Below are positions 1 to 64,000 of a stretch of 64,000 nucleotides of DNA, one piece after another. Where the stretch lies: NCBI GenBank assembly GCA_964019135.1, contig OZ025265.1, positions 21,365,143 to 21,429,142 on the forward strand, in the 5' to 3' direction. The translations under genes were made by a program, and so were the position numbers. Within the stretch, counting starts at the first letter, position 1. Every line of letters begins with the position of its first letter. Source of the stretch: Arenicola marina. Taxonomy: Eukaryota; Annelida; Polychaeta; Arenicolidae. The notes beneath the pieces were generated by a model. The model searched no databases. It was not told the origin of the DNA and was given only the letters and a program-made list of their open reading frames with translations.

Positions 1-2570
1 TTATGTGTCACTAACGGCTTGCTGTGCCCTCTCCCTATCTCTCATGGAGGTAACACTGAGTTATGTGTCACTAATGGCTTGCTGTGCCCTCTCCCTATCT
101 CTCATGCAGGTAACACTGAGTTATGTATCCCTAAGGCTTGCTGTGCCCTCTCCCTATCTCCCACGCAGGTAACACTGAGTTATGTGTCACTAACGGCTTG
201 CTGTGCCCTCTCCCTATCTCTCATGCAGGTAACACTGAGTTATGTATCCCTAAGGCTTGCTGTGCCCTCTCCCTATCTCCCACGCAGGTAACACTGAGTT
301 ATGTATCACTAATGGCTTGCTGTGCCCTCTCCCTATCTCTCATGCAGGTAACACTGAGTTATGTATCCCTAAGGCTTGCTGTGCCCTCTCCCTATCTCCC
401 ACGCAGGTAACACTGAGTTATGTGTCACTAACGGCTTGCTGTGCCCTCTCCCTATCTCTCATGGAGGTAACACTGAGTTATGTGTCACTAATGGCTTGCT
501 GTGCCCTCTCCCTATCTCTCATGCAGGTAACACTGAGTTATGTATCCCTAAGGCTTGCTGTGCCCTCTCCCTATCTCCCACGCAGGTAACACTGAGTTAT
601 GTATCACTAAGGGCTTGCTGTGCCCTCTCCCTATCTCCCACGCAGGTAACACTGAGTTATGTATCACTAAGGGCTTGCTGTGCCCTCTCCCTATCTCCCA
701 CGCAGGTAACACTGAGTTATGTGTCACTAATGGCTTGCTGTGCCCTCTCCCTATCTCTCATGCAGGTAACACTGAGTTATGTATCCCTAAGGCTTGCTGT
801 GCCCTCTCCCTATCTCCCACGCAGGTAACACTGAGTTATGTATCACTAAGGGCTTGCTGTGCCCCTCCCTATCTCCCATGCAGGTAACACTGAGTTATGT
901 ATCACTAAGGGCTTGCTGTGCCCTCTCCCTATCTCCCACGCAGGTAACACTGAGTTATGTATCACTAAGGGCTTGCTGTGCCCTCTCCCTATCTCTCATG
1001 CAGGTAACACTGAGTTATGTATCACTAACGGCCTGCTGTGCCCTCTCCCTATCTCCCATGCAGGTAACACTGAGTTACGTATCACTAAGGGCTTGCTGTG
1101 CCCTCTCCCTATCTCCCATGCAGGTAACACTGAGTTATGTATCACTAAGGCTTGCTGTGCCTTCTCCCTATCTCTCATGCAGGTAACACTGAGTTATGTA
1201 TCACGAACGGCTTGCTGTGCCCTCTCCCTATCTCCCATGGAGGTAACACTGAGGTATGTATCACTAAGGGCTTGCTGTGCCCTCTCCCTATCTCTCATGG
1301 AGGTAACACTGAGTTATGTGTCACTAACGGCCTGCTGTGTCCTCTTCCCATCTCCCATGCAGGTAACACTGAGATATGTATCCCTAACGGCCTGCTGTGC
1401 CCTCTCCCTATCTCTCATGGTGGTAACACTGAGTTATGTGTCACTAAGGGCTTGCTGTGCCCTCTCCCTATCTCTCATGCAGGTAACACTGAGTTATGTA
1501 TCACTAAGGGCTTGCTGTGCCCTCTCCCTATCTCTCATGCAGGTAACACTGAGTTATGTGTCACCAACGGCTTGCTGTGCCCTCTCCCTATTTCCCATGC
1601 AGGTAACACTGAGTTATGTATCACTAAGGGCTTGCTGTGCCCTCTCCCTATCTCCCATGCAGGTAGCACTGAGTTACGTATCACTAAGGGCCTGCTGTGC
1701 CCTCTCCCTATCTCCCATGCAGGTAACACTGAGTTATGTGTCACCAACGGCTTGCTGTGCCCTCTCCCTATTTCCCATGCAGGTAACACTGAGTTATGTA
1801 TCACTAAGGGCTTGCTGTGCCCTCTCCCTATCTCCCATGCAGGTAGCACTGAGTTACGTATCACTAAGGGCCTGCTGTGCCCTCTCCCTATCTCCCATGC
1901 AGGTAACACTGAGTTATGTATCACTAAGGGCTTGCTGTGCCCTCTCCCTATCTCCCATGCAGGTAGCACTGAGTTACGTATCACTAAGGGCCTGCTGTGC
2001 CCTCTCCCTATCTCCCATGCAGGTAACACTGAGTTATGTATCACTAAGGGCTTGCTGTGCCCTCTCCCTATCTCCCATGCAGGTAGCACTGAGTTACGTA
2101 TCACTAAGGGCCTGCTGTGCCCTCTCCCTATCTCCCATGCAGGTAACACTGAGTTATGTATCACTAAGGGCTTGCTGTGCCCTCTCCCTATCTCCCATGC
2201 AGGTAGCACTGAGTTACGTATCACTAAGGGCCTGCTGTGCCCTCTCCCTATCTCCCATGCAGGTAACACTGAGTTATGTGTCACCAACGGCTTGCTGTGC
2301 CCTCTCCCTATTTCCCATGCAGGTAACACTGAGTTATGTATCACTAAGGGCTTGCTGTGCCCTCTCCCTATCTCCCATGCAGGTAGCACTGAGTTACGTA
2401 TCACTAAGGGCCTGCTGTGCCCTCTCCCTATCTCCCATGCAGGTAACACTGAGTTATGTATCACTAACGGCTTGCTGTGCCCTCTCCCTATCTCCCATGG
2501 AGGTAACACTGAGTTATGTATCACTAAGGGCTTGCTGTGTCCTCTTCCCATCTCCCATGGAGGTAACACT
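1..2570. repeat. 60-bp minisatellite, about 43 units, left-truncated by the window
   Basis: The unit is about 60 bp (some units 59), built around cccatgcaggtaacactgag. Each unit carries a pyrimidine tract, CAG and GTAACA. Between 1561 and 2460 the units form higher-order blocks: an A unit (tatttcccatg), a B unit (gtagcactgagttacg) and a C unit, in ABC and repeated BC order. The array ends at gatcgagttatg. Open frames of 344-604 codons here come from the 60-bp period. Confidence 0.97.
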
Positions 2571-2607
2571 GATCGAGTTATGTCTTTTGTTTGACCAAAG
2601 CAGCCTA

Positions 2608-2933
2608 CTTACATGCGCCATCTTAGATTGTTTACATTTTAGAATCAAGACTAAAAGTATCTCAAAATTATGACGCACATATGTTTTCAACGTGAAACTG
2701 CGCGGACTAGTTTATCGCGCGGACGTGCAAGCGAGTCGCGGTCGACATCACACAGAATACCGAAAACAGGCGCGCAGGGATATAAGGCAGGCCACCAACT
2801 TCTGCTCCGGTGAACAGATTTGCTTCTCTCCGGATAGCCCACAGGCTTTCAGGATTTAAATTTAAGACAGAATTTACTTTTTTGTCATGGAGAAGATATT
2901 GGTAATATAAAAATTGGAGAACATATTGCTTTA
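2608..2933 (-). repeat. Interspersed repeat, copy 1 (inverted relative to 10188-10522)
   Basis: The segment matches 10188-10522 in reverse complement, including cttacatgcgccatctta and tctccggatagcc-type blocks, with one indel of about 35 bp. A minus-strand frame of 115 codons crosses it, but the second copy does not keep it open, so coding is doubtful. Confidence 0.75.
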
Positions 2934-5900
2934 ACGCGCCGCTGTCACAACGTGGGTCAGGTCGGTCCACGTAGGCTGAGCATCCGTACACATCGAACCA
3001 ATGTTTTTGCTCGAAAGGATTTATTTGCAGGGTTTTAATGTGCGAAAAAATCACTTAAGGTAGGTGGCTTTTCATAGGTGGCGGACACGTTGGTAATTTA
3101 TCCAGCTCGACAATTGCTCAAGTAGAGCTTGCAATTTTGTGTGGTGACCGGTTTACAAATGATTCGGTTTTGGGAGTTTCCACTGTAGACGTGAATACGC
3201 TAGATACGGATTTGTACCATTGTTATAGGTCCATTATCTACTGAAGGGTTGCTTCCCAAGCGCGGTTGAAACACGCTACAGCAAGGGGGCGGTGGCTCCA
3301 CTCCACTACCCTGGTATAGTTCTCATCAAGACCGGGCAGGGGGCAGGGGAGAGGCGGAAGGGTGGTGGTAACTAACCCGATAAAGGTCGGGGTCGATCAC
3401 ATGGAGGAGTGCAGTTGCAACGAAAAATGTAATCCTTGCAAAAAAAAAGTGGGAGGGATGGGGGGGGGGGCGGGGGGGGGGGATAGGGCACTCGATCATA
3501 CCACTAATACATCGCCAGCGCAGTATCTCAATTTCCATACATCGAATTCGAAATGGCACCCCGTAGAATAGCGTACGTTGTTTCCGTTTGCTCTCTTTCC
3601 GATCACGGCAGCGGTCGGTGTAATGCGGCAAGTTCCCAAGTGTGACCTTCCCAGTTCTCGATTAAAGACTCATGTTGTCAATCATGAGGGTCGTACACTG
3701 TTCCCATGTCACGCAACGTGACACAGACAGACGAAGCAACCCCCCCCCCCACCCCCGCAACACACACACGCTTGCTTGCGTCGTCGCTACGATAGTATAT
3801 ATGCTACACGGCATGACTGGTGGTGAACAGTTTTTACTAGACAAAATATCTTAATCGAAACAAAAAAGGAACCACCTCGGCATACTATGCGCTCTCAAGG
3901 AGATGACGAATCACACACCGTCTGCCATGCCGCCTGACGCTCATGACAAGCCAAGCAAGCACACATATCATCTGTCAATGTATGCCACACGTTAAGATAA
4001 CCGCCTATGGAAAAACATGCAGTGAAGTATCAAGGCTGCAAGTTATGCATGGTATAAAGTTAATGAAATCTGCTAAGGAATTCAAAACAATGCTGACAAC
4101 CTCGGATGTTTTCATGTGTCACTGTAATTCGTGCACATTGTGTAACATAGTTGACGGGTAAGGTTTTAATTAATAGATGATAGAATGGTTGCTATTTTTT
4201 TGTTACCATATAAAGATTTATCGCATCAACTCATGTCATTTTATCATTATCGGTCAATAGCGCTTGTGCTAATGTTTATTGTTGACTTTTATATACCGAC
4301 GTTAAATAAAACTTTATCTTATCTTATCTTAAGCCCTATTACTTTTATACATAAATAATAGAGCTATTTCATGTCAAACTTAATTCTCGCACTAAACCTC
4401 TCGATGTGGGTGGGGGGGGGCTTCATCCCTTCAGCGGCCATTCGTGTCTTATATCCGAATGCTCATATTCCCTATATGTAGCTCGAGGGGGGAGGGGGGG
4501 GGGGACAGGTTATACCATTCTGATGGGGAGTTCCGTAGACGCTGAAAAATAATGCCTGATTATGAAAAAGATTTTCTTTTAAAAAGACACCTCTTCAGAG
4601 AGCCAAAATCCGCTCGGTCGGGGCGTTTTGCGGCCAAAATCCCCTCGGAAAGGGTATTGTTCGCAGCACATTTCCAGAGACCACCCCCCCCCCCCCGCCC
4701 CCCCCCCCTCCCCGACACCCGGTCAAGATTTCAAATATCCGCTCTATAGGGGTATCTTTTTCATCACAAATGTCCGCTCCCTCAGGCATCAAGGGGCACC
4801 CGTGGGACCCCCTCCCCCACCATATTCGTATAACAGTGCCCCCCCCCCACCCCCAGCCACGGGCCTGGAACTGATAGTTCATAACACTAAATTGTAGAGG
4901 GTGACTGGGAAGTTCTGCTGTCATCCTTGGGGCGCATAACAGGGCACTTCTATAATTAGGGGACATATTGTATTCCCCAACGCGTTTTGAATTATTATGT
5001 CAGGATCTCTCTTTAAAAAGATATTATATTGCAATACCGAACTCAGGTATAACTGTAAACTTTAATTTCATCATAAGACACGTTGTCTGAAAATAATAAA
5101 GAGGGAGCATCTGCGCTTTTATCATAGCGGATCCCAACTTTTTGGGTTGTCCCACCCCGACCCCTTGAACATAGCTATAGCCACCCGGCAATAAGAGTAA
5201 ATGGTAGCTTATTATTTTCCGGTTTCCTGTACATATATCAATTACCTAGCTGAAGGCCTTGGCTTATTGGTACAGCTAGTATGCAGATAGACATTAAAAA
5301 ACGCATTCATTAAAAACCGGCCAAGTTAGGTCTGCCCCCCACATATATGTCCACTCGGTGACCATTTGGTAAATGATGCTAAAAATCTCAAAAGGATTTT
5401 TATATTTAACATAAGGCATATTTAACGCTTTAATTAATCGCCAAGTGGCAACACAATAGATCATTATGATTTCTGCCAGGCGTTGGAGCTCCTCCATGCT
5501 AGGGCCTCTGAGGGGAGGTAGCCATGTCGCTTGTCGATTTTAAAAATTGCCGTGTCGCCGTGTCGAAAAAGCCCTTCTGGGGCCCTCATGCTGTGTGGAT
5601 CACGCTATCAAGAGATAGGAGTGAAAACTGGCCGGAGTGGCACTTTACACTGTTCATTCTGTTATGCAATATATGTAGATATGGATGGTTCAATTCTGAA
5701 CATTTTACGCAAAGTTAAACTTAACAAAGAATGATAATCAAAGCCGTTTTGGGTGATCGTGAAAGGCGTATTACTTTGGGCGGGTGGGACTTCAGGACAA
5801 ATTGGTCCACGTACGCCATTATAAAATTGCCGGTGAATGTTTAATTATATAATTCATAGACAGAGAAAATAACGAAGCTAAACCCTCTTAAATTTTAATC

Positions 5901-6539
5901 TAGAAGGCAAATTTCTTTGATCATACATGGTAAATCGCATAGCGCGGGAACGTAATTTTGGGGCAAATATGTCCACTCGGTTGCTGCCCACTGCATGTAC
6001 GTGGTACCAAATCGAAAGGTAACAATGAGACTGAACCATATCTATGGCTTATAATACCCCACTGTTGACGCGTATTTTGCTTTATCAAACATATTAGAGG
6101 GGATCGGGAATACTTCTTCCGATAGCCGCGATTGGCATTGAGACATTCTTGGAGATTCACGATCAGCTGTTGGCAATTTTGGGGGATCGTTATCCGTACG
6201 ATTCCTGGTTCAATTAAGACCCTTTTGCTAATTACGGCGATCCGTTATATATAGCAGTCTGTGAATTCCTCGATATTCGCGATATCAGTGTTAAGTTTTT
6301 TTTTTTTTCGCGATGTTGATCAGTCCCCAACTTGGAGATTCGACATTACTCTCCCTAATTTTGGGGGATTCGAGCTCCCCAGGGGGTATAGTCCCACCCC
6401 CCATAATAGCCATGCCAAGATGAGAATAATGCGCTGGATTAAGTAATAGCCTGACAATTTATTATTACACAATAATCATACAAACAACATTCATGTAATT
6501 CCATATATGGCATCTGTGTAATGACAATAGTTAATGTGA
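2934..6539. other. No gene recognised; homopolymer-rich flank
   Basis: This stretch contains poly-G or poly-C runs (about 3461-3482, 4410-4420, 4494-4504, 4683-4710), and at 4297-4332 an AATAAAACTTTATC followed by repeated TTATC, which looks like a retroposon 3' end. Short open frames have no recognisable motifs. Confidence 0.5.
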
Positions 6540-6724
6540 AAAGTTGGGGCCTTTCCGAAATCTGGCAATGTCCCGTTTGGAGTTCATTCACAGCGGCAGC
6601 TTTAGCGAATGGTGGCGCCACCCTGGGGTTCAGATCTGAAAGTCGCGCCATCTGGCGAATGCCAACGTAAATATAGCTGAAACGGTTGCTTCCGGTCGTC
6701 ATTTCGCAAAAGTAAAACAACAAA
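6540..6724 (+). promoter_or_regulatory. Candidate promoter and 5' UTR of the Shisa-like gene
   Basis: The 185 bp before the start codon contain a TATA-like stretch (taaatatagc, about 6669-6678) and an ETS-like gcttccggt (about 6687-6695), followed by an A-rich leader. The start context aacaaaATGG has A at -3 and G at +4, a good Kozak match. No transcription start site can be fixed from sequence. Confidence 0.25.
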
Positions 6725-6791
6725 ATGGCGACGTTGTGTCGCATAGCGATTTTTTCGCTTCTATTTATTTGCTTTCTACTGCTCCTGGTTG
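6725..6791 (+). CDS. Shisa-like gene exon 1 (signal peptide)
   Basis: ATG in good Kozak context encodes MATLCRIAIFSLLFICFLLL and two further residues, a classic hydrophobic signal peptide. The exon ends in phase 1 at a strong donor, G|GTAAGT at 6792. Intron 1 is about 4.3 kb and holds the MITE pair and a tandem array. Confidence 0.8.
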
Positions 6792-9700
6792 GTAAGTACA
6801 CGTTTTATCTTCGGTCAAATGAAGGTAAATGTGAGGCCATGGCCGTATGAAGGAGTAAAGTGGAGATGTGACTGTGGGATGGGTGCTCCAGTTTCGGCAG
6901 AAAGAAAAAAGCTTGAGCGAAAATTGGGGTCCTGACATAACTCATAGACATAAGACTCATACATAGTCATATTTGACATAGGTCATACCTTGACATAAGT
7001 CATAACTTGACATATTTCATAACTTGACATAGAGTCATAACTTGACATAACTTACTCAGAAGCCTATGCGATTGGGGGGTGGGGGGGAATGTGTTAACGC
7101 CCACTTTGACTGCAGGATGTTTGGTCTATAGACGGAACGGCCGTACTACCACAACGGCCATATGGTCTCCCCGCCCCCTAGCATGGGTGGGGGGCGGGGG
7201 CGGGGGGGGGGGGGGGGGTGAGGGACGACAGGCGGCGGAGGGACGCTCGACAGCGTGGTTGTTATCGGCTTAGCAAGCTTAAAGTCAAAGTCATAAATGC
7301 TGTAGACACACGTTTCGGCCCATATTTTCCGCGAATTTGCCTCAATCACTCTCGAAATTCCTGACGTGAGAAAGCAACACTAGACCATTTTCATGATACC
7401 AAACTTACGTTTGTAATGCGATGTTATCCTTTTTTATGACACAAAGAATATTTCTCCATGCTGACACGCCATTGGCAGAAAACGCTCTGTCGCCAAAATA
7501 CTAAAACACGCGTCATAAAATGATGGTTGCCATGGCGCCGAACGTGCTTTGAACAATACATGCTCTATATTTATACAAGCCACGAGGATGCCATGGCAAC
7601 TAAAGAGCCTTTCATTGTCTGGGATTTAGTCTATTTGCGAAAGTGTGTCTGCTGCCAATGGAGTGTCAGCATGGAGAAATATTGTTTGTGTCATAAAAAA
7701 GGATAACATCGCAGTACAAACGTAAGTTTGGTATCATTAAAATGGTCTAGTGTTGCGTTCTCCTGTCAGTGATTTGTAGAGCGATCGCAGCACAATCGCG
7801 GAAAATATAGGCCGAAACGTGTGTGTACGGCATTTATGACTTTGACTTTAGCGGCTTAGCAAGGCCAGACAAAGAGTCGGCAATTGATAATAGTATATTA
7901 TATTGTTATATCGTTTATGTTAGTTAGTTTAGCGCAATGACTCACTCGATGGAACAAACAAAAGCCAGTGACCAGTAAGCAGGAAGCAATTCATTTATTT
8001 TTCACCCTCACCAATTTATTTACAACACATCACTTCCGACGGGTTCATCCGCGTTCTGCCTTCCTCCTCACCCTCCGGTCCCTTGTCCTCCCCCTCCTTC
8101 GCAACTTCTCCCATCACTCTTCGAGGTCGTCGTTCTCTATGTTGATGTCTATGTCGACCGCGTTCCCCATGTCGACCGGGTCCTTCTGGAGTTCCGGACG
8201 GGGACAGATGACGTGGCTCCCCGCGCGCAGAACGCCCAAGGCCGTTCTCTCGCCGTTTCGATACTCGTCCCACAGGCGACACAGGCGGCTGTTGGTCTCC
8301 TTTGCGCCATCACCCATTCCTTGCATCATTGCACACGGCACGCTTGATGCACACGGCCCGCTAATCGCTTCGCGCACCCCTGTCTCCAACCCAATCGACC
8401 CGGCTGTGTGCTTCACGCGCCCCCACCACGTCCCCCCCCCCCCCACCCCTATAGACCGCCACCCCACCCACCCTAACTCACACGGCCGTTGTGGTAGTAC
8501 GGCCGTTACATCCATACACCGGATGTTTTGATGTGGTTGAACATTTAAGATTTTTTTCATAATTTTCTAATAAGAAAAAATCGGGAACAGTTGTAAGCTT
8601 ATGCTCCAACATTTCTTCACGAAAATATAACAGAAACAACCTAAAGTCAAAGTCATAAATGCCGTAGACACACGTTTCGGCCCATATTTTCCACGAATTT
8701 GCCTCGATCACTCTCAAAATTCCTGACGTGAGAAAGCAACACTAGACCATTTTAATGATACCAAACTTACGTTTGTACTGCGATGTTATCCTTTTTTATG
8801 ACACAAAGAATATTTCTCCATGCTGACACACCATTGGTAGAAAAGGCTCTGTCGTCAAAATACTAAAACACGCGTCATAAAATGATGGTTGCCATGGCGC
8901 CGAACGTGCTTTGAACAATACATGCTCTATATTTATACAAGCCACGAGGATGCCATGGCAACTATAGAGCCTTTCATTGTCTGGGATTTAGTCTATTTGC
9001 GAAAGTGTGTCTGCTGCCAATGGAGTGTCAGCATGGAGAAATATTGTTTGTGTCATAAAAAAGGATAACATCGCAGTACAAACGTAAGTTTGGTATCATA
9101 AAAATGGTCTAGTGTTGCTTTCTCATGTCAGTGATTTGTAGAGCGATCGCAGCACAATCACGGAAAATATAGGCCGAAACGTGTGTCTACAGCATTTATG
9201 ACTTTGACTTTAGTGTCGACACACTTTATTGATGTCAGATGATAGAACAAGGTATATAGACTACGTAAACACTATGATTGTTCGAGCACACATTATAATA
9301 AAAGCTACAGTCGATTCCTTACTAACGTCGAAGGATTTTAATATTGTTACCATTGTATCCCTAGATAAGCTGGCTGGCCTGGGGGCACTTGCGCCAACAC
9401 ATAGCCTTGACCCTTGTACTAGGTTGTTCTCGGCAACATTGCTACAAGTTTGGGGTTAACTTGACATAAGTTATAACTTGAAGTCAACAAACGCCGCCTG
9501 GCAGCGAGTGCTCACGCTAAGTTTGTTTACTTCCGGCGAGCGGCGGAACATTCAAAACGAAGCGAGAGGTAAACAAAATCGCCCGGATTACAAGAAAATA
9601 CGTTACCAAGCAAAGAAATGAAAGTGCGACGAAAGTCCAAAAAGCTTTAGGAACGTTGTGGCGCACATTGGCGGGTAGGCACTGTATATTTTTTCTGTTA

Positions 9701-12700
9701 TGAACTTCAACTTGAGCCACCGGTCCGCGATTTCTGCCGATTTCTTGTTTTCGGCCGTTTCAGCGGCATGGCTCTCACACTAGCTCCGTTTACGGGTGTG
9801 GTCAGAGAGGCATGTACCAGGGCTAGGAGCCAGGTATCAGATAAGGAGAGACAGGGAGCAGACCATAGCTGTGTCATTGTAGCCTAGGCATTATTATGGC
9901 ATGTAGATTTCTGGATTCCAACAAAAATTTGATGAAGACACCATATATATTTAATATATTTATATATATCCAAGATACATATATATATGTCCAAGATACA
10001 TATATTTATCCAAGATACATTTATAACAGCATGATCTCATGCAAATATATACTATTGACTGTCGCTACAGATAATCTTATTGCAAAATCAAAATCTGTAG
10101 ATCCTGTTGGAAAAGTTGGAAACGTGTCATTTGATGAGGGTACACAGGTTATATTTGCCTTTCCATTTCTGCATAGATATTTTATACTGTATCAATTGAA
10201 AGCAATATATTCCATAATTTTTTGTATTACCAACCTCTTCTCCATGTCAAATAAGTAAATTCTGTCCGGAGAGAAGTAATTTGGTCACCGGCGCAGAAGT
10301 TGGTGGCCAGCTTTATATCCCTGCGCTTGTTCGCCATTCGGTATTTTGTGTGCGATGTTGACCGCGGCTCGCTATCACGTCCGCGCGCGATAAAAATAGA
10401 CAGCACAGTTTTATGTTAAAATGTTTGTTTTACAAACTCAGATATAAAACATATACATCATAATTTTTGAGATACTTTTAGTCTTGATTCTAAAATGTAA
10501 AAAAACTAAGATGGCGCATGTAAGTATATTGCTTTAATTGATATCAAGTTCACTATATGGGTAACTTTACAAATGCTTCAATGATTAAAAATAGTTAAAG
10601 GTGATATACCACTCACTGCCATTAAAAAAATAGTGGCAGAAAGTTTGTTTGAGGTTTGTTTTTTCGGATGATTATTTTGTGACAAGAATATAAGAGTTGT
10701 ATAACAAAAACAAGCTGCTGCATAGGCTTGGAGCATATATTTGCAGCACCAGAGGTTAACCAACATTTGGAATGGTTATGGGGAGTGATTGGAGAATGTC
10801 TTCAACACAGTCCTCCTTGATAATACCCCTCAGTCTCTCGCCCTCCCATTGGAGGTGGGGATGAGTTCTACAAACCAATGTTTGACTGGTTTAGCATGTA
10901 TATTATGGTTCCATTGGCACCTGTTATGATGATTAGCTGAACCTAAGCAGCCTATCTGGAGGCATACATTTTATTGTATCACCATATACCAGTATAAGGC
11001 AGCTGGAGACTACTACATTTAGTTTTGGCGGGACAGACAGAGCTCGATATGCAAGTTGAACTATTCTTTTCAGGCGACAATGAAGTAGAGGCACGTGGCC
11101 GCTTTGGTGGTCGTTTTGGTGGCAGTCGCTACAGTTCTACGCGCTACTCAACCAGATATGGTACCAGGTGAGATACACTGAAATGCCAGTCTGTAGGTCC
11201 TGGGATTTCTCCTCAGAAAACTATGGTGTATAAAATGAAAGTGTATTTTATTATGTTAGTAGTATTAGTGATAGCCAATCGGAGCATGACAGCTTGCTTG
11301 GGTAGCATATCAACAGTTATTGATATGACATAAATAATGTGTGGCCTGAAAGACCATTCATGCATCAGAAGTGAAATTTTATGCCGTCCTTTAAGGTCAT
11401 TGTCCCATCCTTTGATGTCTTTGTCCCATCCTTTAATGCCGTTGTCCCATCCCTTAATGTCATGTTCCCATCCTTTAATATCATTGTCCAATCCTTTAAT
11501 GTCATTGTTCCATGATCCTTTAATGTCATTGTCCCACCCTTTTATGTCATTGTCTCATCCTTTAATATCATTGTCCCATCCTTTAATGTCATTGTTCTAT
11601 CCTTTGTTGTCATTGTCCCATCCTTTAATGTCATTGTCCCATCCTTTAATGTCATTGTTCTATCCTTTGTTGTCATTTTCCCATCCTTTAATGTCATTGT
11701 CCCATCCTTCAATGTCATTTTTCAATCCTTTGTTGTCATTGTTTCATCCTTTAATGTCATTATCTCATCCTTTAATGTCATTGTCTAATCCTATAATGTC
11801 ATTGTCCCATGATCCTATAATGTCTGTCCCACCCTTTAATGTCATTGCCTCACCCTTTAATGTCATTGTCCCACCCTTTAATGTCTTTGTCCCATGGGTT
11901 TCTTAGCATCTTAATGTGTATACAAAGGTGACCTATTCTAACCCTCCACCTACCCATCCTCCAGGTATAGCACCGGATCCTCCCGCGTGAGAGTGCGGGT
12001 CAGACAGCGCTATGGTTACGGCTATGGCACGAGCGGCTGGTCGTGGCACGCGGCCGCCGCCGCTGGCGCCATCTATGGGTACAGGGGCTACTCCAACCGG
12101 AGACACTACCATGAGGGCAGAGGTGAGTCTTGTGGAGACACCACCACGAGGGCCGAGGTAAGTCTTGTGGAGACACCACCACGACGGCAGAAGTAAGTCT
12201 TGTGGAGACACCACCGCGAGGGCAGAGGTAAGTCTTGTGGAGACACCACCACGAGGACAGAGGTAAGTCTTGTGGAGACACCACCACGAAGGCAGAGGTA
12301 AGTCTTGTGGAGACACCACAACGAGGGCAGAGGTAAGTCTTGTGGAGACACCACCGCGAGGACAGAGGTAAGTCTTGTGGAGATACCACCACGGGGGCAG
12401 AGGTAAGTCTTGTAGAGACACCACCACGCGGAAAGAGGTAAGTCTTGTGGATACACCACCACGAGGACTGAGGTAAGTCTTGTGGAGACACCACCACGGG
12501 GGCAGAGGTAAGTCTTGTGGAGACACCAGCACGGGGGCAGAGGTAAGTCTTGTGGAGACACCACCACGACGGCAGAGGTAAGTCTTGTGGAGACACCACC
12601 GCGAGGGCAGAGGTAAGTCTTGTGGAGACACCACCACGAGGACAGAGGTAAGTCTTGTGGAGACACCACCACGAAGGCAGAGGTAAGTCTTGTGGAGACA

Positions 12701-15700
12701 CCACAACGACGGCAGAGGTAAGTCTTGTGGATACACCACCACGCGGGCAGAGGTAAGTCTTGTGGAGACACCACCACGAGGGCAGAGGTAAGTCTTGTGG
12801 AGACACCACCACGAGGGCAGAGGTAAGTCTTGTGGAGACACCACCACGAGGGCAGAGGTAAGTCTTGTGGAGACACCACCACGGGGGCAGAGGTAAGTCT
12901 TGTGGAGACACCACCGCGGGGGCAGAGGTAAGTCTTGTGGAGACACCACCACGAGGACAGAGGTAAGTCTTGTGGAGACACCACCACGGGGGCAGAGGTA
13001 AGTCTTGTGGAGACACCACCACGAGGACAGAGGTAAGTCTTGTGGAGACACCACCACGAGGACTGAGGTAAGTCTTGTGGATACACCACCACGCGGGCAG
13101 AGGTAAGTCTTGTGGAGATACCACCACGAGGACAGAGGTAAGTCTTGTGGAGACACCACCACGCGGACAGAGGTAAGTCTTGTGGAGAAACCACCACGCG
13201 GACAGAGGTAAGTCTTGTGGAGACACCACCACGGGGGCAGAGGTAAGTCTTGTGGAGACACCACCACGCGGACAGAGGTAAGTCTTGTGGAGACACCACC
13301 ACGAGGACAGAGGTAAGTCTTGTGGAGACACCACCACGGGGGCAGAGGTAAGTCTTGTGGAGACACCACCACGAGGGCAGAGGTAAGTCTTGTGGAGACA
13401 CCACCACGGGGGCAGAGGTAAGTCTTGTGGAGACACCACCACGAGGACAGAGGTAAGTCTTGTGGAGACACCACCACGGGGGCAGAGGTAAGTCTTGTGG
13501 AGACACCACTACGCGGACAGAGGTAAGTCTTGTGGAGACACCACCACGAGGGCAGAGGTAAGTCTTGTGGAGACACCACCACGGGGGCAGAGGTAAGTCT
13601 TGTGGAGACACCACCACGCGGACAGAGGTAAGTCTTGTGGAGACACCACCACGCGGACAGAGGTAAGTCTTGTGGAGACACCACCACGAGGGCAGAGGTA
13701 AGTCTTCTGGAGACACCACCACGGGGGCAGAGGTAAGTCTTGTGGAGACACCACCACGCGGACAGAGGTAAGTCTTGTGGAGACACCACCACGAGGACAG
13801 AGGTAAGTCTTGTGGAGACACCACCACGGGGGCAGAGGTAAGTCTTGTGGAGACACCACCACGAGGGCAGAGGTAAGTCTTGTGGAGACACCACCACGGG
13901 GGCAGAGGTAAGTCTTGTGGAGACACCACCACGAGGGCAGAGGTAAGTCTTGTGGAGACACCACCACGCGGACAGAGGTAAGTCTTGTGCAGACACCACC
14001 ACGGGGGCAGAGGTAAGTCTTGTGGAGACACCACCACGAGGGCAGAGGTAAGTCTTGTGGAGACACCACCACGGGGGCAGAGGTAAGTCTTGTGGAGACA
14101 CCACCACGAGGACAGAGGTAAGTCTTGTGGATACACCACCACGAGGACAGAGGTAAGTCTTGTGGAGACACCACCACGGGGGCAGAGGTAAGTCTTGTGG
14201 AGACCCCACCACGGGGGCAGAGGTAAGTCTTGTGGAGACACCACCGCGGGGGCAGAGGTAAGTCTTGTGGAGACACCACCACGGGGGCAGAGGTAAGTCT
14301 TGTGGAGACACCACCACGCGGACAGAGGTAAGTCTTGTGGAGACACCACAACGAGGGCAGAGGTAAGTCTTGTGGAGACACCACCACGGGGGCAGAGGTA
14401 AGTCTTGTGGAGACACCACCACGCGGACAGAGGTAAGTCTTGTGGAGACACCACCACGCGGACAGAGGTAAGTCTTGTGGAGACACCACCACGAGGGCAG
14501 AGGTAAGTCTTCTGGAGACACCACCACGGGGGCAGAGGTAAGTCTTGTGGAGACACCACCACGCGGACAGAGGTAAGTCTTGTGGAGACACCACCACGCG
14601 GACAGAGGTAAGTCTTGTGGAGACACCACCACGAGGACAGAGGTAAGTCTTGTGGAGACACCACCACGAGGACAGAGGTAAGTCTTGTGGAGACACCACC
14701 ACGAGGGCAGAGGTAAGTCTTGTGGAGACACCACCACGACGGCAGAGGTAAGTCTTGTGGAGACACCACCACGGGGGCAGAAGTCAGTCTTGTGGAGACA
14801 CCACCGCGAGGACAGAGGTAAGTCTTGTGGAGACACCACCACGAGGACAGAGGTAAGTCTTGTGGAGACACCACCACGAGGGCAGAGGTAAGTCTTGTGG
14901 AGACACCACCGCGGGGGCAGAGGTAAGTCTTGTGGAGACATCACCACTCTAGCTGAGGTAAGTCTCGTTGAGACACTTTACATGATGTGGTAGCGATATC
15001 TGCTCGCCATGAGATTTATTTTGATCTTGCTCTGAATAAAGAAATACATTTTGCAATTCCCTCAGATGGAAAGACAACTGCTCAGGACATTTTTTAAGTA
15101 ATTCTTCAAAATCGCGAATGAATGAAACACGAGCCCGACAATAATAGTTACATGTAGAAATGTATTGTTTTGGCCAATCCACCTTTAGTTTGTTTGAAAA
15201 TTTTAGCCCAAATGACTCAGCATTTTTGAATTGGCTGAAGTATAAGCCAAAAACTTGGCTGCAATAGATTATGGGAGCTTGCATTAGCCCAGATATGCAC
15301 AAAGGATTACTTATGACACGATCAAATTACAACGTTTTCTGTATACATTTTTTTAATCGAATTTGACGTTCCCCCGCCGTTGCAGAGCCGCAGATTTGCA
15401 TCAATAACGAGGCTTACAACATGGCTAACGGGACTTCGTACAGCATGTTCATCTGCCCGATGGCCGACCAACCGGATGACTACAAGTACTGCTGTGGCTC
15501 GGAGCCCAGACAGCGCTGCTGTACATTCTGGGACGAGTAAGTGGTACCTATTGCTGTCATTTTGTTCATACATTTTTTTTAGCTGTTTTCGCCAACTCGC
15601 CATACATCTGTTTCAGTAAGATTTGGGACCTCTTTTTTTTAAATTAAAAAACAAATAATTGTATTTTTTTAATATAAAACAAAGATCTACATCATTGACA

Positions 15701-18700
15701 ATAAATTCCTACTCCATCCCCTGTAGCGGCGCCCGTGTGTTCGGCGTCAGCATTACCTAGAGGATTGACAATATACTTACGCCCCCACTCCACCCCCCTC
15801 TAGCGGCGCCCGTGTGTTCGGCGTCATCGTCAGCTTCCTGATCTTCGCCGCTGTGGTGGGTGTCATTATCTACTGCTGCTGTTTCCGGCGGGCCACGGGC
15901 GGCAGGACCACCTTCCAGACCATCACCGTGCGCCACGAGAAACGTGAGTACTCGTCCCCTCACCCGGCCTCGGCGGGTGGAGGGAGGGAAAAGGGGCCTG
16001 GGAGGGTGGAGCGAGGCTGGGAGGGAGGTGGGAGACATTGGGCGGGGTTACCTATGGCCTGGGTGGGTGGAGGGAGGAGCCTGCCTAATATAATGCTAGC
16101 TATAAATCCATAGGTACTACCTTTGGCCTGGGTGGGTGGAGGGAGGTGGGGGCCACTGGGCGGGGTTACCTATGGCCTGGGTGGGTGGAGGGAGGTGGGG
16201 GACACTGGGCGGGGTTACCTATGGCCTGGGTGGTAAAGGAAGGTGGGGGACACTGGGCGGGGTTACCTATGGCCTGGGTGGGTCAAGGGAGGTGGGGGAC
16301 ACAGGGCGGGGTTACATATGGCCTGGGTGGGTAAAGGGAGGTGGGGGACACTGGGCGGGGTTACCTATGGCCTGGGTGGGTGGAGGGAGGTGGGGGACAC
16401 AGGGCGGGTGTACCTATGGCCTGGGTGGGTGGACAGAGGTGGGGGACACAGGGCGGGGTTACCTATGGCCTGGGTGGGTAAAGGGAGGTGGGGGACACAG
16501 GGCGGGGTTACCTATGGCCTGGGTGGGTAAAGGGAGGTGGGGGGCACTGGGCGGGGTTACCCATGGCCTGGGTGGGTAAAGGAAGGTGGGGGGCACTGGG
16601 CGGGGTTACATATGGCCTGGGTGGGTGGAGGGAGGTGGGGGACACTGGGCGGGGTTACCTATGGCCTGGGTGGGTAAAGGGAGGTGGGGGACACAGGGCG
16701 GGGTTACCCATGGCCTGGGTGGGTGGAGGGAGGTGGGGGACACTGGGCGGGGTTACCTATGGCCTGGGTGGGTGGAGGGAGGTGGGGGACACAGGGCGGG
16801 GTTACATATGGCCTGGGTGGGTAAAGGGAGGTGGGGGACACAGGGCGGGGTTACCTTTGGCCTGGGTGGGTAAAGGGAGGTGGGGGACACAGGGCGGGGT
16901 TACCTTTGGCCTGGGTGGGTGGAGGGAGGTGGGGGACACAGGGCGGGGTTACATATGGCCTGGGTGGGTGGAGGGAGGTGGGGGACACAGGGCGGGGTTA
17001 CATATGGCCTGGGTGGGTAAAGGGAGGTGGGGGACACAGGGCGGGGTTACATATGGCCTGGGTGGGTGGAGGGAGGTGGGGGACACAGGGCGGGGTTACA
17101 TATGGCCTGGGTGGGTAAAGGGAGGTGGGGGACACAGGGCGGGGTTACCCATGGCCTGGGTGGGTGGAGGGAGGTGGGGGACACAGGGCGGGGTTACCTT
17201 TGGCCTGGGTGGGTAAAGGGAGGTGGGGGACACAGGGCGGGGTTACCTTTGGCCTGGGTGGGTAAAGGGAGGTGGGGGACACAGGGCGGGGTTACCTTTG
17301 GCCTGGGTGGGTGGAGGGAGGTGGGGGACACAGGGCGGGTGTACCTATGGCCAGAGAGACTGGGAGGGAGGTGGGGGACACTGGGCGATGGAGTACTTAC
17401 GGCCTGGAAGGGACTTATATCGTAATGGTTTATTGGTTCTTTTAGTTTCGAAGCGCACCCGGCGAACCACATTGTATGAAACTCGCAATAAACCGTCCTG
17501 ACTTCTTGCAAGGCAGCGACGCGTCTCTACGCTGTTTTATTAGTATGGAAATACGTACTTTTAATTTTAAATATTACTTTTAATGGGAGGAAAACATGCA
17601 CCCAAGTTGGCCAGCTTCGTGCGAAAACCTATTTTGTGATATACTGTATTTTTGCATGCATTTGTTGTACATTGTATGCACATTGTATTTGAATTATTAT
17701 TTAACATATTTGGTGTGCTGGTGGGTTAATTGCAGGAAACGTTACCAGTCAATTTTCCTTTATTCTAGTTGCAGATATGCAGTTGTTATCCATTAATTAA
17801 TGCCCGAACAACATTCAAATAGCGGGCCAAGTTTGCGTTCTTAATTTTACCTGAAATGTTAACAAAAATTGTGAGGGGAAAGATCTTGACTTTTCATCAA
17901 AGCCAAGTCAGTACATGGATAATCATTTGCCTAGTACCGCCTTATTATTCACTCATATTTTCAATACTTTTGCAATGGTACATACAAATATAGTTGTAAA
18001 TGCCTGTGTCAAATTGGGTGTCCTAGTGTGGGATGAATATGCAAACTGCGAAAACTAGAAGGTTTTTTGCTGTGGGCCCGCTTTTGTCTAGTTTCTCGAC
18101 GATAAACGGCTTTGCATAAGCTTAGTCCAAGTGTAGATGTTAAAGTTGCATGTGGAGCTCTTTCCCGCCAAAACTAATGAGGTCAAAATACATATAAGAA
18201 TCAGTCCTTGAATCATTCAAGACTTCTTTTATTTATACTCCACCCATACCAGACTGCCAAATAGTGTCTCTTAGCCTTGTCCGTGATATTAATTTACCAC
18301 AAGTTTTCATTTTAGTGGTAAACGTCATCAGTTTGTGTGCTTCGCGATGCTTTGGTATAAGTAGCAGTACAGCGGCCGAGTTCTGTGGTGTCCCGGGATA
18401 GACACGTTTGCCACACCACAGCCGAAACGGCGATGTTTATCAGGTTTCTGAATTTATAGAATGAAACAATCGAGTTTTCTGCAAATTTTGATATAAATTT
18501 CTCCTAGGTTTAGTTTTGGCGGGAAAGAACTCGACATGCAACTTTAAACAATAAGTTGAAGTCGGTGCTCTTGATAACGACATTTTCCTTTGACGAGCGT
18601 TGCAATATTATAGCGGAATCACGTTGCATTTGTCCTTCAAGTCATATCCGGTGTTTTTGTGGGTAACTGTGATACAAACATGGTAACTCCTTATTAAATC

Positions 18701-21700
18701 TTTAGCTAATCTTTATGATCTGTCATTGTGTTTCTGTATCAGGGAACCGGGAAACTGCTGGTGAGTTTTAGCGGAATATAAAGATATGATTTACTGACGT
18801 CAGAATGGCGATTCTGCCGCTGTTTACACTGGTTGGGTGGTCGGGACTCCTACGTTGTAGGGCGTCTTTGGTGTGACTTTCTCACTATTGTTTGTACCAT
18901 TTTGTTACGATGGGGACTTATATTGTAGGACATCTTTGGTGTGACTTTCTCACTATTGTTTGTACCATTTTGTTATGATGGGGACTTATATTGTAGGACA
19001 TCTTTGGTGTGACTTTCTCACTATGGTTTGTACCATTTTGTCACATTGGTTGAAGTAAGCATTTAAAGCTGCTAATGCATTATTTCCCACCTGGGTAATA
19101 TATATTGTTTTACTGTACTAGACACGTTGTCTCTTCCTCTTATTATTAAATGCAAGAAATATGTGCGTTATTAGATCTCTCTCCATATTATTTGGCCCAC
19201 AAAGTCTCAATTTCGATGACGTAGACAAGAAAGCCACATTTTCTGCACCCAATATGTGTCTTTAACAACATGCCCCCTTTGGTTGAACATTTGAATACTT
19301 GACATTTATGCAATAAGGATCTACATATAGGATTTCAATTTAAAAGACTAAAAAGGGTTTCCAGGGAAGAACCTATATGCGTTATGAGCAGCTTTGATGT
19401 GATACGTGATTGAGGTGTGAAGGATTGAAATGTGATCTCCTTTCCTGGGAGCACAATCTCACTTTTATTATCTTATTTTATATGTTCTTGATGGTGGACA
19501 TCAGCGCATCGATGACGCTTGGATGCGTGAGGCTATTTCTCCTATCAAGATTTTTGTACTACAGAGTGCATTTGCCATACTGAAGCGATCCCGGTGTATA
19601 TCTAATGTTTTACATGATGCCTTGCTGCCGCACCTGATAGCTCGGCGACACGAAATATTTTGTTACGTTTTATTATGTTGTGTGGTGTTTTTGATGTGTT
19701 TTCTTTACGTTCAATGTCCGCTTTCTGTTTATGTTTGGTGTTTTGTGGTGTTTTGTTTCTTAGGGCAGCCGACCTATAGTGGTGTCTCCACTGTACCCCC
19801 AGTCACAGGTCGGTATCTGGGTCACTAGACTGACTCTACCCTGCAGTCATTCATGTGCCATCTCGTACCCACATACCACCTCGTACCCCATATATACCAT
19901 TTCGTACCCACATACCATCTCGTACCCATATATACCATCTCGTACCCACATACAATCTCGTACCCACATACCATCTCGTACCCACATGCCATCTCGTACT
20001 CACATGCCATCTCGTACCCACTTGCCATCTCGTACCCACTTACCATCTCATACCCATATATACCATCTCGTACCCACATACCATCTCGTACCCACATACC
20101 ATAGCGCATCCACGAACCATCTCGTACCCACGTACCATCTCGTACCGACCTAACGTTTCGTTCTCACGTTGCCCTATATCCTAATCCATTAGTCTTCTCT
20201 CAGATGTTTGAAATTACTTCTTGAGCTTAACCCGTCGTCTTTAGGGCGCGCACCTGACCAAATGGTTATTTTCTTGTGCCCTTCTACGACAAGTTCGTCC
20301 CCTCAACCGGTTATGGGCGGAAAGAGAGATACTCTCTGCATAGCTCTAAGTTTAAGCTCCAATTGGTTTAATTGACTTTTAATTGAGTTTGCAATTTTCG
20401 GATAACACATTTTAACTTAAACCACGTGGCGCGTTTGCCACAAGAGTTATTTTGTTAGAATATAAGCTTTAAGAAAGTGCAAAAAAAGTTGTGTTAATGG
20501 AGAACCAACATCCTTTTTATAATACGCATAGCGTCAGTACTTATAGTCACTGACGGTGGATTCTGCAGATAGCCCTCTTGCCCACAACACCTTCTTTTGA
20601 ACAATGAGTGTAGGTTAAGGTGGCTTTGGGGCATACTATTACATCACCACAACAACCTCTAATCTGCCTATTAGCATATTAGATCTGTAAGCACTATTAT
20701 ATCCCTTTCTCTGCTCGGGTAGGTAAGTGACTTAACTTTAAGTCTAATTACACCGACATTTGCCTGTTTATTCTGGTGTGGTATACATTCTAGAGACACT
20801 GTGTCATGTTATTTATTCGTTTCTCGGGGCTTGTTTCATCTGATGCCGCCCCCGTCCCTTTTAGGCTTCCGTAATTCTCCGTCCAGCGTGGAGAGGCTTT
20901 CTATCGTTACTTTGACTACAGATGCAGTGGCTGTGACTACTGCGTCGTTGTACTTGGCTGTATTTATTTCACTTTGCCAAGTCATGCCGTCACCACAGTC
21001 TCGGTGGGGTCTCCGCTGTCATATAAGCTCACCGCGTCCTGTGACACTCGCCGATGTGCTCTCTCCTCCCAGACAGCCGGGCCTGAATTGGATTACTGAA
21101 AAGCAAGAAGGAAAACTGAGAACACTTTGGGCGTTATTTGAAACCCAGCAAATGTGTCTTTCTGTTTTCTTTTCTTTCCTTCATGTTCTGTGATCTTCGT
21201 ATCTCCGTGATGTTATGACATGATAATAATTACTTTCTCCCCTCTCTCTCTCTCTCTCATCTCTTTGCGCACCTTGCCCCCCCCCCCCCCCATCCTCCAA
21301 AAAAAAAACCCCAACAACACGCAAACTGGGTCGGTTACCCAGACCCCATAATGCCGCCCATGGGACAGATGATACCCCCCCCGCACAGCGGCCCCATGCC
21401 ACCCCCCGGCAGCTACCCCATGCAGCCAGGGCAAGATCCAGGTCAGACAGAAGGACTGTGGCCGCCGTCGAGAGATACCCTGCTGTATCATTGCATGACT
21501 GCGCATGCCCGTCATATCCCCTTTCCCGTCTCTCTGTCTCCCATTTTCCGTCTCCCCTTTCCCGTCTCCCCATGCCCGTCTCCCCTTTCCCGTCTCCCCT
21601 TTCCCGTCTCCCCATTCCCGTCTCCCTGTTCCCGTCTCCCCACCCCGTCTCCCCTTTCCCGTCTCCCTATGCCCGTCTCCCCTTTCCCGTCTCCCCTTTC

Positions 21701-24700
21701 CCGTCTCCCCTTTCCCGTCTCCCCTTTCCCGTCTCCCTGTTCCCGTCTCCCCTTTCCCGTCTCCCCTTTCCCGTCTCCCCTTTCCCGTCTCCCCTTTCCA
21801 GTCTCCATTCCCGTCTCCCCATTCCTGTCTCCCCATTCCCGTTTCCCCATTCCTGTCTCCCCATTCCCGTCTCCCCTTTCCCGTTTCCCCATTCCTGTCT
21901 CCCCATTCCCGTCTCCCCTTTCCAGTCTCCATTCCCGTCTCCCCATTCCCGTCTCCCTTTCCCGTCTCCCCATTCCCGTCTCCCCTTTCCCATTTCCCCA
22001 TTCCCGTCTCCTCTTTCCCGTCTCCCCATTCCCGTCTCCCTTTTTCCGTTTTTCCTTTCCCGTTTTTCCTTTCCTGTTGCCCATGTAGTGTTACAGCTAA
22101 TGATACTAACCTCAAAACTGGACGAACATAACTTTTGTTTGTCTTATATCTACGTGTAAGTTAATGTAATGGACACGCCCTCGGAGCGCTCGCCTTGAGT
22201 GCTCTGGCCACCTGAGAGCCTAACGGCACGTGGATTGGTGGTTCGCGCGCCGCTGTGGCGCTCTGTCGGTGTGGTCGCAGGATGAAGATCCATATCCTTC
22301 AACGAGTAGACACGGCTCCACTCTCCCTCCCTTCTCCCATTGACGCGATATGACCAAAAGTAGTTAAAAGAGTCCTGAATATACAACCAAGCAACCAGCC
22401 ATTATTATCTGGTAATGTCGCTTTCCGAGGACGTTAACTTATGTAGAATCCACACTCTTATGAGTTATGAAGAGTTAAGATAATTGATGTCAGTTGGTTG
22501 CTGGGGTCCTGATCTTTGGGTTGCCTCAGCCTCGCCCACCACACCGCACTGGGATAAACGAAGCCTTCACTGGGATAAACGGAGCTCAGCTGGTGGCGCA
22601 CTGAATGGGCTGTGGAGCAACAGACCCGTGATGGACCCCACACCATGACCATACAGCTTATTGTATTGAATCGGTGTGTTGTTCTCTTAAATCACTTACA
22701 GTTGTTCGACAAGTTGTTCGACAAGCCAGCTAAACTATGTACGTGAAACAGGTCGCACGACACTGACTCACTGCACGTGTCGCGGTTCAGCGCCATACGC
22801 CGTCAGACGCTGAGTCAGAGGGTGTATGGCCAAATCAGACACCCGGATACCTCGTGCTGTAAATAATTAGAATGTTTTGCCATCGACACATCCCGTACCG
22901 ACACCACTACCGTGTAGCCTCTGCGGTGTGAGCCCGAGAGAACTGATCTCGTTGCTGTAGACTAATCCTGCATGTGTTGGTTTTGTCCATTTATGTTTCT
23001 GTTATCATATAATTGTAATAAATATTTGTGTCTTGGCATCGGCCGTCCGGAGGCATACGTGAGCTATGCGGACATTATGATCCTTACTAGTGTGGCGATT
23101 CGAACCGCCTACCTCTCTCTCTGGCACTCTGGCTCTGTTTTTAGTTAAAATATTTAAGGTTTCACGACGTTACAAATGGCAGATCTAGCCTTCGAAATAT
23201 TTTTGACTTTAAAAAAGAAATCGTGTATGTAATTTTTGACAGTGTTGCTATTAACTGTTAAATCCAGATAATTGTGCACATATTTCACGTACTTATGTTA
23301 TGTAGATAATGCGTCAATAAGAGATAACCTATTAGGTTTTTTTGGCATGAGCCCCCCCCCCCCCCCTCCCACACTTTTACACCATTCCATTGGCGATGTC
23401 TATTCACCCTGCACTGCTTCTCCCCCTCACAGGGCCGGCCCCACCCTACCCCCAGCCGGGGCCTCCCCAGCCCGCCTACCCACCGCAACCACCGATGGGA
23501 CCCCAGCCCCCCATGGATGGCGGGTACCCCCAGGGCGGGATGCCCTACCCCCCGGGCCCGGGCATGGAAGCCCCACCTTATGGTCAGGGCATGGAAGCCC
23601 CACCCTATGGTCAGGGTATGGAGGCCCCACCCTATGGTCAGGGCGGACCCCCCATGTACCCGGCGAAGGATGGTCCGCCGTACCCCCCGGTTACCCACGG
23701 TAAGTAAACACCCCTCCAGGGACGGGTCACCAAGGCAACTGTCGTATCTGTGTTGCATAACATGTCGCAGATGACCCCTACGGAAATAATAAAAAAAAAT
23801 AGCGTTGTAAATAAAAAATATTTTAAAATAAAATAGTAACACCCCTTTAGGGACGGGTCACCATGGCAACCATCGTCTCTTATTATCTGTTGTATTACAT
23901 GTCGGAGATGACCCAATAAGGAAATAATAAAAAAATTGCGTTATCAATAAAATAAAAACAAATATTATTATATTTATTAATAAATATAAAATTATATTTT
24001 AAAATAAAATTATATTTTAAAATAAAATTATATTTTAAAATAAAATTATATTTTAAAATAAAGTAAAATAAAAGTGGCGCAATACGTTCATTTTATATTA
24101 AAATTTGTTGTGACTCATTGTTTGGGTTAACGTGAATCCAGTTTTCGATATTGCGGCTCAGGTGTGTACCACTCACATTTAGTACAGCCATCGATTTCGT
24201 GGCGCCTAACCTTTAGATGGGAGACTTTTTGTCCCGATTATCACCATCAGCTGTTTATATCATACATTGTGTCACATAGGGTCACAGTATCAGCTTTATT
24301 ATGGACAGCCGTTCTGACATTTTATTATTTTGAGTCTCAATCTCAATCTGCCGGCGGGGCCGGCGCGATAGCTCAGTGGGTTAGAGTGTTCGCATTGAGT
24401 GCTGTGGCCACCTGAGAGCCTAACGGCACGTGGGTCGGTGGTTCGAGCCCCGCTGTGGCTGTGTCTGTGTGGTCGCAGGATAAAGATCCCATGTCTTTCT
24501 TCGTAAAGAGTAGGGGGTTACCCCCGGGGACATGGCTCCACTCTCTCTTCCCTCTCCCATTGACGCGACATGACCAAAAGTGGTTAAAGCGTCCTGAATA
24601 ACCAACCAAGCAATCAATCTGCCGGTGGTAATCACTATTATAATTGTTTTTAGCGAAATGTCATTGATAAGAAATGTAGCTATGGATGGACCAGTCACCC

Positions 24701-27700
24701 CACTTAATCCATTTCTAATTTAAATCCGTTTTTTCTTTAAAATAAAAAAGTATCGACACTTTACATTTGTTCCGGCAGATGGCGCCCCGTACCCTCCCGC
24801 GGGCGGTCCGATGCCGTACCCACCGGGCCCGCCGGGGCCTAACCAGCCCTACCCGCCGGCCGGCCCCGGAGGCTACCCCCCGCCGAGCAACCCCCCCTAC
24901 CCCACGGGACCTGGCATGTACCCCCCCGGCGGTAAGTACACTGAAGGCAAGATGCACGAAACTCGAGAAATCATCGCGTCGCGGAGTTGTTCATGCAGCT
25001 CTGAATGAGCAATATCATTGGTGGGGTGGGCTTTTTAAGAAGTTAGCTTTTTGCTTGTTAGAAATTAGCCCTAGGCCCGTTCGTCGTTTAATTGTTAAGC
25101 TTTTTGCTTCTTATGTTGTTCAGCAATCGTAGATAATGTACGAATGAGATCAAGTCTGAAAGGGTCTTGATTTTTAGGAAAGGCGTCTTTACATAAAGTT
25201 GTCACCTCTTAGTTTAGCAGTCATGTTTTAATCCAAAGCCAGTCAGAAATGGCGAAGAAGTTTTGATCTATAAACTTGTGTCGCTTCTTCGTATAACTTT
25301 TCTCGTATTGTAGTTCAGTGATCCTGTATAATATACGAACTCAAGTAATTAAAAAAGGACGAAGAACTTCGTTTCGCGTTTTGCACGTAATAATATTTTT
25401 GTGTAGAGTACGAATGAAACGCAGTCAGAAAAGACGAAGCGAAATCTTGATCAGGCACAAACTTGTGACCCCCCTGGTCGGTGTAGTAGCTCTGCCTGGA
25501 GTGCGTGTATGACCACCAATGTGTTTAAACGTTACCTGGGCCCTGCATGTCACGAACTTCAGTATACGACGCCTTGCAATGGGGGTTACTAGTTACATTT
25601 GGTTTACGATTATGGTCAGTTTTACGGTGCTAAATGCTTGAGCTTTGTTTGCCTTTGTTTTATTTTTTTTTTGGTTTCGCTTTTGTAACAGCAGAAAGTT
25701 CCATCTGATCGGTAAGCGGGTCACGTGCGTCGCTTTCATGAGCCACGTTGTGTTGTCATGGCAGGTATTTGTCTGTTATGTATCGTTAGTATTGTCTCTG
25801 TATGGGATCTGCATAAACACGTTTCCAACTATAGCCACATTCCCCATTCTAGATATCAAGGGGGAATCTCCGCTCTACTGATTAGCACACTAGACTGCAC
25901 ATCAATAGGTCCTGGGTTCGAATCCTTCCTGGTGTAGTGGTTAGCGCACTGGACCGCAGATCAATAGGTCCTGGGTTCGAATCCTCCATGGTGTAGTGAT
26001 TAGCGCACTAGACCGCAGATCAATAGGTCCTGGTTTCGAATCCGGACCTGGGCGCTTAATTTATGGCGTGTTTCATCCATTCACCCTTCATCGTCCCGCG
26101 TGGGTCCTTGGCCCAGTTCAGCCCTTGTGTACGCACAAGCGGCATAAAACATTAATTCAATTCATTTCCTCTCAAAGTAGCAAAACTAGATAACAGAAAC
26201 GCGTGTAGTTATAGACTATTGTAGTGACGGAAAGGACATTTATACCGCACCGATCTGCGACGCGAACAGCCAACAGTTTAAACGTGCTCCTACAACACTT
26301 TTGCCATTATTTGGGCTTCTTCAATGAAAATCAAATGATGCAGCATTTTGTTTAAGGAGAAGCATTTTAGATCTTTTAGTTGCAAATCGTGTATTGAAGT
26401 GCTTGCTGCATAACGACAATGCAATATTGTGCACGAAAAAGATCTATTTTCGGAGACAGTTCTGTCAGACTGGTTCTTTGTACTACGTAATCAAACTGGC
26501 ATTATTCAAGCTTTTTACCAATTAAAATCTAGGTAACTTTGTCGTGGTACGTCGTCAAAATTTGCTTGTCGCTGCAGTTTTACCGCCAACTACAAGATCA
26601 TATGGTTGGGTATACGTTTCATATTTCTAACGAGATAACGCTAACATGATGGAACAATATATCAAGTAATTGAAAACAGCTTTGAAGTTATTGTATGAGT
26701 ACCTTGATGTGTTTGTCTGACCAATTATGCTATCAACTATAACCGTGGTCTCTGGTATATCTGTCATAGACATAGCGCACGGTATCCGAAACCGCTGCAG
26801 AAAGTAAATCTACAAGAGTAGAAATAGGCGCCAATGACCTGTATCGCTTCCTTATGTAGGTCACCCCGTGGCCTAGTGTGTAGCGCACCCTCTTAGAGGT
26901 CACCCCGTGGCCTAGTGTGTAGCGCACCCTCTTAGAGGTAACCCAGTGGCCTAGTGGGTAGCGCACCCTCTTAGAGGTCACCCCGTGGCCTAGTAGGTAG
27001 CGCCTGCGGCTATTGTCGAGTGTGCTCTGCTAGGCCAGCCCAAGCGGCCGGTGCGTGGTTCGAACCCCACCTGTATAAAATATTGTGCAGTGTAAAGATC
27101 CCACATATTTCTTTGTACAATGGGGTGGGGGGGGGGAGGGATTTACTCCCGAAGAAATGGCTCATGATGTCTTCCTTTGACCATTTTGGGGGCCGGCCCG
27201 ATAGCTCAGTGGGTGGGAGCGCTGGCATTCAGCGCTCTAACCACCTGACACTAACGGCACGTAGATCGGTACTTCGAGCCCGGCTGTGTTGTCTCAGGAT
27301 AAAGATCCCATGTCTTTCTTCGCAAAGAGTAGGGGATTACCCCCGGGGACATGGCTCCACATGGACATGGCGATATGACCAACAGTAGTTCACGTGTCTT
27401 GAATATACAACCAACCAACCTTGACCCATTCCATTGCCGCGATATGACCTACGCAAGTTAAATCGTCCTACTGCAATCACTCGAGCACTGCTTATTCACG
27501 ACTATTTGTGTAGATGCACAGTAGGACAGTCACCACTCAAGTGTGTCATTGAGGGGGTGGGGGGGTGTATGCTGAACACACGATTTCTCAATAATGTCGT
27601 ACATTTATTGTGGTACTCTGTCACCGTTGATCACTACTGGTACATTGTCCAGCAGAGTGCACCTCTATGCGCATATGTTGTCGCTGTCAAGCACCCTTTA

Positions 27701-28184
27701 TCTTCAGATATTGTGAACAATTTAAGGCTCTAGTGTTCTTTTTAGATTTTGTTGGGAACATGGGTAGAACACTCCACAATTGACAATCCGTTCATCTCTT
27801 GGATTCGGTAGACTGTCTGCACTGTATGTGGAAGAGAGTGGCTGTTATGTGATAGAGTCCCCATAATAACTACTATAAGAAAGAAAATGAAGAAAACGAT
27901 GAATACTAATGAAAAAGCAATATTACAGGAAAATAACGCTTATTATGGAAAGCAAATAAGGTCCACTGTGAACGGCAAAATGTTTGTGATGCCTATTTCT
28001 TGCATATTCTCTAAAACCGTTTGCTTATGCATACTGGTAAAGGCTATAAAGGCTTGCGAACTAATTATGGGTATGATTTATTGCTCTATGCATTGTTTTC
28101 GACTTTTTAACTATTTTCGGTGTTTTCATTCTTCCAGACCCCAACATGCCGACAAGTACCCCTCCCCCACCTTACCCACAGTGA
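6725..28184 (+). CDS. Shisa-like (STMC6-type) single-pass membrane protein gene, 11-exon model
   Basis: Eleven exons with GT-AG borders join in one open frame of 1239 nt (412 residues). The order is signal peptide (residues 1-22), a Gly/Arg/Tyr/Ser-rich ectodomain (23-106), a six-cysteine core (107-157), one membrane helix (about 160-182) ending in CCCFRR, and a tail of about 230 residues rich in Pro, Gly and Tyr. The cysteine pattern C-C-CC-CC followed directly by the helix is the Shisa/STMC6 signature, with YCCG and RCC. Family members act at the ER, Golgi or plasma membrane as adaptors or receptor-trafficking modulators; their tails often bind WW domains, and this one ends in a strict PPxY (PPPPYPQ). 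The partner and exact role here are unknown. Every exon junction keeps phase, which is strong evidence for the model. Most introns carry minisatellites. The closest vertebrate paralogue cannot be chosen from sequence reading alone. Confidence 0.82.
6932..7051. repeat. About 20-bp tandem array (cttgacataagtcataa) in intron 1
   Basis: About six degenerate units begin about 140 bp past the exon 1 donor. A stray unit of the same motif, aacttgacataagttataa, recurs at 9459-9478 after the MITE region. Confidence 0.8.
7139..7159 (+). repeat. 21-bp inverted repeat, left arm
   Basis: ggccgtactaccacaacggc plus one base is the exact reverse complement of 8484-8504. G-rich sequence follows this arm and C-rich sequence precedes the partner, as if both belong to one inverted element end. 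Confidence 0.7.
7280..7850. mobile_element. 571-bp long-palindrome MITE, copy 1
   Basis: The element starts TAAAGTCAAAGTCATAAATG and ends with its reverse complement. The arms are about 260 bp and the centre carries a ccatggc..gccatgg palindrome. An 11-bp direct repeat ggcttagcaag flanks it (7267-7277 and 7853-7863), consistent with a target-site duplication. Very long inverted repeats with 9-11-bp duplications suggest a Mutator-like origin (inference). Confidence 0.85.
8114..8345 (-). pseudogene. Unrecognised coding-like fragment between two MITE copies
   Basis: A minus-strand frame with coding-like composition reads NSRLCRLWDEYRNGERTALG, then VLRAGSHVICPRPELQKDP and an acidic end DIDINIENDDLEE with a stop at 8114. 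An AATAAA (revcomp, about 7991-7996) lies about 120 bp past the stop. It could be the last exon of a transposon gene or a retrocopy. I do not recognise the family. Confidence 0.4.
8484..8504 (-). repeat. 21-bp inverted repeat, right arm
   Basis: Exact reverse complement of 7139-7159, 1.3 kb away; the two arms bound a segment with the first MITE copy and the coding-like fragment. Confidence 0.7.
8642..9212. mobile_element. 571-bp long-palindrome MITE, copy 2
   Basis: Same length, same orientation and only scattered differences from copy 1 at 7280-7850. No matching target duplication is seen at its flanks. Confidence 0.85.
9483..10187. other. Intron 1, no gene; short AT-rich tandem
   Basis: The only structure seen is about three copies of a 20-bp unit (ccaagatacatatat) at 9970-10022. 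Confidence 0.4.
10188..10522 (+). repeat. Interspersed repeat, copy 2
   Basis: Reverse-complement partner of 2608-2933. Shared blocks include gtccggagagaag, gcagaagttggtggcc and taagatggcgcatgtaag. It lies in intron 1 of the Shisa-like gene. Confidence 0.75.
11022..11063 (-). mobile_element. Degenerate MITE end next to exon 2
   Basis: tttagttttggcgggacag and ctcgatatgcaagtt match one terminus of the piggyBac-like MITE at 18144-18543 with several changes. The rest of this copy is not recognisable. Confidence 0.55.
11074..11167 (+). CDS. Shisa-like gene exon 2 (Gly/Arg/Tyr-rich ectodomain)
   Basis: The acceptor ctattcttttcag precedes it and the donor AG|GTGAGA follows; phases are 1 in and 2 out. 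It encodes GDNEVEARG and then a low-complexity segment with RFGG and STRYSTRYGTR motifs. A degenerate MITE end (about 11022-11063) lies just upstream of the acceptor. Confidence 0.8.
11385..11895. repeat. 21-bp minisatellite in intron 2
   Basis: About 24 units of tcctttaatgtcattgtccc with small indels fill the second half of the short intron 2 and end about 70 bp before the exon 3 acceptor. The array encodes a spurious Ser-His-Pro-Leu frame. Confidence 0.93.
11965..12122 (+). CDS. Shisa-like gene exon 3 (Tyr/Gly/Ala-rich ectodomain); its 3' edge seeds an array
   Basis: The acceptor catcctccag and the donor CAGAG|GTGAGT frame 158 nt, phases 2 in and 1 out. It encodes RVRVRQRYGYGYG, an Ala-rich patch AAAAAGAIYGY and NRRHYHEGR. 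The last 15 or so exon bases plus the donor are the template of the 35-bp minisatellite that fills intron 3. Confidence 0.82.
12107..14980 (+). repeat. 35-bp minisatellite of exon 3-intron 3 junctions, about 81 units
   Basis: The period is exactly 35 bp from 12121 to 14956. Each unit is gagacaccaccacgaggg, cagag, then GTAAGTCTTGT. It copies the last bases of exon 3 and its donor, so nearly every unit has a CAGAG|GTAAGT 5' splice site; one unit (14781) has lost it. Units differ at two or three positions (acgagg, acgggg, acgcgg). The 1004-, 923- and 480-codon minus-strand frames are a by-product. Confidence 0.97.
14990..15385. other. Intron 3 remainder, no gene
   Basis: About 400 bp of unique AT-rich sequence between the array and the exon 4 acceptor; the 117-codon minus-strand frame here starts in unique DNA and has no recognisable motif. 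Confidence 0.5.
15386..15536 (+). CDS. Shisa-like gene exon 4 (six-cysteine core)
   Basis: The acceptor ccgccgttgcag and the donor GA|GTAAGT bound 151 nt, phases 1 in and 2 out. It encodes PQICINNEAYN, an N-glycosylation sequon NGT, MFICPMADQ, KYCCGSEP and QRCCTFWD. The cysteine spacing with paired CC-CC is the hallmark of the Shisa extracellular domain and of the wider STMC6 superfamily, where the six cysteines form disulfides. Confidence 0.88.
15727..15760 (+). pseudogene. Truncated duplicate of the 5' edge of exon 5
   Basis: About 30 bp around the exon 5 acceptor (tag plus cggcgcccgtgtgttcggcg) are repeated 77 bp upstream, with the acceptor AG kept at 15725-15726. If used after exon 4 the frame reads DGARVFGVSIT and then stops at 15758-15760, before any membrane helix. 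Confidence 0.6.
15804..15943 (+). CDS. Shisa-like gene exon 5 (transmembrane helix)
   Basis: Acceptor cccccctctag, donor AAAC|GTGAGT, phases 2 in and 1 out. It encodes VFGVIVSFLIFAAVVGVIIY, a single membrane helix, followed by CCCFRR (likely palmitoylation or stop-transfer) and a basic juxtamembrane stretch ending VRHEK. A truncated copy of the exon's 5' edge lies 77 bp upstream. Confidence 0.88.
16015..17400 (+). repeat. 49-bp G-rich minisatellite in intron 5, about 28 units
   Basis: The unit is close to gcctgggtgggtggagggag plus gtgggggacacagggcgggg plus ttacctatg. It begins about 75 bp past the exon 5 donor and ends 45 bp before the candidate alternative exon. Runs of three to five G occur several times per unit on the coding strand, so G-quadruplexes are possible in RNA and non-template DNA. 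Confidence 0.96.
17446..17501 (+). CDS. Candidate alternative last exon of the Shisa-like gene
   Basis: A good acceptor (ttggttcttttag) just after the 49-bp array opens a frame matching phase 1 of exon 5. It would add LSKRTRRTTLYETRNKPS and a stop at 17499-17501, giving a short basic tail in place of the Pro-rich tail. An AATAAA lies inside it (about 17487). This could be chance; no donor is needed if it is terminal. Confidence 0.3.
17502..18139. other. Intron 5, no gene
   Basis: Unique AT-rich sequence; only short chance open frames are seen. Confidence 0.4.
18144..18543. mobile_element. 400-bp piggyBac-like MITE in intron 5
   Basis: The termini AGTTGCATGTGGAGCTC and GAACTCGACATGCAACT form inverted repeats of about 34 bp with two mismatches, extending through ttcccgccaaaacta. 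TTAA lies exactly outside both ends (18140-18143, 18544-18547), the target site of piggyBac transposases. There is no internal coding capacity. Confidence 0.8.
18743..18760 (+). CDS. Shisa-like gene exon 6, 18-nt in-frame microexon
   Basis: A strong acceptor (gtgtttctgtatcag) and a strong donor (CTG|GTGAGT) enclose only 18 nt. Both neighbouring junctions are phase 1, so inclusion adds exactly six residues, (R)NRETA(G), and skipping is also in frame. A cassette microexon is therefore plausible; transcript support is absent here. Confidence 0.5.
18854..19050. repeat. 68-bp tandem repeat, about 2.9 units, in intron 6
   Basis: Units run ttgtaggacatctttggtgt to atggggacttata. The array begins about 95 bp past the microexon donor. 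Confidence 0.9.
19051..19763. other. Intron 6, no gene
   Basis: Unique sequence. A 101-codon frame (19523-19828) runs into exon 7 in another frame and shows no family motif. Confidence 0.4.
19764..19808 (+). CDS. Shisa-like gene exon 7 (start of cytoplasmic tail)
   Basis: The acceptor ttttgtttcttag and the donor ACAG|GTCGGT frame 45 nt, phase 1 to phase 1. It encodes QPTYSGVSTVPPVT. The short Ser/Thr/Pro segment after the basic juxtamembrane stretch fits Shisa tails. Confidence 0.65.
19850..20155. repeat. 18-bp minisatellite in intron 7
   Basis: About 16 units of ccatctcgtacccacata with variants (tatatacc insertions) begin about 45 bp past the exon 7 donor. Confidence 0.93.
20160..21342. 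other. Intron 7, no gene; polypyrimidine tract before exon 8
   Basis: Mostly unique sequence, ending in (CT)n, a C run (21276-21290), an A run and the exon 8 acceptor. No motif in the 130-codon frame at 20801-21193. Confidence 0.4.
21343..21441 (+). CDS. Shisa-like gene exon 8 (Pro/Met-rich tail)
   Basis: A long CT/C tract has no AG until ggttacccag at 21342, which sets the acceptor; the donor is ATCCAG|GTCAGA. Phase 1 to 1. It encodes DPIMPPMGQMIPPPHSGPM and a second Pro-rich half ending QPGQDP. The low-complexity composition matches exons 9 and 10. Confidence 0.72.
21515..22085. repeat. 14-bp pyrimidine-rich minisatellite in intron 8
   Basis: About 40 units of gtctcccctttccc and gtctccccattccc. 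One strand is almost purely pyrimidine, with one G per unit. The array starts about 75 bp past the exon 8 donor. Long open frames on both strands are artefacts. Confidence 0.95.
22172..22400 (+). mobile_element. tRNA-derived SINE, family A, diverged copy
   Basis: It matches the family A consensus: tgagtgctctggccacctg, agagcctaacggcacgtgg, a degenerate B box (ggtggttcgcgcgcc), gtggtcgcaggatgaagatc and the end ctgaatatacaaccaagcaa. The head is damaged. Confidence 0.8.
22401..23432. other. Intron 8, no gene; possible LTR-like stretch
   Basis: 22680-23090 is unique here and has an AATAAA (about 23018) and a terminal tRNA-like gattcgaaccgcc; a solo LTR is possible but no paired LTR or coding region is seen. 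A C run lies at 23350-23366. Confidence 0.3.
23433..23699 (+). CDS. Shisa-like gene exon 9 (Pro-rich tail with coding repeats)
   Basis: Acceptor ctccccctcacag, donor CACG|GTAAGT, 267 nt, phase 1 to 1. It encodes PAPPYPQPGPPQPAYPPQPP and then three tandem copies of GMEAPPYGQ (27-bp DNA repeats, 23561-23641), followed by PPMYPAKDGPPYPPVTH. Such tails in Shisa relatives bind WW or SH3 domains. Confidence 0.8.
23561..23641 (+). repeat. 27-bp coding tandem repeat, three units, in exon 9
   Basis: Three exact-length copies encode GMEAPPYGQ each, with a few silent changes. A short in-frame minisatellite inside a coding exon. Confidence 0.95.
23703..23955. repeat. About 125-bp tandem duplication just past the exon 9 donor
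   Basis: Two units share aacacccct, agggacgggtcacca, ggcaac, gatgaccc and aaataataaaaaaa. The first unit starts a few bases past GTAAGT. Confidence 0.85.
23970..24078. repeat. AT-rich 18-bp tandem array in intron 9
   Basis: About five units of aaattatattttaaaata. Confidence 0.9.
24356..24609 (+). mobile_element. tRNA-derived SINE, family A, full-length copy
   Basis: The head gcgcgatagctcagtgggtt (A box region) and B box ggtggttcgagccccgct are tRNA-like. The body has gtcgcaggataaagatccca, cgtaaagagtagggggttac, cccattgacgcgacatgacc and the end gcgtcctgaataacc. It lies in intron 9. Confidence 0.9.
24779..24931 (+). CDS. Shisa-like gene exon 10 (Pro/Gly/Tyr-rich tail)
   Basis: Acceptor tgttccggcag, donor GGCG|GTAAGT, 153 nt, phase 1 to 1. 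It encodes DGAPYPPAGGPMPYPPGPPG, then PNQPYPPAGPGGYPPPSNPP and PGMYPPG. The spaced PYPP and GYPP repeats resemble the annexin or rhodopsin-tail type of low-complexity sequence. Confidence 0.78.
25000..25854. other. Intron 10, diverged direct duplications, no gene
   Basis: Blocks such as gttcagcaatcgtag / gttcagtgatcctgt and agtcagaaa..gacgaag recur with about 190-bp spacing, indicating an old degenerate tandem duplication past the exon 10 donor. Confidence 0.4.
25860..26165 (+). mobile_element. tRNA-derived SINE, family B, with three tandem tRNA heads
   Basis: Three consecutive heads of about 57 bp each carry gtagtggttagcgcac and gggttcgaatcc (B box), then a body with gtcccgcgtgggtccttggc and cgcacaagcggcataaaa and an attaattcaattca tail. 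Only the last head is joined to the body. Confidence 0.8.
26166..26854. other. Intron 10, no gene
   Basis: Unique AT-rich sequence without recognisable motifs. Confidence 0.4.
26855..27115 (+). mobile_element. tRNA-head tandem array and SINE-like body
   Basis: Four units of about 45 bp (gtcaccccgtggcctagtg, gtagcgcaccctcttagag) precede a tRNA-like end with a B box gtggttcgaaccccacc and a body gtgtaaagatcccacatatt. Confidence 0.75.
27189..27418 (+). mobile_element. tRNA-derived SINE, family A
   Basis: gcccgatagctcagtgggtg, a changed B box (acttcgagcccggc), aaagatcccatgtctttctt, gggattacccccggggacat and the end cttgaatatacaaccaacca. It has a small deletion near the 3' part. Confidence 0.88.
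27419..28137. other. End of intron 10, no gene
   Basis: Unique sequence up to the exon 11 acceptor; a second partial SINE end (cattgccgcgatatgacc) lies at 27426-27460. Confidence 0.4.
28138..28184 (+). CDS. Shisa-like gene exon 11 (C-terminus with PPxY)
   Basis: Acceptor gttttcattcttccag; the exon encodes DPNMPTSTPPPPYPQ and a TGA at 28182-28184. The terminal PPPPY is a strict PPxY motif, typical for binding WW domains of NEDD4-type ligases. No canonical AATAAA was seen in the next few hundred bases before the 60-bp array, so the 3' end is not fixed. Confidence 0.75.
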
Positions 28185-28547
28185 GCGGCGATGGAGGCAC
28201 GCCGGGATATTGGGAATGGACTCACGTACTCGTCCTTCTCATTATGGGCGACGCTGGGTCGATCGGGTTTTGGGAATTGACTCCCCGAGTTCGCGACTCT
28301 CGTTTATAAATAACATTTTTTAGATACACTCTTCATAAAACGGCCACCCGATGTGTGTAAATCATGCAGACCCTGTAATGAATGTACACCCGTTGGAACT
28401 GAAACACGTTTATGCACATTATTACGGCCTATATCGCGAAGTAATCACATGTACTCACTCATCGGCTTCTATCGGGGTCACGCAGTGGTCGTTTCTGGAT
28501 TTGTGCCACTGGGAGCTGTCACGTGACTCAGTCGGCTCTAACTCGGC

Positions 28548-29255
28548 TGCCGCAGTATCTTTGAGGCACGGCCGAATGTAATCGCTTGCAGGTTTACACA
28601 GGGTCTGCTACATGTTATCTTTGAGGCACGGCCGAATGTAATCGCTTGCAGGTTTACACAGGGTCTGCTACATGTTATCTTTGGGGCACGGCCGAATGTA
28701 ATCGCTTGCAGGTTTACACAGGGTCTGCTACATGTTATCTTTGAGGCACGGCCGAATGTAATCGCTTGCAGGTTTACACAGGGTCTGCTACATGTTATCT
28801 TTGGGGCACGGCCGAATGTAATCGCTTGCAGGTTTACACAGGGTCTGCTACATGTTATCTTTGGGGCACGGCCGAATGTAATCGCTTGCAGGTTTACACA
28901 GGGTCTGCTACATGTTATCTTTGGGGCACGGCCGAATGTAATCGCTTGCAGGTTTACACAGGGTCTGCTACATGTTATCTTTGAGGCACGGCCGAATGTA
29001 ATCGCTTGCAGGTTTACACAGGGTCTGCTACATGTTATCTTTGGGGCACGGCCGAATGTAATCGCTTACAGGTTTACACAGGGTCTGCTACATGTTATCT
29101 TTGGGGCACGGCCGAATGTAATCGCTTGCTGGTTTACACAGGGTCTGCTACATGTTATCTTTGGGGCACGGCCGAATGTAATCGCTTGCAGGTTTACACA
29201 GGGTCTGCTACATGTTATCTTTGGGGCACGGCCGAATGTAATCGCTTGCAGGTTT
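28548..29255. repeat. 60-bp near-perfect minisatellite, about 12 units
   Basis: Unit ttgaggcacggccgaatgta plus atcgcttgcaggtttacaca plus gggtctgctacatgttatct. Copies differ almost only at one A/G position (ttgagg/ttgggg), implying very recent expansion or conversion. It starts about 365 bp past the Shisa-like stop codon. Confidence 0.97.
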
Positions 29256-29492
29256 AACCCAGGATCTGTGACATGCCTCAAGGTTTAACCCAGGGTCTGT
29301 GACATGCCTCCAGGTTTAACCCAGGGTGTGTGACATATTTCCAGGTTTAACCCAGGGTCTGTGACATGCCTACAGGTTTAACCCAGGGTCTCTGACATGC
29401 CTCCAGGTTTAACCCTGGGTCTGTGACATGCCTCAAGGTTTAACCCAGGGACTGTGACATGCCTCCAGGTTTAACCCTGGGTCTGTGCCTCC
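29252..29492. repeat. About 31-bp array joined to the 60-bp array
   Basis: About eight units of caggtttaacccagggtctg plus tgacatgcct. The unit resembles half of the preceding 60-bp unit (caggtttacacagggtctgc), so one array probably seeded the other. Confidence 0.92.
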
Positions 29493-29844
29493 ATTTGGTT
29501 ATTTCGACCTCGTTCGATGGGTCTAAAGTAGAACGCTGGTAACCAAACAGGAAACCTTACACGGGTTTGGCTCATTAAGCTGTAGATATGTGAGGTTTGA
29601 GTGGTCAACATGAAAGGTATAACGTCGGTTTCAAAACTTGTGCAGCCTGGTCATTTGTGATCATGCGCATACATGAAAGGTAACTTCAGAAATGTACGCA
29701 CAGGTGGATTGCAGACAGGCAAATATGATGGCTGTACCAATATAAATTTCATTATATCCCGGTTTATCTAGTAATATATACTATTTTATAAGAGGTGTCT
29801 TTTGAAATACTGTCTCGATATTGTGTACGCCACTCTGTCACTCG
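29493..29844. other. Intergenic, no gene
   Basis: Unique sequence with nothing recognised. Confidence 0.4.
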
Positions 29845-30215
29845 ATGTCGTGACGTCACTATTCTCGGCGTTGTTAGGTGTATTTCGTCACCCGTGGCAA
29901 GTCCAGATCCGTCTTGGGATAATGACGTCACCATTGTCCGGTCCAGACAGTTGCCAGTTATGACGTCACCATTGTCCGGTCCAGACAGTTGTCAGTTATA
30001 TGACGACACCACTGTCCGGTCCAGACACGATTTGATAGTAATATGACGTCACAATTGTCCGGTCTAGACATGGATGTCGGGTTATATGACGTCACAGTTG
30101 TCCGGTCTATGCGTCATGTGCGTGACGTCACCACTGTCCTGACAAGAGTTCTCAATGTTATGACGTCTTGGATCCAGACGTTTTGTCACAATATGACGTC
30201 ACCACTGTCTGGGAC
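29845..30215. repeat. Degenerate array of CRE palindromes
   Basis: Units of about 35-45 bp contain tatgacgtcaccattgtccg and gtccagaca. Seven exact TGACGTCA palindromes occur in about 350 bp, the consensus site of CREB/ATF factors. The array may be regulatory or only a minisatellite. Confidence 0.8.
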
Positions 30216-31017
30216 ATGTGTAATTCCGTCTTAATTGGTAATATTTCTAAATGGCGTCCTCAGGTCTCCTGGGCTGACCCGTTAGGCGCCAAACCTGAAC
30301 GTTTTAGCATAGAAATCTGGCGATCTATTTTTCCACTAAGTTCAGTGATATTCTCCTTGTTTTACCTCAGGTTGTACTCCGTAGGATATGAAAACTATAT
30401 TTTCATCAGTTGGCAAGAGTATCATACTCTTGCTAATTTAAGAGTCTTTGATTCGTTATACCTCATGAGCTGGTTGTTACATGGCTATACATCTTTCAAA
30501 GTCAAGGATTATTACCAGCATAAATCGTGTAAGCGGACCACTGGGCTATCGGGGGGCCCCGTGGAGAATTACTTTATTCGACTCTGAACACCTGATATGA
30601 TATATTCTAGCCTTCAATTTTCGCATTTTTGAAGAAATGTTTTGTCTACTTTCTTTCTGAATGCGGTACAATTATGTGCGTGCCATGCGTAGAATTTCTG
30701 TAATTTTTGCCCCACGTATGTGTCTATAGTCTAAATTTCAGTTTTTGTCCTACAAACGTCAATGGGGAAGACCCATATATATATAGGAATATATGCATAT
30801 ATATTTTCATGAATTGTATATTGTGCGTCGAATATCTGTGATGTGTATGGAGCTTATTACAAGTATTACATTGCTACTGGCATATATAGGGATTCTGATC
30901 GGCCTCAACTTAAGAGTCAATAATGTCAAGTTAAATAAGTACCATTAATTATTCTTCCTAGGAGAAGAGGCTTTTATCGAAGTAATCAAAGAATCTCTAG
31001 TTTAAAAAAAAGGGAAA
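30216..31017. other. Intergenic, no gene
   Basis: AT-rich unique sequence with a short (TA)n at 30775-30790; the 139-codon frame at 30168-30587 has no recognisable motif. Confidence 0.4.
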
Positions 31018-31020
31018 TTA

Positions 31021-31312
31021 AGGCTTGCTCACACTGTGCCGGTTTATAGGCCCGGTTTACCCCGGTCCTGAAAATTGGGGACAACTTTGGACAACCCTGG
31101 GGAATCGTAGCGAGCCCGTAGTCAATCCGGGGCGTACCGTGGCGAACCGTAGGTCACCCCGGTGGTTTGGAACTGTTAAAAATTCCCGAGATGAACCGTA
31201 GCACTACGAGCTTACACCGTGGCCTACGGTTTTCGCGCCAAAATTTGGCGAGATGGCGCCGGATCGTCCCTGTATAAAGTTCAGCCAACACCAGCACAGT
31301 GTGAGCTAAGCT
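31021..31312. mobile_element. 292-bp MITE, Harbinger-like by target site
   Basis: The imperfect inverted ends AGGCTTGCTCACACTGTGCC and its counterpart CAGCACAGTGTGAGCTAAGC are flanked by TTA (31018-31020, 31313-31315). A TWA target duplication is typical of PIF/Harbinger. The interior is GC-rich with ggtttaccccggt-like blocks and does not code. Confidence 0.65.
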
Positions 31313-31315
31313 TTA

Positions 31316-32845
31316 CTCCTGTACTAAGGTCACGCCAACCATGAAAAATTGCGATCGGGACCTAACCCATCGTACTATTTCCTGTATATTTATTCTTAGT
31401 TAACACGTGTATTTGGTTTTGCTATATTATATTTGAGCTGCTAGTCTGTTATTCGACGGGTTCTTTTATATCTTATATTGGTCAGTACTTTGCTTGTTGA
31501 TTTTCCCCTTTGCCGTTATCACTTGTAGTCATTATATTTTGACGTGATATGAGGAACTATTTAGACAAACTTTCGAATTATGTTTAATGAAATTAAATTA
31601 AATGTTTGTGTTTTGGGCTGAAGTGGGCCTAGAAACCTCGGGCTAATGGAACGAAGCAATGATGTAAGGCAGACTTAAGGGTAGCTTTGCCGTTCCTATG
31701 TACAACTACGGTATGGCTATTGGCCAGTCTTATACGTAATTATCTTTGTAGTACGGACTGTGGCGTCAGTTACCGGTGTTTTGGTCACCCTTATGTGAGA
31801 TCACACTGACTCTTGTTTGACTTGTATGACTTCACCCTGATGGTTATGACCTGTGTGACGTCACACTAATATCTGTTCGATTTGTATCACGTCACACCTT
31901 TTGTTCGATTTACGGTGCCCTCACTCAGTCCATCATCCATGTTAAGAGCCAGGGGAATGGATTAACCTGGTAAATGGCGTACGTAATGCGTGAGCTATTC
32001 TGAAGCTGTTGCCGGCCTTAACATTGAAGAACGACCCCTCAACCTGGTTGTTTTGTGACTATATGTGTACTTTATATGAGGATTCGCTCACCACAGCTCA
32101 GAATAACACTCTTAGCAATGCCAAGAACGCACTTTCTGTCAGAGAGGTATTTTTTAGATTCATGAATATAAAATTCAACTAGTTATTCTTAAGATTATTT
32201 AACTGTAAGACTCGCTTTAAGTGCATCAAGTAATGGAAAATACGAGGTCTTGTCTGCATGTGTTTTGACATTTTATTACTCAAATCTATATTTCATAAAT
32301 ATTTCATCTTTTTTATGGTATGCCTTCGCCTGTACTATTTCGTCCCTGTACTTGAAATGCTCACTACTCAACTTCAGGCGGTGATGCGGTTGTGACGCGC
32401 CGATCTGAGTACCACCCCGCGTCGCCAGACTGGATCAATGCGCCAAGAAAGTAGTGCCTCTTTATACTGACGTACGACCGCCAGCTAGACCGGGTGGTCA
32501 GTCGCATGGGTGGACACTGCTGTATGAAGGCGCGGGGTGGTGTAACGAAGGTGGCGCACGTGTCTTGTCTTTTCTCCTCACTACCTCTTCACTCTTTGTG
32601 CCAAGTGGCCCATAGATTTAATTGGCCATCGGCCATTGTGATTCCACAACCTGAGCTCCTCTTCCCTCGCCGGGAGGGGCAGCACAGGGCGTGTCCGTCC
32701 CCTGTCCGGCCACCGCGTCTTTAGGGAAAAAACTAAATTCTTAATATTAATAATATTTTGGTGTGCTAGCCGCTCTGCTCCCAGCGACATTGTTGACACA
32801 TCCAAGGCGGCTGCTGGTGCATGCAGCGGGTGCATAGGTGGGACA
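31316..32845. other. Intergenic, no gene
   Basis: Unique sequence; scattered gtgacgtcacac motifs at about 31855-31910 are weakly repeated. Confidence 0.35.
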
Positions 32846-33060
32846 GACAGACAGACAGCTTCATTTTATTACTATAGAAGATTCTGATAAAGAGGTAAAT
32901 AGTGTTCAAGGGTAGTAATTACATGGCATTTATGGAATTTATGTATTACTTCACATGGATGGCGGTCGAGAAAGTTAATGGTCCATGTAATGTCTTTTTT
33001 ATGCGAAGACGTCATCTCGACGTGCGCAAATACTAAAATAATACCCAGAATACCCAACGC
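32846..33060 (-). mobile_element. Possible 3' end of a LINE (minus strand)
   Basis: Read on the minus strand, an A-rich end (tagtaataaaatgaag) is followed by (ctgt)n, the style of tail found on several non-LTR retrotransposons. No reverse-transcriptase motif is readable upstream of it, so this is tentative. Confidence 0.35.
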
Positions 33061-36000
33061 ATGCAGTGGCGCCTCGTAGTGGGAAGAACTACGGTTTGCG
33101 AAGTGTGGCTTGCCTTTGTTGGTATTTACATTGCAACTGGGGGAGCATCGTAATTAAGTGGTGCCATCTGGTGAAGGAATCACCCATGTGTAGCAACTCC
33201 AAACCTCTGCCAGCCACGCATGGGTGACTTTGAATGGCCAGTAGTGGGCAGCTCTGTAACATGTGGCATAGGGACTTCGGCAAGAATGTTCCTTCTCTAT
33301 TTGGAATTTCCTGGAGGCCTCGCGTTTGCTATTGGAAAATGGTGCATCGGGTCTTTTCACCAATAATTAATACCTTGATAGCAGATTGAGTAAAGTCAGC
33401 TGTTTATTAAGCATGTCAAATTATAATGTGTATTGCTTATCGCTGGCGCGAAGGGAAGTGGTGTAAGGAGCTGTAACTGTTTAGCGTTGGCATGTATTGT
33501 GCTCTCTGTAACCTACAATGATATTATTCTCCCGCAGAGAGAAAGGCCTGATGTATCAAAATACCGCTATTGGCTTGGTCGCTGTAATATATGTCTGTTA
33601 TACAGATGCTAACATTTGGTGATTATGTCTTAAAACTCCTCTCTATGATGATATGATATGTAAAGGTGGAACCCGTTCGAACATTTTCCTATGAATGCGA
33701 CCCCCCCCCCCTCCCCACATGGCTCTCCTGTACTCCTCTACTGTATGTTATGAGTGCACGTTCTTAGGATGTGACTTCCTCTTTAGGTAACTTACCTGGA
33801 ATACTGAAATTCTCAGTTTCACCCACTCTCAGTCGATTCGGAGAACTAAAGGCTCACCATGTGGCTTTAGCTGTTGAAATGTGGTTTATTCTCTTCACCC
33901 TTTCGATTTACCTGCGATGTTTTGACGCCTTTAGAATTACGTACAGTGTTACTCCGTATTATATCCTGTCATTCCATTTGTTCGTTGGTCTATAAACATT
34001 TCGGGGATATAATGAGATTAGAGACTCGCGTGAGTAGTAACACGTGGTTGTGAGATTATTCGCAGAGACGACGGGAAATCAGTCGTAAAACTAACTTAGA
34101 ATGACCTATTTCTGCAAAAGATAGGTCTTTAAAGACCCTTTGAACATTCACAAACTGCATCCCAGCCCCGACAGGATGTCTGTCCTCCACACGTTCTCGA
34201 TATGTTTATGCAATAATGCACGAGTTGTCATAGTAACGACATGTGGTATAGGTTGTATCTGTCACTATGGCTTTGACACAAGAATTCCGGCAAAACCTTA
34301 TCGTTGATGTTTTCTGTGTATTATTTGTTAGTGAACAATTTGTTGAAGGAAGTCAACATTTTGGTTACATTATATCGATGCACAACTATTTTGTTATATT
34401 GCACTAATTAATTGTCTTGTCCTGGAATATTTGTTTAAAAAAAATGTTTTTGCATTAACGCCAACCAACAGCAAGTTCTTATTCTCTTAAGTTTTAAAAA
34501 CTTGAGCTTGGTTGATCACGATAGCGAAGCTCGTCAATAAGCCGCATGAATCTCACTTATGTCTAAAGAACAAGGCCAGTAGATGATTGGTATCACCAAG
34601 TTAATAACCTGGAAAATGAAGCTTGAGGACTAATCGGTTATGCACTAGACTACAGTTACTTTGGCTTGTCACTAACGGTTTGTTTGTGTGGTCCCTTGAA
34701 AACCTTGTGATTCTTGTTAATATCTTTATATGTAACTGGGAAAACACAACGATGAGAGGAGCCGCCGCGGTCGAGGGTACTCTCGATTGCGTCCCAATGG
34801 GTCGTAGGTTCGAGTCCCACCCATGTCTAAGGCTGTCTCATCTCAACGGTGTAAATAAACATTTTGGGGGATATGAATTCTAGGAAACAGGCGCCAAATT
34901 ATTGGTATAGAAAAGCAAAAGTTGGTCCTAAGGAGGACATGATATATTTTATTTCGAATATTGAATCAAATTTGTGCATCATTATGTAATATTATATAAC
35001 AAACAGGTGGGCATTTGAGCCAACGCATTTGCCGGACAATAGATGTGAACTCTTTCATAAAAAACAGTGTGTATTATTCAATATTTTATCTTGTCTATGT
35101 TCACTTGATGAAATAAATGTCCTTAAAGTAATTGTTTTGGGGTTCGCGCAATATGTATGGGGAAATGACCCATGTTTCATTTCCCGGCTGGCTCATGTCT
35201 CGTCAAAGAACGCACAATAATTATTTAGAACCGTTTATAAGCGTACAGCGCCAACTAAGACCTGTTTATTTTGTGTCAAATATTTTTCCTATTCGAAGTG
35301 ACTCCCAAGTCATTGTAAACTGGTTTTGTTTTTGTCTCTATATGACTCTGATTGCCATTACACAGATACACAGGCCATGATTGTAAGTATAAAGTGCCAC
35401 TGGTCGTCTTTGTGATGGTTTCATTATGAAGTGACTGGGGATTGCGGTGACGAAGTGACCATGATTGTCATTACATAGTCACCCTTTGTGACCAAACACA
35501 CGTACACATTGATACCTTTCACTTGTAAAATTTAAACGCGTCGCTGCAAAAGACGTCTCAATCCTCAGTCTCACGATGCGTAAAGGTCCTTAATGGTCAT
35601 GGCTTTGATATTTGAGCTAAGTTACTGAAGAACGACTAGCTTATGTCAAAGTTTTCCGCTATGAAAAGGTCCAATATTATTCATTATTCGGCCATGTTAC
35701 GTCGCCCGGTCATTGTCGTCCAGTTCGGAGCCTGTGGCATTTTCTACATCTTAATACATAATTCGTCAACCGTTAATCACTATCGGTGTTTTATTTGTTT
35801 AACACGTCACTACCCATCTTTAGCTCAATATTTTTTTAATAAAAGAACGAAAAATGGGATTTAATATAGAAACTTTATTCAAGTTTTGTAAGCAGTGTGC
35901 GATAATAAAATTAATAATATTTTCATTTTTGAACATCAGACGAAGCGCGTGCGTAGAACAGGCAGAATGAAATACTGGCAAGAGCGGTGGAAGTAGGACC

Positions 36001-37990
36001 TTAACCGACCCTCAAACGCGGAGGTGTTGTTATAAGCGGCCGGGATACAATCGGGAGTTTCCCCCACGGCCATGACGTCGTTCCCTTACCTTGATGTGTG
36101 GCCACACCAACGTTTGAAATGGACAAAATAAATTCCGATTTACACATATTCTACTCCAGCGCACAATAATGCTAAGCGAAAAATCGTGACCTGTGTAGGC
36201 GAAAATGTCCAAAACAGACATTGGTCAGAGACTCTTTATGAAAGTGAACGGCATTGTTCGTGGCTTATGATATAAGCTTTGCATGGTAGTTACGGAGAAA
36301 ACTTCAGGCGTTGATAAAAATTAGTTGGCATAATTCCTCTAGTTTAAGCGTCTATCTGTATTGCTATATTGAAGTAAATAGATAAAATTTGTTGCAGTTC
36401 CGTTTATATTTAGCCAACCTGTTTATGATAGTCGTTGTTGCTGGTGACTAAATTACGGTGCGCACATAGTTTGAAATGGCAGTATTATGACTAAACCCAG
36501 GCGATGCTCAAATAAATGGATTATAGCAGGGTCAATGTCACGTCTTGCACATAAGAACCATTTTAAGCGTGATGGGCGGAAGTGAGGCAGCTGAAGACTT
36601 CCGGCTGGCGATGAGAGTGTCAACCGAACAACCTTGACCTTGTATGGTTGCTTCGTCAATTCTAGGAAGGGATAGCTGTTGGCCATAACCCTGAAATGCA
36701 AAATAATCACGATAACTTGACACGTACGTTCCGACTTAAGAATGATCCAATCCAAATAATTACGCTTAATGATATATCACACCGATGTGCATGTTAACAC
36801 AATTTTGCAAAAAGTAAGAAAATCAATTATGTAGATATATGCATTTAGATAATATATACATGTAGTTAGCACACGAATATTGTTCTCCATATCTGTATCT
36901 TGATTCCCTGGCAATCGCGGATTTCGTGCGGCAGATATACGTCTTCCCTAGGCATTTTCTGGCGTCGATACATTTAAGTTATCGATCCTATCATGATATA
37001 ACACCTTAGATGGCGCAAAAACCAGTTGTTAACGAGCACGGCCAGTTTGGGTTTGACGTGTTTCAAACGTGCCTTTTGTCTTCATTATACTGCCGCTAAA
37101 GTTATAATTTCAACATAGATACGGTAAACATGGGACCGGCGGGGCCGCTCGCATTTTGCGCGAAGAGTTCAGAAGCAGGCGTCTTCAAACGCCACCAGAT
37201 GTTATGAAGCCTGCATGCCTAGCTCAGTCGGCAAAACGCGAGACTTTTATGTTTGTATTTACTGATTTATTACAACTCATATGTTCTGTAAAAAATGTTG
37301 TCCATCTTTATCTCTGATTCTCAGACTAATTGAAATAATAGTTCCGGCGGCCTCGCGGGTTCATTTGCCTACATTTTGTTGACATAATAAATTGAAATCA
37401 TGCGTCGCAACCTGCAAATGTGTGATTTGATTCCGTTAAAGTGCGATGGAAAAAGTCTGACGTGCCCCGTGCTTTAGAACTGTGTTGACATTGCCACGTA
37501 CTGATAATTAGGCACAAGTTTCACGACAAGCTGTGACATAGGAGTGCACAATACGTTAGTTACATTAGAGTGTTTGCGTTAGTTCATGCAGCTTGTGACA
37601 CAATACCAACAGACAGCAGAGAAAATAGAGTGGTCAACGCCTGCTGGAATGAGCCCAATTTGCTCTGTAAGACAGTATTTCCAGGCAGCTTCAACAATTA
37701 ACATCACTATATTGTTAGACGCACAACGCCCTGACGACAACCTGAAAATGGTAATCTGGGTATCTATGCATTCCATCATTTGTCACTAATACGTGAATAA
37801 TACGTGAGCTATTCCGAATCAATGGTCCGCCCTAGCACGGAAGAGAGACAGTAATCTGATGTAATCAAACCGGAAGTACGCCATATTGGACGTGCGGCCC
37901 TCCTGAAACGGTTATAATTAATACACTATTTATATATAATATACATCATCGGATTGGCCAACAATTAGCCGTCTTGTTGTGGTGAATATT
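33061..37990. other. Intergenic desert with one SINE-like tRNA head
   Basis: Mostly unique AT-rich DNA. 34745-34865 holds a tRNA-like segment with B box ggttcgagtcccac, probably a SINE remnant. A C run lies at 33701-33711. No coding exon was found on either strand. Confidence 0.4.
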
Positions 37991-37993
37991 ACA

Positions 37994-38285
37994 ATTTACC
38001 GTGATAATATACCATGGTATATCAAGGTAAATATCCTGGTTTATCAAGGTAAATACCCTGGTATATAGGGGTAAATACCCTGGTATATAGGGGTAAATAC
38101 CCTGGTTTACTGTAGTAAATACCACAATTTACCATGATACATCAAAGTAAATACCATGGTTTGCTGCAGAGGTAAATATTACAATTTACCATGGTATATC
38201 AAGGTAAAAACTCTAAGTAAGTTTACTGTAGCAAACACCACAATTTACCATGGTAATAATGTACTTTGAGGTAAATACTATTTTT
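37994..38285. repeat. About 28-bp degenerate array with inverted units
   Basis: Units such as ggtaaataccctggtatata and accacaatttaccatggta occur in both orientations, giving palindromic ccatgg centres. Confidence 0.8.
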
Positions 38286-39545
38286 TCCACCTGGGGATAC
38301 ATAAATAACATGGAAATCTTTATCCTGCATCTTCATCATTAGGGCATGTCGCACAATGGAGTTTGACTCCATGAATCGCGATGCCCGGATATAGGATCCT
38401 CCTGGGCCACGTGTAGTCATCACGATTATCGCCAGGAAGCACATCTTTTCATACCAGCGAAGATAAACCCGAGACATATATGTGAAATATGTGCATTCTA
38501 ACTGGTAGCTCTAGTGGAACTTTCGAACATACTGAAGACGACAACATATCGTACGAAAGTGCAGCACTAAATACCGAAAGAAGTAGACATGCTGGTACGT
38601 AACTGCTTGCGTCATACCTTTGGCGGATGACAGAGGCGTTTTCAAATCAGAAAGTACCTCCACCAACTGCTTATTTCTCAAGTATTTGGAAATCTACGTA
38701 ACAATTGTGTAATATTCATTATAATTTCATTGCAACTATGTCGATACATAGATTGATAACGGGTGAACGCTCCAGGTTTGTGATAATGCCCAAACTGTCC
38801 GATTAGCTATGAACAAAATATGTAACCATGACCATGTAACTTTATTTTATTTTATGTATCTTGTTTTAGTTATTCGTCAAAAGAACATTATAGTAACATA
38901 TAGTAGGGTCATTATCATCCGAAGTAGCTTCACTTTAATAATATCCCTTAGTTTAAGATACAGTCATTCAGACAGATATGGCATTACGACACAACTGGAG
39001 CGCACACACTTGAATCAAAGATAGGCAATATCAGTAGAAGAGGCGATTGGTTGTCCCCAAACAACGCATGCAATACACGAATTGGAAGCCGTTCATCGTT
39101 AATTCTTTTCAGTGCACGTATATACGATCGCTGCTTAATTGGATGTGCACGGATCTTAAATCATAGACCATGCTATATTTTTTTTTTAGTAATCGGCGAT
39201 AACCTCATATAGCGTTGATATAGCCGTCTTGTATGGTTAGGGAAGAAAGTCAAATACATCATATCGTGTCAGATGCGTGCCTGCACTCATATGTACTGTA
39301 ATAAACTATCAAATCAATACATCAGCTTAAGCAGGATAAAAAGAAAGGTTCAACTATGTTTGACGCCGAAATTGTCCCTAGTAAATTAATAATATGGTGG
39401 GAAGAGATCGTAGGGGTAGAGGCACCCGCTCTGGGTGTGCCACTGGTTCATGCATGACCTGATCAAAAGGTCATGCCTTGATTTGATTTTTCCCCCAAAA
39501 AATCAAATGATTAAAAGTGACGTCACGCACAGGCGTATTCCTTAC
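38286..39545. other. Intergenic or 3' region of the HEAT gene, no firm exon
   Basis: A minus-strand frame at 38290-38477 (ending in YVSPGG) could be another exon but was not confirmed. On the minus strand an AATAAA occurs near 38840. Confidence 0.3.
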
Positions 39546-39801
39546 AGAGGTGTGATGATGCATGTGTTTCTTCAGCAGCCTGGAGTACTCGCAGCTGTGC
39601 TTGCCGTGTGGCCGTCTGTGACCTCCCTGTGACCTTGCGGCGTTTTCCTCAGCAACGGGCGCCAGTAGCGCGGATCGCTCCCACTCAAAGCGCTGCGTCT
39701 GATTGGCTGACGAGGTGTCGTCTGCCGGTAACGGATGACGACCGCCAATGGCGGGAAGAAACCCGTCCGCCGATCGCGCCCCATCCTCGGCGCTTGTCTC
39801 A
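39546..39801 (-). CDS. HEAT gene exon w (last exon found)
   Basis: Acceptor gacctggacgtacag, donor CCTCT|GTAAGG, phase 2 to 0. It encodes ETSAEDGARSADGFLPAIGG, then EWERSALLAPVAEENAARSQ and CEYSRLLKKHMHHHTS. If the donor is not used, the frame runs on to a stop at 39471-39473 after NHLIFWGKNQIKA, so this may instead be the terminal exon. Confidence 0.5.
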
Positions 39802-42800
39802 CTGTACGTCCAGGTCAGAGGTCAATGGGGAGTAATTACTATATGAACAGCATGCGAAATTAAAATGGTAGCCACCACCACGCGGAGACTATCTTCACAT
39901 ATTTCGAAACCAGGAAGACTGATAGTTGAGACAAAAATATGTTATTAACTGCAGTTAACTATCTAAGCGTTCATTAGACCATTAAATAAAGATAAACAAT
40001 CACCCTGAGCACTCACGAATTTCACATTATCTAACAGTATGTGACCTTATGGTAGGGGTCTGGAAGAGGTAAATGCAGGCCACACGCGACATTCAACATT
40101 GACACCGAAATTCCGACACTGAGGATCTGAAAAAGCGACATCAACACTGATTGTGGCATTTCAGAAAAAAGAACGACACCGAACTTACCCAAAAAGCGAC
40201 ACGGGACGTCGTGCAAAATCGACCCTGGACACCGAATCTCGATATCCTTCCCAGACTCCTTTTTTATGGTTGTGAAACCGGCCCTTACCCGTGTGGATCC
40301 ACGTTGAAGCGCAGTGTCTTGGGCTTGGCGAGCTGTGCGTTGTTGCCAGAGTCCGTAGTGTCCTGGGGCCGAACCCCAGTCGAGCCCCGCCCGGCCTGGT
40401 GGGCCAGGAACCTCTCGCAGAGGGCGTGGCGACCCCCGTGACCGCCCCCTCCCCCCGCCGCTCCCGGCACCCCGCTGACCCAGTTCATCTCGATGAGGCC
40501 GTATGAAGTGTGCCCAGAGCTGGAGTACACAAATATTCTTATTTGTATATGCATGGGGAAAGTAACCCTTAATCCACGTGTACGTGCTTCAGCACCCTGC
40601 TAAATGGCAAGCAACCGAATTCTAATCCGACATAACATGGTTCGGCTTCGTGAACATTGTCAATTGTCAATCTTGAAAATCAAAGTACGAATGTAGCAGT
40701 TCATCGAAGTATTCTGGCCCATTTTCCCGTTTTTTAGCGAAATACCGACCATTACGCCGTGTATTCAGTGAAATAGCCACCCATTTCGCAGTGTTTTAGT
40801 GAAATAGCGACCCATTGCGCCGCATATTAAGTAAAATAGCGACCCATTTCGTCGCGTATTAAGTGAAATATAGACCCATTTCGCCATGTGTTCAGTGAAA
40901 TAGCGACCCATTTCGCCATGTGTTCAGTGAAATAGCGACCCATTTCGCCGCGTATTAAGTGAAATATAGACCCATTTCGCCATGTGTTCAGTGAAATTGC
41001 GACCCATTTCCCCGTGTATTAAGTGAAATAGCGACCCGTTTCGCCGTGTATTCAAGGAAATTGCGACCCATTTCGCCGTACTTTAGTGAAATAGCGACCC
41101 ATTTTCTCGTGTATTATGTGAAATAGCGACCCATTTCGCCGGGTATTCAGTGAAGTAGCGACCCTTGTGCTCGATTCTAAATGAGGTTTTACCCCTACGG
41201 CCACTCACCCCTCGGCCGTGTGGACCCCGAGTTTGCCGGGGATGGCGTGAATACGGTGTCTGCTATCTCCGTCACTGTCCACATCCGACCCCTGAAAGCC
41301 AAACATGATATACGTTAGGGACGAACCATATGATATCAAAGGGAGGCGGGGGGGGGGGGGGTCTTTTGGGAGGGGGGGGGGGAGGGGGCATAAGGAGATC
41401 AGAATTTTGGGTTCTTGCGCACGCTTAATGTTGTTCTTGTTCTACAAAATGTTTTCAGTTTTTATAGAATTTTTTCTCAAAAAGTCCCTCAATGGTCAAC
41501 ACCCGGATTTATCTCCATGTCAGAGCGTGTCCAAGCGCATATTCATCGGCGGTGGAGTGGGGACCTGGGGGCAAGGTGATCGCCCCGTCTCCCGCCTTTT
41601 TTATTGAAGTTTGAAGGGAGTTAATTATAGGACGCTAAATCATGTTACAGACTTAAAATGTATATATTTTGACACAAAAAAATTAGCTTTAGATTATGGA
41701 ACAAAATCCCACCTTGGACTTGAGGGTGATGGACTGAATGAGTCTGACTCCGGGGTCGGCAGTCACCATATCAACGCGATCGTGGAAGTAACGGACCGGC
41801 GGTAGAGCAGACTGCGCGTCACTGTCTCCCTTCTGAGCCTGCCATGTGGGGCGTGCCCCGTGGGGCATGCCATCTGAGGCTCTGGCGGCCTCCGCGGCTT
41901 GCTGTCTCCGGTGTTGCGCACTGGGCGTCTCGAAGAAATCTCTCCAGTTCTCTGATGCATGTATGGAATCCGGAAATGACAGAATATTGTGATATCATGC
42001 AACCACGTGGCAGATATTATTGTACATATCGCTGTGGACGCTTGGATGTGGGACATATTAATATATTTCTCATTGTATATATTTCTCATTGTACATATTT
42101 CTCATTGTATATATTTCTCATTGTATATATATTCTCATTGTATATGTTTCTTATTGTACATATTCTCATGACATATATTCCTCATGGCATATATTTCTTA
42201 TGGCGTATATTTCACATTGCATATATTTCTAGTCATTGCATATATCTCTCATTGCATATATTTCTCTTTGCGAGTATCTCTCATTGATAGTACCATGAGA
42301 AGTACTATGAGATTATGAGTTACTCCGTTACCTGGCACTGAGCTGAGGTCGCCATAAGATTTGACTGGAGATAAGGTTGGCATCCCCCGATGGACCAGGT
42401 CGCCACCTGCAACAAAAACACAGGTCAATATAGGGGGCCGCCCCGATAGCTCAGTGGGGTAGAGCGCTCACCTTGAATGCTCTGGTCACCTGCATGAGAG
42501 CCTAACGACACGTGGGTCGGTGGTTCGCGCCCCGCTGTGGCTATGTCTGTGTGGCTGCAGGATAAAGATCCCATGTCGTTCTTCGCAAAGAGTAGGGGGT
42601 TATCCCGGAGATATGTCTCCACTCTCATTCCCTTCTCCCATTGACGCGATATGACAAAAAGTGGTTAAAGCGTCCTGAGTATACAACCAAGCAACTAGGA
42701 CAATACTGGGTGCGCATCATTGTTAGATCATCATAAAGGTCATCCAAATATAACTAATTCAGTAAAAAAAAAAGATCTTGCCTACAATTTTATCAAGATT

Positions 42801-45800
42801 TAACCCAGATTTGGAAAACATAAAAAGAAATAGCACATCCTTTGTTATGCTCGTTCACATGTTGACAAGCACCCTCAACACTCGGGGGGGGGGGGGGGGG
42901 GCGAGGGGTATATCCTTTCATCGAGAATCGGGTTTTCAATTTATTGAATCGGGAAATCGCAAATTTATATTATATATCCGCCCACCATCGTGACCTGGGA
43001 ATAAAGAGATTTATTCTTCGTGATCTGGGAACAGCCCCCCCCCCCCCCACTAAGAGGTGGGGCCATTGAGGAAGGGGAGCGCTTTGCTTACTCGTTAATT
43101 ACAAGCGATTGAGCAAAACAGGTTAGCACAAGGCATACACATAATTAGGCCTTCATGCGAAATTGCGCAACAATGTATTTATCTGAGCAATGTTGGATAC
43201 GAAGCTGGAGAAGGTTGCCCCGGAAATGAAGCCAATTAATCTATTGAAGCATTTGGCTGAGTAGGTAACTTACCTGTGTTTGTCCTATTGGTATACAGGG
43301 AGGCTGTGTCCGACGTCTGTCCGATTCCAGAATCCGCCTCTGTCGTCGATTGGGACTAAAACACGGAAGGAGTATTCTAATATTATATCCCATAATTCAA
43401 ATGGAGAACAGAGCGATCAACGCACGGTGGCGCTACGCAAGCTCCGCTTTTACCGCTGCTGTCGGCGGGGGGCAAATTTCAAGATTCTTGAAAAAGATAT
43501 AATTGGGAATAAACTCTTTTTTATCATCACCTGATATGGTGTGTTATTAGGCTTAGGCTGGGTTCAAGGTACTAATTTGGGGAAATGAGCGGGGAATTTT
43601 TCCTATCAACTTGACCCACAATAGTCTCCATAACGTGTGGGCTAACCATAGACCGTTATTACCGCTCTTGTTATTTTATTTGCTTGAAAGCCTGTCTGAC
43701 CTCCCCGCCCCGCACATTGCTTCGACACCCCCGCCCCCATCAGCGCCCCCGCTCCCCCACCCACTCCCCATTCCCAATTCTAAAGAATAATTTTCCTCAT
43801 TCCAAGCCCACTCACCGGGTGTACCGTGTCGGAGGTCATCTCCGTGTTGGAGGTGTCGACGGTGGGATCCCGTGAGTACCCATCCGTCAAGGTAGCTATG
43901 GCCGTTGTCGTGGGTGTCGTCGCTATGGACGACGCGTTGTCATGGCGACTGATGTCGGCGTCGGTGTCTAAGGGGCCGTAGCGCGTCAGGTCTGAGACGA
44001 CCATGCCGGCAGCGTCTGACGTCACGAGATCCAGGGACGCCAAGGCGATGTCGTCAGCTGACCCTGACGGTCGAGGCCCTAACGGTGGAAGACCGCCTGA
44101 CAGTGATCGACAGACGGGTAGAATAACATCAGCAGGGAATATCACTTTCTGTTATGATTTGCACAGCGTCCATAAGATTCAAGATTCATTTATTTGACCA
44201 AGTATGACGTAAATATAAACGAGAAGTGACACAAATAGTGTCGAATTGGCCGGGAGACTCGAACTAAGACTTTAAAGGTCGCTGGCGCTAGAGCCACCCA
44301 ACATTGTGATTTTTAGAGTTGTACATTAACACAGAAACAACCAAAAGATAACAGTAATATATATACGCTAATACGATAACAGCTTCAATATATGTCCGTA
44401 AATTATTCAGACAATTAACTGACCATATATAGATACAATCTGATGGTAACCACCCTCATTTGATATGTATATCATATGAATATTCAGCGCGTATTAATCA
44501 AGACAACAATAAATGGACTGAACTCAAATAATGCTCAGTCAGGGGCGGATCTAGGGGGGGGGTGGGTTACGGGGTTGCAACCCCCCCTTCTTGGGAACCT
44601 GAACATACACTGTTAAAGTCGGCTTCTCTGAGCAGCGCACCCCTCCCCCCCCCCCCCCCCCCCCTTGGCAAGTTTTCAGAGAGCACCCCCCCCCCCCAGT
44701 CGCAAGTTTTCAGAGAGCAACCCCCGCCTTGGCAAATTCCTAGATCCGCCCCTGCTCAGTGTTGTGTTGCCGTCGAAGGATTTTTAGCAGGAGGGTATGT
44801 GTGACTGAACACTTGTTTGGAAAGAAGTACTTTAATGTCACCGTTGCAGAAACTAGTCGCATAAAATATAACGGCCAGCAGAAAAGTTATAAATTAAAAG
44901 GCTTACACGTTACTTAAACAATATATCAATAGTCGTTATTCTGAAAATATATTTTTTCCAATAACTATAAGGGAAATATTTTGTAAGAATATATAGTTAA
45001 ATAAATATGATCCAGTAGTTTTCTGTTAAATAAATATGAAAGAAACACCATTTTAATAAGGCGCGCAAGCACTGTACTATGTAGACCAACTGTGTGCACG
45101 GGACCCTATTCACCAGATGGCGACACTGTTCGCCTTACTGGCCTGCAGAGCACGCATATAGTGCCGCCATCTAGTGAGCCTTTTCGTAGTTAGCTGATGA
45201 TTCGTTCTCCCATCTAGTGGGCAATTTTGGTAACAATAGACCGATCCAGGCTGTCGATCATTCACCGACGTCACTGTTGCTTTTATCCAATCATGTGGTG
45301 AAAAAAGGTGTTCCACGTGCGTTATGTCGGACAAACATGTCAAGTCGGACAAACAAAGCAGCATGTCACTTTCTTGTCAGTTTCAGAGATAAGTACTTCT
45401 CACTTGTACCTACCATCAGCTATGATTGTCGATTCCATACTGAGGAGCAAGGAAAAGGGACAAGCGTGGGCGGGGAGTAGTGTCGGAGCCTGGATCGGTC
45501 TATTAGCCTAAGATCCCGTCTGGTGCAGCCAGGGGGGCCTACCTGCCGGCGTGGGGCTCTGGTCACGACTGTTGCACGCTGAGCGGTTGGGCCTCGTGCT
45601 GTAGACTCTGTACATGTTAGGGTTGGTCGGCAGTAGGACACGACGGCTGGCAGGGCTGGCGCTGGGGAAAGGGTTAGGAGGGGGTGGGGATGTGAGACAT
45701 GCTATCAATAATAAGACAGAACTGTTGATAAATAAGGCAACCCAATCATTGCGCATCTGTCGGCAAACACTCTACAAACCAGTAGATGGAGACAAGCACG

Positions 45801-48800
45801 TTTCCCGCCATATGACGTTACTGATTAATACACGCACATCGATGGATCGACGGAGATTGATTCACTTGACACGGCGAGATTGCCGTAGAGAAAGGGCAAG
45901 GGGTCTTTCCGTTCCTCGGGAACGGGGCTTTCATTTAACCGGGAACTGGGATTGAAGCAAATAATTCTTCGTGAGCTGGGAATGGGGTATTAGCCGACCG
46001 GCGTGATCAAGGATTTTCATTAAACCTGAACTGGGAATTTTAATATTAAATCACCGTGAATCGGGAAAGCGCTAATGTATATCCTGTATCCGCCCTTCAT
46101 ATGTATACCGGGAGTTATCGTTTTGAATTCATCGTGACCCGCGAATAAATAAACACGACCACCCCTGCCCCCCCCCCCTCCCTCCCGCCCCTCCCTATAC
46201 TGACGACCAGTCGTTAAGTTAACACCAAAGCGATATCCCGCTTAATTTGACTGAAACATGGAGTATTTCCCATATATCCCTTACAATTCGGCCGACTTAG
46301 GGTGTTTAATCGGATATACCAGAAATAACATGACATATACGGGTTTTAGATCTGCATTGCATCGCAAAATTAACCCCAAACACCGCCAAAATATGGCTTC
46401 ATGATATTTAGAATCGCAGCATGGAGCCGTCTACTTTCATGTTTCATGACAACGTAGTTTCTAGCAAACACGTAGTGGGAAATAGCTTCTAGCAATATGG
46501 AATAACGGCTTGCCATATTCAGATCCTGACGTATAATACATGTTTTTAGACGAACGTATTGTTAATTGGACTGACGAGTCAGGTCGCATAACGACAAGAT
46601 TATGGTTAACTATTTATCTGGGTGACTCCGGTTCCTTGGCAACTCCGGAGGGAGTCGTCACACTTTTGGGTCCCAGAGGTCTGTGCATGACATGATTTAA
46701 AGTCAACAGACACATTGATCAGCCACATTATGCGGTGTATTAACCGTAATGAAAGAAACGCGCGATTTTCCGGGAGTTTTAAATAATTTCAAGAGTCCTT
46801 TATTCCAAGTCACAGATTTAAGATTATCTACAGATTATATTACAGAGGAAGGCCGAGATATTTGGGGGAAATTCAAGCATGTCATAACATGTATCAGTTA
46901 ATGTAACTCATATAATTCAAATAAATAAGTGTCATAGGCGCAGAAATTCCCCTGAACAGCTGAACAGACATAAATGATGTTGTCTGCTTTGTTTGCCGTT
47001 AAAAATCCAATGTTTTAATTTATTGAAGCGTATTATCCTCAATTTGGGTCATACAGAGCAGATAACCGTCAAATATAAAGCAAACAATCACTCACTTCAG
47101 CTGTGGCTTCGGTCTGGGTCGCTCTGTGTTACGTTGTATGCTTGTAGGTTTCTCTGAAGTGAAGAATAACACATCAGGACAAAGAACACATTTATCTGCG
47201 CCAACAGGCGGATAACACGTTGGCAATGAGACCATACGGGCTTCCAGGAAAGTCAAACAACCATATGCAGCCGCAAAACCATGAAGTGCTACTTAAATTT
47301 CGCGCTAAAAGACAGGAAATGCACACACGATAAAAACAAAATCAAAACGTTCATTTGTATATATATCCTTTAAAACGCCGTCGCGTTGTAATGCCCAGCA
47401 CTTTGAATGTCATCGGAGTGCCATAGAACCGCCGTTGCATGTTCATGCAAGGTGCAGTTGCAGGCCCCGGGAGCAGACCGCCTGAGAACCGCCAGTGCGT
47501 GATAAAGTGTTCTGCGCAAGCACACCGCATCAGCACGCTACGGCGGTTTTAGGGTTGTCGGCCACCCCGGGCCTGCATCTGCACACCGCATAAATACGCA
47601 AAATACGCAACGGCGGTTCTACGGTCTACATCTGGCAGTTTACATTATATACCGTCATATTATTAATGCGGAGTAGATCTCTATCATATAGTGCTGATGC
47701 GCTAAAAGTAAAGCAATTAGTTATATTATTAAGTGGCCTTAAGGTTTCGGGGATGACAAAGGCATGGCATGCGTTAATTTCCTGCTTTAAATACACATTA
47801 AATGTTATTGCTTTATTTTATACTCGCGCTGCACACACAAAACACAGAGAATAAGTCAAGCAACAATGTAACTCACACTATACATAAACAGCGCATAAAC
47901 AGCGCAAAATTCATATTTCTGGAATCGACACCGAGGTATCTCATTTGTGTGAGATGTAAAATTGCACCTGCGATTATTTCGTCAGAAGCATTAACGCCCG
48001 AATAAGAATTTCTAATGATGACATGGACATATGACACAACACAAAATAAGTTCGTGTGTAACCAGATGCACTGAAACCAGTTTTTCTTGGGTAACTAGTC
48101 TATTTCTGGACGTAACAGATGACGAGGCCGCCTTCCTGGGAAACAAGATCTGGTGAGGTCTTGTGTGTTCTGCCATTACGTGACGAAGGATGAGAACGAG
48201 CAACAAATAAAGGAAAGCTTAATACATATATACATGTATATATATTGTGAAATATCCTTTACCAATGTTTGCGATAATCGTGTTCTCAGTATAGCTAAAC
48301 GTACCATAGCGACCGATATTGTAACGTTTACAGCGAAGACGTGATAATGACGTCATAACATATCAACTGTGCATGCGCATGCGCATTGTACGCAATCGAT
48401 CTCCTGTGAAGAAGCGATGAAAGGGATTTCGTTGTACACGACGTGTGAACACTGCACAACAGTGGCAATGGCAGTGTCAATGAGTTGATGGCAGTGTCAA
48501 GTGTCAATGATAGTGTCATGTGTCAATGATAGTGTCATGCGTCAATGACAGTGTCAAGTGTCAATGAGAGTTTCATATGTCAATGACAGTGCTATGTGTT
48601 AATCACAATGTCATGTGCTAAGAGTGTCATGTGATCATGACAAAGACATGCGTCAGTGGCATGCGTCAGTGACATGCGTCAGTGTCATGCGTCAGTGTCA
48701 TGCGTCAGTGGCTTTGTCATTGTCACCTTGACTGCTTCCCGCGAGGTCAGTAACATCGACATCCACCGATTCAATGACATCATCATCGCCACCTTGTGAC

Positions 48801-51800
48801 GTCACTGCCGCTTTCTTTGAGCCTTCCTCCTCGTATATTGCCGGAATCAAATCCATGTCGTTTTCCCGCGCGTCGTCATGGGGCTCGATAAAATGGTATG
48901 CGAAGTCAAGGTCAAGGTCGGCGGGGGTCATTATCGGAGGGCGTCTCACGCCGCCATTTTTGTTCAGTCCGCTATGTATCCTGGACGCGTCCCGCTCGCC
49001 GAAGCCGCTATCGGACGTGGTATCCCGGGTTATACCGTCCCGGACTCGCCGTCTGGATCCGCGTTCCCTGCGCCCAGCGCGCCTACTTCCGGAAAGCTGA
49101 GGATCAGTATCTACCACCAATCCCGACTCCGAGTCCGACTGGTAATGCCCGGATGAGGCGCTATCGTCAGACCAAAGCGAGGCTGCGTCTGCATCCCCTT
49201 CCCCACCTTGTATGGGCGCCACGGGATTGAGGATTGCGTGCATGAGGACGAATGACGTATGAAGGTCATATATTTATATAATATATGATATCTTGTGCAA
49301 TGGCAATGATAGTGGATAACATTACCGTTCTTGACTGCTTATCGAACATACGCTGCTTTATGCATGAGTACAGTAAGGGTTTATCAGGGACGTGTGCAGG
49401 AAACCTTGAAAGGGGGGTGGGCGCAATAAAAAAATTGATGACCGGGCGGGGAGGTGGGGGGCGGGGGGGGGGGGCGTAATACGAAATCTTGCGACCGGGG
49501 GTGGGGGAGGGGGGCGCTGCTGAATACTTTTTTTGACGACCGAGGGAGGGGGGGGGGGAGCGGGCAGAGAATTTGAAAAGGGGATGCATGGACATACTTT
49601 AGGGTCTGAAGGGGGGGGGGCAAATATATAATTTAGGGTCTGAAAGGGGGGGGCACCGATATACTTTAGGTTCTGAAAGGGGGGCACAGATATACTTTAG
49701 GGTCTGAAAAGTGGGCACCGATATACTTTAGGGTCTGAAAAGTGGGCACCGATGTACTTTAGGGTCTGAAATGGGGGTGGGGGGGCACTTGCCCGTGGAC
49801 ACGCCTATGTTTATGGTCATTCTGAGTGATCGCTGATCACAATTCAAACATGGCCTCGAGGCGAAGTCATGCTATTACGATATTGCCATATGGCCAACAT
49901 GCAATCGTCTTCCTCACAGATAAAAGATATTTTCACAGTCACAACCCTCGCATGAGCAAACTTGTGTAGATAATCACTAAATAATGTACTTAATTACTTA
50001 ATTACTCTCCTACAGGAACAAGCGACGTTGGGCATGCCCGTTATGGACATAATGTATAGAATACATAAATCGCTAGTCTTTCTTCAAGTGGCATGATATA
50101 TCCATATACTGGGTTATCGGCCGTGCAAGTCATCTCGGCGGATAGAAATGAGCAAATAATGACATAACTTAACATTATGACGACTTTGTGGTGATTTTTT
50201 GTTACCTACCTGGCGCTCTCCTTGCAGTCGCCGCGATGGTTTTCTCCTGTCTGGACTCTTTCTTGCTTCTTGCGTCTTGTGCATGTGGCACGTCCGGATC
50301 GGCAGAAAGAGGTGCTGGAACCTTAATAGGAAAACCAGACTTTTCATATCGATGACTAATGCCGTAGACACCCTATATGGCGTCCTCGTATATAGTATGG
50401 GGAATGGTCAGAATGTATATTTCGGCGACGATTGCTGCAGAAACCACATAATATACTGGTATGGGGGATGGTTATTGTTTCCATTTTGGGGACGAATGCC
50501 TTAGACACCCTATCGAATGCTGGTATGGGAAAGGACCGGAAATGTTCAATTCGTTCAACTTTGTTTCCCGAAAGACAGAAAAAAAGAAACCTATATTTCA
50601 GTTATAAAACACTATGAATACGTAAACACCATATCAGTGTAGTGGATCTGTCAAGTTAATTATATTTCACAGAATACGACGGTGGTGTCTATGGTTAGAG
50701 TTTAGTTGTTTCTTCAGGACGCTATAACAACTTTGGTCATATCGCGTCAATGGGAGAGATAAGGGAGAGCGGAGCCATGTCCCCGGAGGTAACCCCTGTA
50801 CTCTGTGCGAAGAAGGACATCGGATCATCATCCTGCGGCCACACAGACATGGCAACAGCGGGGCTTGAACCACCGACCCACGTGCCGCTAGTCTGTCAGG
50901 TGGCCAGAGCACTCAATGCGAGCGCTATAACCCACTGAGCTATCGAGGTGGCCCCTCTATGGTATGAAGTTAGTACCTCGGTGTCAATGTAGAGGCCGCT
51001 CATGTCTTTATCTACGTCATCTGATTGGTTGAGCCACTGCGAGATGTCCAGGCCGCCTGGTGTCCCATCGTCGTCGCCCCAATTGTCCGATAGGTGGCGC
51101 GCCAAGGACGAGAGTGCGTGTTCCTAAAAAACAGAAACACGAACCACTTAACATAAATACTAACATAAGTATTACACCAGTATCATAATTATCCTACATT
51201 ATATAAAAAGGTAGCATCTGGGTGTGTAAAACACGCAAGTTATCTCTTTGTGTTTTTTATCCCTTTGTGCCATTAATCTCTTACCCAATACTTAGCTGAT
51301 ACTACGGTGTGTTTATGTGTGTGTAGGTCTGCATCAAATAAGCCCAGGCTTCTACGGGTGTTAATATATGGAAAACACTGAACATTAAACGATTAATGCT
51401 GAACCCTAATTAATGTTAATGTTACGGATCCTCACTTCATCCCCTCTGCTGCTGTAGTGGGTTGTCACTCCCATTTCGTCCATGAGGGACACCAACGTGT
51501 CCTTGGAGTTGACTCCCGCTAGCGTGTGGAGAGCGCTCTTCGCGTCCGCCTTCACTTCAGCCTGAAACATACAACGTTACGTCACCAGCTGCAATGTGAC
51601 GTCATCAACTACAACGAATGTCACCAGGCGCACTGACGGTACCAGCTGCAACGTGACGTCACCAGCTACAACGAAAAGTCACCAGACACAACCGACGTCA
51701 ACAGATACAATGTGACGTCACCAGATACAACATGAAGCCACCAGATACAACTTGACGTCACCATCTATCCCGAAAAGTCACCAACTACAACGTGGAGTAA

Positions 51801-54800
51801 CCAGCATAAATCTCCTTTCCTACCCGAAGGCACTGTGGTGGAGAGATGTTAAAAAATAAAATATAAAGAAAAAAATATGTATATCGGTTGGAAAGATGTA
51901 CTGCTAAAGCCCCTGACTTTGCCTCTTCTCTGACTACACGTTCCGGTCATTTTGCGAAAAAGGCGCCCACCGGAGCCTCTACAATCCTTGTGCTTGCCAA
52001 CTAGTGTGAGTCATTTCCTAGTCACCTTGACGCATATACATTCTTTTCTTAAGTAATGTTATGATTTTGTAGGTGGCCCAAGCGACAGCGACAATATGTC
52101 TCACAGACAATGTGGGTACCCTAAGCTGATAAATTGCATGTATGTATTTATTGATGATCGAATTATTATTTTGGTTGAAGAAACGCTATAGAATCTTGAA
52201 TCTTGCAGAATTTGTGTTTCCATCAAGTACCAAAAGACAAGTCCCCTGGGGGACAGACAGGCTGAAGCTGATAGCGTATATCTATATATAAGGGGACAAC
52301 GTGACTACGTACCATCTTCACTCCCGGGCCCCAAAATCCATTACGCGTGCGGTTGCCATGCCTACCGTGTTGTCCGCCAGGAGGGGCAGTATGGCGAGGA
52401 TGATGTCCTTGCGGCTGACCCCTAAACGACCTAGCGTCCGCACGGCGTTTCCCCGCACGAGGGCGCTGTTGTGCTGCAGCTGCTCCATCAGCTTGGTGAC
52501 GAGCTTGTTGAGCAGCACGGGTGTGAAGGTCAGCTCTCTGTAACAGTACACGTGCACAGGTCAACAGCTGATCCTCTGCTTAAAGTTACCATTTCACCGA
52601 TTGAACAAGCCAACAAGCGATCTGGCTGGTCCGCCTGAGCCGAACTGAACCGAACGAAGCCGAACGTAACCGACCTAAGCAAAAATAGAAGAACATATAG
52701 AAGATATAGAAGAAAATAGGGTTATTGCCGGAACTGAACTAAAGGGGCCTGAACAGAGAAAATTGGGTTTCTTGCCCTCAGTGAATGCAAAAGATAAAAA
52801 CAACTGGCCTCCTCCTGGAGTTGAATACATAATCCCACGATCACATATATCGAATGAGTTAATCGGATTTCATAGCGACGGGTGCATGGCGTTTAAATAC
52901 GCCTGATTATGAACTCATGAAACCCTTCCGGGAAAATGTATGCGGACCATGCCGGCCGAATTTGACGCATTTTATGCCTGGCCTCCATAAATAAATTTGT
53001 GTCTATTTATAAGCTTATATAACTTTTCTCGATATATATATATATATATCTATATTTCTCCTTTTTTTCTCATAATTTTATTTTATTTTTCGATATATCC
53101 TTCGATCTCAGTACGTAAGTAGATAGTAAGTAGGCATAACAAGGACCTTACTCCTGTATCTGGACGATGTAGTCGCAGATCTTTTCTCGATATGTATATT
53201 TATTTCTATTTATAATCCTACATTTCTCGACATACATATATTTCTTCTTCTTTTCTCATAATTTTTTGTTTTATTTGTCGATATATACCTCGATTTCATA
53301 GGTAGGTACAAGATTTTTATCCATAAATATCTATATTTGTTTCTATTTATAAGCTTACATAACTTTTCTCGATATACATATATTTCTACTTTTTTTCTCA
53401 TAATTTTGATTTTATTTCTCGATATAAATCGATCTCATAGGTAGGTATAACAAGGACTTTACTCGTGTATCTGGACGATGTAGTCGCAGATCTGCCTGTG
53501 GACAGCGATCCCCACGTTGTTGAGGAGGCTGGTGAAGGCGCTAACCACGCCCCTCATGCTGACCGACACGCTCTTCGGGAACCAGGACTCGCTGGCTATC
53601 CGCCGCAACAGCTCCGGAATGGCGGAGTAATCCGGCTCCTCCTCCACCTCCTGGATCAGAGAACGAGAGAGCTGATTGCATCTTGATTTTGATTTAATAG
53701 TACTTCAGCACAACAATTTGCAGATTCAGGCGCCGGTCATGGTATAGAATGCTTGGTTGTATATACGTTTTAAATAATTTTGGTTACATCGCGTCACCGG
53801 GATAACCCCCGACTCTTTGCGAAAAAGGACATAGGATCTTTATCCTGCGACCACAAAGACATCGCCACAGCGGTAGCCGCTCGACACACTCACCTCGCAG
53901 ATAGTGACCTTGGTACTCTGTCGACTCATGGGCCTCTTGCGCAGGATGCCTGACGTCACTTCCGGTTTGGAGCCCTCGATGCGAGGGCGCGTTATACCAC
54001 CTAATGTGAATTAATGAAAACAAAAGAAATGTGTTTCTGTAAACAAATAATGTACGGATTATCAAATAATCGCCGCACTAATCCGGACCCTAAAATCGAT
54101 GGCTGTCGAAGACTAAATACAACTTTTGCACAGTTACCTTTGTCAACATCTGTTTTCCATCAAGCCATCATTTACTTATAGATTATTGAAGCAAAGTACC
54201 AGCATGTTATTGGGCAGATGTGAGGTTGTATTCGTTATCGAGCTGGCGGACTTTGCGGGTGTGTTATTCAGCGATGATGATAACAAATGAACACATCATT
54301 TTTCCACCACAATAATCCCGATGTCAGCAAATAAAAAAAACAGAAAAAAAAAATGAGACCACCATCTCACCTGTCCTAGGATCGGGTTCTGCATCCTTCA
54401 CATGGGAGGAGCTCGCCGGGCGTGTCGATGGTTTATGAGCCGAGGGGACTCGACTACCAGACCCGTCGTCCGAGAGGAGCTGGTAGTCATCCTTCTCCTC
54501 GGCTGCCGTCGATAGGCTTGTCTGTAATATGACGTCATCATTATTTAACACGGGTGGATTGGTTGGTTTTAAGCTACCTTTATGTACACATGAGCAGGGC
54601 GGATCTCGGATTTTGCAAAAAGGGGGTCCACCAGGAGGCGGGGGGGGGGACAATTGCGACCGGGGGCGTCCGGCCTTCTTCCCCCAAAAGCGGGCGGTCC
54701 ATGCCTCAGATGGCGTAGGGGGGGAGGGGCGGGGGGGGGGGGGTGCAGAGCGTCCCTGCTGGATCCTTCCTCTGCATGAGTTGTTGGTGGAGTCTTTGAA

Positions 54801-57800
54801 CTGAACCACCCAGCCAGTTGTTTTCAGGTCGGCTACGCGACCTCGCTTTCTCTCTTTAAGTAGCCGTAAAACGTAAGTATATATCTATACAATGAAATGT
54901 GGTAGGCCAGCTACAAGAAACAAAAAAACCTACCGGGGCAATGAAATTGGGTTGGATGAAACTTTCACGAGATGCAGGTGCAGGTACAGGGGCACGAGTT
55001 CACGCTCACTGCGTACCAACTGAGTTAAGGAGTTAAGGACGTACGGGGAGCAATAGGACGTTCCCCGCTTATAGCGGTTGTTTACTTGTATTATGCCATG
55101 ACCAACTTTGCTGGCGTTTTGATATGCATATAATATGGTAATCGACATAAAATAGCAACTTTATATCAACAAGGTTCGTAAGTAAATATAACGAATTCGT
55201 ACATTCAGTTAACAGCACCATGTAGGCAGTTTAAAAGAACATACGGATCGTAACACAAGGATCAACGATAAACATCGGTAATAATGATATTATTATATAA
55301 AGATGAATTTTGTGTCTGTATGAAAACAAAAATAAACGGGAGCAAATAATAAGCATTTGGGTGGCAATCCGCTACCAATGAACACTCACACCGACACCAC
55401 TTTTTACAGGATATTCACGACAAGAAGAATTGGCACTATGTTGATATTACGGGTGATATAGTGCGACAAATGGATGGCGGTTAAAATAATTCAAGTTTGC
55501 CTTTTAACGCACACATCAAAATGCGTTGATGAACGCGAGGAGTAATATAATTATTAATTGTTCATGTTCGCTGAGGTAGCTTTACGTTGGGAGGGGGGGG
55601 GGGGGTGGAGTTTATATTACATATGTCATCGTAACCACTAAACAGTGATATTTGTCATTTAGGTGAAGCTCTAAAGCCTTATATGGAGCAGCGTGAGGAG
55701 CCGATCACACTCGAGTGACATCATTTCATACTTACTAAACACCGAACATATACACAGTGAGGAATCAGTCATACTTTGGTGACGTAACTTCAGGCACGAT
55801 TACTTTATGAACACAAAAAGGCACAATGTAATTGGTTGTCACTACAATGGTGAGCATTTGCATACAAGGTGACTTGCTGAACACCGAAAACATACAATGT
55901 GAATGACCAGTTACACTTTTATAAGGTCATTTCACACACAACTGCTTATGTATAACACATAACGCCATGGTCTTCCTGCCTAATGTGCCTAACATCAAAA
56001 CAGCCCGACTACGAATGACGAGTAATATGCTAACATAGTTTAACTGGTGTAGTCACTCGATCTTGCAAAACACCGAACATACACCAATCGGAGAGCCAAT
56101 CTTACTCTTCGAACGAGAGTGATGATGTCAGACGAGTCGTCATCAGTGTCGTCCAGCAGCTTGGCAGACAAGGTCAAGTTAAGGTCATTGTAGATGCTGT
56201 TTATTGGCTTATCTAATTAATTAGATTAGTTTTTTCTGTGTTTTTCGCATATGCGCTAAAGATCCAAAACATTAATTGAACCTCAATTACGCAGGCAAAT
56301 AATGTTACAGGCAAATAATCGGTAAAGTTGCATCAATGTTCCCCAAGTACAATCAAATGACGTTTCCGTAGATATTGTAATAGACTTGTTTAACTTAACT
56401 TTAAGTGACTGGACATAGGGTTAAAGTACACATATTTATCTTTTTTGAGACAATTACATGTACTTAAAAAAATGTTGTTGCCATGACGACATCTCAGCTT
56501 AACTACCTCTCCACGACGACGTCTACGCGACGAAGGCCGCGATCGGGAAACCGGAAGTGGTGACCCAGTTTTTATAACAGTTCCCTATATGAATGAGTTG
56601 AGGGCAAACATGTTGCAAGAGCATAACTATGTGTTCACAGAACAATCATTTATTCCACTCCTCGATATTTTGGTTGACAGCTTTTTTAATGCCAACTTGA
56701 TAATTTATATTAAAAATTAAACATGAAGCAATCGAAATATAGCAACGCTACATTCAATACAAACTCCCTTGCATATATAGCATTTGGTACAATAATATGC
56801 ATTATTTTGGACCTAACCTATACACATGTTACTTATAAATATTACATTCTGAATGTACTATTATTACATACACGTCTTTACAATGTCATGACCATTGTTT
56901 AGACTAGCGAAATATTAATATATAGATATTAGTCTATCTAACCTATATAACTGTCAGATATAAATTCCATTCTGACTGTACAATGAATTAGGCACGTTAT
57001 CACATAATCCACCGACACCATAACGTGGGTAACGACCTTTTTACGACTTCCAACACAGTGGCGTAAGTAAGTGTTTCATCTACGTTTAAAGGCAACATTC
57101 CAGCAACATTTTATGATGAACCGCATACATCAATGAACAAACATAACCGCCGATAAAAAAACATCGCACAGTCACGTGACTTACGTCGGACAAGAAGAGC
57201 AGGTGGCCGCTGTCCTCGGAGCGAGTTGACTGTGGCCGCTCTGGGAGCTGTCCTAGAGGGGCGGGCCTCAGTCTCCACCTGTCCTGGGGTTTGTTCTTGG
57301 CGTCCACGCCTGATCCCCGCGCCTGGGACATGGTCTTCCTGATCACGGAGTTGGGCATGAAGCCTAATGAGCGCAGCCATATAAAATACATTATTTTATT
57401 ATTTTAAATAAGTTGCAAATATATCGCTATGTGCAGAAGGGCGGATGCCCAGCAACCAATATTCATTAACATTAAAGGGCCAGTTATCGCGCGGCACATT
57501 TGTGGACGGAATATGTCAGTAGAATATCTGTCATTGTCATACTCACTTACATTGGTATTGCATTTGCGAAAATCGCTTGTTGTGGTAATGTATGTGGTGT
57601 GTTTCTTCAGTAATACATTATTGCATGGTAAAATAAATGCCAATGCCCTTTGTGTGTGAGTGTCATACACGAACAAAGATAGCTGCGACACAAATAAATT
57701 CCGGCTCTGATTAAGTACACTGGTCGGCCATCTTTTTTGTTTATTAGGGGATTTCTTTCATGTTTTAATTTATTTCTTTTTATTTATTTGGAGGGGGGGG

Positions 57801-60800
57801 GGGGTGTATATAATCACCTTCCACCTAGGCATTATCGACAGAGCTGACATAGGGTCACCGCCTCAAACAACACGTACCATCCGGTGCGATAGGAAAACGT
57901 TTCTTCCTCTCTTCCTCCTCTTTCTGCCGCCTCTCCGCTATTTCCTGCAGCAGTTTCTTCTTTTCCTCTTCGTCTTCCTCGGTAGGTTTCTCCATTTTCA
58001 CTGGCTGATGTTCTTTCGTTGTCTCATCTCCAATTTTGTCCTTGGTGTTTTTTCTCTTGTAGTCTGATCGACTCTTAACTGTGTAGCGTACGCATACAGT
58101 GATCAAGGCGTGGACACACCAAGAAGACAAGTAACAATACGGTAAACAATAACACACCATGAAAACTGCTACCATTAAATACCCAAAATAATGCAACTGC
58201 TTTTAGTGTTTTTATAGATCAGCGGTGATGATGTTCATTCATATTGAAATGAAAGCACATTTTTATTTTATATTTTATGCAAGGACATATATTTTATTTC
58301 ACATGAAGGCTAAATTGTGCCAAGAAGCTTCCGTGGACAACGGATTGGGGTTAACAAAATCTTGCCGCAGATTGCAGGTTCCAGGCTTCGAACCCACAAC
58401 CTGTTAATCTAGAGCGTAGACTGCTTACCAAGCGAGCTGGGGAAGCTCCCAGCATCACTATGACTACCATAGAATAATTATGGGGGCTTACTTCGCACCA
58501 GCTGCCCTGTCTTGGAGGGTCCGCGAACCTTGGGAGCCTTCATGGTGACGGTGGCTCCGTCAAGGTCACTTCGAGGTCGATGGTCACTGGCTAGTTGACC
58601 TTGAAAGGGACATACACCATAATAGAAAAAAGAAGTTAATTTTTTTATAGGCAACAATGAGCCCGAGGCCCTCGTGTTGACAAAATCAAATACACCAACC
58701 GTGTACCATAACGTTCGTAAGATAAATGTTTCATCTTGATAAAAACAGCAAGTCACTTTCTTGTGAGTTTTAGAGATCAGTACTTCTCACTTGTAGCTAC
58801 TACCATTGATCAGCTATGATTGTCAATTTCATACTCACGATGAAGGAGAAAGGACTGAAGCGTGGGCGGGGCCTAGTGTCGGAGTATGGATCGGCCCATT
58901 GGTGAACGCGCTACCTACTAGGCCACTGGGTTTACTCCCCGTCCCACCACCACCCGAGATGGCAGAGTGGATTGTTATCAATACTGTCTTCTCGAACTTA
59001 GCTTACCATGGGATTGAGTCGGGTTTTGAAGGGTATGTAGACTTAAGTCCAGGAGTGTCGCAGCCTGGATATCTGACCCGTGACCGGTTATCAGCTTACC
59101 AAGGATGACTTCGTCTGCTTTTTGAATCTCTCGCCTCAGCAATACATCCACTGGATATGTCGTTAGCCTTTCTGGATCAAAACTGAGGAAAAAGATTGAG
59201 CAGTAAAAAGTTACTTATGTTATAGTTCGAAACGTAGCATTATATGGGCTAAATGACGTAATTAAATGTCAAATCATTCATTGACGCAACTGTTGCTTGT
59301 GTCCAATCTTGACGTCAAAAAAAACTCGTCCACGTGCGTTATGTCAGACGAACACGTCCGACAAACAAAACACCATGTCACATTTTTGTCAGTTTCAGAC
59401 ATGAGTACTTCAGACATTTCGGTACTAGCGGCAAATGTATTACATATCTGTGTCATTTCTATTGCAATTGTGTCCAGTCATGCATCAGTATTTGATAACG
59501 TTTATCAGCACAATGCACAATTGCACTTATTGTCATTCTTAAGTAATTGCGTACATGTGACATAATGCGAATTATTGCAGATCCTTCGGTTGTGGTTGAA
59601 TTCTCAAAATGTTTTCTCTAAAAATTAACATTGCCTACTTCAAACCATGTAAATAATTGTCTCAGATGGTAATGGTAAACGGTAAATGGTAAAATGTTCA
59701 AGTACTTCAGGCACAACGCCCATGGTACATATAGACAATTGTCGATACACTATTCGGATAAATAACGTACATGTCTATATACAAATATCAGCTACAACGA
59801 TGCTAAAAATGGCTCTCTGAAATTTAGTACTTCGTAAACAAAAATGGCTAAATTCATAATAATATTTTTCTTTTTACTGCTAAAGAGTCTGTTTACATGT
59901 TCAGAAGTGGGATAAGGTGGATTTACTGCTGACAGTCTCTTATCCCGACTTGAGGCGTATAATGGGCGCACAGCAGAGTAAAATGATATTCGTCTTCCAC
60001 AAGATATTCCCGATGTTTGAAACAGAATTTGCATTACCTATCTTGTGGCTCTATGTTACAATGCCTACCCCTTTCAATTTCTAAGCTAAGAGCCGAGCAC
60101 CTCAACCTGGCTAGTGCCCTTTTGTAACTAATAACGTTAACACACATCAAATATAATTCTGGCTATAGTAAAGACTTGAACTGAGCGAGTGTTCTAAGTT
60201 TGCTGGAACTATCCATATCAGATTGCCATTCTTGTTGGGAAGTGCCTAAAGTGTAAAACAGAGGTTACTCTGTTTTACTTCAGTCATGAAGACATTTACA
60301 TTTCCAACATCTTGAGATATCCAACAAATACCAAGTCCTAACTTAAACAATATATCTCTAACATGTGTACCCAAGTCCATCTGCTGGCTCTATCAAGGTT
60401 GTAAATCATGATACAACAAGATCTGGGTAGTCTAGATTCATCCATGTATATAAGTTTGCACCAGTATTTCAATAATCTTTTTTTACATACTACTCTAATT
60501 GGATGTCTCCTACACTCGCCCCTTACAGCCACGCTAGAGGTGTAACTCGGGAGCTGCAGAACGCTCCTACACCAAAATTTCTGAACATTTTCTATAAAGC
60601 AATGAGTACTGTATCCCCATACTTCGCTACCATAAGTTAGGATTGGCACAACCACTTTGTCAAAAAACATTCAGAGCATATCGATTTCAAAAAATTAAGT
60701 ACATTTTGTAGTATAACTGATACTGCTTTGTTTGCCCGAGTAGCGAGAGTCTGCTGAGCTTTATTCCAACATAGTCGACTAGAGAAAATAATGCCAAGGT

Positions 60801-60953
60801 ATCTGTAGTTGTCTCAGATGAACAGGATGAAGATCAATTAGTACGTTGTTAGTTGACCCTGGTAAATATGTGCTGGTGTAATACGGACGGAAAGCATACT
60901 CACGATGACTGAAGGTCGTGATTAAACGGAAGGGGTTTCTCTCTCACGTCATC
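39546..60953 (-). CDS. HEAT-repeat protein gene, partial, 22-exon model plus one candidate
   Basis: Twenty-two minus-strand exons with GT-AG borders join in one open frame of 3528 nt (1176 codons) without a stop; a 23rd candidate adds 18 codons in phase. In order the product has a short N-terminal part with a DPERLTTYPVDVLLRREIQK segment, a charged Lys/Glu coiled coil (about residues 110-140), a Ser-rich linker, an alpha-helical HEAT/ARM block (about 294-490, exons i-l), then about 670 residues rich in Ser, Thr, Asp and Pro, probably disordered. HEAT solenoids are protein-interaction scaffolds; the TOG-array and HEATR4 families were considered but I cannot assign either. The start codon is not seen and the 3' end is ambiguous. 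The gene converges on the Shisa-like gene. Confidence 0.72.
39802..40288. other. HEAT gene intron v-w
   Basis: 40085-40230 shows a loose repetition of gacaccgaa and aaaaagcgaca, a degenerate array past the exon v donor. Confidence 0.4.
40289..40519 (-). CDS. HEAT gene exon v
   Basis: Acceptor tttgtgtactccag, donor CACGG|GTAAGG, 231 nt, phase 2 to 2. It encodes SGHTSYGLIEMNWVSGVPGA, a Gly run, then GRHALCERFLAHQAGRGSTG and KPKTLRFNVDPH. Confidence 0.7.
40735..41165. repeat. 30-32-bp minisatellite in the intron after exon u
   Basis: About 14 units of gtgaaatagcgacccatttc plus gccgtgtattca. It starts about 45 bp past the exon u donor in transcript sense. Confidence 0.94.
41209..41291 (-). CDS. 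HEAT gene exon u
   Basis: Acceptor gtttggctttcag, donor GAGGG|GTGAGT, 83 nt, phase 0 to 2. It encodes GSDVDSDGDSRHRIHAIPGK and LGVHTAE. A 30-32-bp tandem array starts about 45 bp past the donor. Confidence 0.7.
41713..41951 (-). CDS. HEAT gene exon t
   Basis: Acceptor acatgcatcag (weak tract), donor CCAAG|GTGGGA (weak), 239 nt, phase 1 to 0. It encodes NWRDFFETPSAQHRRQQAAE, AARASDGMPHGARPTWQAQ and then PVRYFHDRVDMVTADPGVRL, the latter looking like folded or conserved sequence. Confidence 0.66.
42056..42290. repeat. 15-16-bp AT-rich array in the intron after exon s
   Basis: About 14 units of tatatttctcattgta with variants, starting about 40 bp past the exon s donor in transcript sense. Confidence 0.92.
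42332..42406 (-). CDS. HEAT gene exon s
   Basis: Acceptor tttttgttgcag, donor GCCAG|GTAACG, 75 nt, phase 1 to 1. It encodes GDLVHRGMPTLSPVKSYGDL and SSVP. A tandem array begins about 40 bp past the donor. Confidence 0.7.
42432..42697 (+). mobile_element. tRNA-derived SINE, family A
   Basis: gccccgatagctcagtgggg, ctctggtcacctg, gtgggtcggtggttcgcgcc, gcaggataaagatcccatgt, and the end gcgtcctgagtatacaacca. Plus orientation, antisense to the HEAT gene. Confidence 0.9.
42698..43273. other. HEAT gene intron r-s, homopolymer-rich repeat
   Basis: A G run (42883-42901), gaatcgggttttcaattta, atatccgcccacc and a C run (43036-43049) resemble 45890-46165, pointing to an interspersed repeat with poly-G/poly-C ends. 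The rest is unique. Confidence 0.45.
43274..43355 (-). CDS. HEAT gene exon r
   Basis: Acceptor ccgtgttttag, donor CACAG|GTAAGT, phase 0 to 1. It encodes SQSTTEADSGIGQTSDTASL and YTNRTNT. Confidence 0.7.
43816..44096 (-). CDS. HEAT gene exon q (Thr/Asp-rich)
   Basis: Acceptor gatcactgtcag, donor CCCG|GTGAGT, 281 nt, phase 1 to 0. It encodes LPPLGPRPSGSADDIALASL, DLTRYGPLDTDADISRHDN and a Thr-rich stretch ATTPTTTAIATLTDGYS, ending TSDTVHP. Confidence 0.74.
44540..44754. mobile_element. 215-bp MITE with caggggcggatctagg ends
   Basis: Inverted ends caggggcggatctagg and cctagatccgcccctg are perfect over 16 bp and are flanked by a 6-bp direct repeat ctcagt (44534-44539 and 44755-44760). The interior is mostly C runs and repeated aagttttcagagagca. 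Confidence 0.82.
44755..45216. other. HEAT gene intron p-q, no gene
   Basis: Unique AT-rich sequence. Confidence 0.4.
45217..45500. repeat. Interspersed repeat X, copy 1
   Basis: It shares tccacgtgcgttatgtc and ttgtcagtttcaga with 59264-59430, and agcgtgggcggg plus agtgtcggag with 58740-58960; the three segments are pieces of one family. Confidence 0.75.
45543..45661 (-). CDS. HEAT gene exon p
   Basis: Acceptor accctttccccag, donor GGCAG|GTAGGC, phase 2 to 1. It encodes ASPASRRVLLPTNPNMYRVY and STRPNRSACNSRDQSPTPA. Confidence 0.7.
45890..46165. repeat. Homopolymer-edged interspersed repeat
   Basis: Repeated ccgggaactgggatt, aattcttcgtgagctggga and tgtatccgccc motifs, ending in a C-rich run; related to 42880-43050. 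Confidence 0.5.
46166..47095. other. HEAT gene intron o-p, no gene
   Basis: Unique sequence with nothing recognised. Confidence 0.4.
47096..47153 (-). CDS. HEAT gene exon o
   Basis: Acceptor ttcttcacttcag, donor TGAA|GTGAGT, 58 nt, phase 1 to 2. Only the phase demanded by exon n is open; it encodes KPTSIQRNTERPRPKPQL. Confidence 0.65.
47154..48439. other. HEAT gene intron n-o, no gene
   Basis: Mostly unique sequence; no exon or repeat stands out. Confidence 0.4.
48440..48722. repeat. About 18-bp minisatellite directly past the exon n donor
   Basis: About 15 units of gtcaatgatagtgtcatgt and catgcgtcagtg, beginning within about 5-10 bp of the exon n donor on the minus strand. Confidence 0.9.
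48727..49206 (-). CDS. HEAT gene exon n (largest exon, acidic Ser-rich)
   Basis: 480 nt, phase 1 to 1. The acceptor is weak (cgcccatacaag) and the donor is TCAAG|GTGACA. It encodes SDDSASSGHYQSDSESG, a basic run GRRERGSRRRVRD, then DLDLDFAYHFIEPHDD and EVS-like acidic sequence ending VDVTDLAGSSQ. Without the donor the frame would stop in the adjacent minisatellite, so a terminal exon is the alternative. Confidence 0.72.
49385..49805. repeat. G-run-rich element with internal 30-31-bp tandem
   Basis: Poly-G runs (49459-49474, 49547-49558) are followed by about six units of gggtctgaaa..gggcaccgatatactttag. Ends such as ttgcccgtggacacgcctat resemble the ends of the element at 62535-62838. Confidence 0.7.
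49806..50209. other. HEAT gene intron m-n, no gene
   Basis: Unique sequence. Confidence 0.4.
50210..50321 (-). CDS. HEAT gene exon m
   Basis: Acceptor ttttcctattaag, donor GCCAG|GTAGGT, phase 0 to 1. It encodes VPAPLSADPDVPHAQDARSK and a basic KESRQEKTIAATARRAP. Confidence 0.7.
50690..50957 (-). mobile_element. tRNA-derived SINE, family A, minus strand
   Basis: Reverse-complement match to the family: aggacgctataacaactttg at the 3' end, the B box complement ggggcttgaaccaccga, and the head complement cccactgagctatcg. It lies in intron l-m, in the same sense as the HEAT gene. Confidence 0.88.
50977..51123 (-). CDS. HEAT gene exon l (end of HEAT block)
   Basis: Acceptor ttctgttttttag, donor CGAG|GTACTA, phase 0 to 0. 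It encodes EHALSSLARHLSDNWGDDDG, then GLDISQWLNQSDDVDKDM and GLYIDTE, moving from helix to an acidic linker. Confidence 0.8.
51436..51561 (-). CDS. HEAT gene exon k (HEAT repeat)
   Basis: Acceptor gtatgtttcag, donor TGAA|GTGAGG, phase 0 to 0. It encodes AEVKADAKSALHTLAGVNSK, completing the HEAT unit begun in exon j, then DTLVSLMDEMGVTTHYSSRG. Confidence 0.85.
51565..51800. repeat. About 25-bp CRE-containing array next to exon k
   Basis: Units of gtgacgtcaccagctacaac; four exact TGACGTCA palindromes. It abuts the acceptor of exon k in intron j-k. Confidence 0.85.
51801..52365. other. HEAT gene intron j-k, no gene
   Basis: Unique sequence. Confidence 0.4.
52366..52537 (-). CDS. HEAT gene exon j (HEAT repeats)
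   Basis: Acceptor tgtactgttacag, donor CACG|GTAGGC, phase 2 to 0. It encodes ELTFTPVLLNKLVTKLMEQL, then HNSALVRGNAVRTLGRLGVS, a near-ideal HEAT motif, and KDIILAILPLLADNT. Confidence 0.86.
52538..53029. other. HEAT gene intron i-j, no gene
   Basis: A short gccgaac repetition (cgaactgaaccgaacgaagc) lies at 52630-52680; otherwise unique. Confidence 0.4.
53030..53458. repeat. About 150-bp tandem repeat carrying a copy of an exon end
   Basis: Three diverged units of cttttctcgatatatat, tttttctcataatttt and cgatctcataggtaggta. 53148-53182 also copies the last 30 or so bases of exon i with its donor. Confidence 0.8.
53463..53650 (-). CDS. HEAT gene exon i (HEAT block)
   Basis: Acceptor tctgatccag, donor ACGA|GTAAAG, phase 0 to 2. 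It encodes EVEEEPDYSAIPELLRRIAS, SWFPKSVSVSMRGVVSAF and TSLLNNVGIAVHRQICDYIV, paired amphipathic helices typical of HEAT/ARM solenoids. The last 30 or so bases and the donor are duplicated about 310 bp downstream in the intron. Confidence 0.85.
53747..53885 (-). mobile_element. SINE family A, 3' fragment, minus strand
   Basis: cttggttgtatatacgtttt, tcgcgtcaccgggataaccc, cgactctttgcgaaaaagga and aggatctttatcctgcgacc match the complement of the family body. The tRNA head is missing. Confidence 0.8.
53894..54000 (-). CDS. HEAT gene exon h
   Basis: Acceptor attcacattag, donor CGAG|GTGAGT, phase 1 to 0. It encodes GITRPRIEGSKPEVTSGIL and RKRPMSRQSTKVTICE, basic and linking into the HEAT block. 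A SINE 3' fragment starts about 10 bp past the donor. Confidence 0.75.
54371..54521 (-). CDS. HEAT gene exon g
   Basis: Acceptor gtcatattacag, donor GACAG|GTGAGA, phase 0 to 1. It encodes a Ser-rich linker: TSLSTAAEEKDDYQLLSDDG, RVPSAHKPSTRPASSSH and DAEPDPRT. Confidence 0.75.
54594..54775. repeat. G-run-rich gcggatct element
   Basis: agggcggatctcgg, ttgcaaaaagggggtcc, poly-G runs and gaccgggggcgtccgg resemble the C-run MITE at 44540-44754 in composition and edge words. No clean inverted ends were seen. Confidence 0.45.
54776..57184. other. HEAT gene intron e-g, little recognised
   Basis: Contains candidate exon f (56106-56159), a G run (55591-55606) and loosely repeated gaacatacac motifs near 55740-55900 and 56065; the rest is AT-rich and unique. 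Confidence 0.4.
56106..56159 (-). CDS. HEAT gene exon f (candidate)
   Basis: A 54-nt segment between a moderate acceptor (gtctgccaag) and a donor AAGA|GTAAGA is phase 0 on both sides and encodes LLDDTDDDSSDIITLVRR. It fits in frame between exons e and g, so it may be a cassette exon; the acceptor is weak. Confidence 0.35.
57185..57363 (-). CDS. HEAT gene exon e
   Basis: Acceptor gcgctcattag, donor CGAC|GTAAGT, phase 1 to 0. It encodes GFMPNSVIRKTMSQARGSG, then a basic Pro-rich stretch RWRLRPAPLGQLPERP and DSGHLLFLSD. Confidence 0.7.
57364..57877. other. HEAT gene intron d-e, no gene
   Basis: Unique sequence with a G run at 57791-57804. Confidence 0.4.
57878..58078 (-). CDS. HEAT gene exon d (charged coiled coil)
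   Basis: Acceptor gctacacag, donor GATG|GTACGT, phase 1 to 1. It encodes KSRSDYKRKNTKDK and then a heptad-like acidic/basic helix with TEEDEEEKKKLLQEIAERR and EEEERKKRF. Confidence 0.75.
58345..58455 (-). mobile_element. tRNA-derived SINE head, minus strand
   Basis: Its complement carries ccagctcgcttggtaagcag (A box side) and gttgtgggttcgaagcctgg (B box). Body and tail are not clear. Confidence 0.6.
58492..58599 (-). CDS. HEAT gene exon c
   Basis: Acceptor tccctttcaag, donor CGAA|GTAAGC, phase 1 to 1. It encodes QLASDHRPRSDLDGATVTM and a basic segment KAPKVRGPSKTGQLVR. A minus-strand tRNA-derived SINE head lies about 40 bp past the donor. Confidence 0.62.
58740..58960. repeat. Interspersed repeat X, copy 2
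   Basis: agtcactttcttgtgagttt, agtacttctcacttgtagct and gcgtgggcggggcctagtgt match 45380-45490. Confidence 0.75.
59100..59182 (-). CDS. HEAT gene exon b
   Basis: Acceptor ctttttcctcag, donor CTTG|GTAAGC, phase 2 to 1. It encodes FDPERLTTYPVDVLLRREIQ followed by KADEVIL, a predicted amphipathic helix that looks conserved rather than low complexity. It would be the best probe for naming the family. Confidence 0.7.
59264..59430. repeat. Interspersed repeat X, copy 3
   Basis: tccacgtgcgttatgtcaga, cgtccgacaaacaaa and catttttgtcagtttcagac match 45310-45400. Confidence 0.75.
59800..60860 (-). pseudogene. Degraded LINE fragment: end of reverse transcriptase and C-terminal zinc-knuckle region
   Basis: On the minus strand, pieces in shifted frames read YRYLGIIFSSRLCWNK (about 60760-60810), then FDKVVVPILTYGSEVWGYS (60613-60670), KRLLKYWCKLIYMDESR, and CKFCFKHREYLVEDEYHFTL near 60000-60040. 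These are the typical closing motifs of non-LTR retrotransposon ORF2 (YLG, LTYGSEVW, VEDEYHF). At least two frameshifts and stops make it dead. It sits in an intron of the HEAT gene, between exons a and b. No 5' part was found. Confidence 0.75.
60904..60953 (-). CDS. HEAT gene exon a (most 5' exon found)
   Basis: Acceptor gtctttgcag, donor CATC|GTGAGT, phase 0 in and 2 out. It encodes DDVREKPLPFNHDLQS. Nothing upstream could be confirmed as an exon. Confidence 0.5.
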
Positions 60954-61149
60954 CTGCAAAGACAGCAATGATCCGTAAAAATATCGTCACCACGTGTTAT
61001 TATTTATTCTGAATTTCCAGTATTTCATTATGTCATTTTTAAAGCGGAAGTATGTTATTTGGCAATGCGTCCATCCAGCTTTTTGTTTTACTAGAAAAAT
61101 AGGCATCGCATATATAAATTCGTTTTGCACATGGTACAAACAGAGCGGG

Positions 61150-61447
61150 ATAAGAAATGTTAACATTAATTAAGGCCCTGACTTGGGTAACAATTAATGT
61201 ATTGACATGTCAAGCAATTAATGTTATGAATTGTGAAACTATTAGCGTTCTGAACAATGTCAATAATTAATAGTTTGAACAATGTCAACAATTCATGGTT
61301 TGAACAATGTCAAAAATGAATGGTTTGAAAAATATCGCCAATTAATGGTTTGAACAATGTCAACAATTAATGGTTTGAACAATGTCAACAATGAATGGCT
61401 TGAACAATGTCAACAATTGATGTTTTGAACAATGTCAGAAATTAACA
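61150..61447. repeat. 25-bp minisatellite
   Basis: About 11 units of aatgtcaacaattaatggtt plus tgaac, diverged toward the left edge. It is upstream of exon a of the HEAT gene. Confidence 0.92.
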
Positions 61448-61696
61448 AGCTGAAGTTTCCAACAACACGATTTTCCCTTAAACAATCAAAAAATTGCCGC
61501 ATTCTGGTATCTGGAGAGTTTCCATAATATCTATTTGGCTGAATTTATATATTCAAGAGCTTCTGTAGACATTACTACATTATTATCATAACGGAATGAG
61601 TCGCGCTTTACAAACGTAACAACCTTGAGGTTCTTGGCCAGGCCATGGCCATAGAGCCGTGCAGGCTATGGGTGTTAGGCAAAATGGTTGGGTAGA
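61448..61696. other. Upstream of HEAT exon a, one weak exon candidate
   Basis: A minus-strand segment at 61624-61665 reads PARLYGHGLAKNLK in phase with exon a but has a poor donor. Confidence 0.25.
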
Positions 61697-62055
61697 GCGC
61701 TAACAGGGGATACCATGTGCATGGCGCTAACACGGGGATACCATGTGCATGGCGCTAACACGAGGATGCCATGTGCATGGCGCTAACACGGGGATGCCAT
61801 GAGCATGGCGCTAACACGGGGATGCCATGTGCATGGCGCTAACACGGGGATGCCATGTGCATGGCGCTAACACGGGAATGCCATGAGCATGGCGCTAACA
61901 CGGGGATGCTATGAGTATGGCGCTAACACGGGAATGCTATGAGCATGGCGCTAACACGGGGATGCCATGAACATGGCGCTAACACGGGGATGCCATGAGC
62001 ATGGCGCTAACACAGGGGTGCTATGAGCATGGCGCTAACACGGGGATGTCATGGT
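61697..62055. repeat. 28-bp minisatellite
   Basis: About 13 units of gcatggcgctaacacgggga plus tgccatga, highly regular. Confidence 0.95.
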
Positions 62056-62534
62056 CATACCAAAACTCTATAACTGAGCACAATATGGATAACCCCACAT
62101 GAAAATTATAGGCAAAGAATATACCTAAGCATCGTCTCCTCCAAATCTCATATGCACAAAGGAATCACTATACATGGTCCACTCACATCCATATGAATGA
62201 CCAGGCTATACAGACCCTGACATCTATGAAGGCTTAATGATGGAATCGAGAAGAGGCCGCAGCGTGACAAACAAGCAAACGGTTGAGCAACCAGCAGAAC
62301 TTGGGCCGACGGGGAACCCCGGCGTTACCCGGACGCCCTCTGCTCTTTCAGTGAAGCATTACCCTGCTATTTATGCGACAACACGGTTTCATTGGAAAGG
62401 GAAAAGAACCGGGTTGAAGATACATCACTTATGTATATATGGCACGTATGCGACATCGATGAAATAATCATTAGTGTATTGCATCCGGCACACATTTCTT
62501 TTGAATCGCCTCCAGGCGCATTGGTCACGGTCAT
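62056..62534. other. No gene recognised
   Basis: Unique sequence; the 76-codon plus-strand frame at 62237-62467 has no known motif. Confidence 0.35.
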
Positions 62535-62838
62535 CTCATAGGCGTACCCAGGGTGGGGGGAGGGGGGTGGCTCAGGGGGCACGTGCCCCCCTTCCAAACC
62601 AAAAATGTATACCTGCGGCCCCCCCCCCCTTTTCCAATTCTGTGCCCCCCTGGCCCCCTCTCCTTATGAACCAAAGATTGTCCAGAACACCCCCTCCCCA
62701 CCACCCCGTTCACGAAATTTCAGTCCCCCAACCCGGTCGTCAAAACATTGGAGGACCTCCTTTTCGCAATGCCCCCCCCCCCGGTCGCAAATTTCAATGG
62801 ACCCCTCTCCTTTTCAAATTCCTGTATCCGCCCCTCAT
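62535..62838. repeat. C-run-rich element (aggcgtacccaggg ... tatccgcccctcat)
   Basis: Starts ataggcgtacccagggtgg and ends cctgtatccgcccctcat, with C runs and words such as ggtcgcaaatttca and ttttccaattctg. It resembles 44540-44754 and 49385-49805, forming a loose family of homopolymer-rich elements. Confidence 0.6.
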
Positions 62839-63093
62839 GTAGACCATTTTATTGTGCTCCCCATTTCAAGGATTCCTGCATCTCGTGTGAGAAGTTCAGA
62901 TAAAGTGGTTGGAACGACGTTTACATTTCGTTTTACAGGCGTCTATATAGAGAAGTCTAAGGAAATTTCTTAACTGGGAAAACAAACTGGCTGAACTGCA
63001 GAGACTGTTTGATAACTGGAGAAGAAGACTAATAACGGTCTTAGTGAGGATTAATAATGTGAAGTTTACCAGTGATAACCTATCTAGCCAAGC

Positions 63094-63380
63094 CGCCGGC
63101 CCGGTAGCTCAGTGGGTTAGAGCGCTCACCTTGAGTGCTCTGGCCACCTGAGAGCCTAACGGCACGTGGGTCGGTGATTCGAGCCCCGCTGCGGCCAGTG
63201 CTTTCAGAGGGTTGTTAAAAATAAAGAGGGACTCTAGCGTAAGCGGAATGCCATCTGCCAGGGAGATCGCGCCCTTCTTACGTAAAGGACACCATCCTCT
63301 CACTCCCCTGCCCCATCTACGTCCCTACCCCACCCACCCACACCCCTCCCCTTCCCATCAACGCCTCATGGAGTCTGCAA
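63094..63380 (+). mobile_element. Family A tRNA head joined to a different body
   Basis: gcccggtagctcagtgggtt, gtgctctggccacctgagag and gattcgagccccgctgcggc are the family A head. After 63195 the body (gctttcagagggttg, cgtaagcggaatgccatctg) differs from the other copies, suggesting a second subfamily or a chimera. Confidence 0.75.
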
Positions 63381-63394
63381 TCCAGGCAAGTCAT

Positions 63395-63690
63395 GTGACC
63401 GTGGGGTCCCCAAGGGTCTCCAAGGGTACCTAGGGGTCACCAAGGGTCCTCAGGGGTCACCAAGGGCCACCAAGATTCCCAAGGGTCACCAAGGGTATCC
63501 AAGGGTCACCAGAGGTCCCCAATGTTCACCAAGGGTATCCAAGGGTCACAAAGGTTCCCCAATGGTTTCCAAGGGTTCACAAGGGTCACCAATGGTCCCC
63601 AAGGGTTCCCAGTGGTTCCCAATGGTCACCAAGGGTCCACAAGGGTCCCCAAGGTTCCATAAGGGCCACCAAGAGTCACCGAGGGTGTGG
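63395..63690. repeat. 9/18-bp minisatellite
   Basis: About 30 half-units of accaagggt and ccccaaggg in loose order. Confidence 0.9.
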
Positions 63691-64000
63691 TGTCAGCCTG
63701 GCGTGCTAGCCCATCGATAAGCCTTGTGGGCAACCCACCCCTGACGATTAATCCACAGACTTATCCTCTGTGCTAATTAAGTCACTTAGCGGCGGGGGGG
63801 TTATGCAAATAGTGGACCTCCCTGGTGCGAGTGACTCGCCGCAGAGGTAATATTTCTAACTGCTAGATCTCTGCTGGTCCCGGGCAACTCGCAGAGAACG
63901 CCTAACATCAGAGGGGCTGAAGGGAGAAGTGATCAAGCGGTGATCTGATTATGACACAGTGCTATCGTGTAATTGTGAGATGAGATATGTCGTATTTTTC
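63691..64000. other. Right edge, no gene recognised
   Basis: Unique sequence with a G run near 63796; nothing recognised before the window ends. Confidence 0.4.

Follow-up and report, generated by a model that had tools for sequence, protein, structure and literature searches.

What, if anything, do some 80 consecutive 5′ splice sites at the edge of a coding exon do to the gene that carries them? The question is raised by a minisatellite in a 64-kb window, by which we mean the whole 64,000-nucleotide stretch of DNA analysed here. The original prediction read this array as an amplified exon–intron junction with donors kept intact by selection and with possible effects on splicing; as a whole, that interpretation is partly supported.

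A minisatellite built from an exon–intron junction

TRF assigned the array (Table 1) a period of 35 bp, 82.2 copies, 93% matches, 0% indels and a score of 4923. When cut in register, it presents 82 donor positions, from 12123 to 14958, at an exact spacing of 35 bp. The exon at its upstream end is identified by frame and homology, and the predicted run of about 80 consecutive donors amplified from an exon–intron junction is confirmed. All 65 exact matches that a 23-base segment of the unit has in the 867-Mb genome fall inside this one array, which places the repeat far beyond chance. The array begins in exon 3 and occupies 87% of intron 3.

The donor 9-mer reads GAGGTAAGT at 79 of the 82 positions (GAG/GTAAGT), whereas each of the remaining three occurs once: GAGGTGAGT is the native edge at 12123 (GTGAGT), and GAAGTAAGT and GAAGTCAGT are weakened, leaving 80 strong donors. 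The unit had been predicted to consist of the exon 3 edge plus its donor. A strong donor is indeed present in nearly every unit, but the native edge reads taccatgagggcagag followed by GTGAGT rather than caccacgagggcagag followed by GTAAGT, so the array units are diverged copies of that edge. By a human donor matrix, the native donor (11.4 bits) scores almost as high as the array donor (11.7 bits); with values this close, strength alone would not explain a correct choice of donor, if the choice is correct.

The units are not uniform. Against the consensus, the first unit has 3 differences in 35 positions; the last one (donor 14958) has 7, most of them in the portion that stems from the exon. 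The 80 inner units comprise 29 distinct sequences, with most of the variation at −9 (A 40, G 24, C 16) and at −6 (G 49, A 31). Blocks of unit types recur within the array (LVELQL twice, LVVXLV twice), as expected under unequal exchange or similar turnover.

Table 1 Features of the Shisa-like locus; positions refer to the 64-kb window.
Feature	Position	Strand	Basis
Candidate exon 1: start codon, signal-peptide-like MATLCRIAIFSLLFICFLLLLV, donor GTAAGT	6725–6791	+	frame and hydrophobicity only
Exon 2, TTTCAG/.../GTGAGA	11074–11167	+	frame and homology
Intron 2 minisatellite, 24 copies of 21 bp; its end lies 69 bp upstream of exon 3	11387–11895	+	TRF
Exon 3, CTCCAG/...GCAGAG/GTGAGT; last 24 bases are part of the first, diverged array unit	11965–12122	+	frame; homologues align across the exon 3/4 junction
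35-bp array, exon 3 edge plus 5′ splice site	12099–14976	+	TRF, unit table
Native donor GTGAGT	12123–12128	+	11.4 bits (human matrix)
TAA in the exon 3 frame, inside the array	12194–12196	+	frame
Donor of the last, divergent unit	14958–14963	+	unit table
Exon 4, Shisa_N cysteine core	15386–15536	+	Pfam PF13908, E 6.8e-5
Upstream duplicate of the exon 5 acceptor edge (two copies in all); predicted use leads to a stop	15694–15749	+	frame, local copy search
Exon 5, transmembrane helix (read by eye)	15804–15943	+	frame, homologues
Exon 6, proline-rich tail	23433–23699	+	frame
Last exon, ends PPPPYPQ-stop	28138–28184	+	frame

Host gene and predicted outcome of donor choice

The array lies in a Shisa-like gene, present as one copy in the assembly (one haplotype seen), for which we built a model of seven exons spanning 6725–28184 and encoding 307 aa in a frame that is open throughout. 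For the candidate first exon, the ATGs in 2581–11070 were screened for a hydrophobic N-terminus and a phase-compatible GTRAG donor. A single ATG passed this filter and the joined frame is open to the stop, although a second donor at 6830 fitted too. The frame of exon 4 matched PF13908 (Shisa_N) with 23.3 bits at a cut-off of 22, and a 101-aa query fell just under it with 21.8 bits. The further hallmarks of the Shisa family follow in order, with a membrane helix after the cysteine domain and then a PPPY-like tail, both recognised by eye.

Nine database proteins matched at E ≤ 0.01, two of them molluscan and six without an organism name. The best homologue belongs to the annelid Paralvinella palmiformis (E 3.3e-52; 47% identity, 66% query coverage), and its record carries a Shisa N-terminal name. 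Judged by the relatives of this one gene, the host would be a lophotrochozoan. An amphioxus host was considered and set aside as improbable: besides the annelid relative, a search for the GFP family (PF01353) gave no match, a weak indication taken singly since that search had no positive control. A homologue search with a short query returned no match, probably because that query shut out full-length relatives; among solved structures, two zinc-transporter chains came up at an uninformative E of 0.08.

Exons 3 and 4 are phase-compatible. When the query was aligned with seven of these nine homologues, the exon 3/4 junction coincided with a conserved motif, for the most part REPxICxN, in which P, C and N are invariant. 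None of the homologues aligned has an insert at this point, and the query is two residues shorter than most of them just before it. The conserved protein is therefore what a join of 12122 to 15386 produces.

The downstream donors, by comparison, are predicted to spoil the product. As foreseen in the original prediction, the exon 3 frame runs into a stop within the array, and 79 of the 82 donors would lead into it. Use of the third donor would end at a stop in exon 4, and use of the second would carry exon 4 out of frame to a stop in exon 5. In total, a truncated or frame-shifted protein would result from 81 of the 82 donors.

Exon 3 is not the only edge of this gene with a duplicate nearby: the acceptor edge of exon 5 occurs twice (15694–15749 and 15764–15826). 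A local second copy scoring at least 40 was found for two of eight exon edges (the exon 3 donor and the exon 5 acceptor) as compared to 6 of 400 random probes outside arrays.

Arrays at other exon edges and across the genome

Searching two query exons against the genome returned ten places at E ≤ 10, two of which are the query's own exons. By cysteine pattern, five further places (L013–L017; E 2.2e-6 to 0.18) are Shisa-like and three (L018–L020; E 0.32 to 1.73) are not. Within the Shisa-like set, an 84-bp donor array overlaps the exon at L014, a 42-bp acceptor array overlaps the exon at L013, and at L017 the donor is duplicated in low copy number (2.4), with a 17-bp array behind it. L015 and L016 are without arrays at those exon edges that could be identified. 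L018 holds farnesyl-diphosphate synthase exons, recognised by their sequence and with PF00348 matches in and beside the locus; the first of them carries a 45-bp donor array of 12.8 copies. Junction arrays at other exons share the anatomy seen at exon 3 with units unrelated to it.

To place these arrays in context, we sampled 20 stretches of 10 kb (200 kb) from C1 to C6 of the assembly, which totals 867 Mb in 762 contigs (C7 to C20 and the small contigs lie outside the sample). Arrays with a period of at least 10 cover 31.8% of the sample, and those with at least three copies 30.6% (95% bootstrap 18–45%; median stretch 20%); coverage of the window itself is 20%. On a strict count, arrays of at least three copies take in 4 of the 27 exon edges identified, a set of edges that is small, leaves out the L016 donor because it could not be identified, and is not free of bias since L018 entered through an array-linked chance hit. 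A preference of arrays for exon edges was considered and is not supported: at 4 of 27, against a background of about 31% in the sample and 20% in the window, exon edges give no sign of attracting arrays, yet they are not wholly spared.

The sampled array units are not enriched in donors either. After an overlap filter, 81 sampled arrays were scored, 16 of which are pieces of one stretch, L040. Donors of at least 9 bits (human matrix) occurred in two arrays versus 1.75 expected from shuffled units, and at 6 bits in 16 versus 13.3, revealing no excess of strong donors among the 81. Genome-wide, a triple-donor pattern gave 3456 overlapping matches (1138 + 2318) and its reversed control 2274 (1210 + 1064); we read this difference neither as enrichment nor as evidence against it, because overlapping triplets are being counted and long arrays dominate. 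Those matches that were listed fall into nine arrays on the plus strand only of the first 39.5 Mb of C1, from which a rough extrapolation puts the genome total at a few hundred triple-donor arrays. A Pfam scan of ten sampled reading frames yielded three matches (two cadherin, one weak and below the cut-off) and none for the other seven.

Does the array act on its gene?

A functional reading of the array is not supported: none of the results favours the U1 sink, splicing brake or source of isoforms put forward in the original prediction. The best-surviving version, which we nevertheless consider improbable, is that the array acts on expression, with U1 on many units slowing the splicing of intron 3 or diverting transcripts to degraded, non-productive isoforms. 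Both the strength of nearly all donors and the damaged products predicted from all but one of them would suit such a brake. It fits poorly with the lack of a donor excess in sampled units, the lack of significant donor conservation over four arrays and the recurrence of this anatomy in a gene of another family; moreover, in the published account available to us in part, mirages (minisatellites over exon–intron boundaries) apparently do not disturb regular splicing (PMC3087553).

Unit-level selection for the donor had likewise been proposed, to be judged by per-position diversity. Such selection for a working 5′ splice site—for instance, if only donor-bearing arrays avoid cryptic processing—is very unlikely on the present figures. 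Over the 80 inner units, the donor 9-mer shows 2 minor alleles in its nine columns and 3 non-consensus cells out of 720, and column permutation gave P values of 0.04 (9-mer) and 0.075 (GTAAGT). However, 7 of 35 nine-base windows vary as little as that of the donor, and positions +7 to +9, which lie beyond the donor core, are just as invariant. At L014 and L018 the donor windows contain zero minor alleles, but the same is true of 27% and 42% of the windows there, and the donor window of L017 is variable. Combining the four donor arrays gave P 0.11 (minor alleles) and 0.20 (non-consensus cells); the donor is thus not significantly more conserved than other unit windows in these arrays, and the proposal is not supported. 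Since few parts of the unit vary less than the donor window, and L014 and L018 show no variant in theirs, there is still room for weak selection.

It is just as doubtful that the array, or its copy number, is an artefact of assembly. Arrays are hard to assemble and one haplotype was seen, but the diversity of the inner units, the 33-Mb contig and similar arrays at other loci speak for a real repeat, whose exact copy number, coming from one assembly, is uncertain. U1 suppresses intronic polyadenylation, and the least probable proposal is that U1 along the array shields the transcript from premature polyadenylation at an AATAAA at 15035, which lies 59 bp beyond the array and is the sole AATAAA or ATTAAA in 12101–15400, but hexamers of this kind are frequent in other parts of the gene region, and nothing links the array with this particular one.

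Probable neutral growth at an exon edge

We regard the array as probably a neutral mirage in a transcript spliced from 12122 to 15386. A minisatellite would have been born by tandem duplication of the exon 3/intron 3 junction and later enlarged by block duplications, in a genome that, by the 200-kb sample, is about one-third array. The spliceosome would define exon 3 at its exon-proximal donor at 12122 and join it to 15386, the other 81 donors being removed as ordinary intron. Because the authentic edge remains outermost in the array, such amplification may be fully or almost neutral. With similar amplification at some other exon edges of a repeat-rich genome, the array looks like a by-product of repeat growth. 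In favour of a neutral mirage we count the unit structure, the open 307-aa model, the conserved junction, the 31% of sampled sequence in arrays, the lack of a donor excess in sampled units, the other edges and RT-PCR from amphioxus; against it count the P of 0.04 for the donor window, the invariant donor windows of L014 and L018, the triple-donor pattern (3456 versus 2274) and the few, partly chosen edges.

More tentatively, the animal may tolerate dozens to about 80 near-equal donors at several genes because its spliceosome picks by position—exon-proximal, through exon definition—and not by strength. In that case, junctions could be amplified often and at almost no cost in a protostome lineage as well, and the arrays could serve as a lasting source of novel exon ends and introns. 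Arrays of near-identical donors beside a functional exon offer a test, set up by nature, of how the spliceosome decides between 5′ splice sites of equal quality. Should the host be a lophotrochozoan, minisatellites over junctions are not peculiar to cephalochordates and would follow from a high birth rate of minisatellites.

Comparison with known systems

Ordinary intronic VNTRs have similar unit lengths, block duplications and divergent end units; unlike theirs, the unit described here holds an exon–intron junction and a strong 5′ splice site. Intronic minisatellites are known from annelids likewise: intron 1 of an earthworm metallothionein gene contains large minisatellite clusters, and the portion of that report available to us does not describe exon–intron junction repeats (PMC12783039). 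In the open-licence literature, we found no report of junction minisatellites outside amphioxus.

The closest parallel is provided by the amphioxus mirages, of which the accessible parts of two reports give the following picture. Mirages lie over exon–intron boundaries of Adh3 and of the globin genes BflGb6 and BflGb9, affect donor and acceptor edges, and have units of 10–160 bp; RT-PCR revealed regular splicing, the repeats are unstable between alleles and in the soma, and a model of how introns are gained was put forward (PMC3087553). A further mirage was described in PGBD5, with troponin C cited (PMC3902484). The exon 3 array has the same build: it is a head-to-tail minisatellite (35 bp × 82.2), its unit spans a real exon–intron boundary (the exon 3 donor, by frame and homologues), and the authentic edge is the terminal, diverged unit (3 of 35 positions off consensus). 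Tandem units over a real exon edge, splice signals in many units and an authentic edge at the array's end are common to both (PMC3087553, PMC3902484). Of repeat turnover, the trace here is limited to internal block duplications in a single gene copy of the assembly. As far as the available parts of those reports go, the two systems differ in copy number (82 here, 2–7 in amphioxus where a number is given) and in genomic setting, with further junction arrays and a sample that is about one-third minisatellite here. Finally, mirages were reported from cephalochordates, whereas the closest protein relative of the present host gene comes from an annelid.

Junction arrays and other arrays

Junction arrays occur at Shisa-like paralogues elsewhere in the genome and at the farnesyl-diphosphate synthase gene; the 17-bp array that comes after the donor duplication at one of the paralogues (L017) comprises ~78 GTGAGT-rich units. 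In the 60-bp array that takes in both the window start and part of L021, GTAACA follows a pyrimidine tract and CAG within the unit, an arrangement like an acceptor and a donor set back to back; no exon adjoining this array was recognised. Among the sampled stretches of the genome, one consists of a single array throughout (L035:1-10000; 46 bp x 217.5) and another holds an array of 48 bp x 85.2 (L034:1-4089).

Positions of arrays and other features
Feature	Location	Strand
84-bp exon + donor array at Shisa-like paralogue exon; reaches locus end	L014:1586-3138	
42-bp acceptor + exon array, 36.9 copies, ahead of Shisa-like paralogue exon	L013:1-1549	reverse
Low-copy donor duplication at Shisa-like exon, then 17-bp array	L017:1652-3106	
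12.8x amplification of farnesyl-diphosphate synthase exon edge with its donor	L018:480-1048	
60-bp array, ~77 copies	L021:7943-10000; window 1-2572	
27-bp coding repeat (GMEAPPYGQ), 3 copies, within exon 6	window 23560-23644	
1014-codon open frame antisense to 35-bp array	window 11933-14977	minus

Other features of the Shisa-like gene

The acceptor edge of exon 5 is present in two copies spaced 77 bp apart (window 15694-15826), and use of the upstream copy would result in a stop. The long antisense frame looks like an artefact of the 35-bp repeat, whose unit is free of antisense stops.
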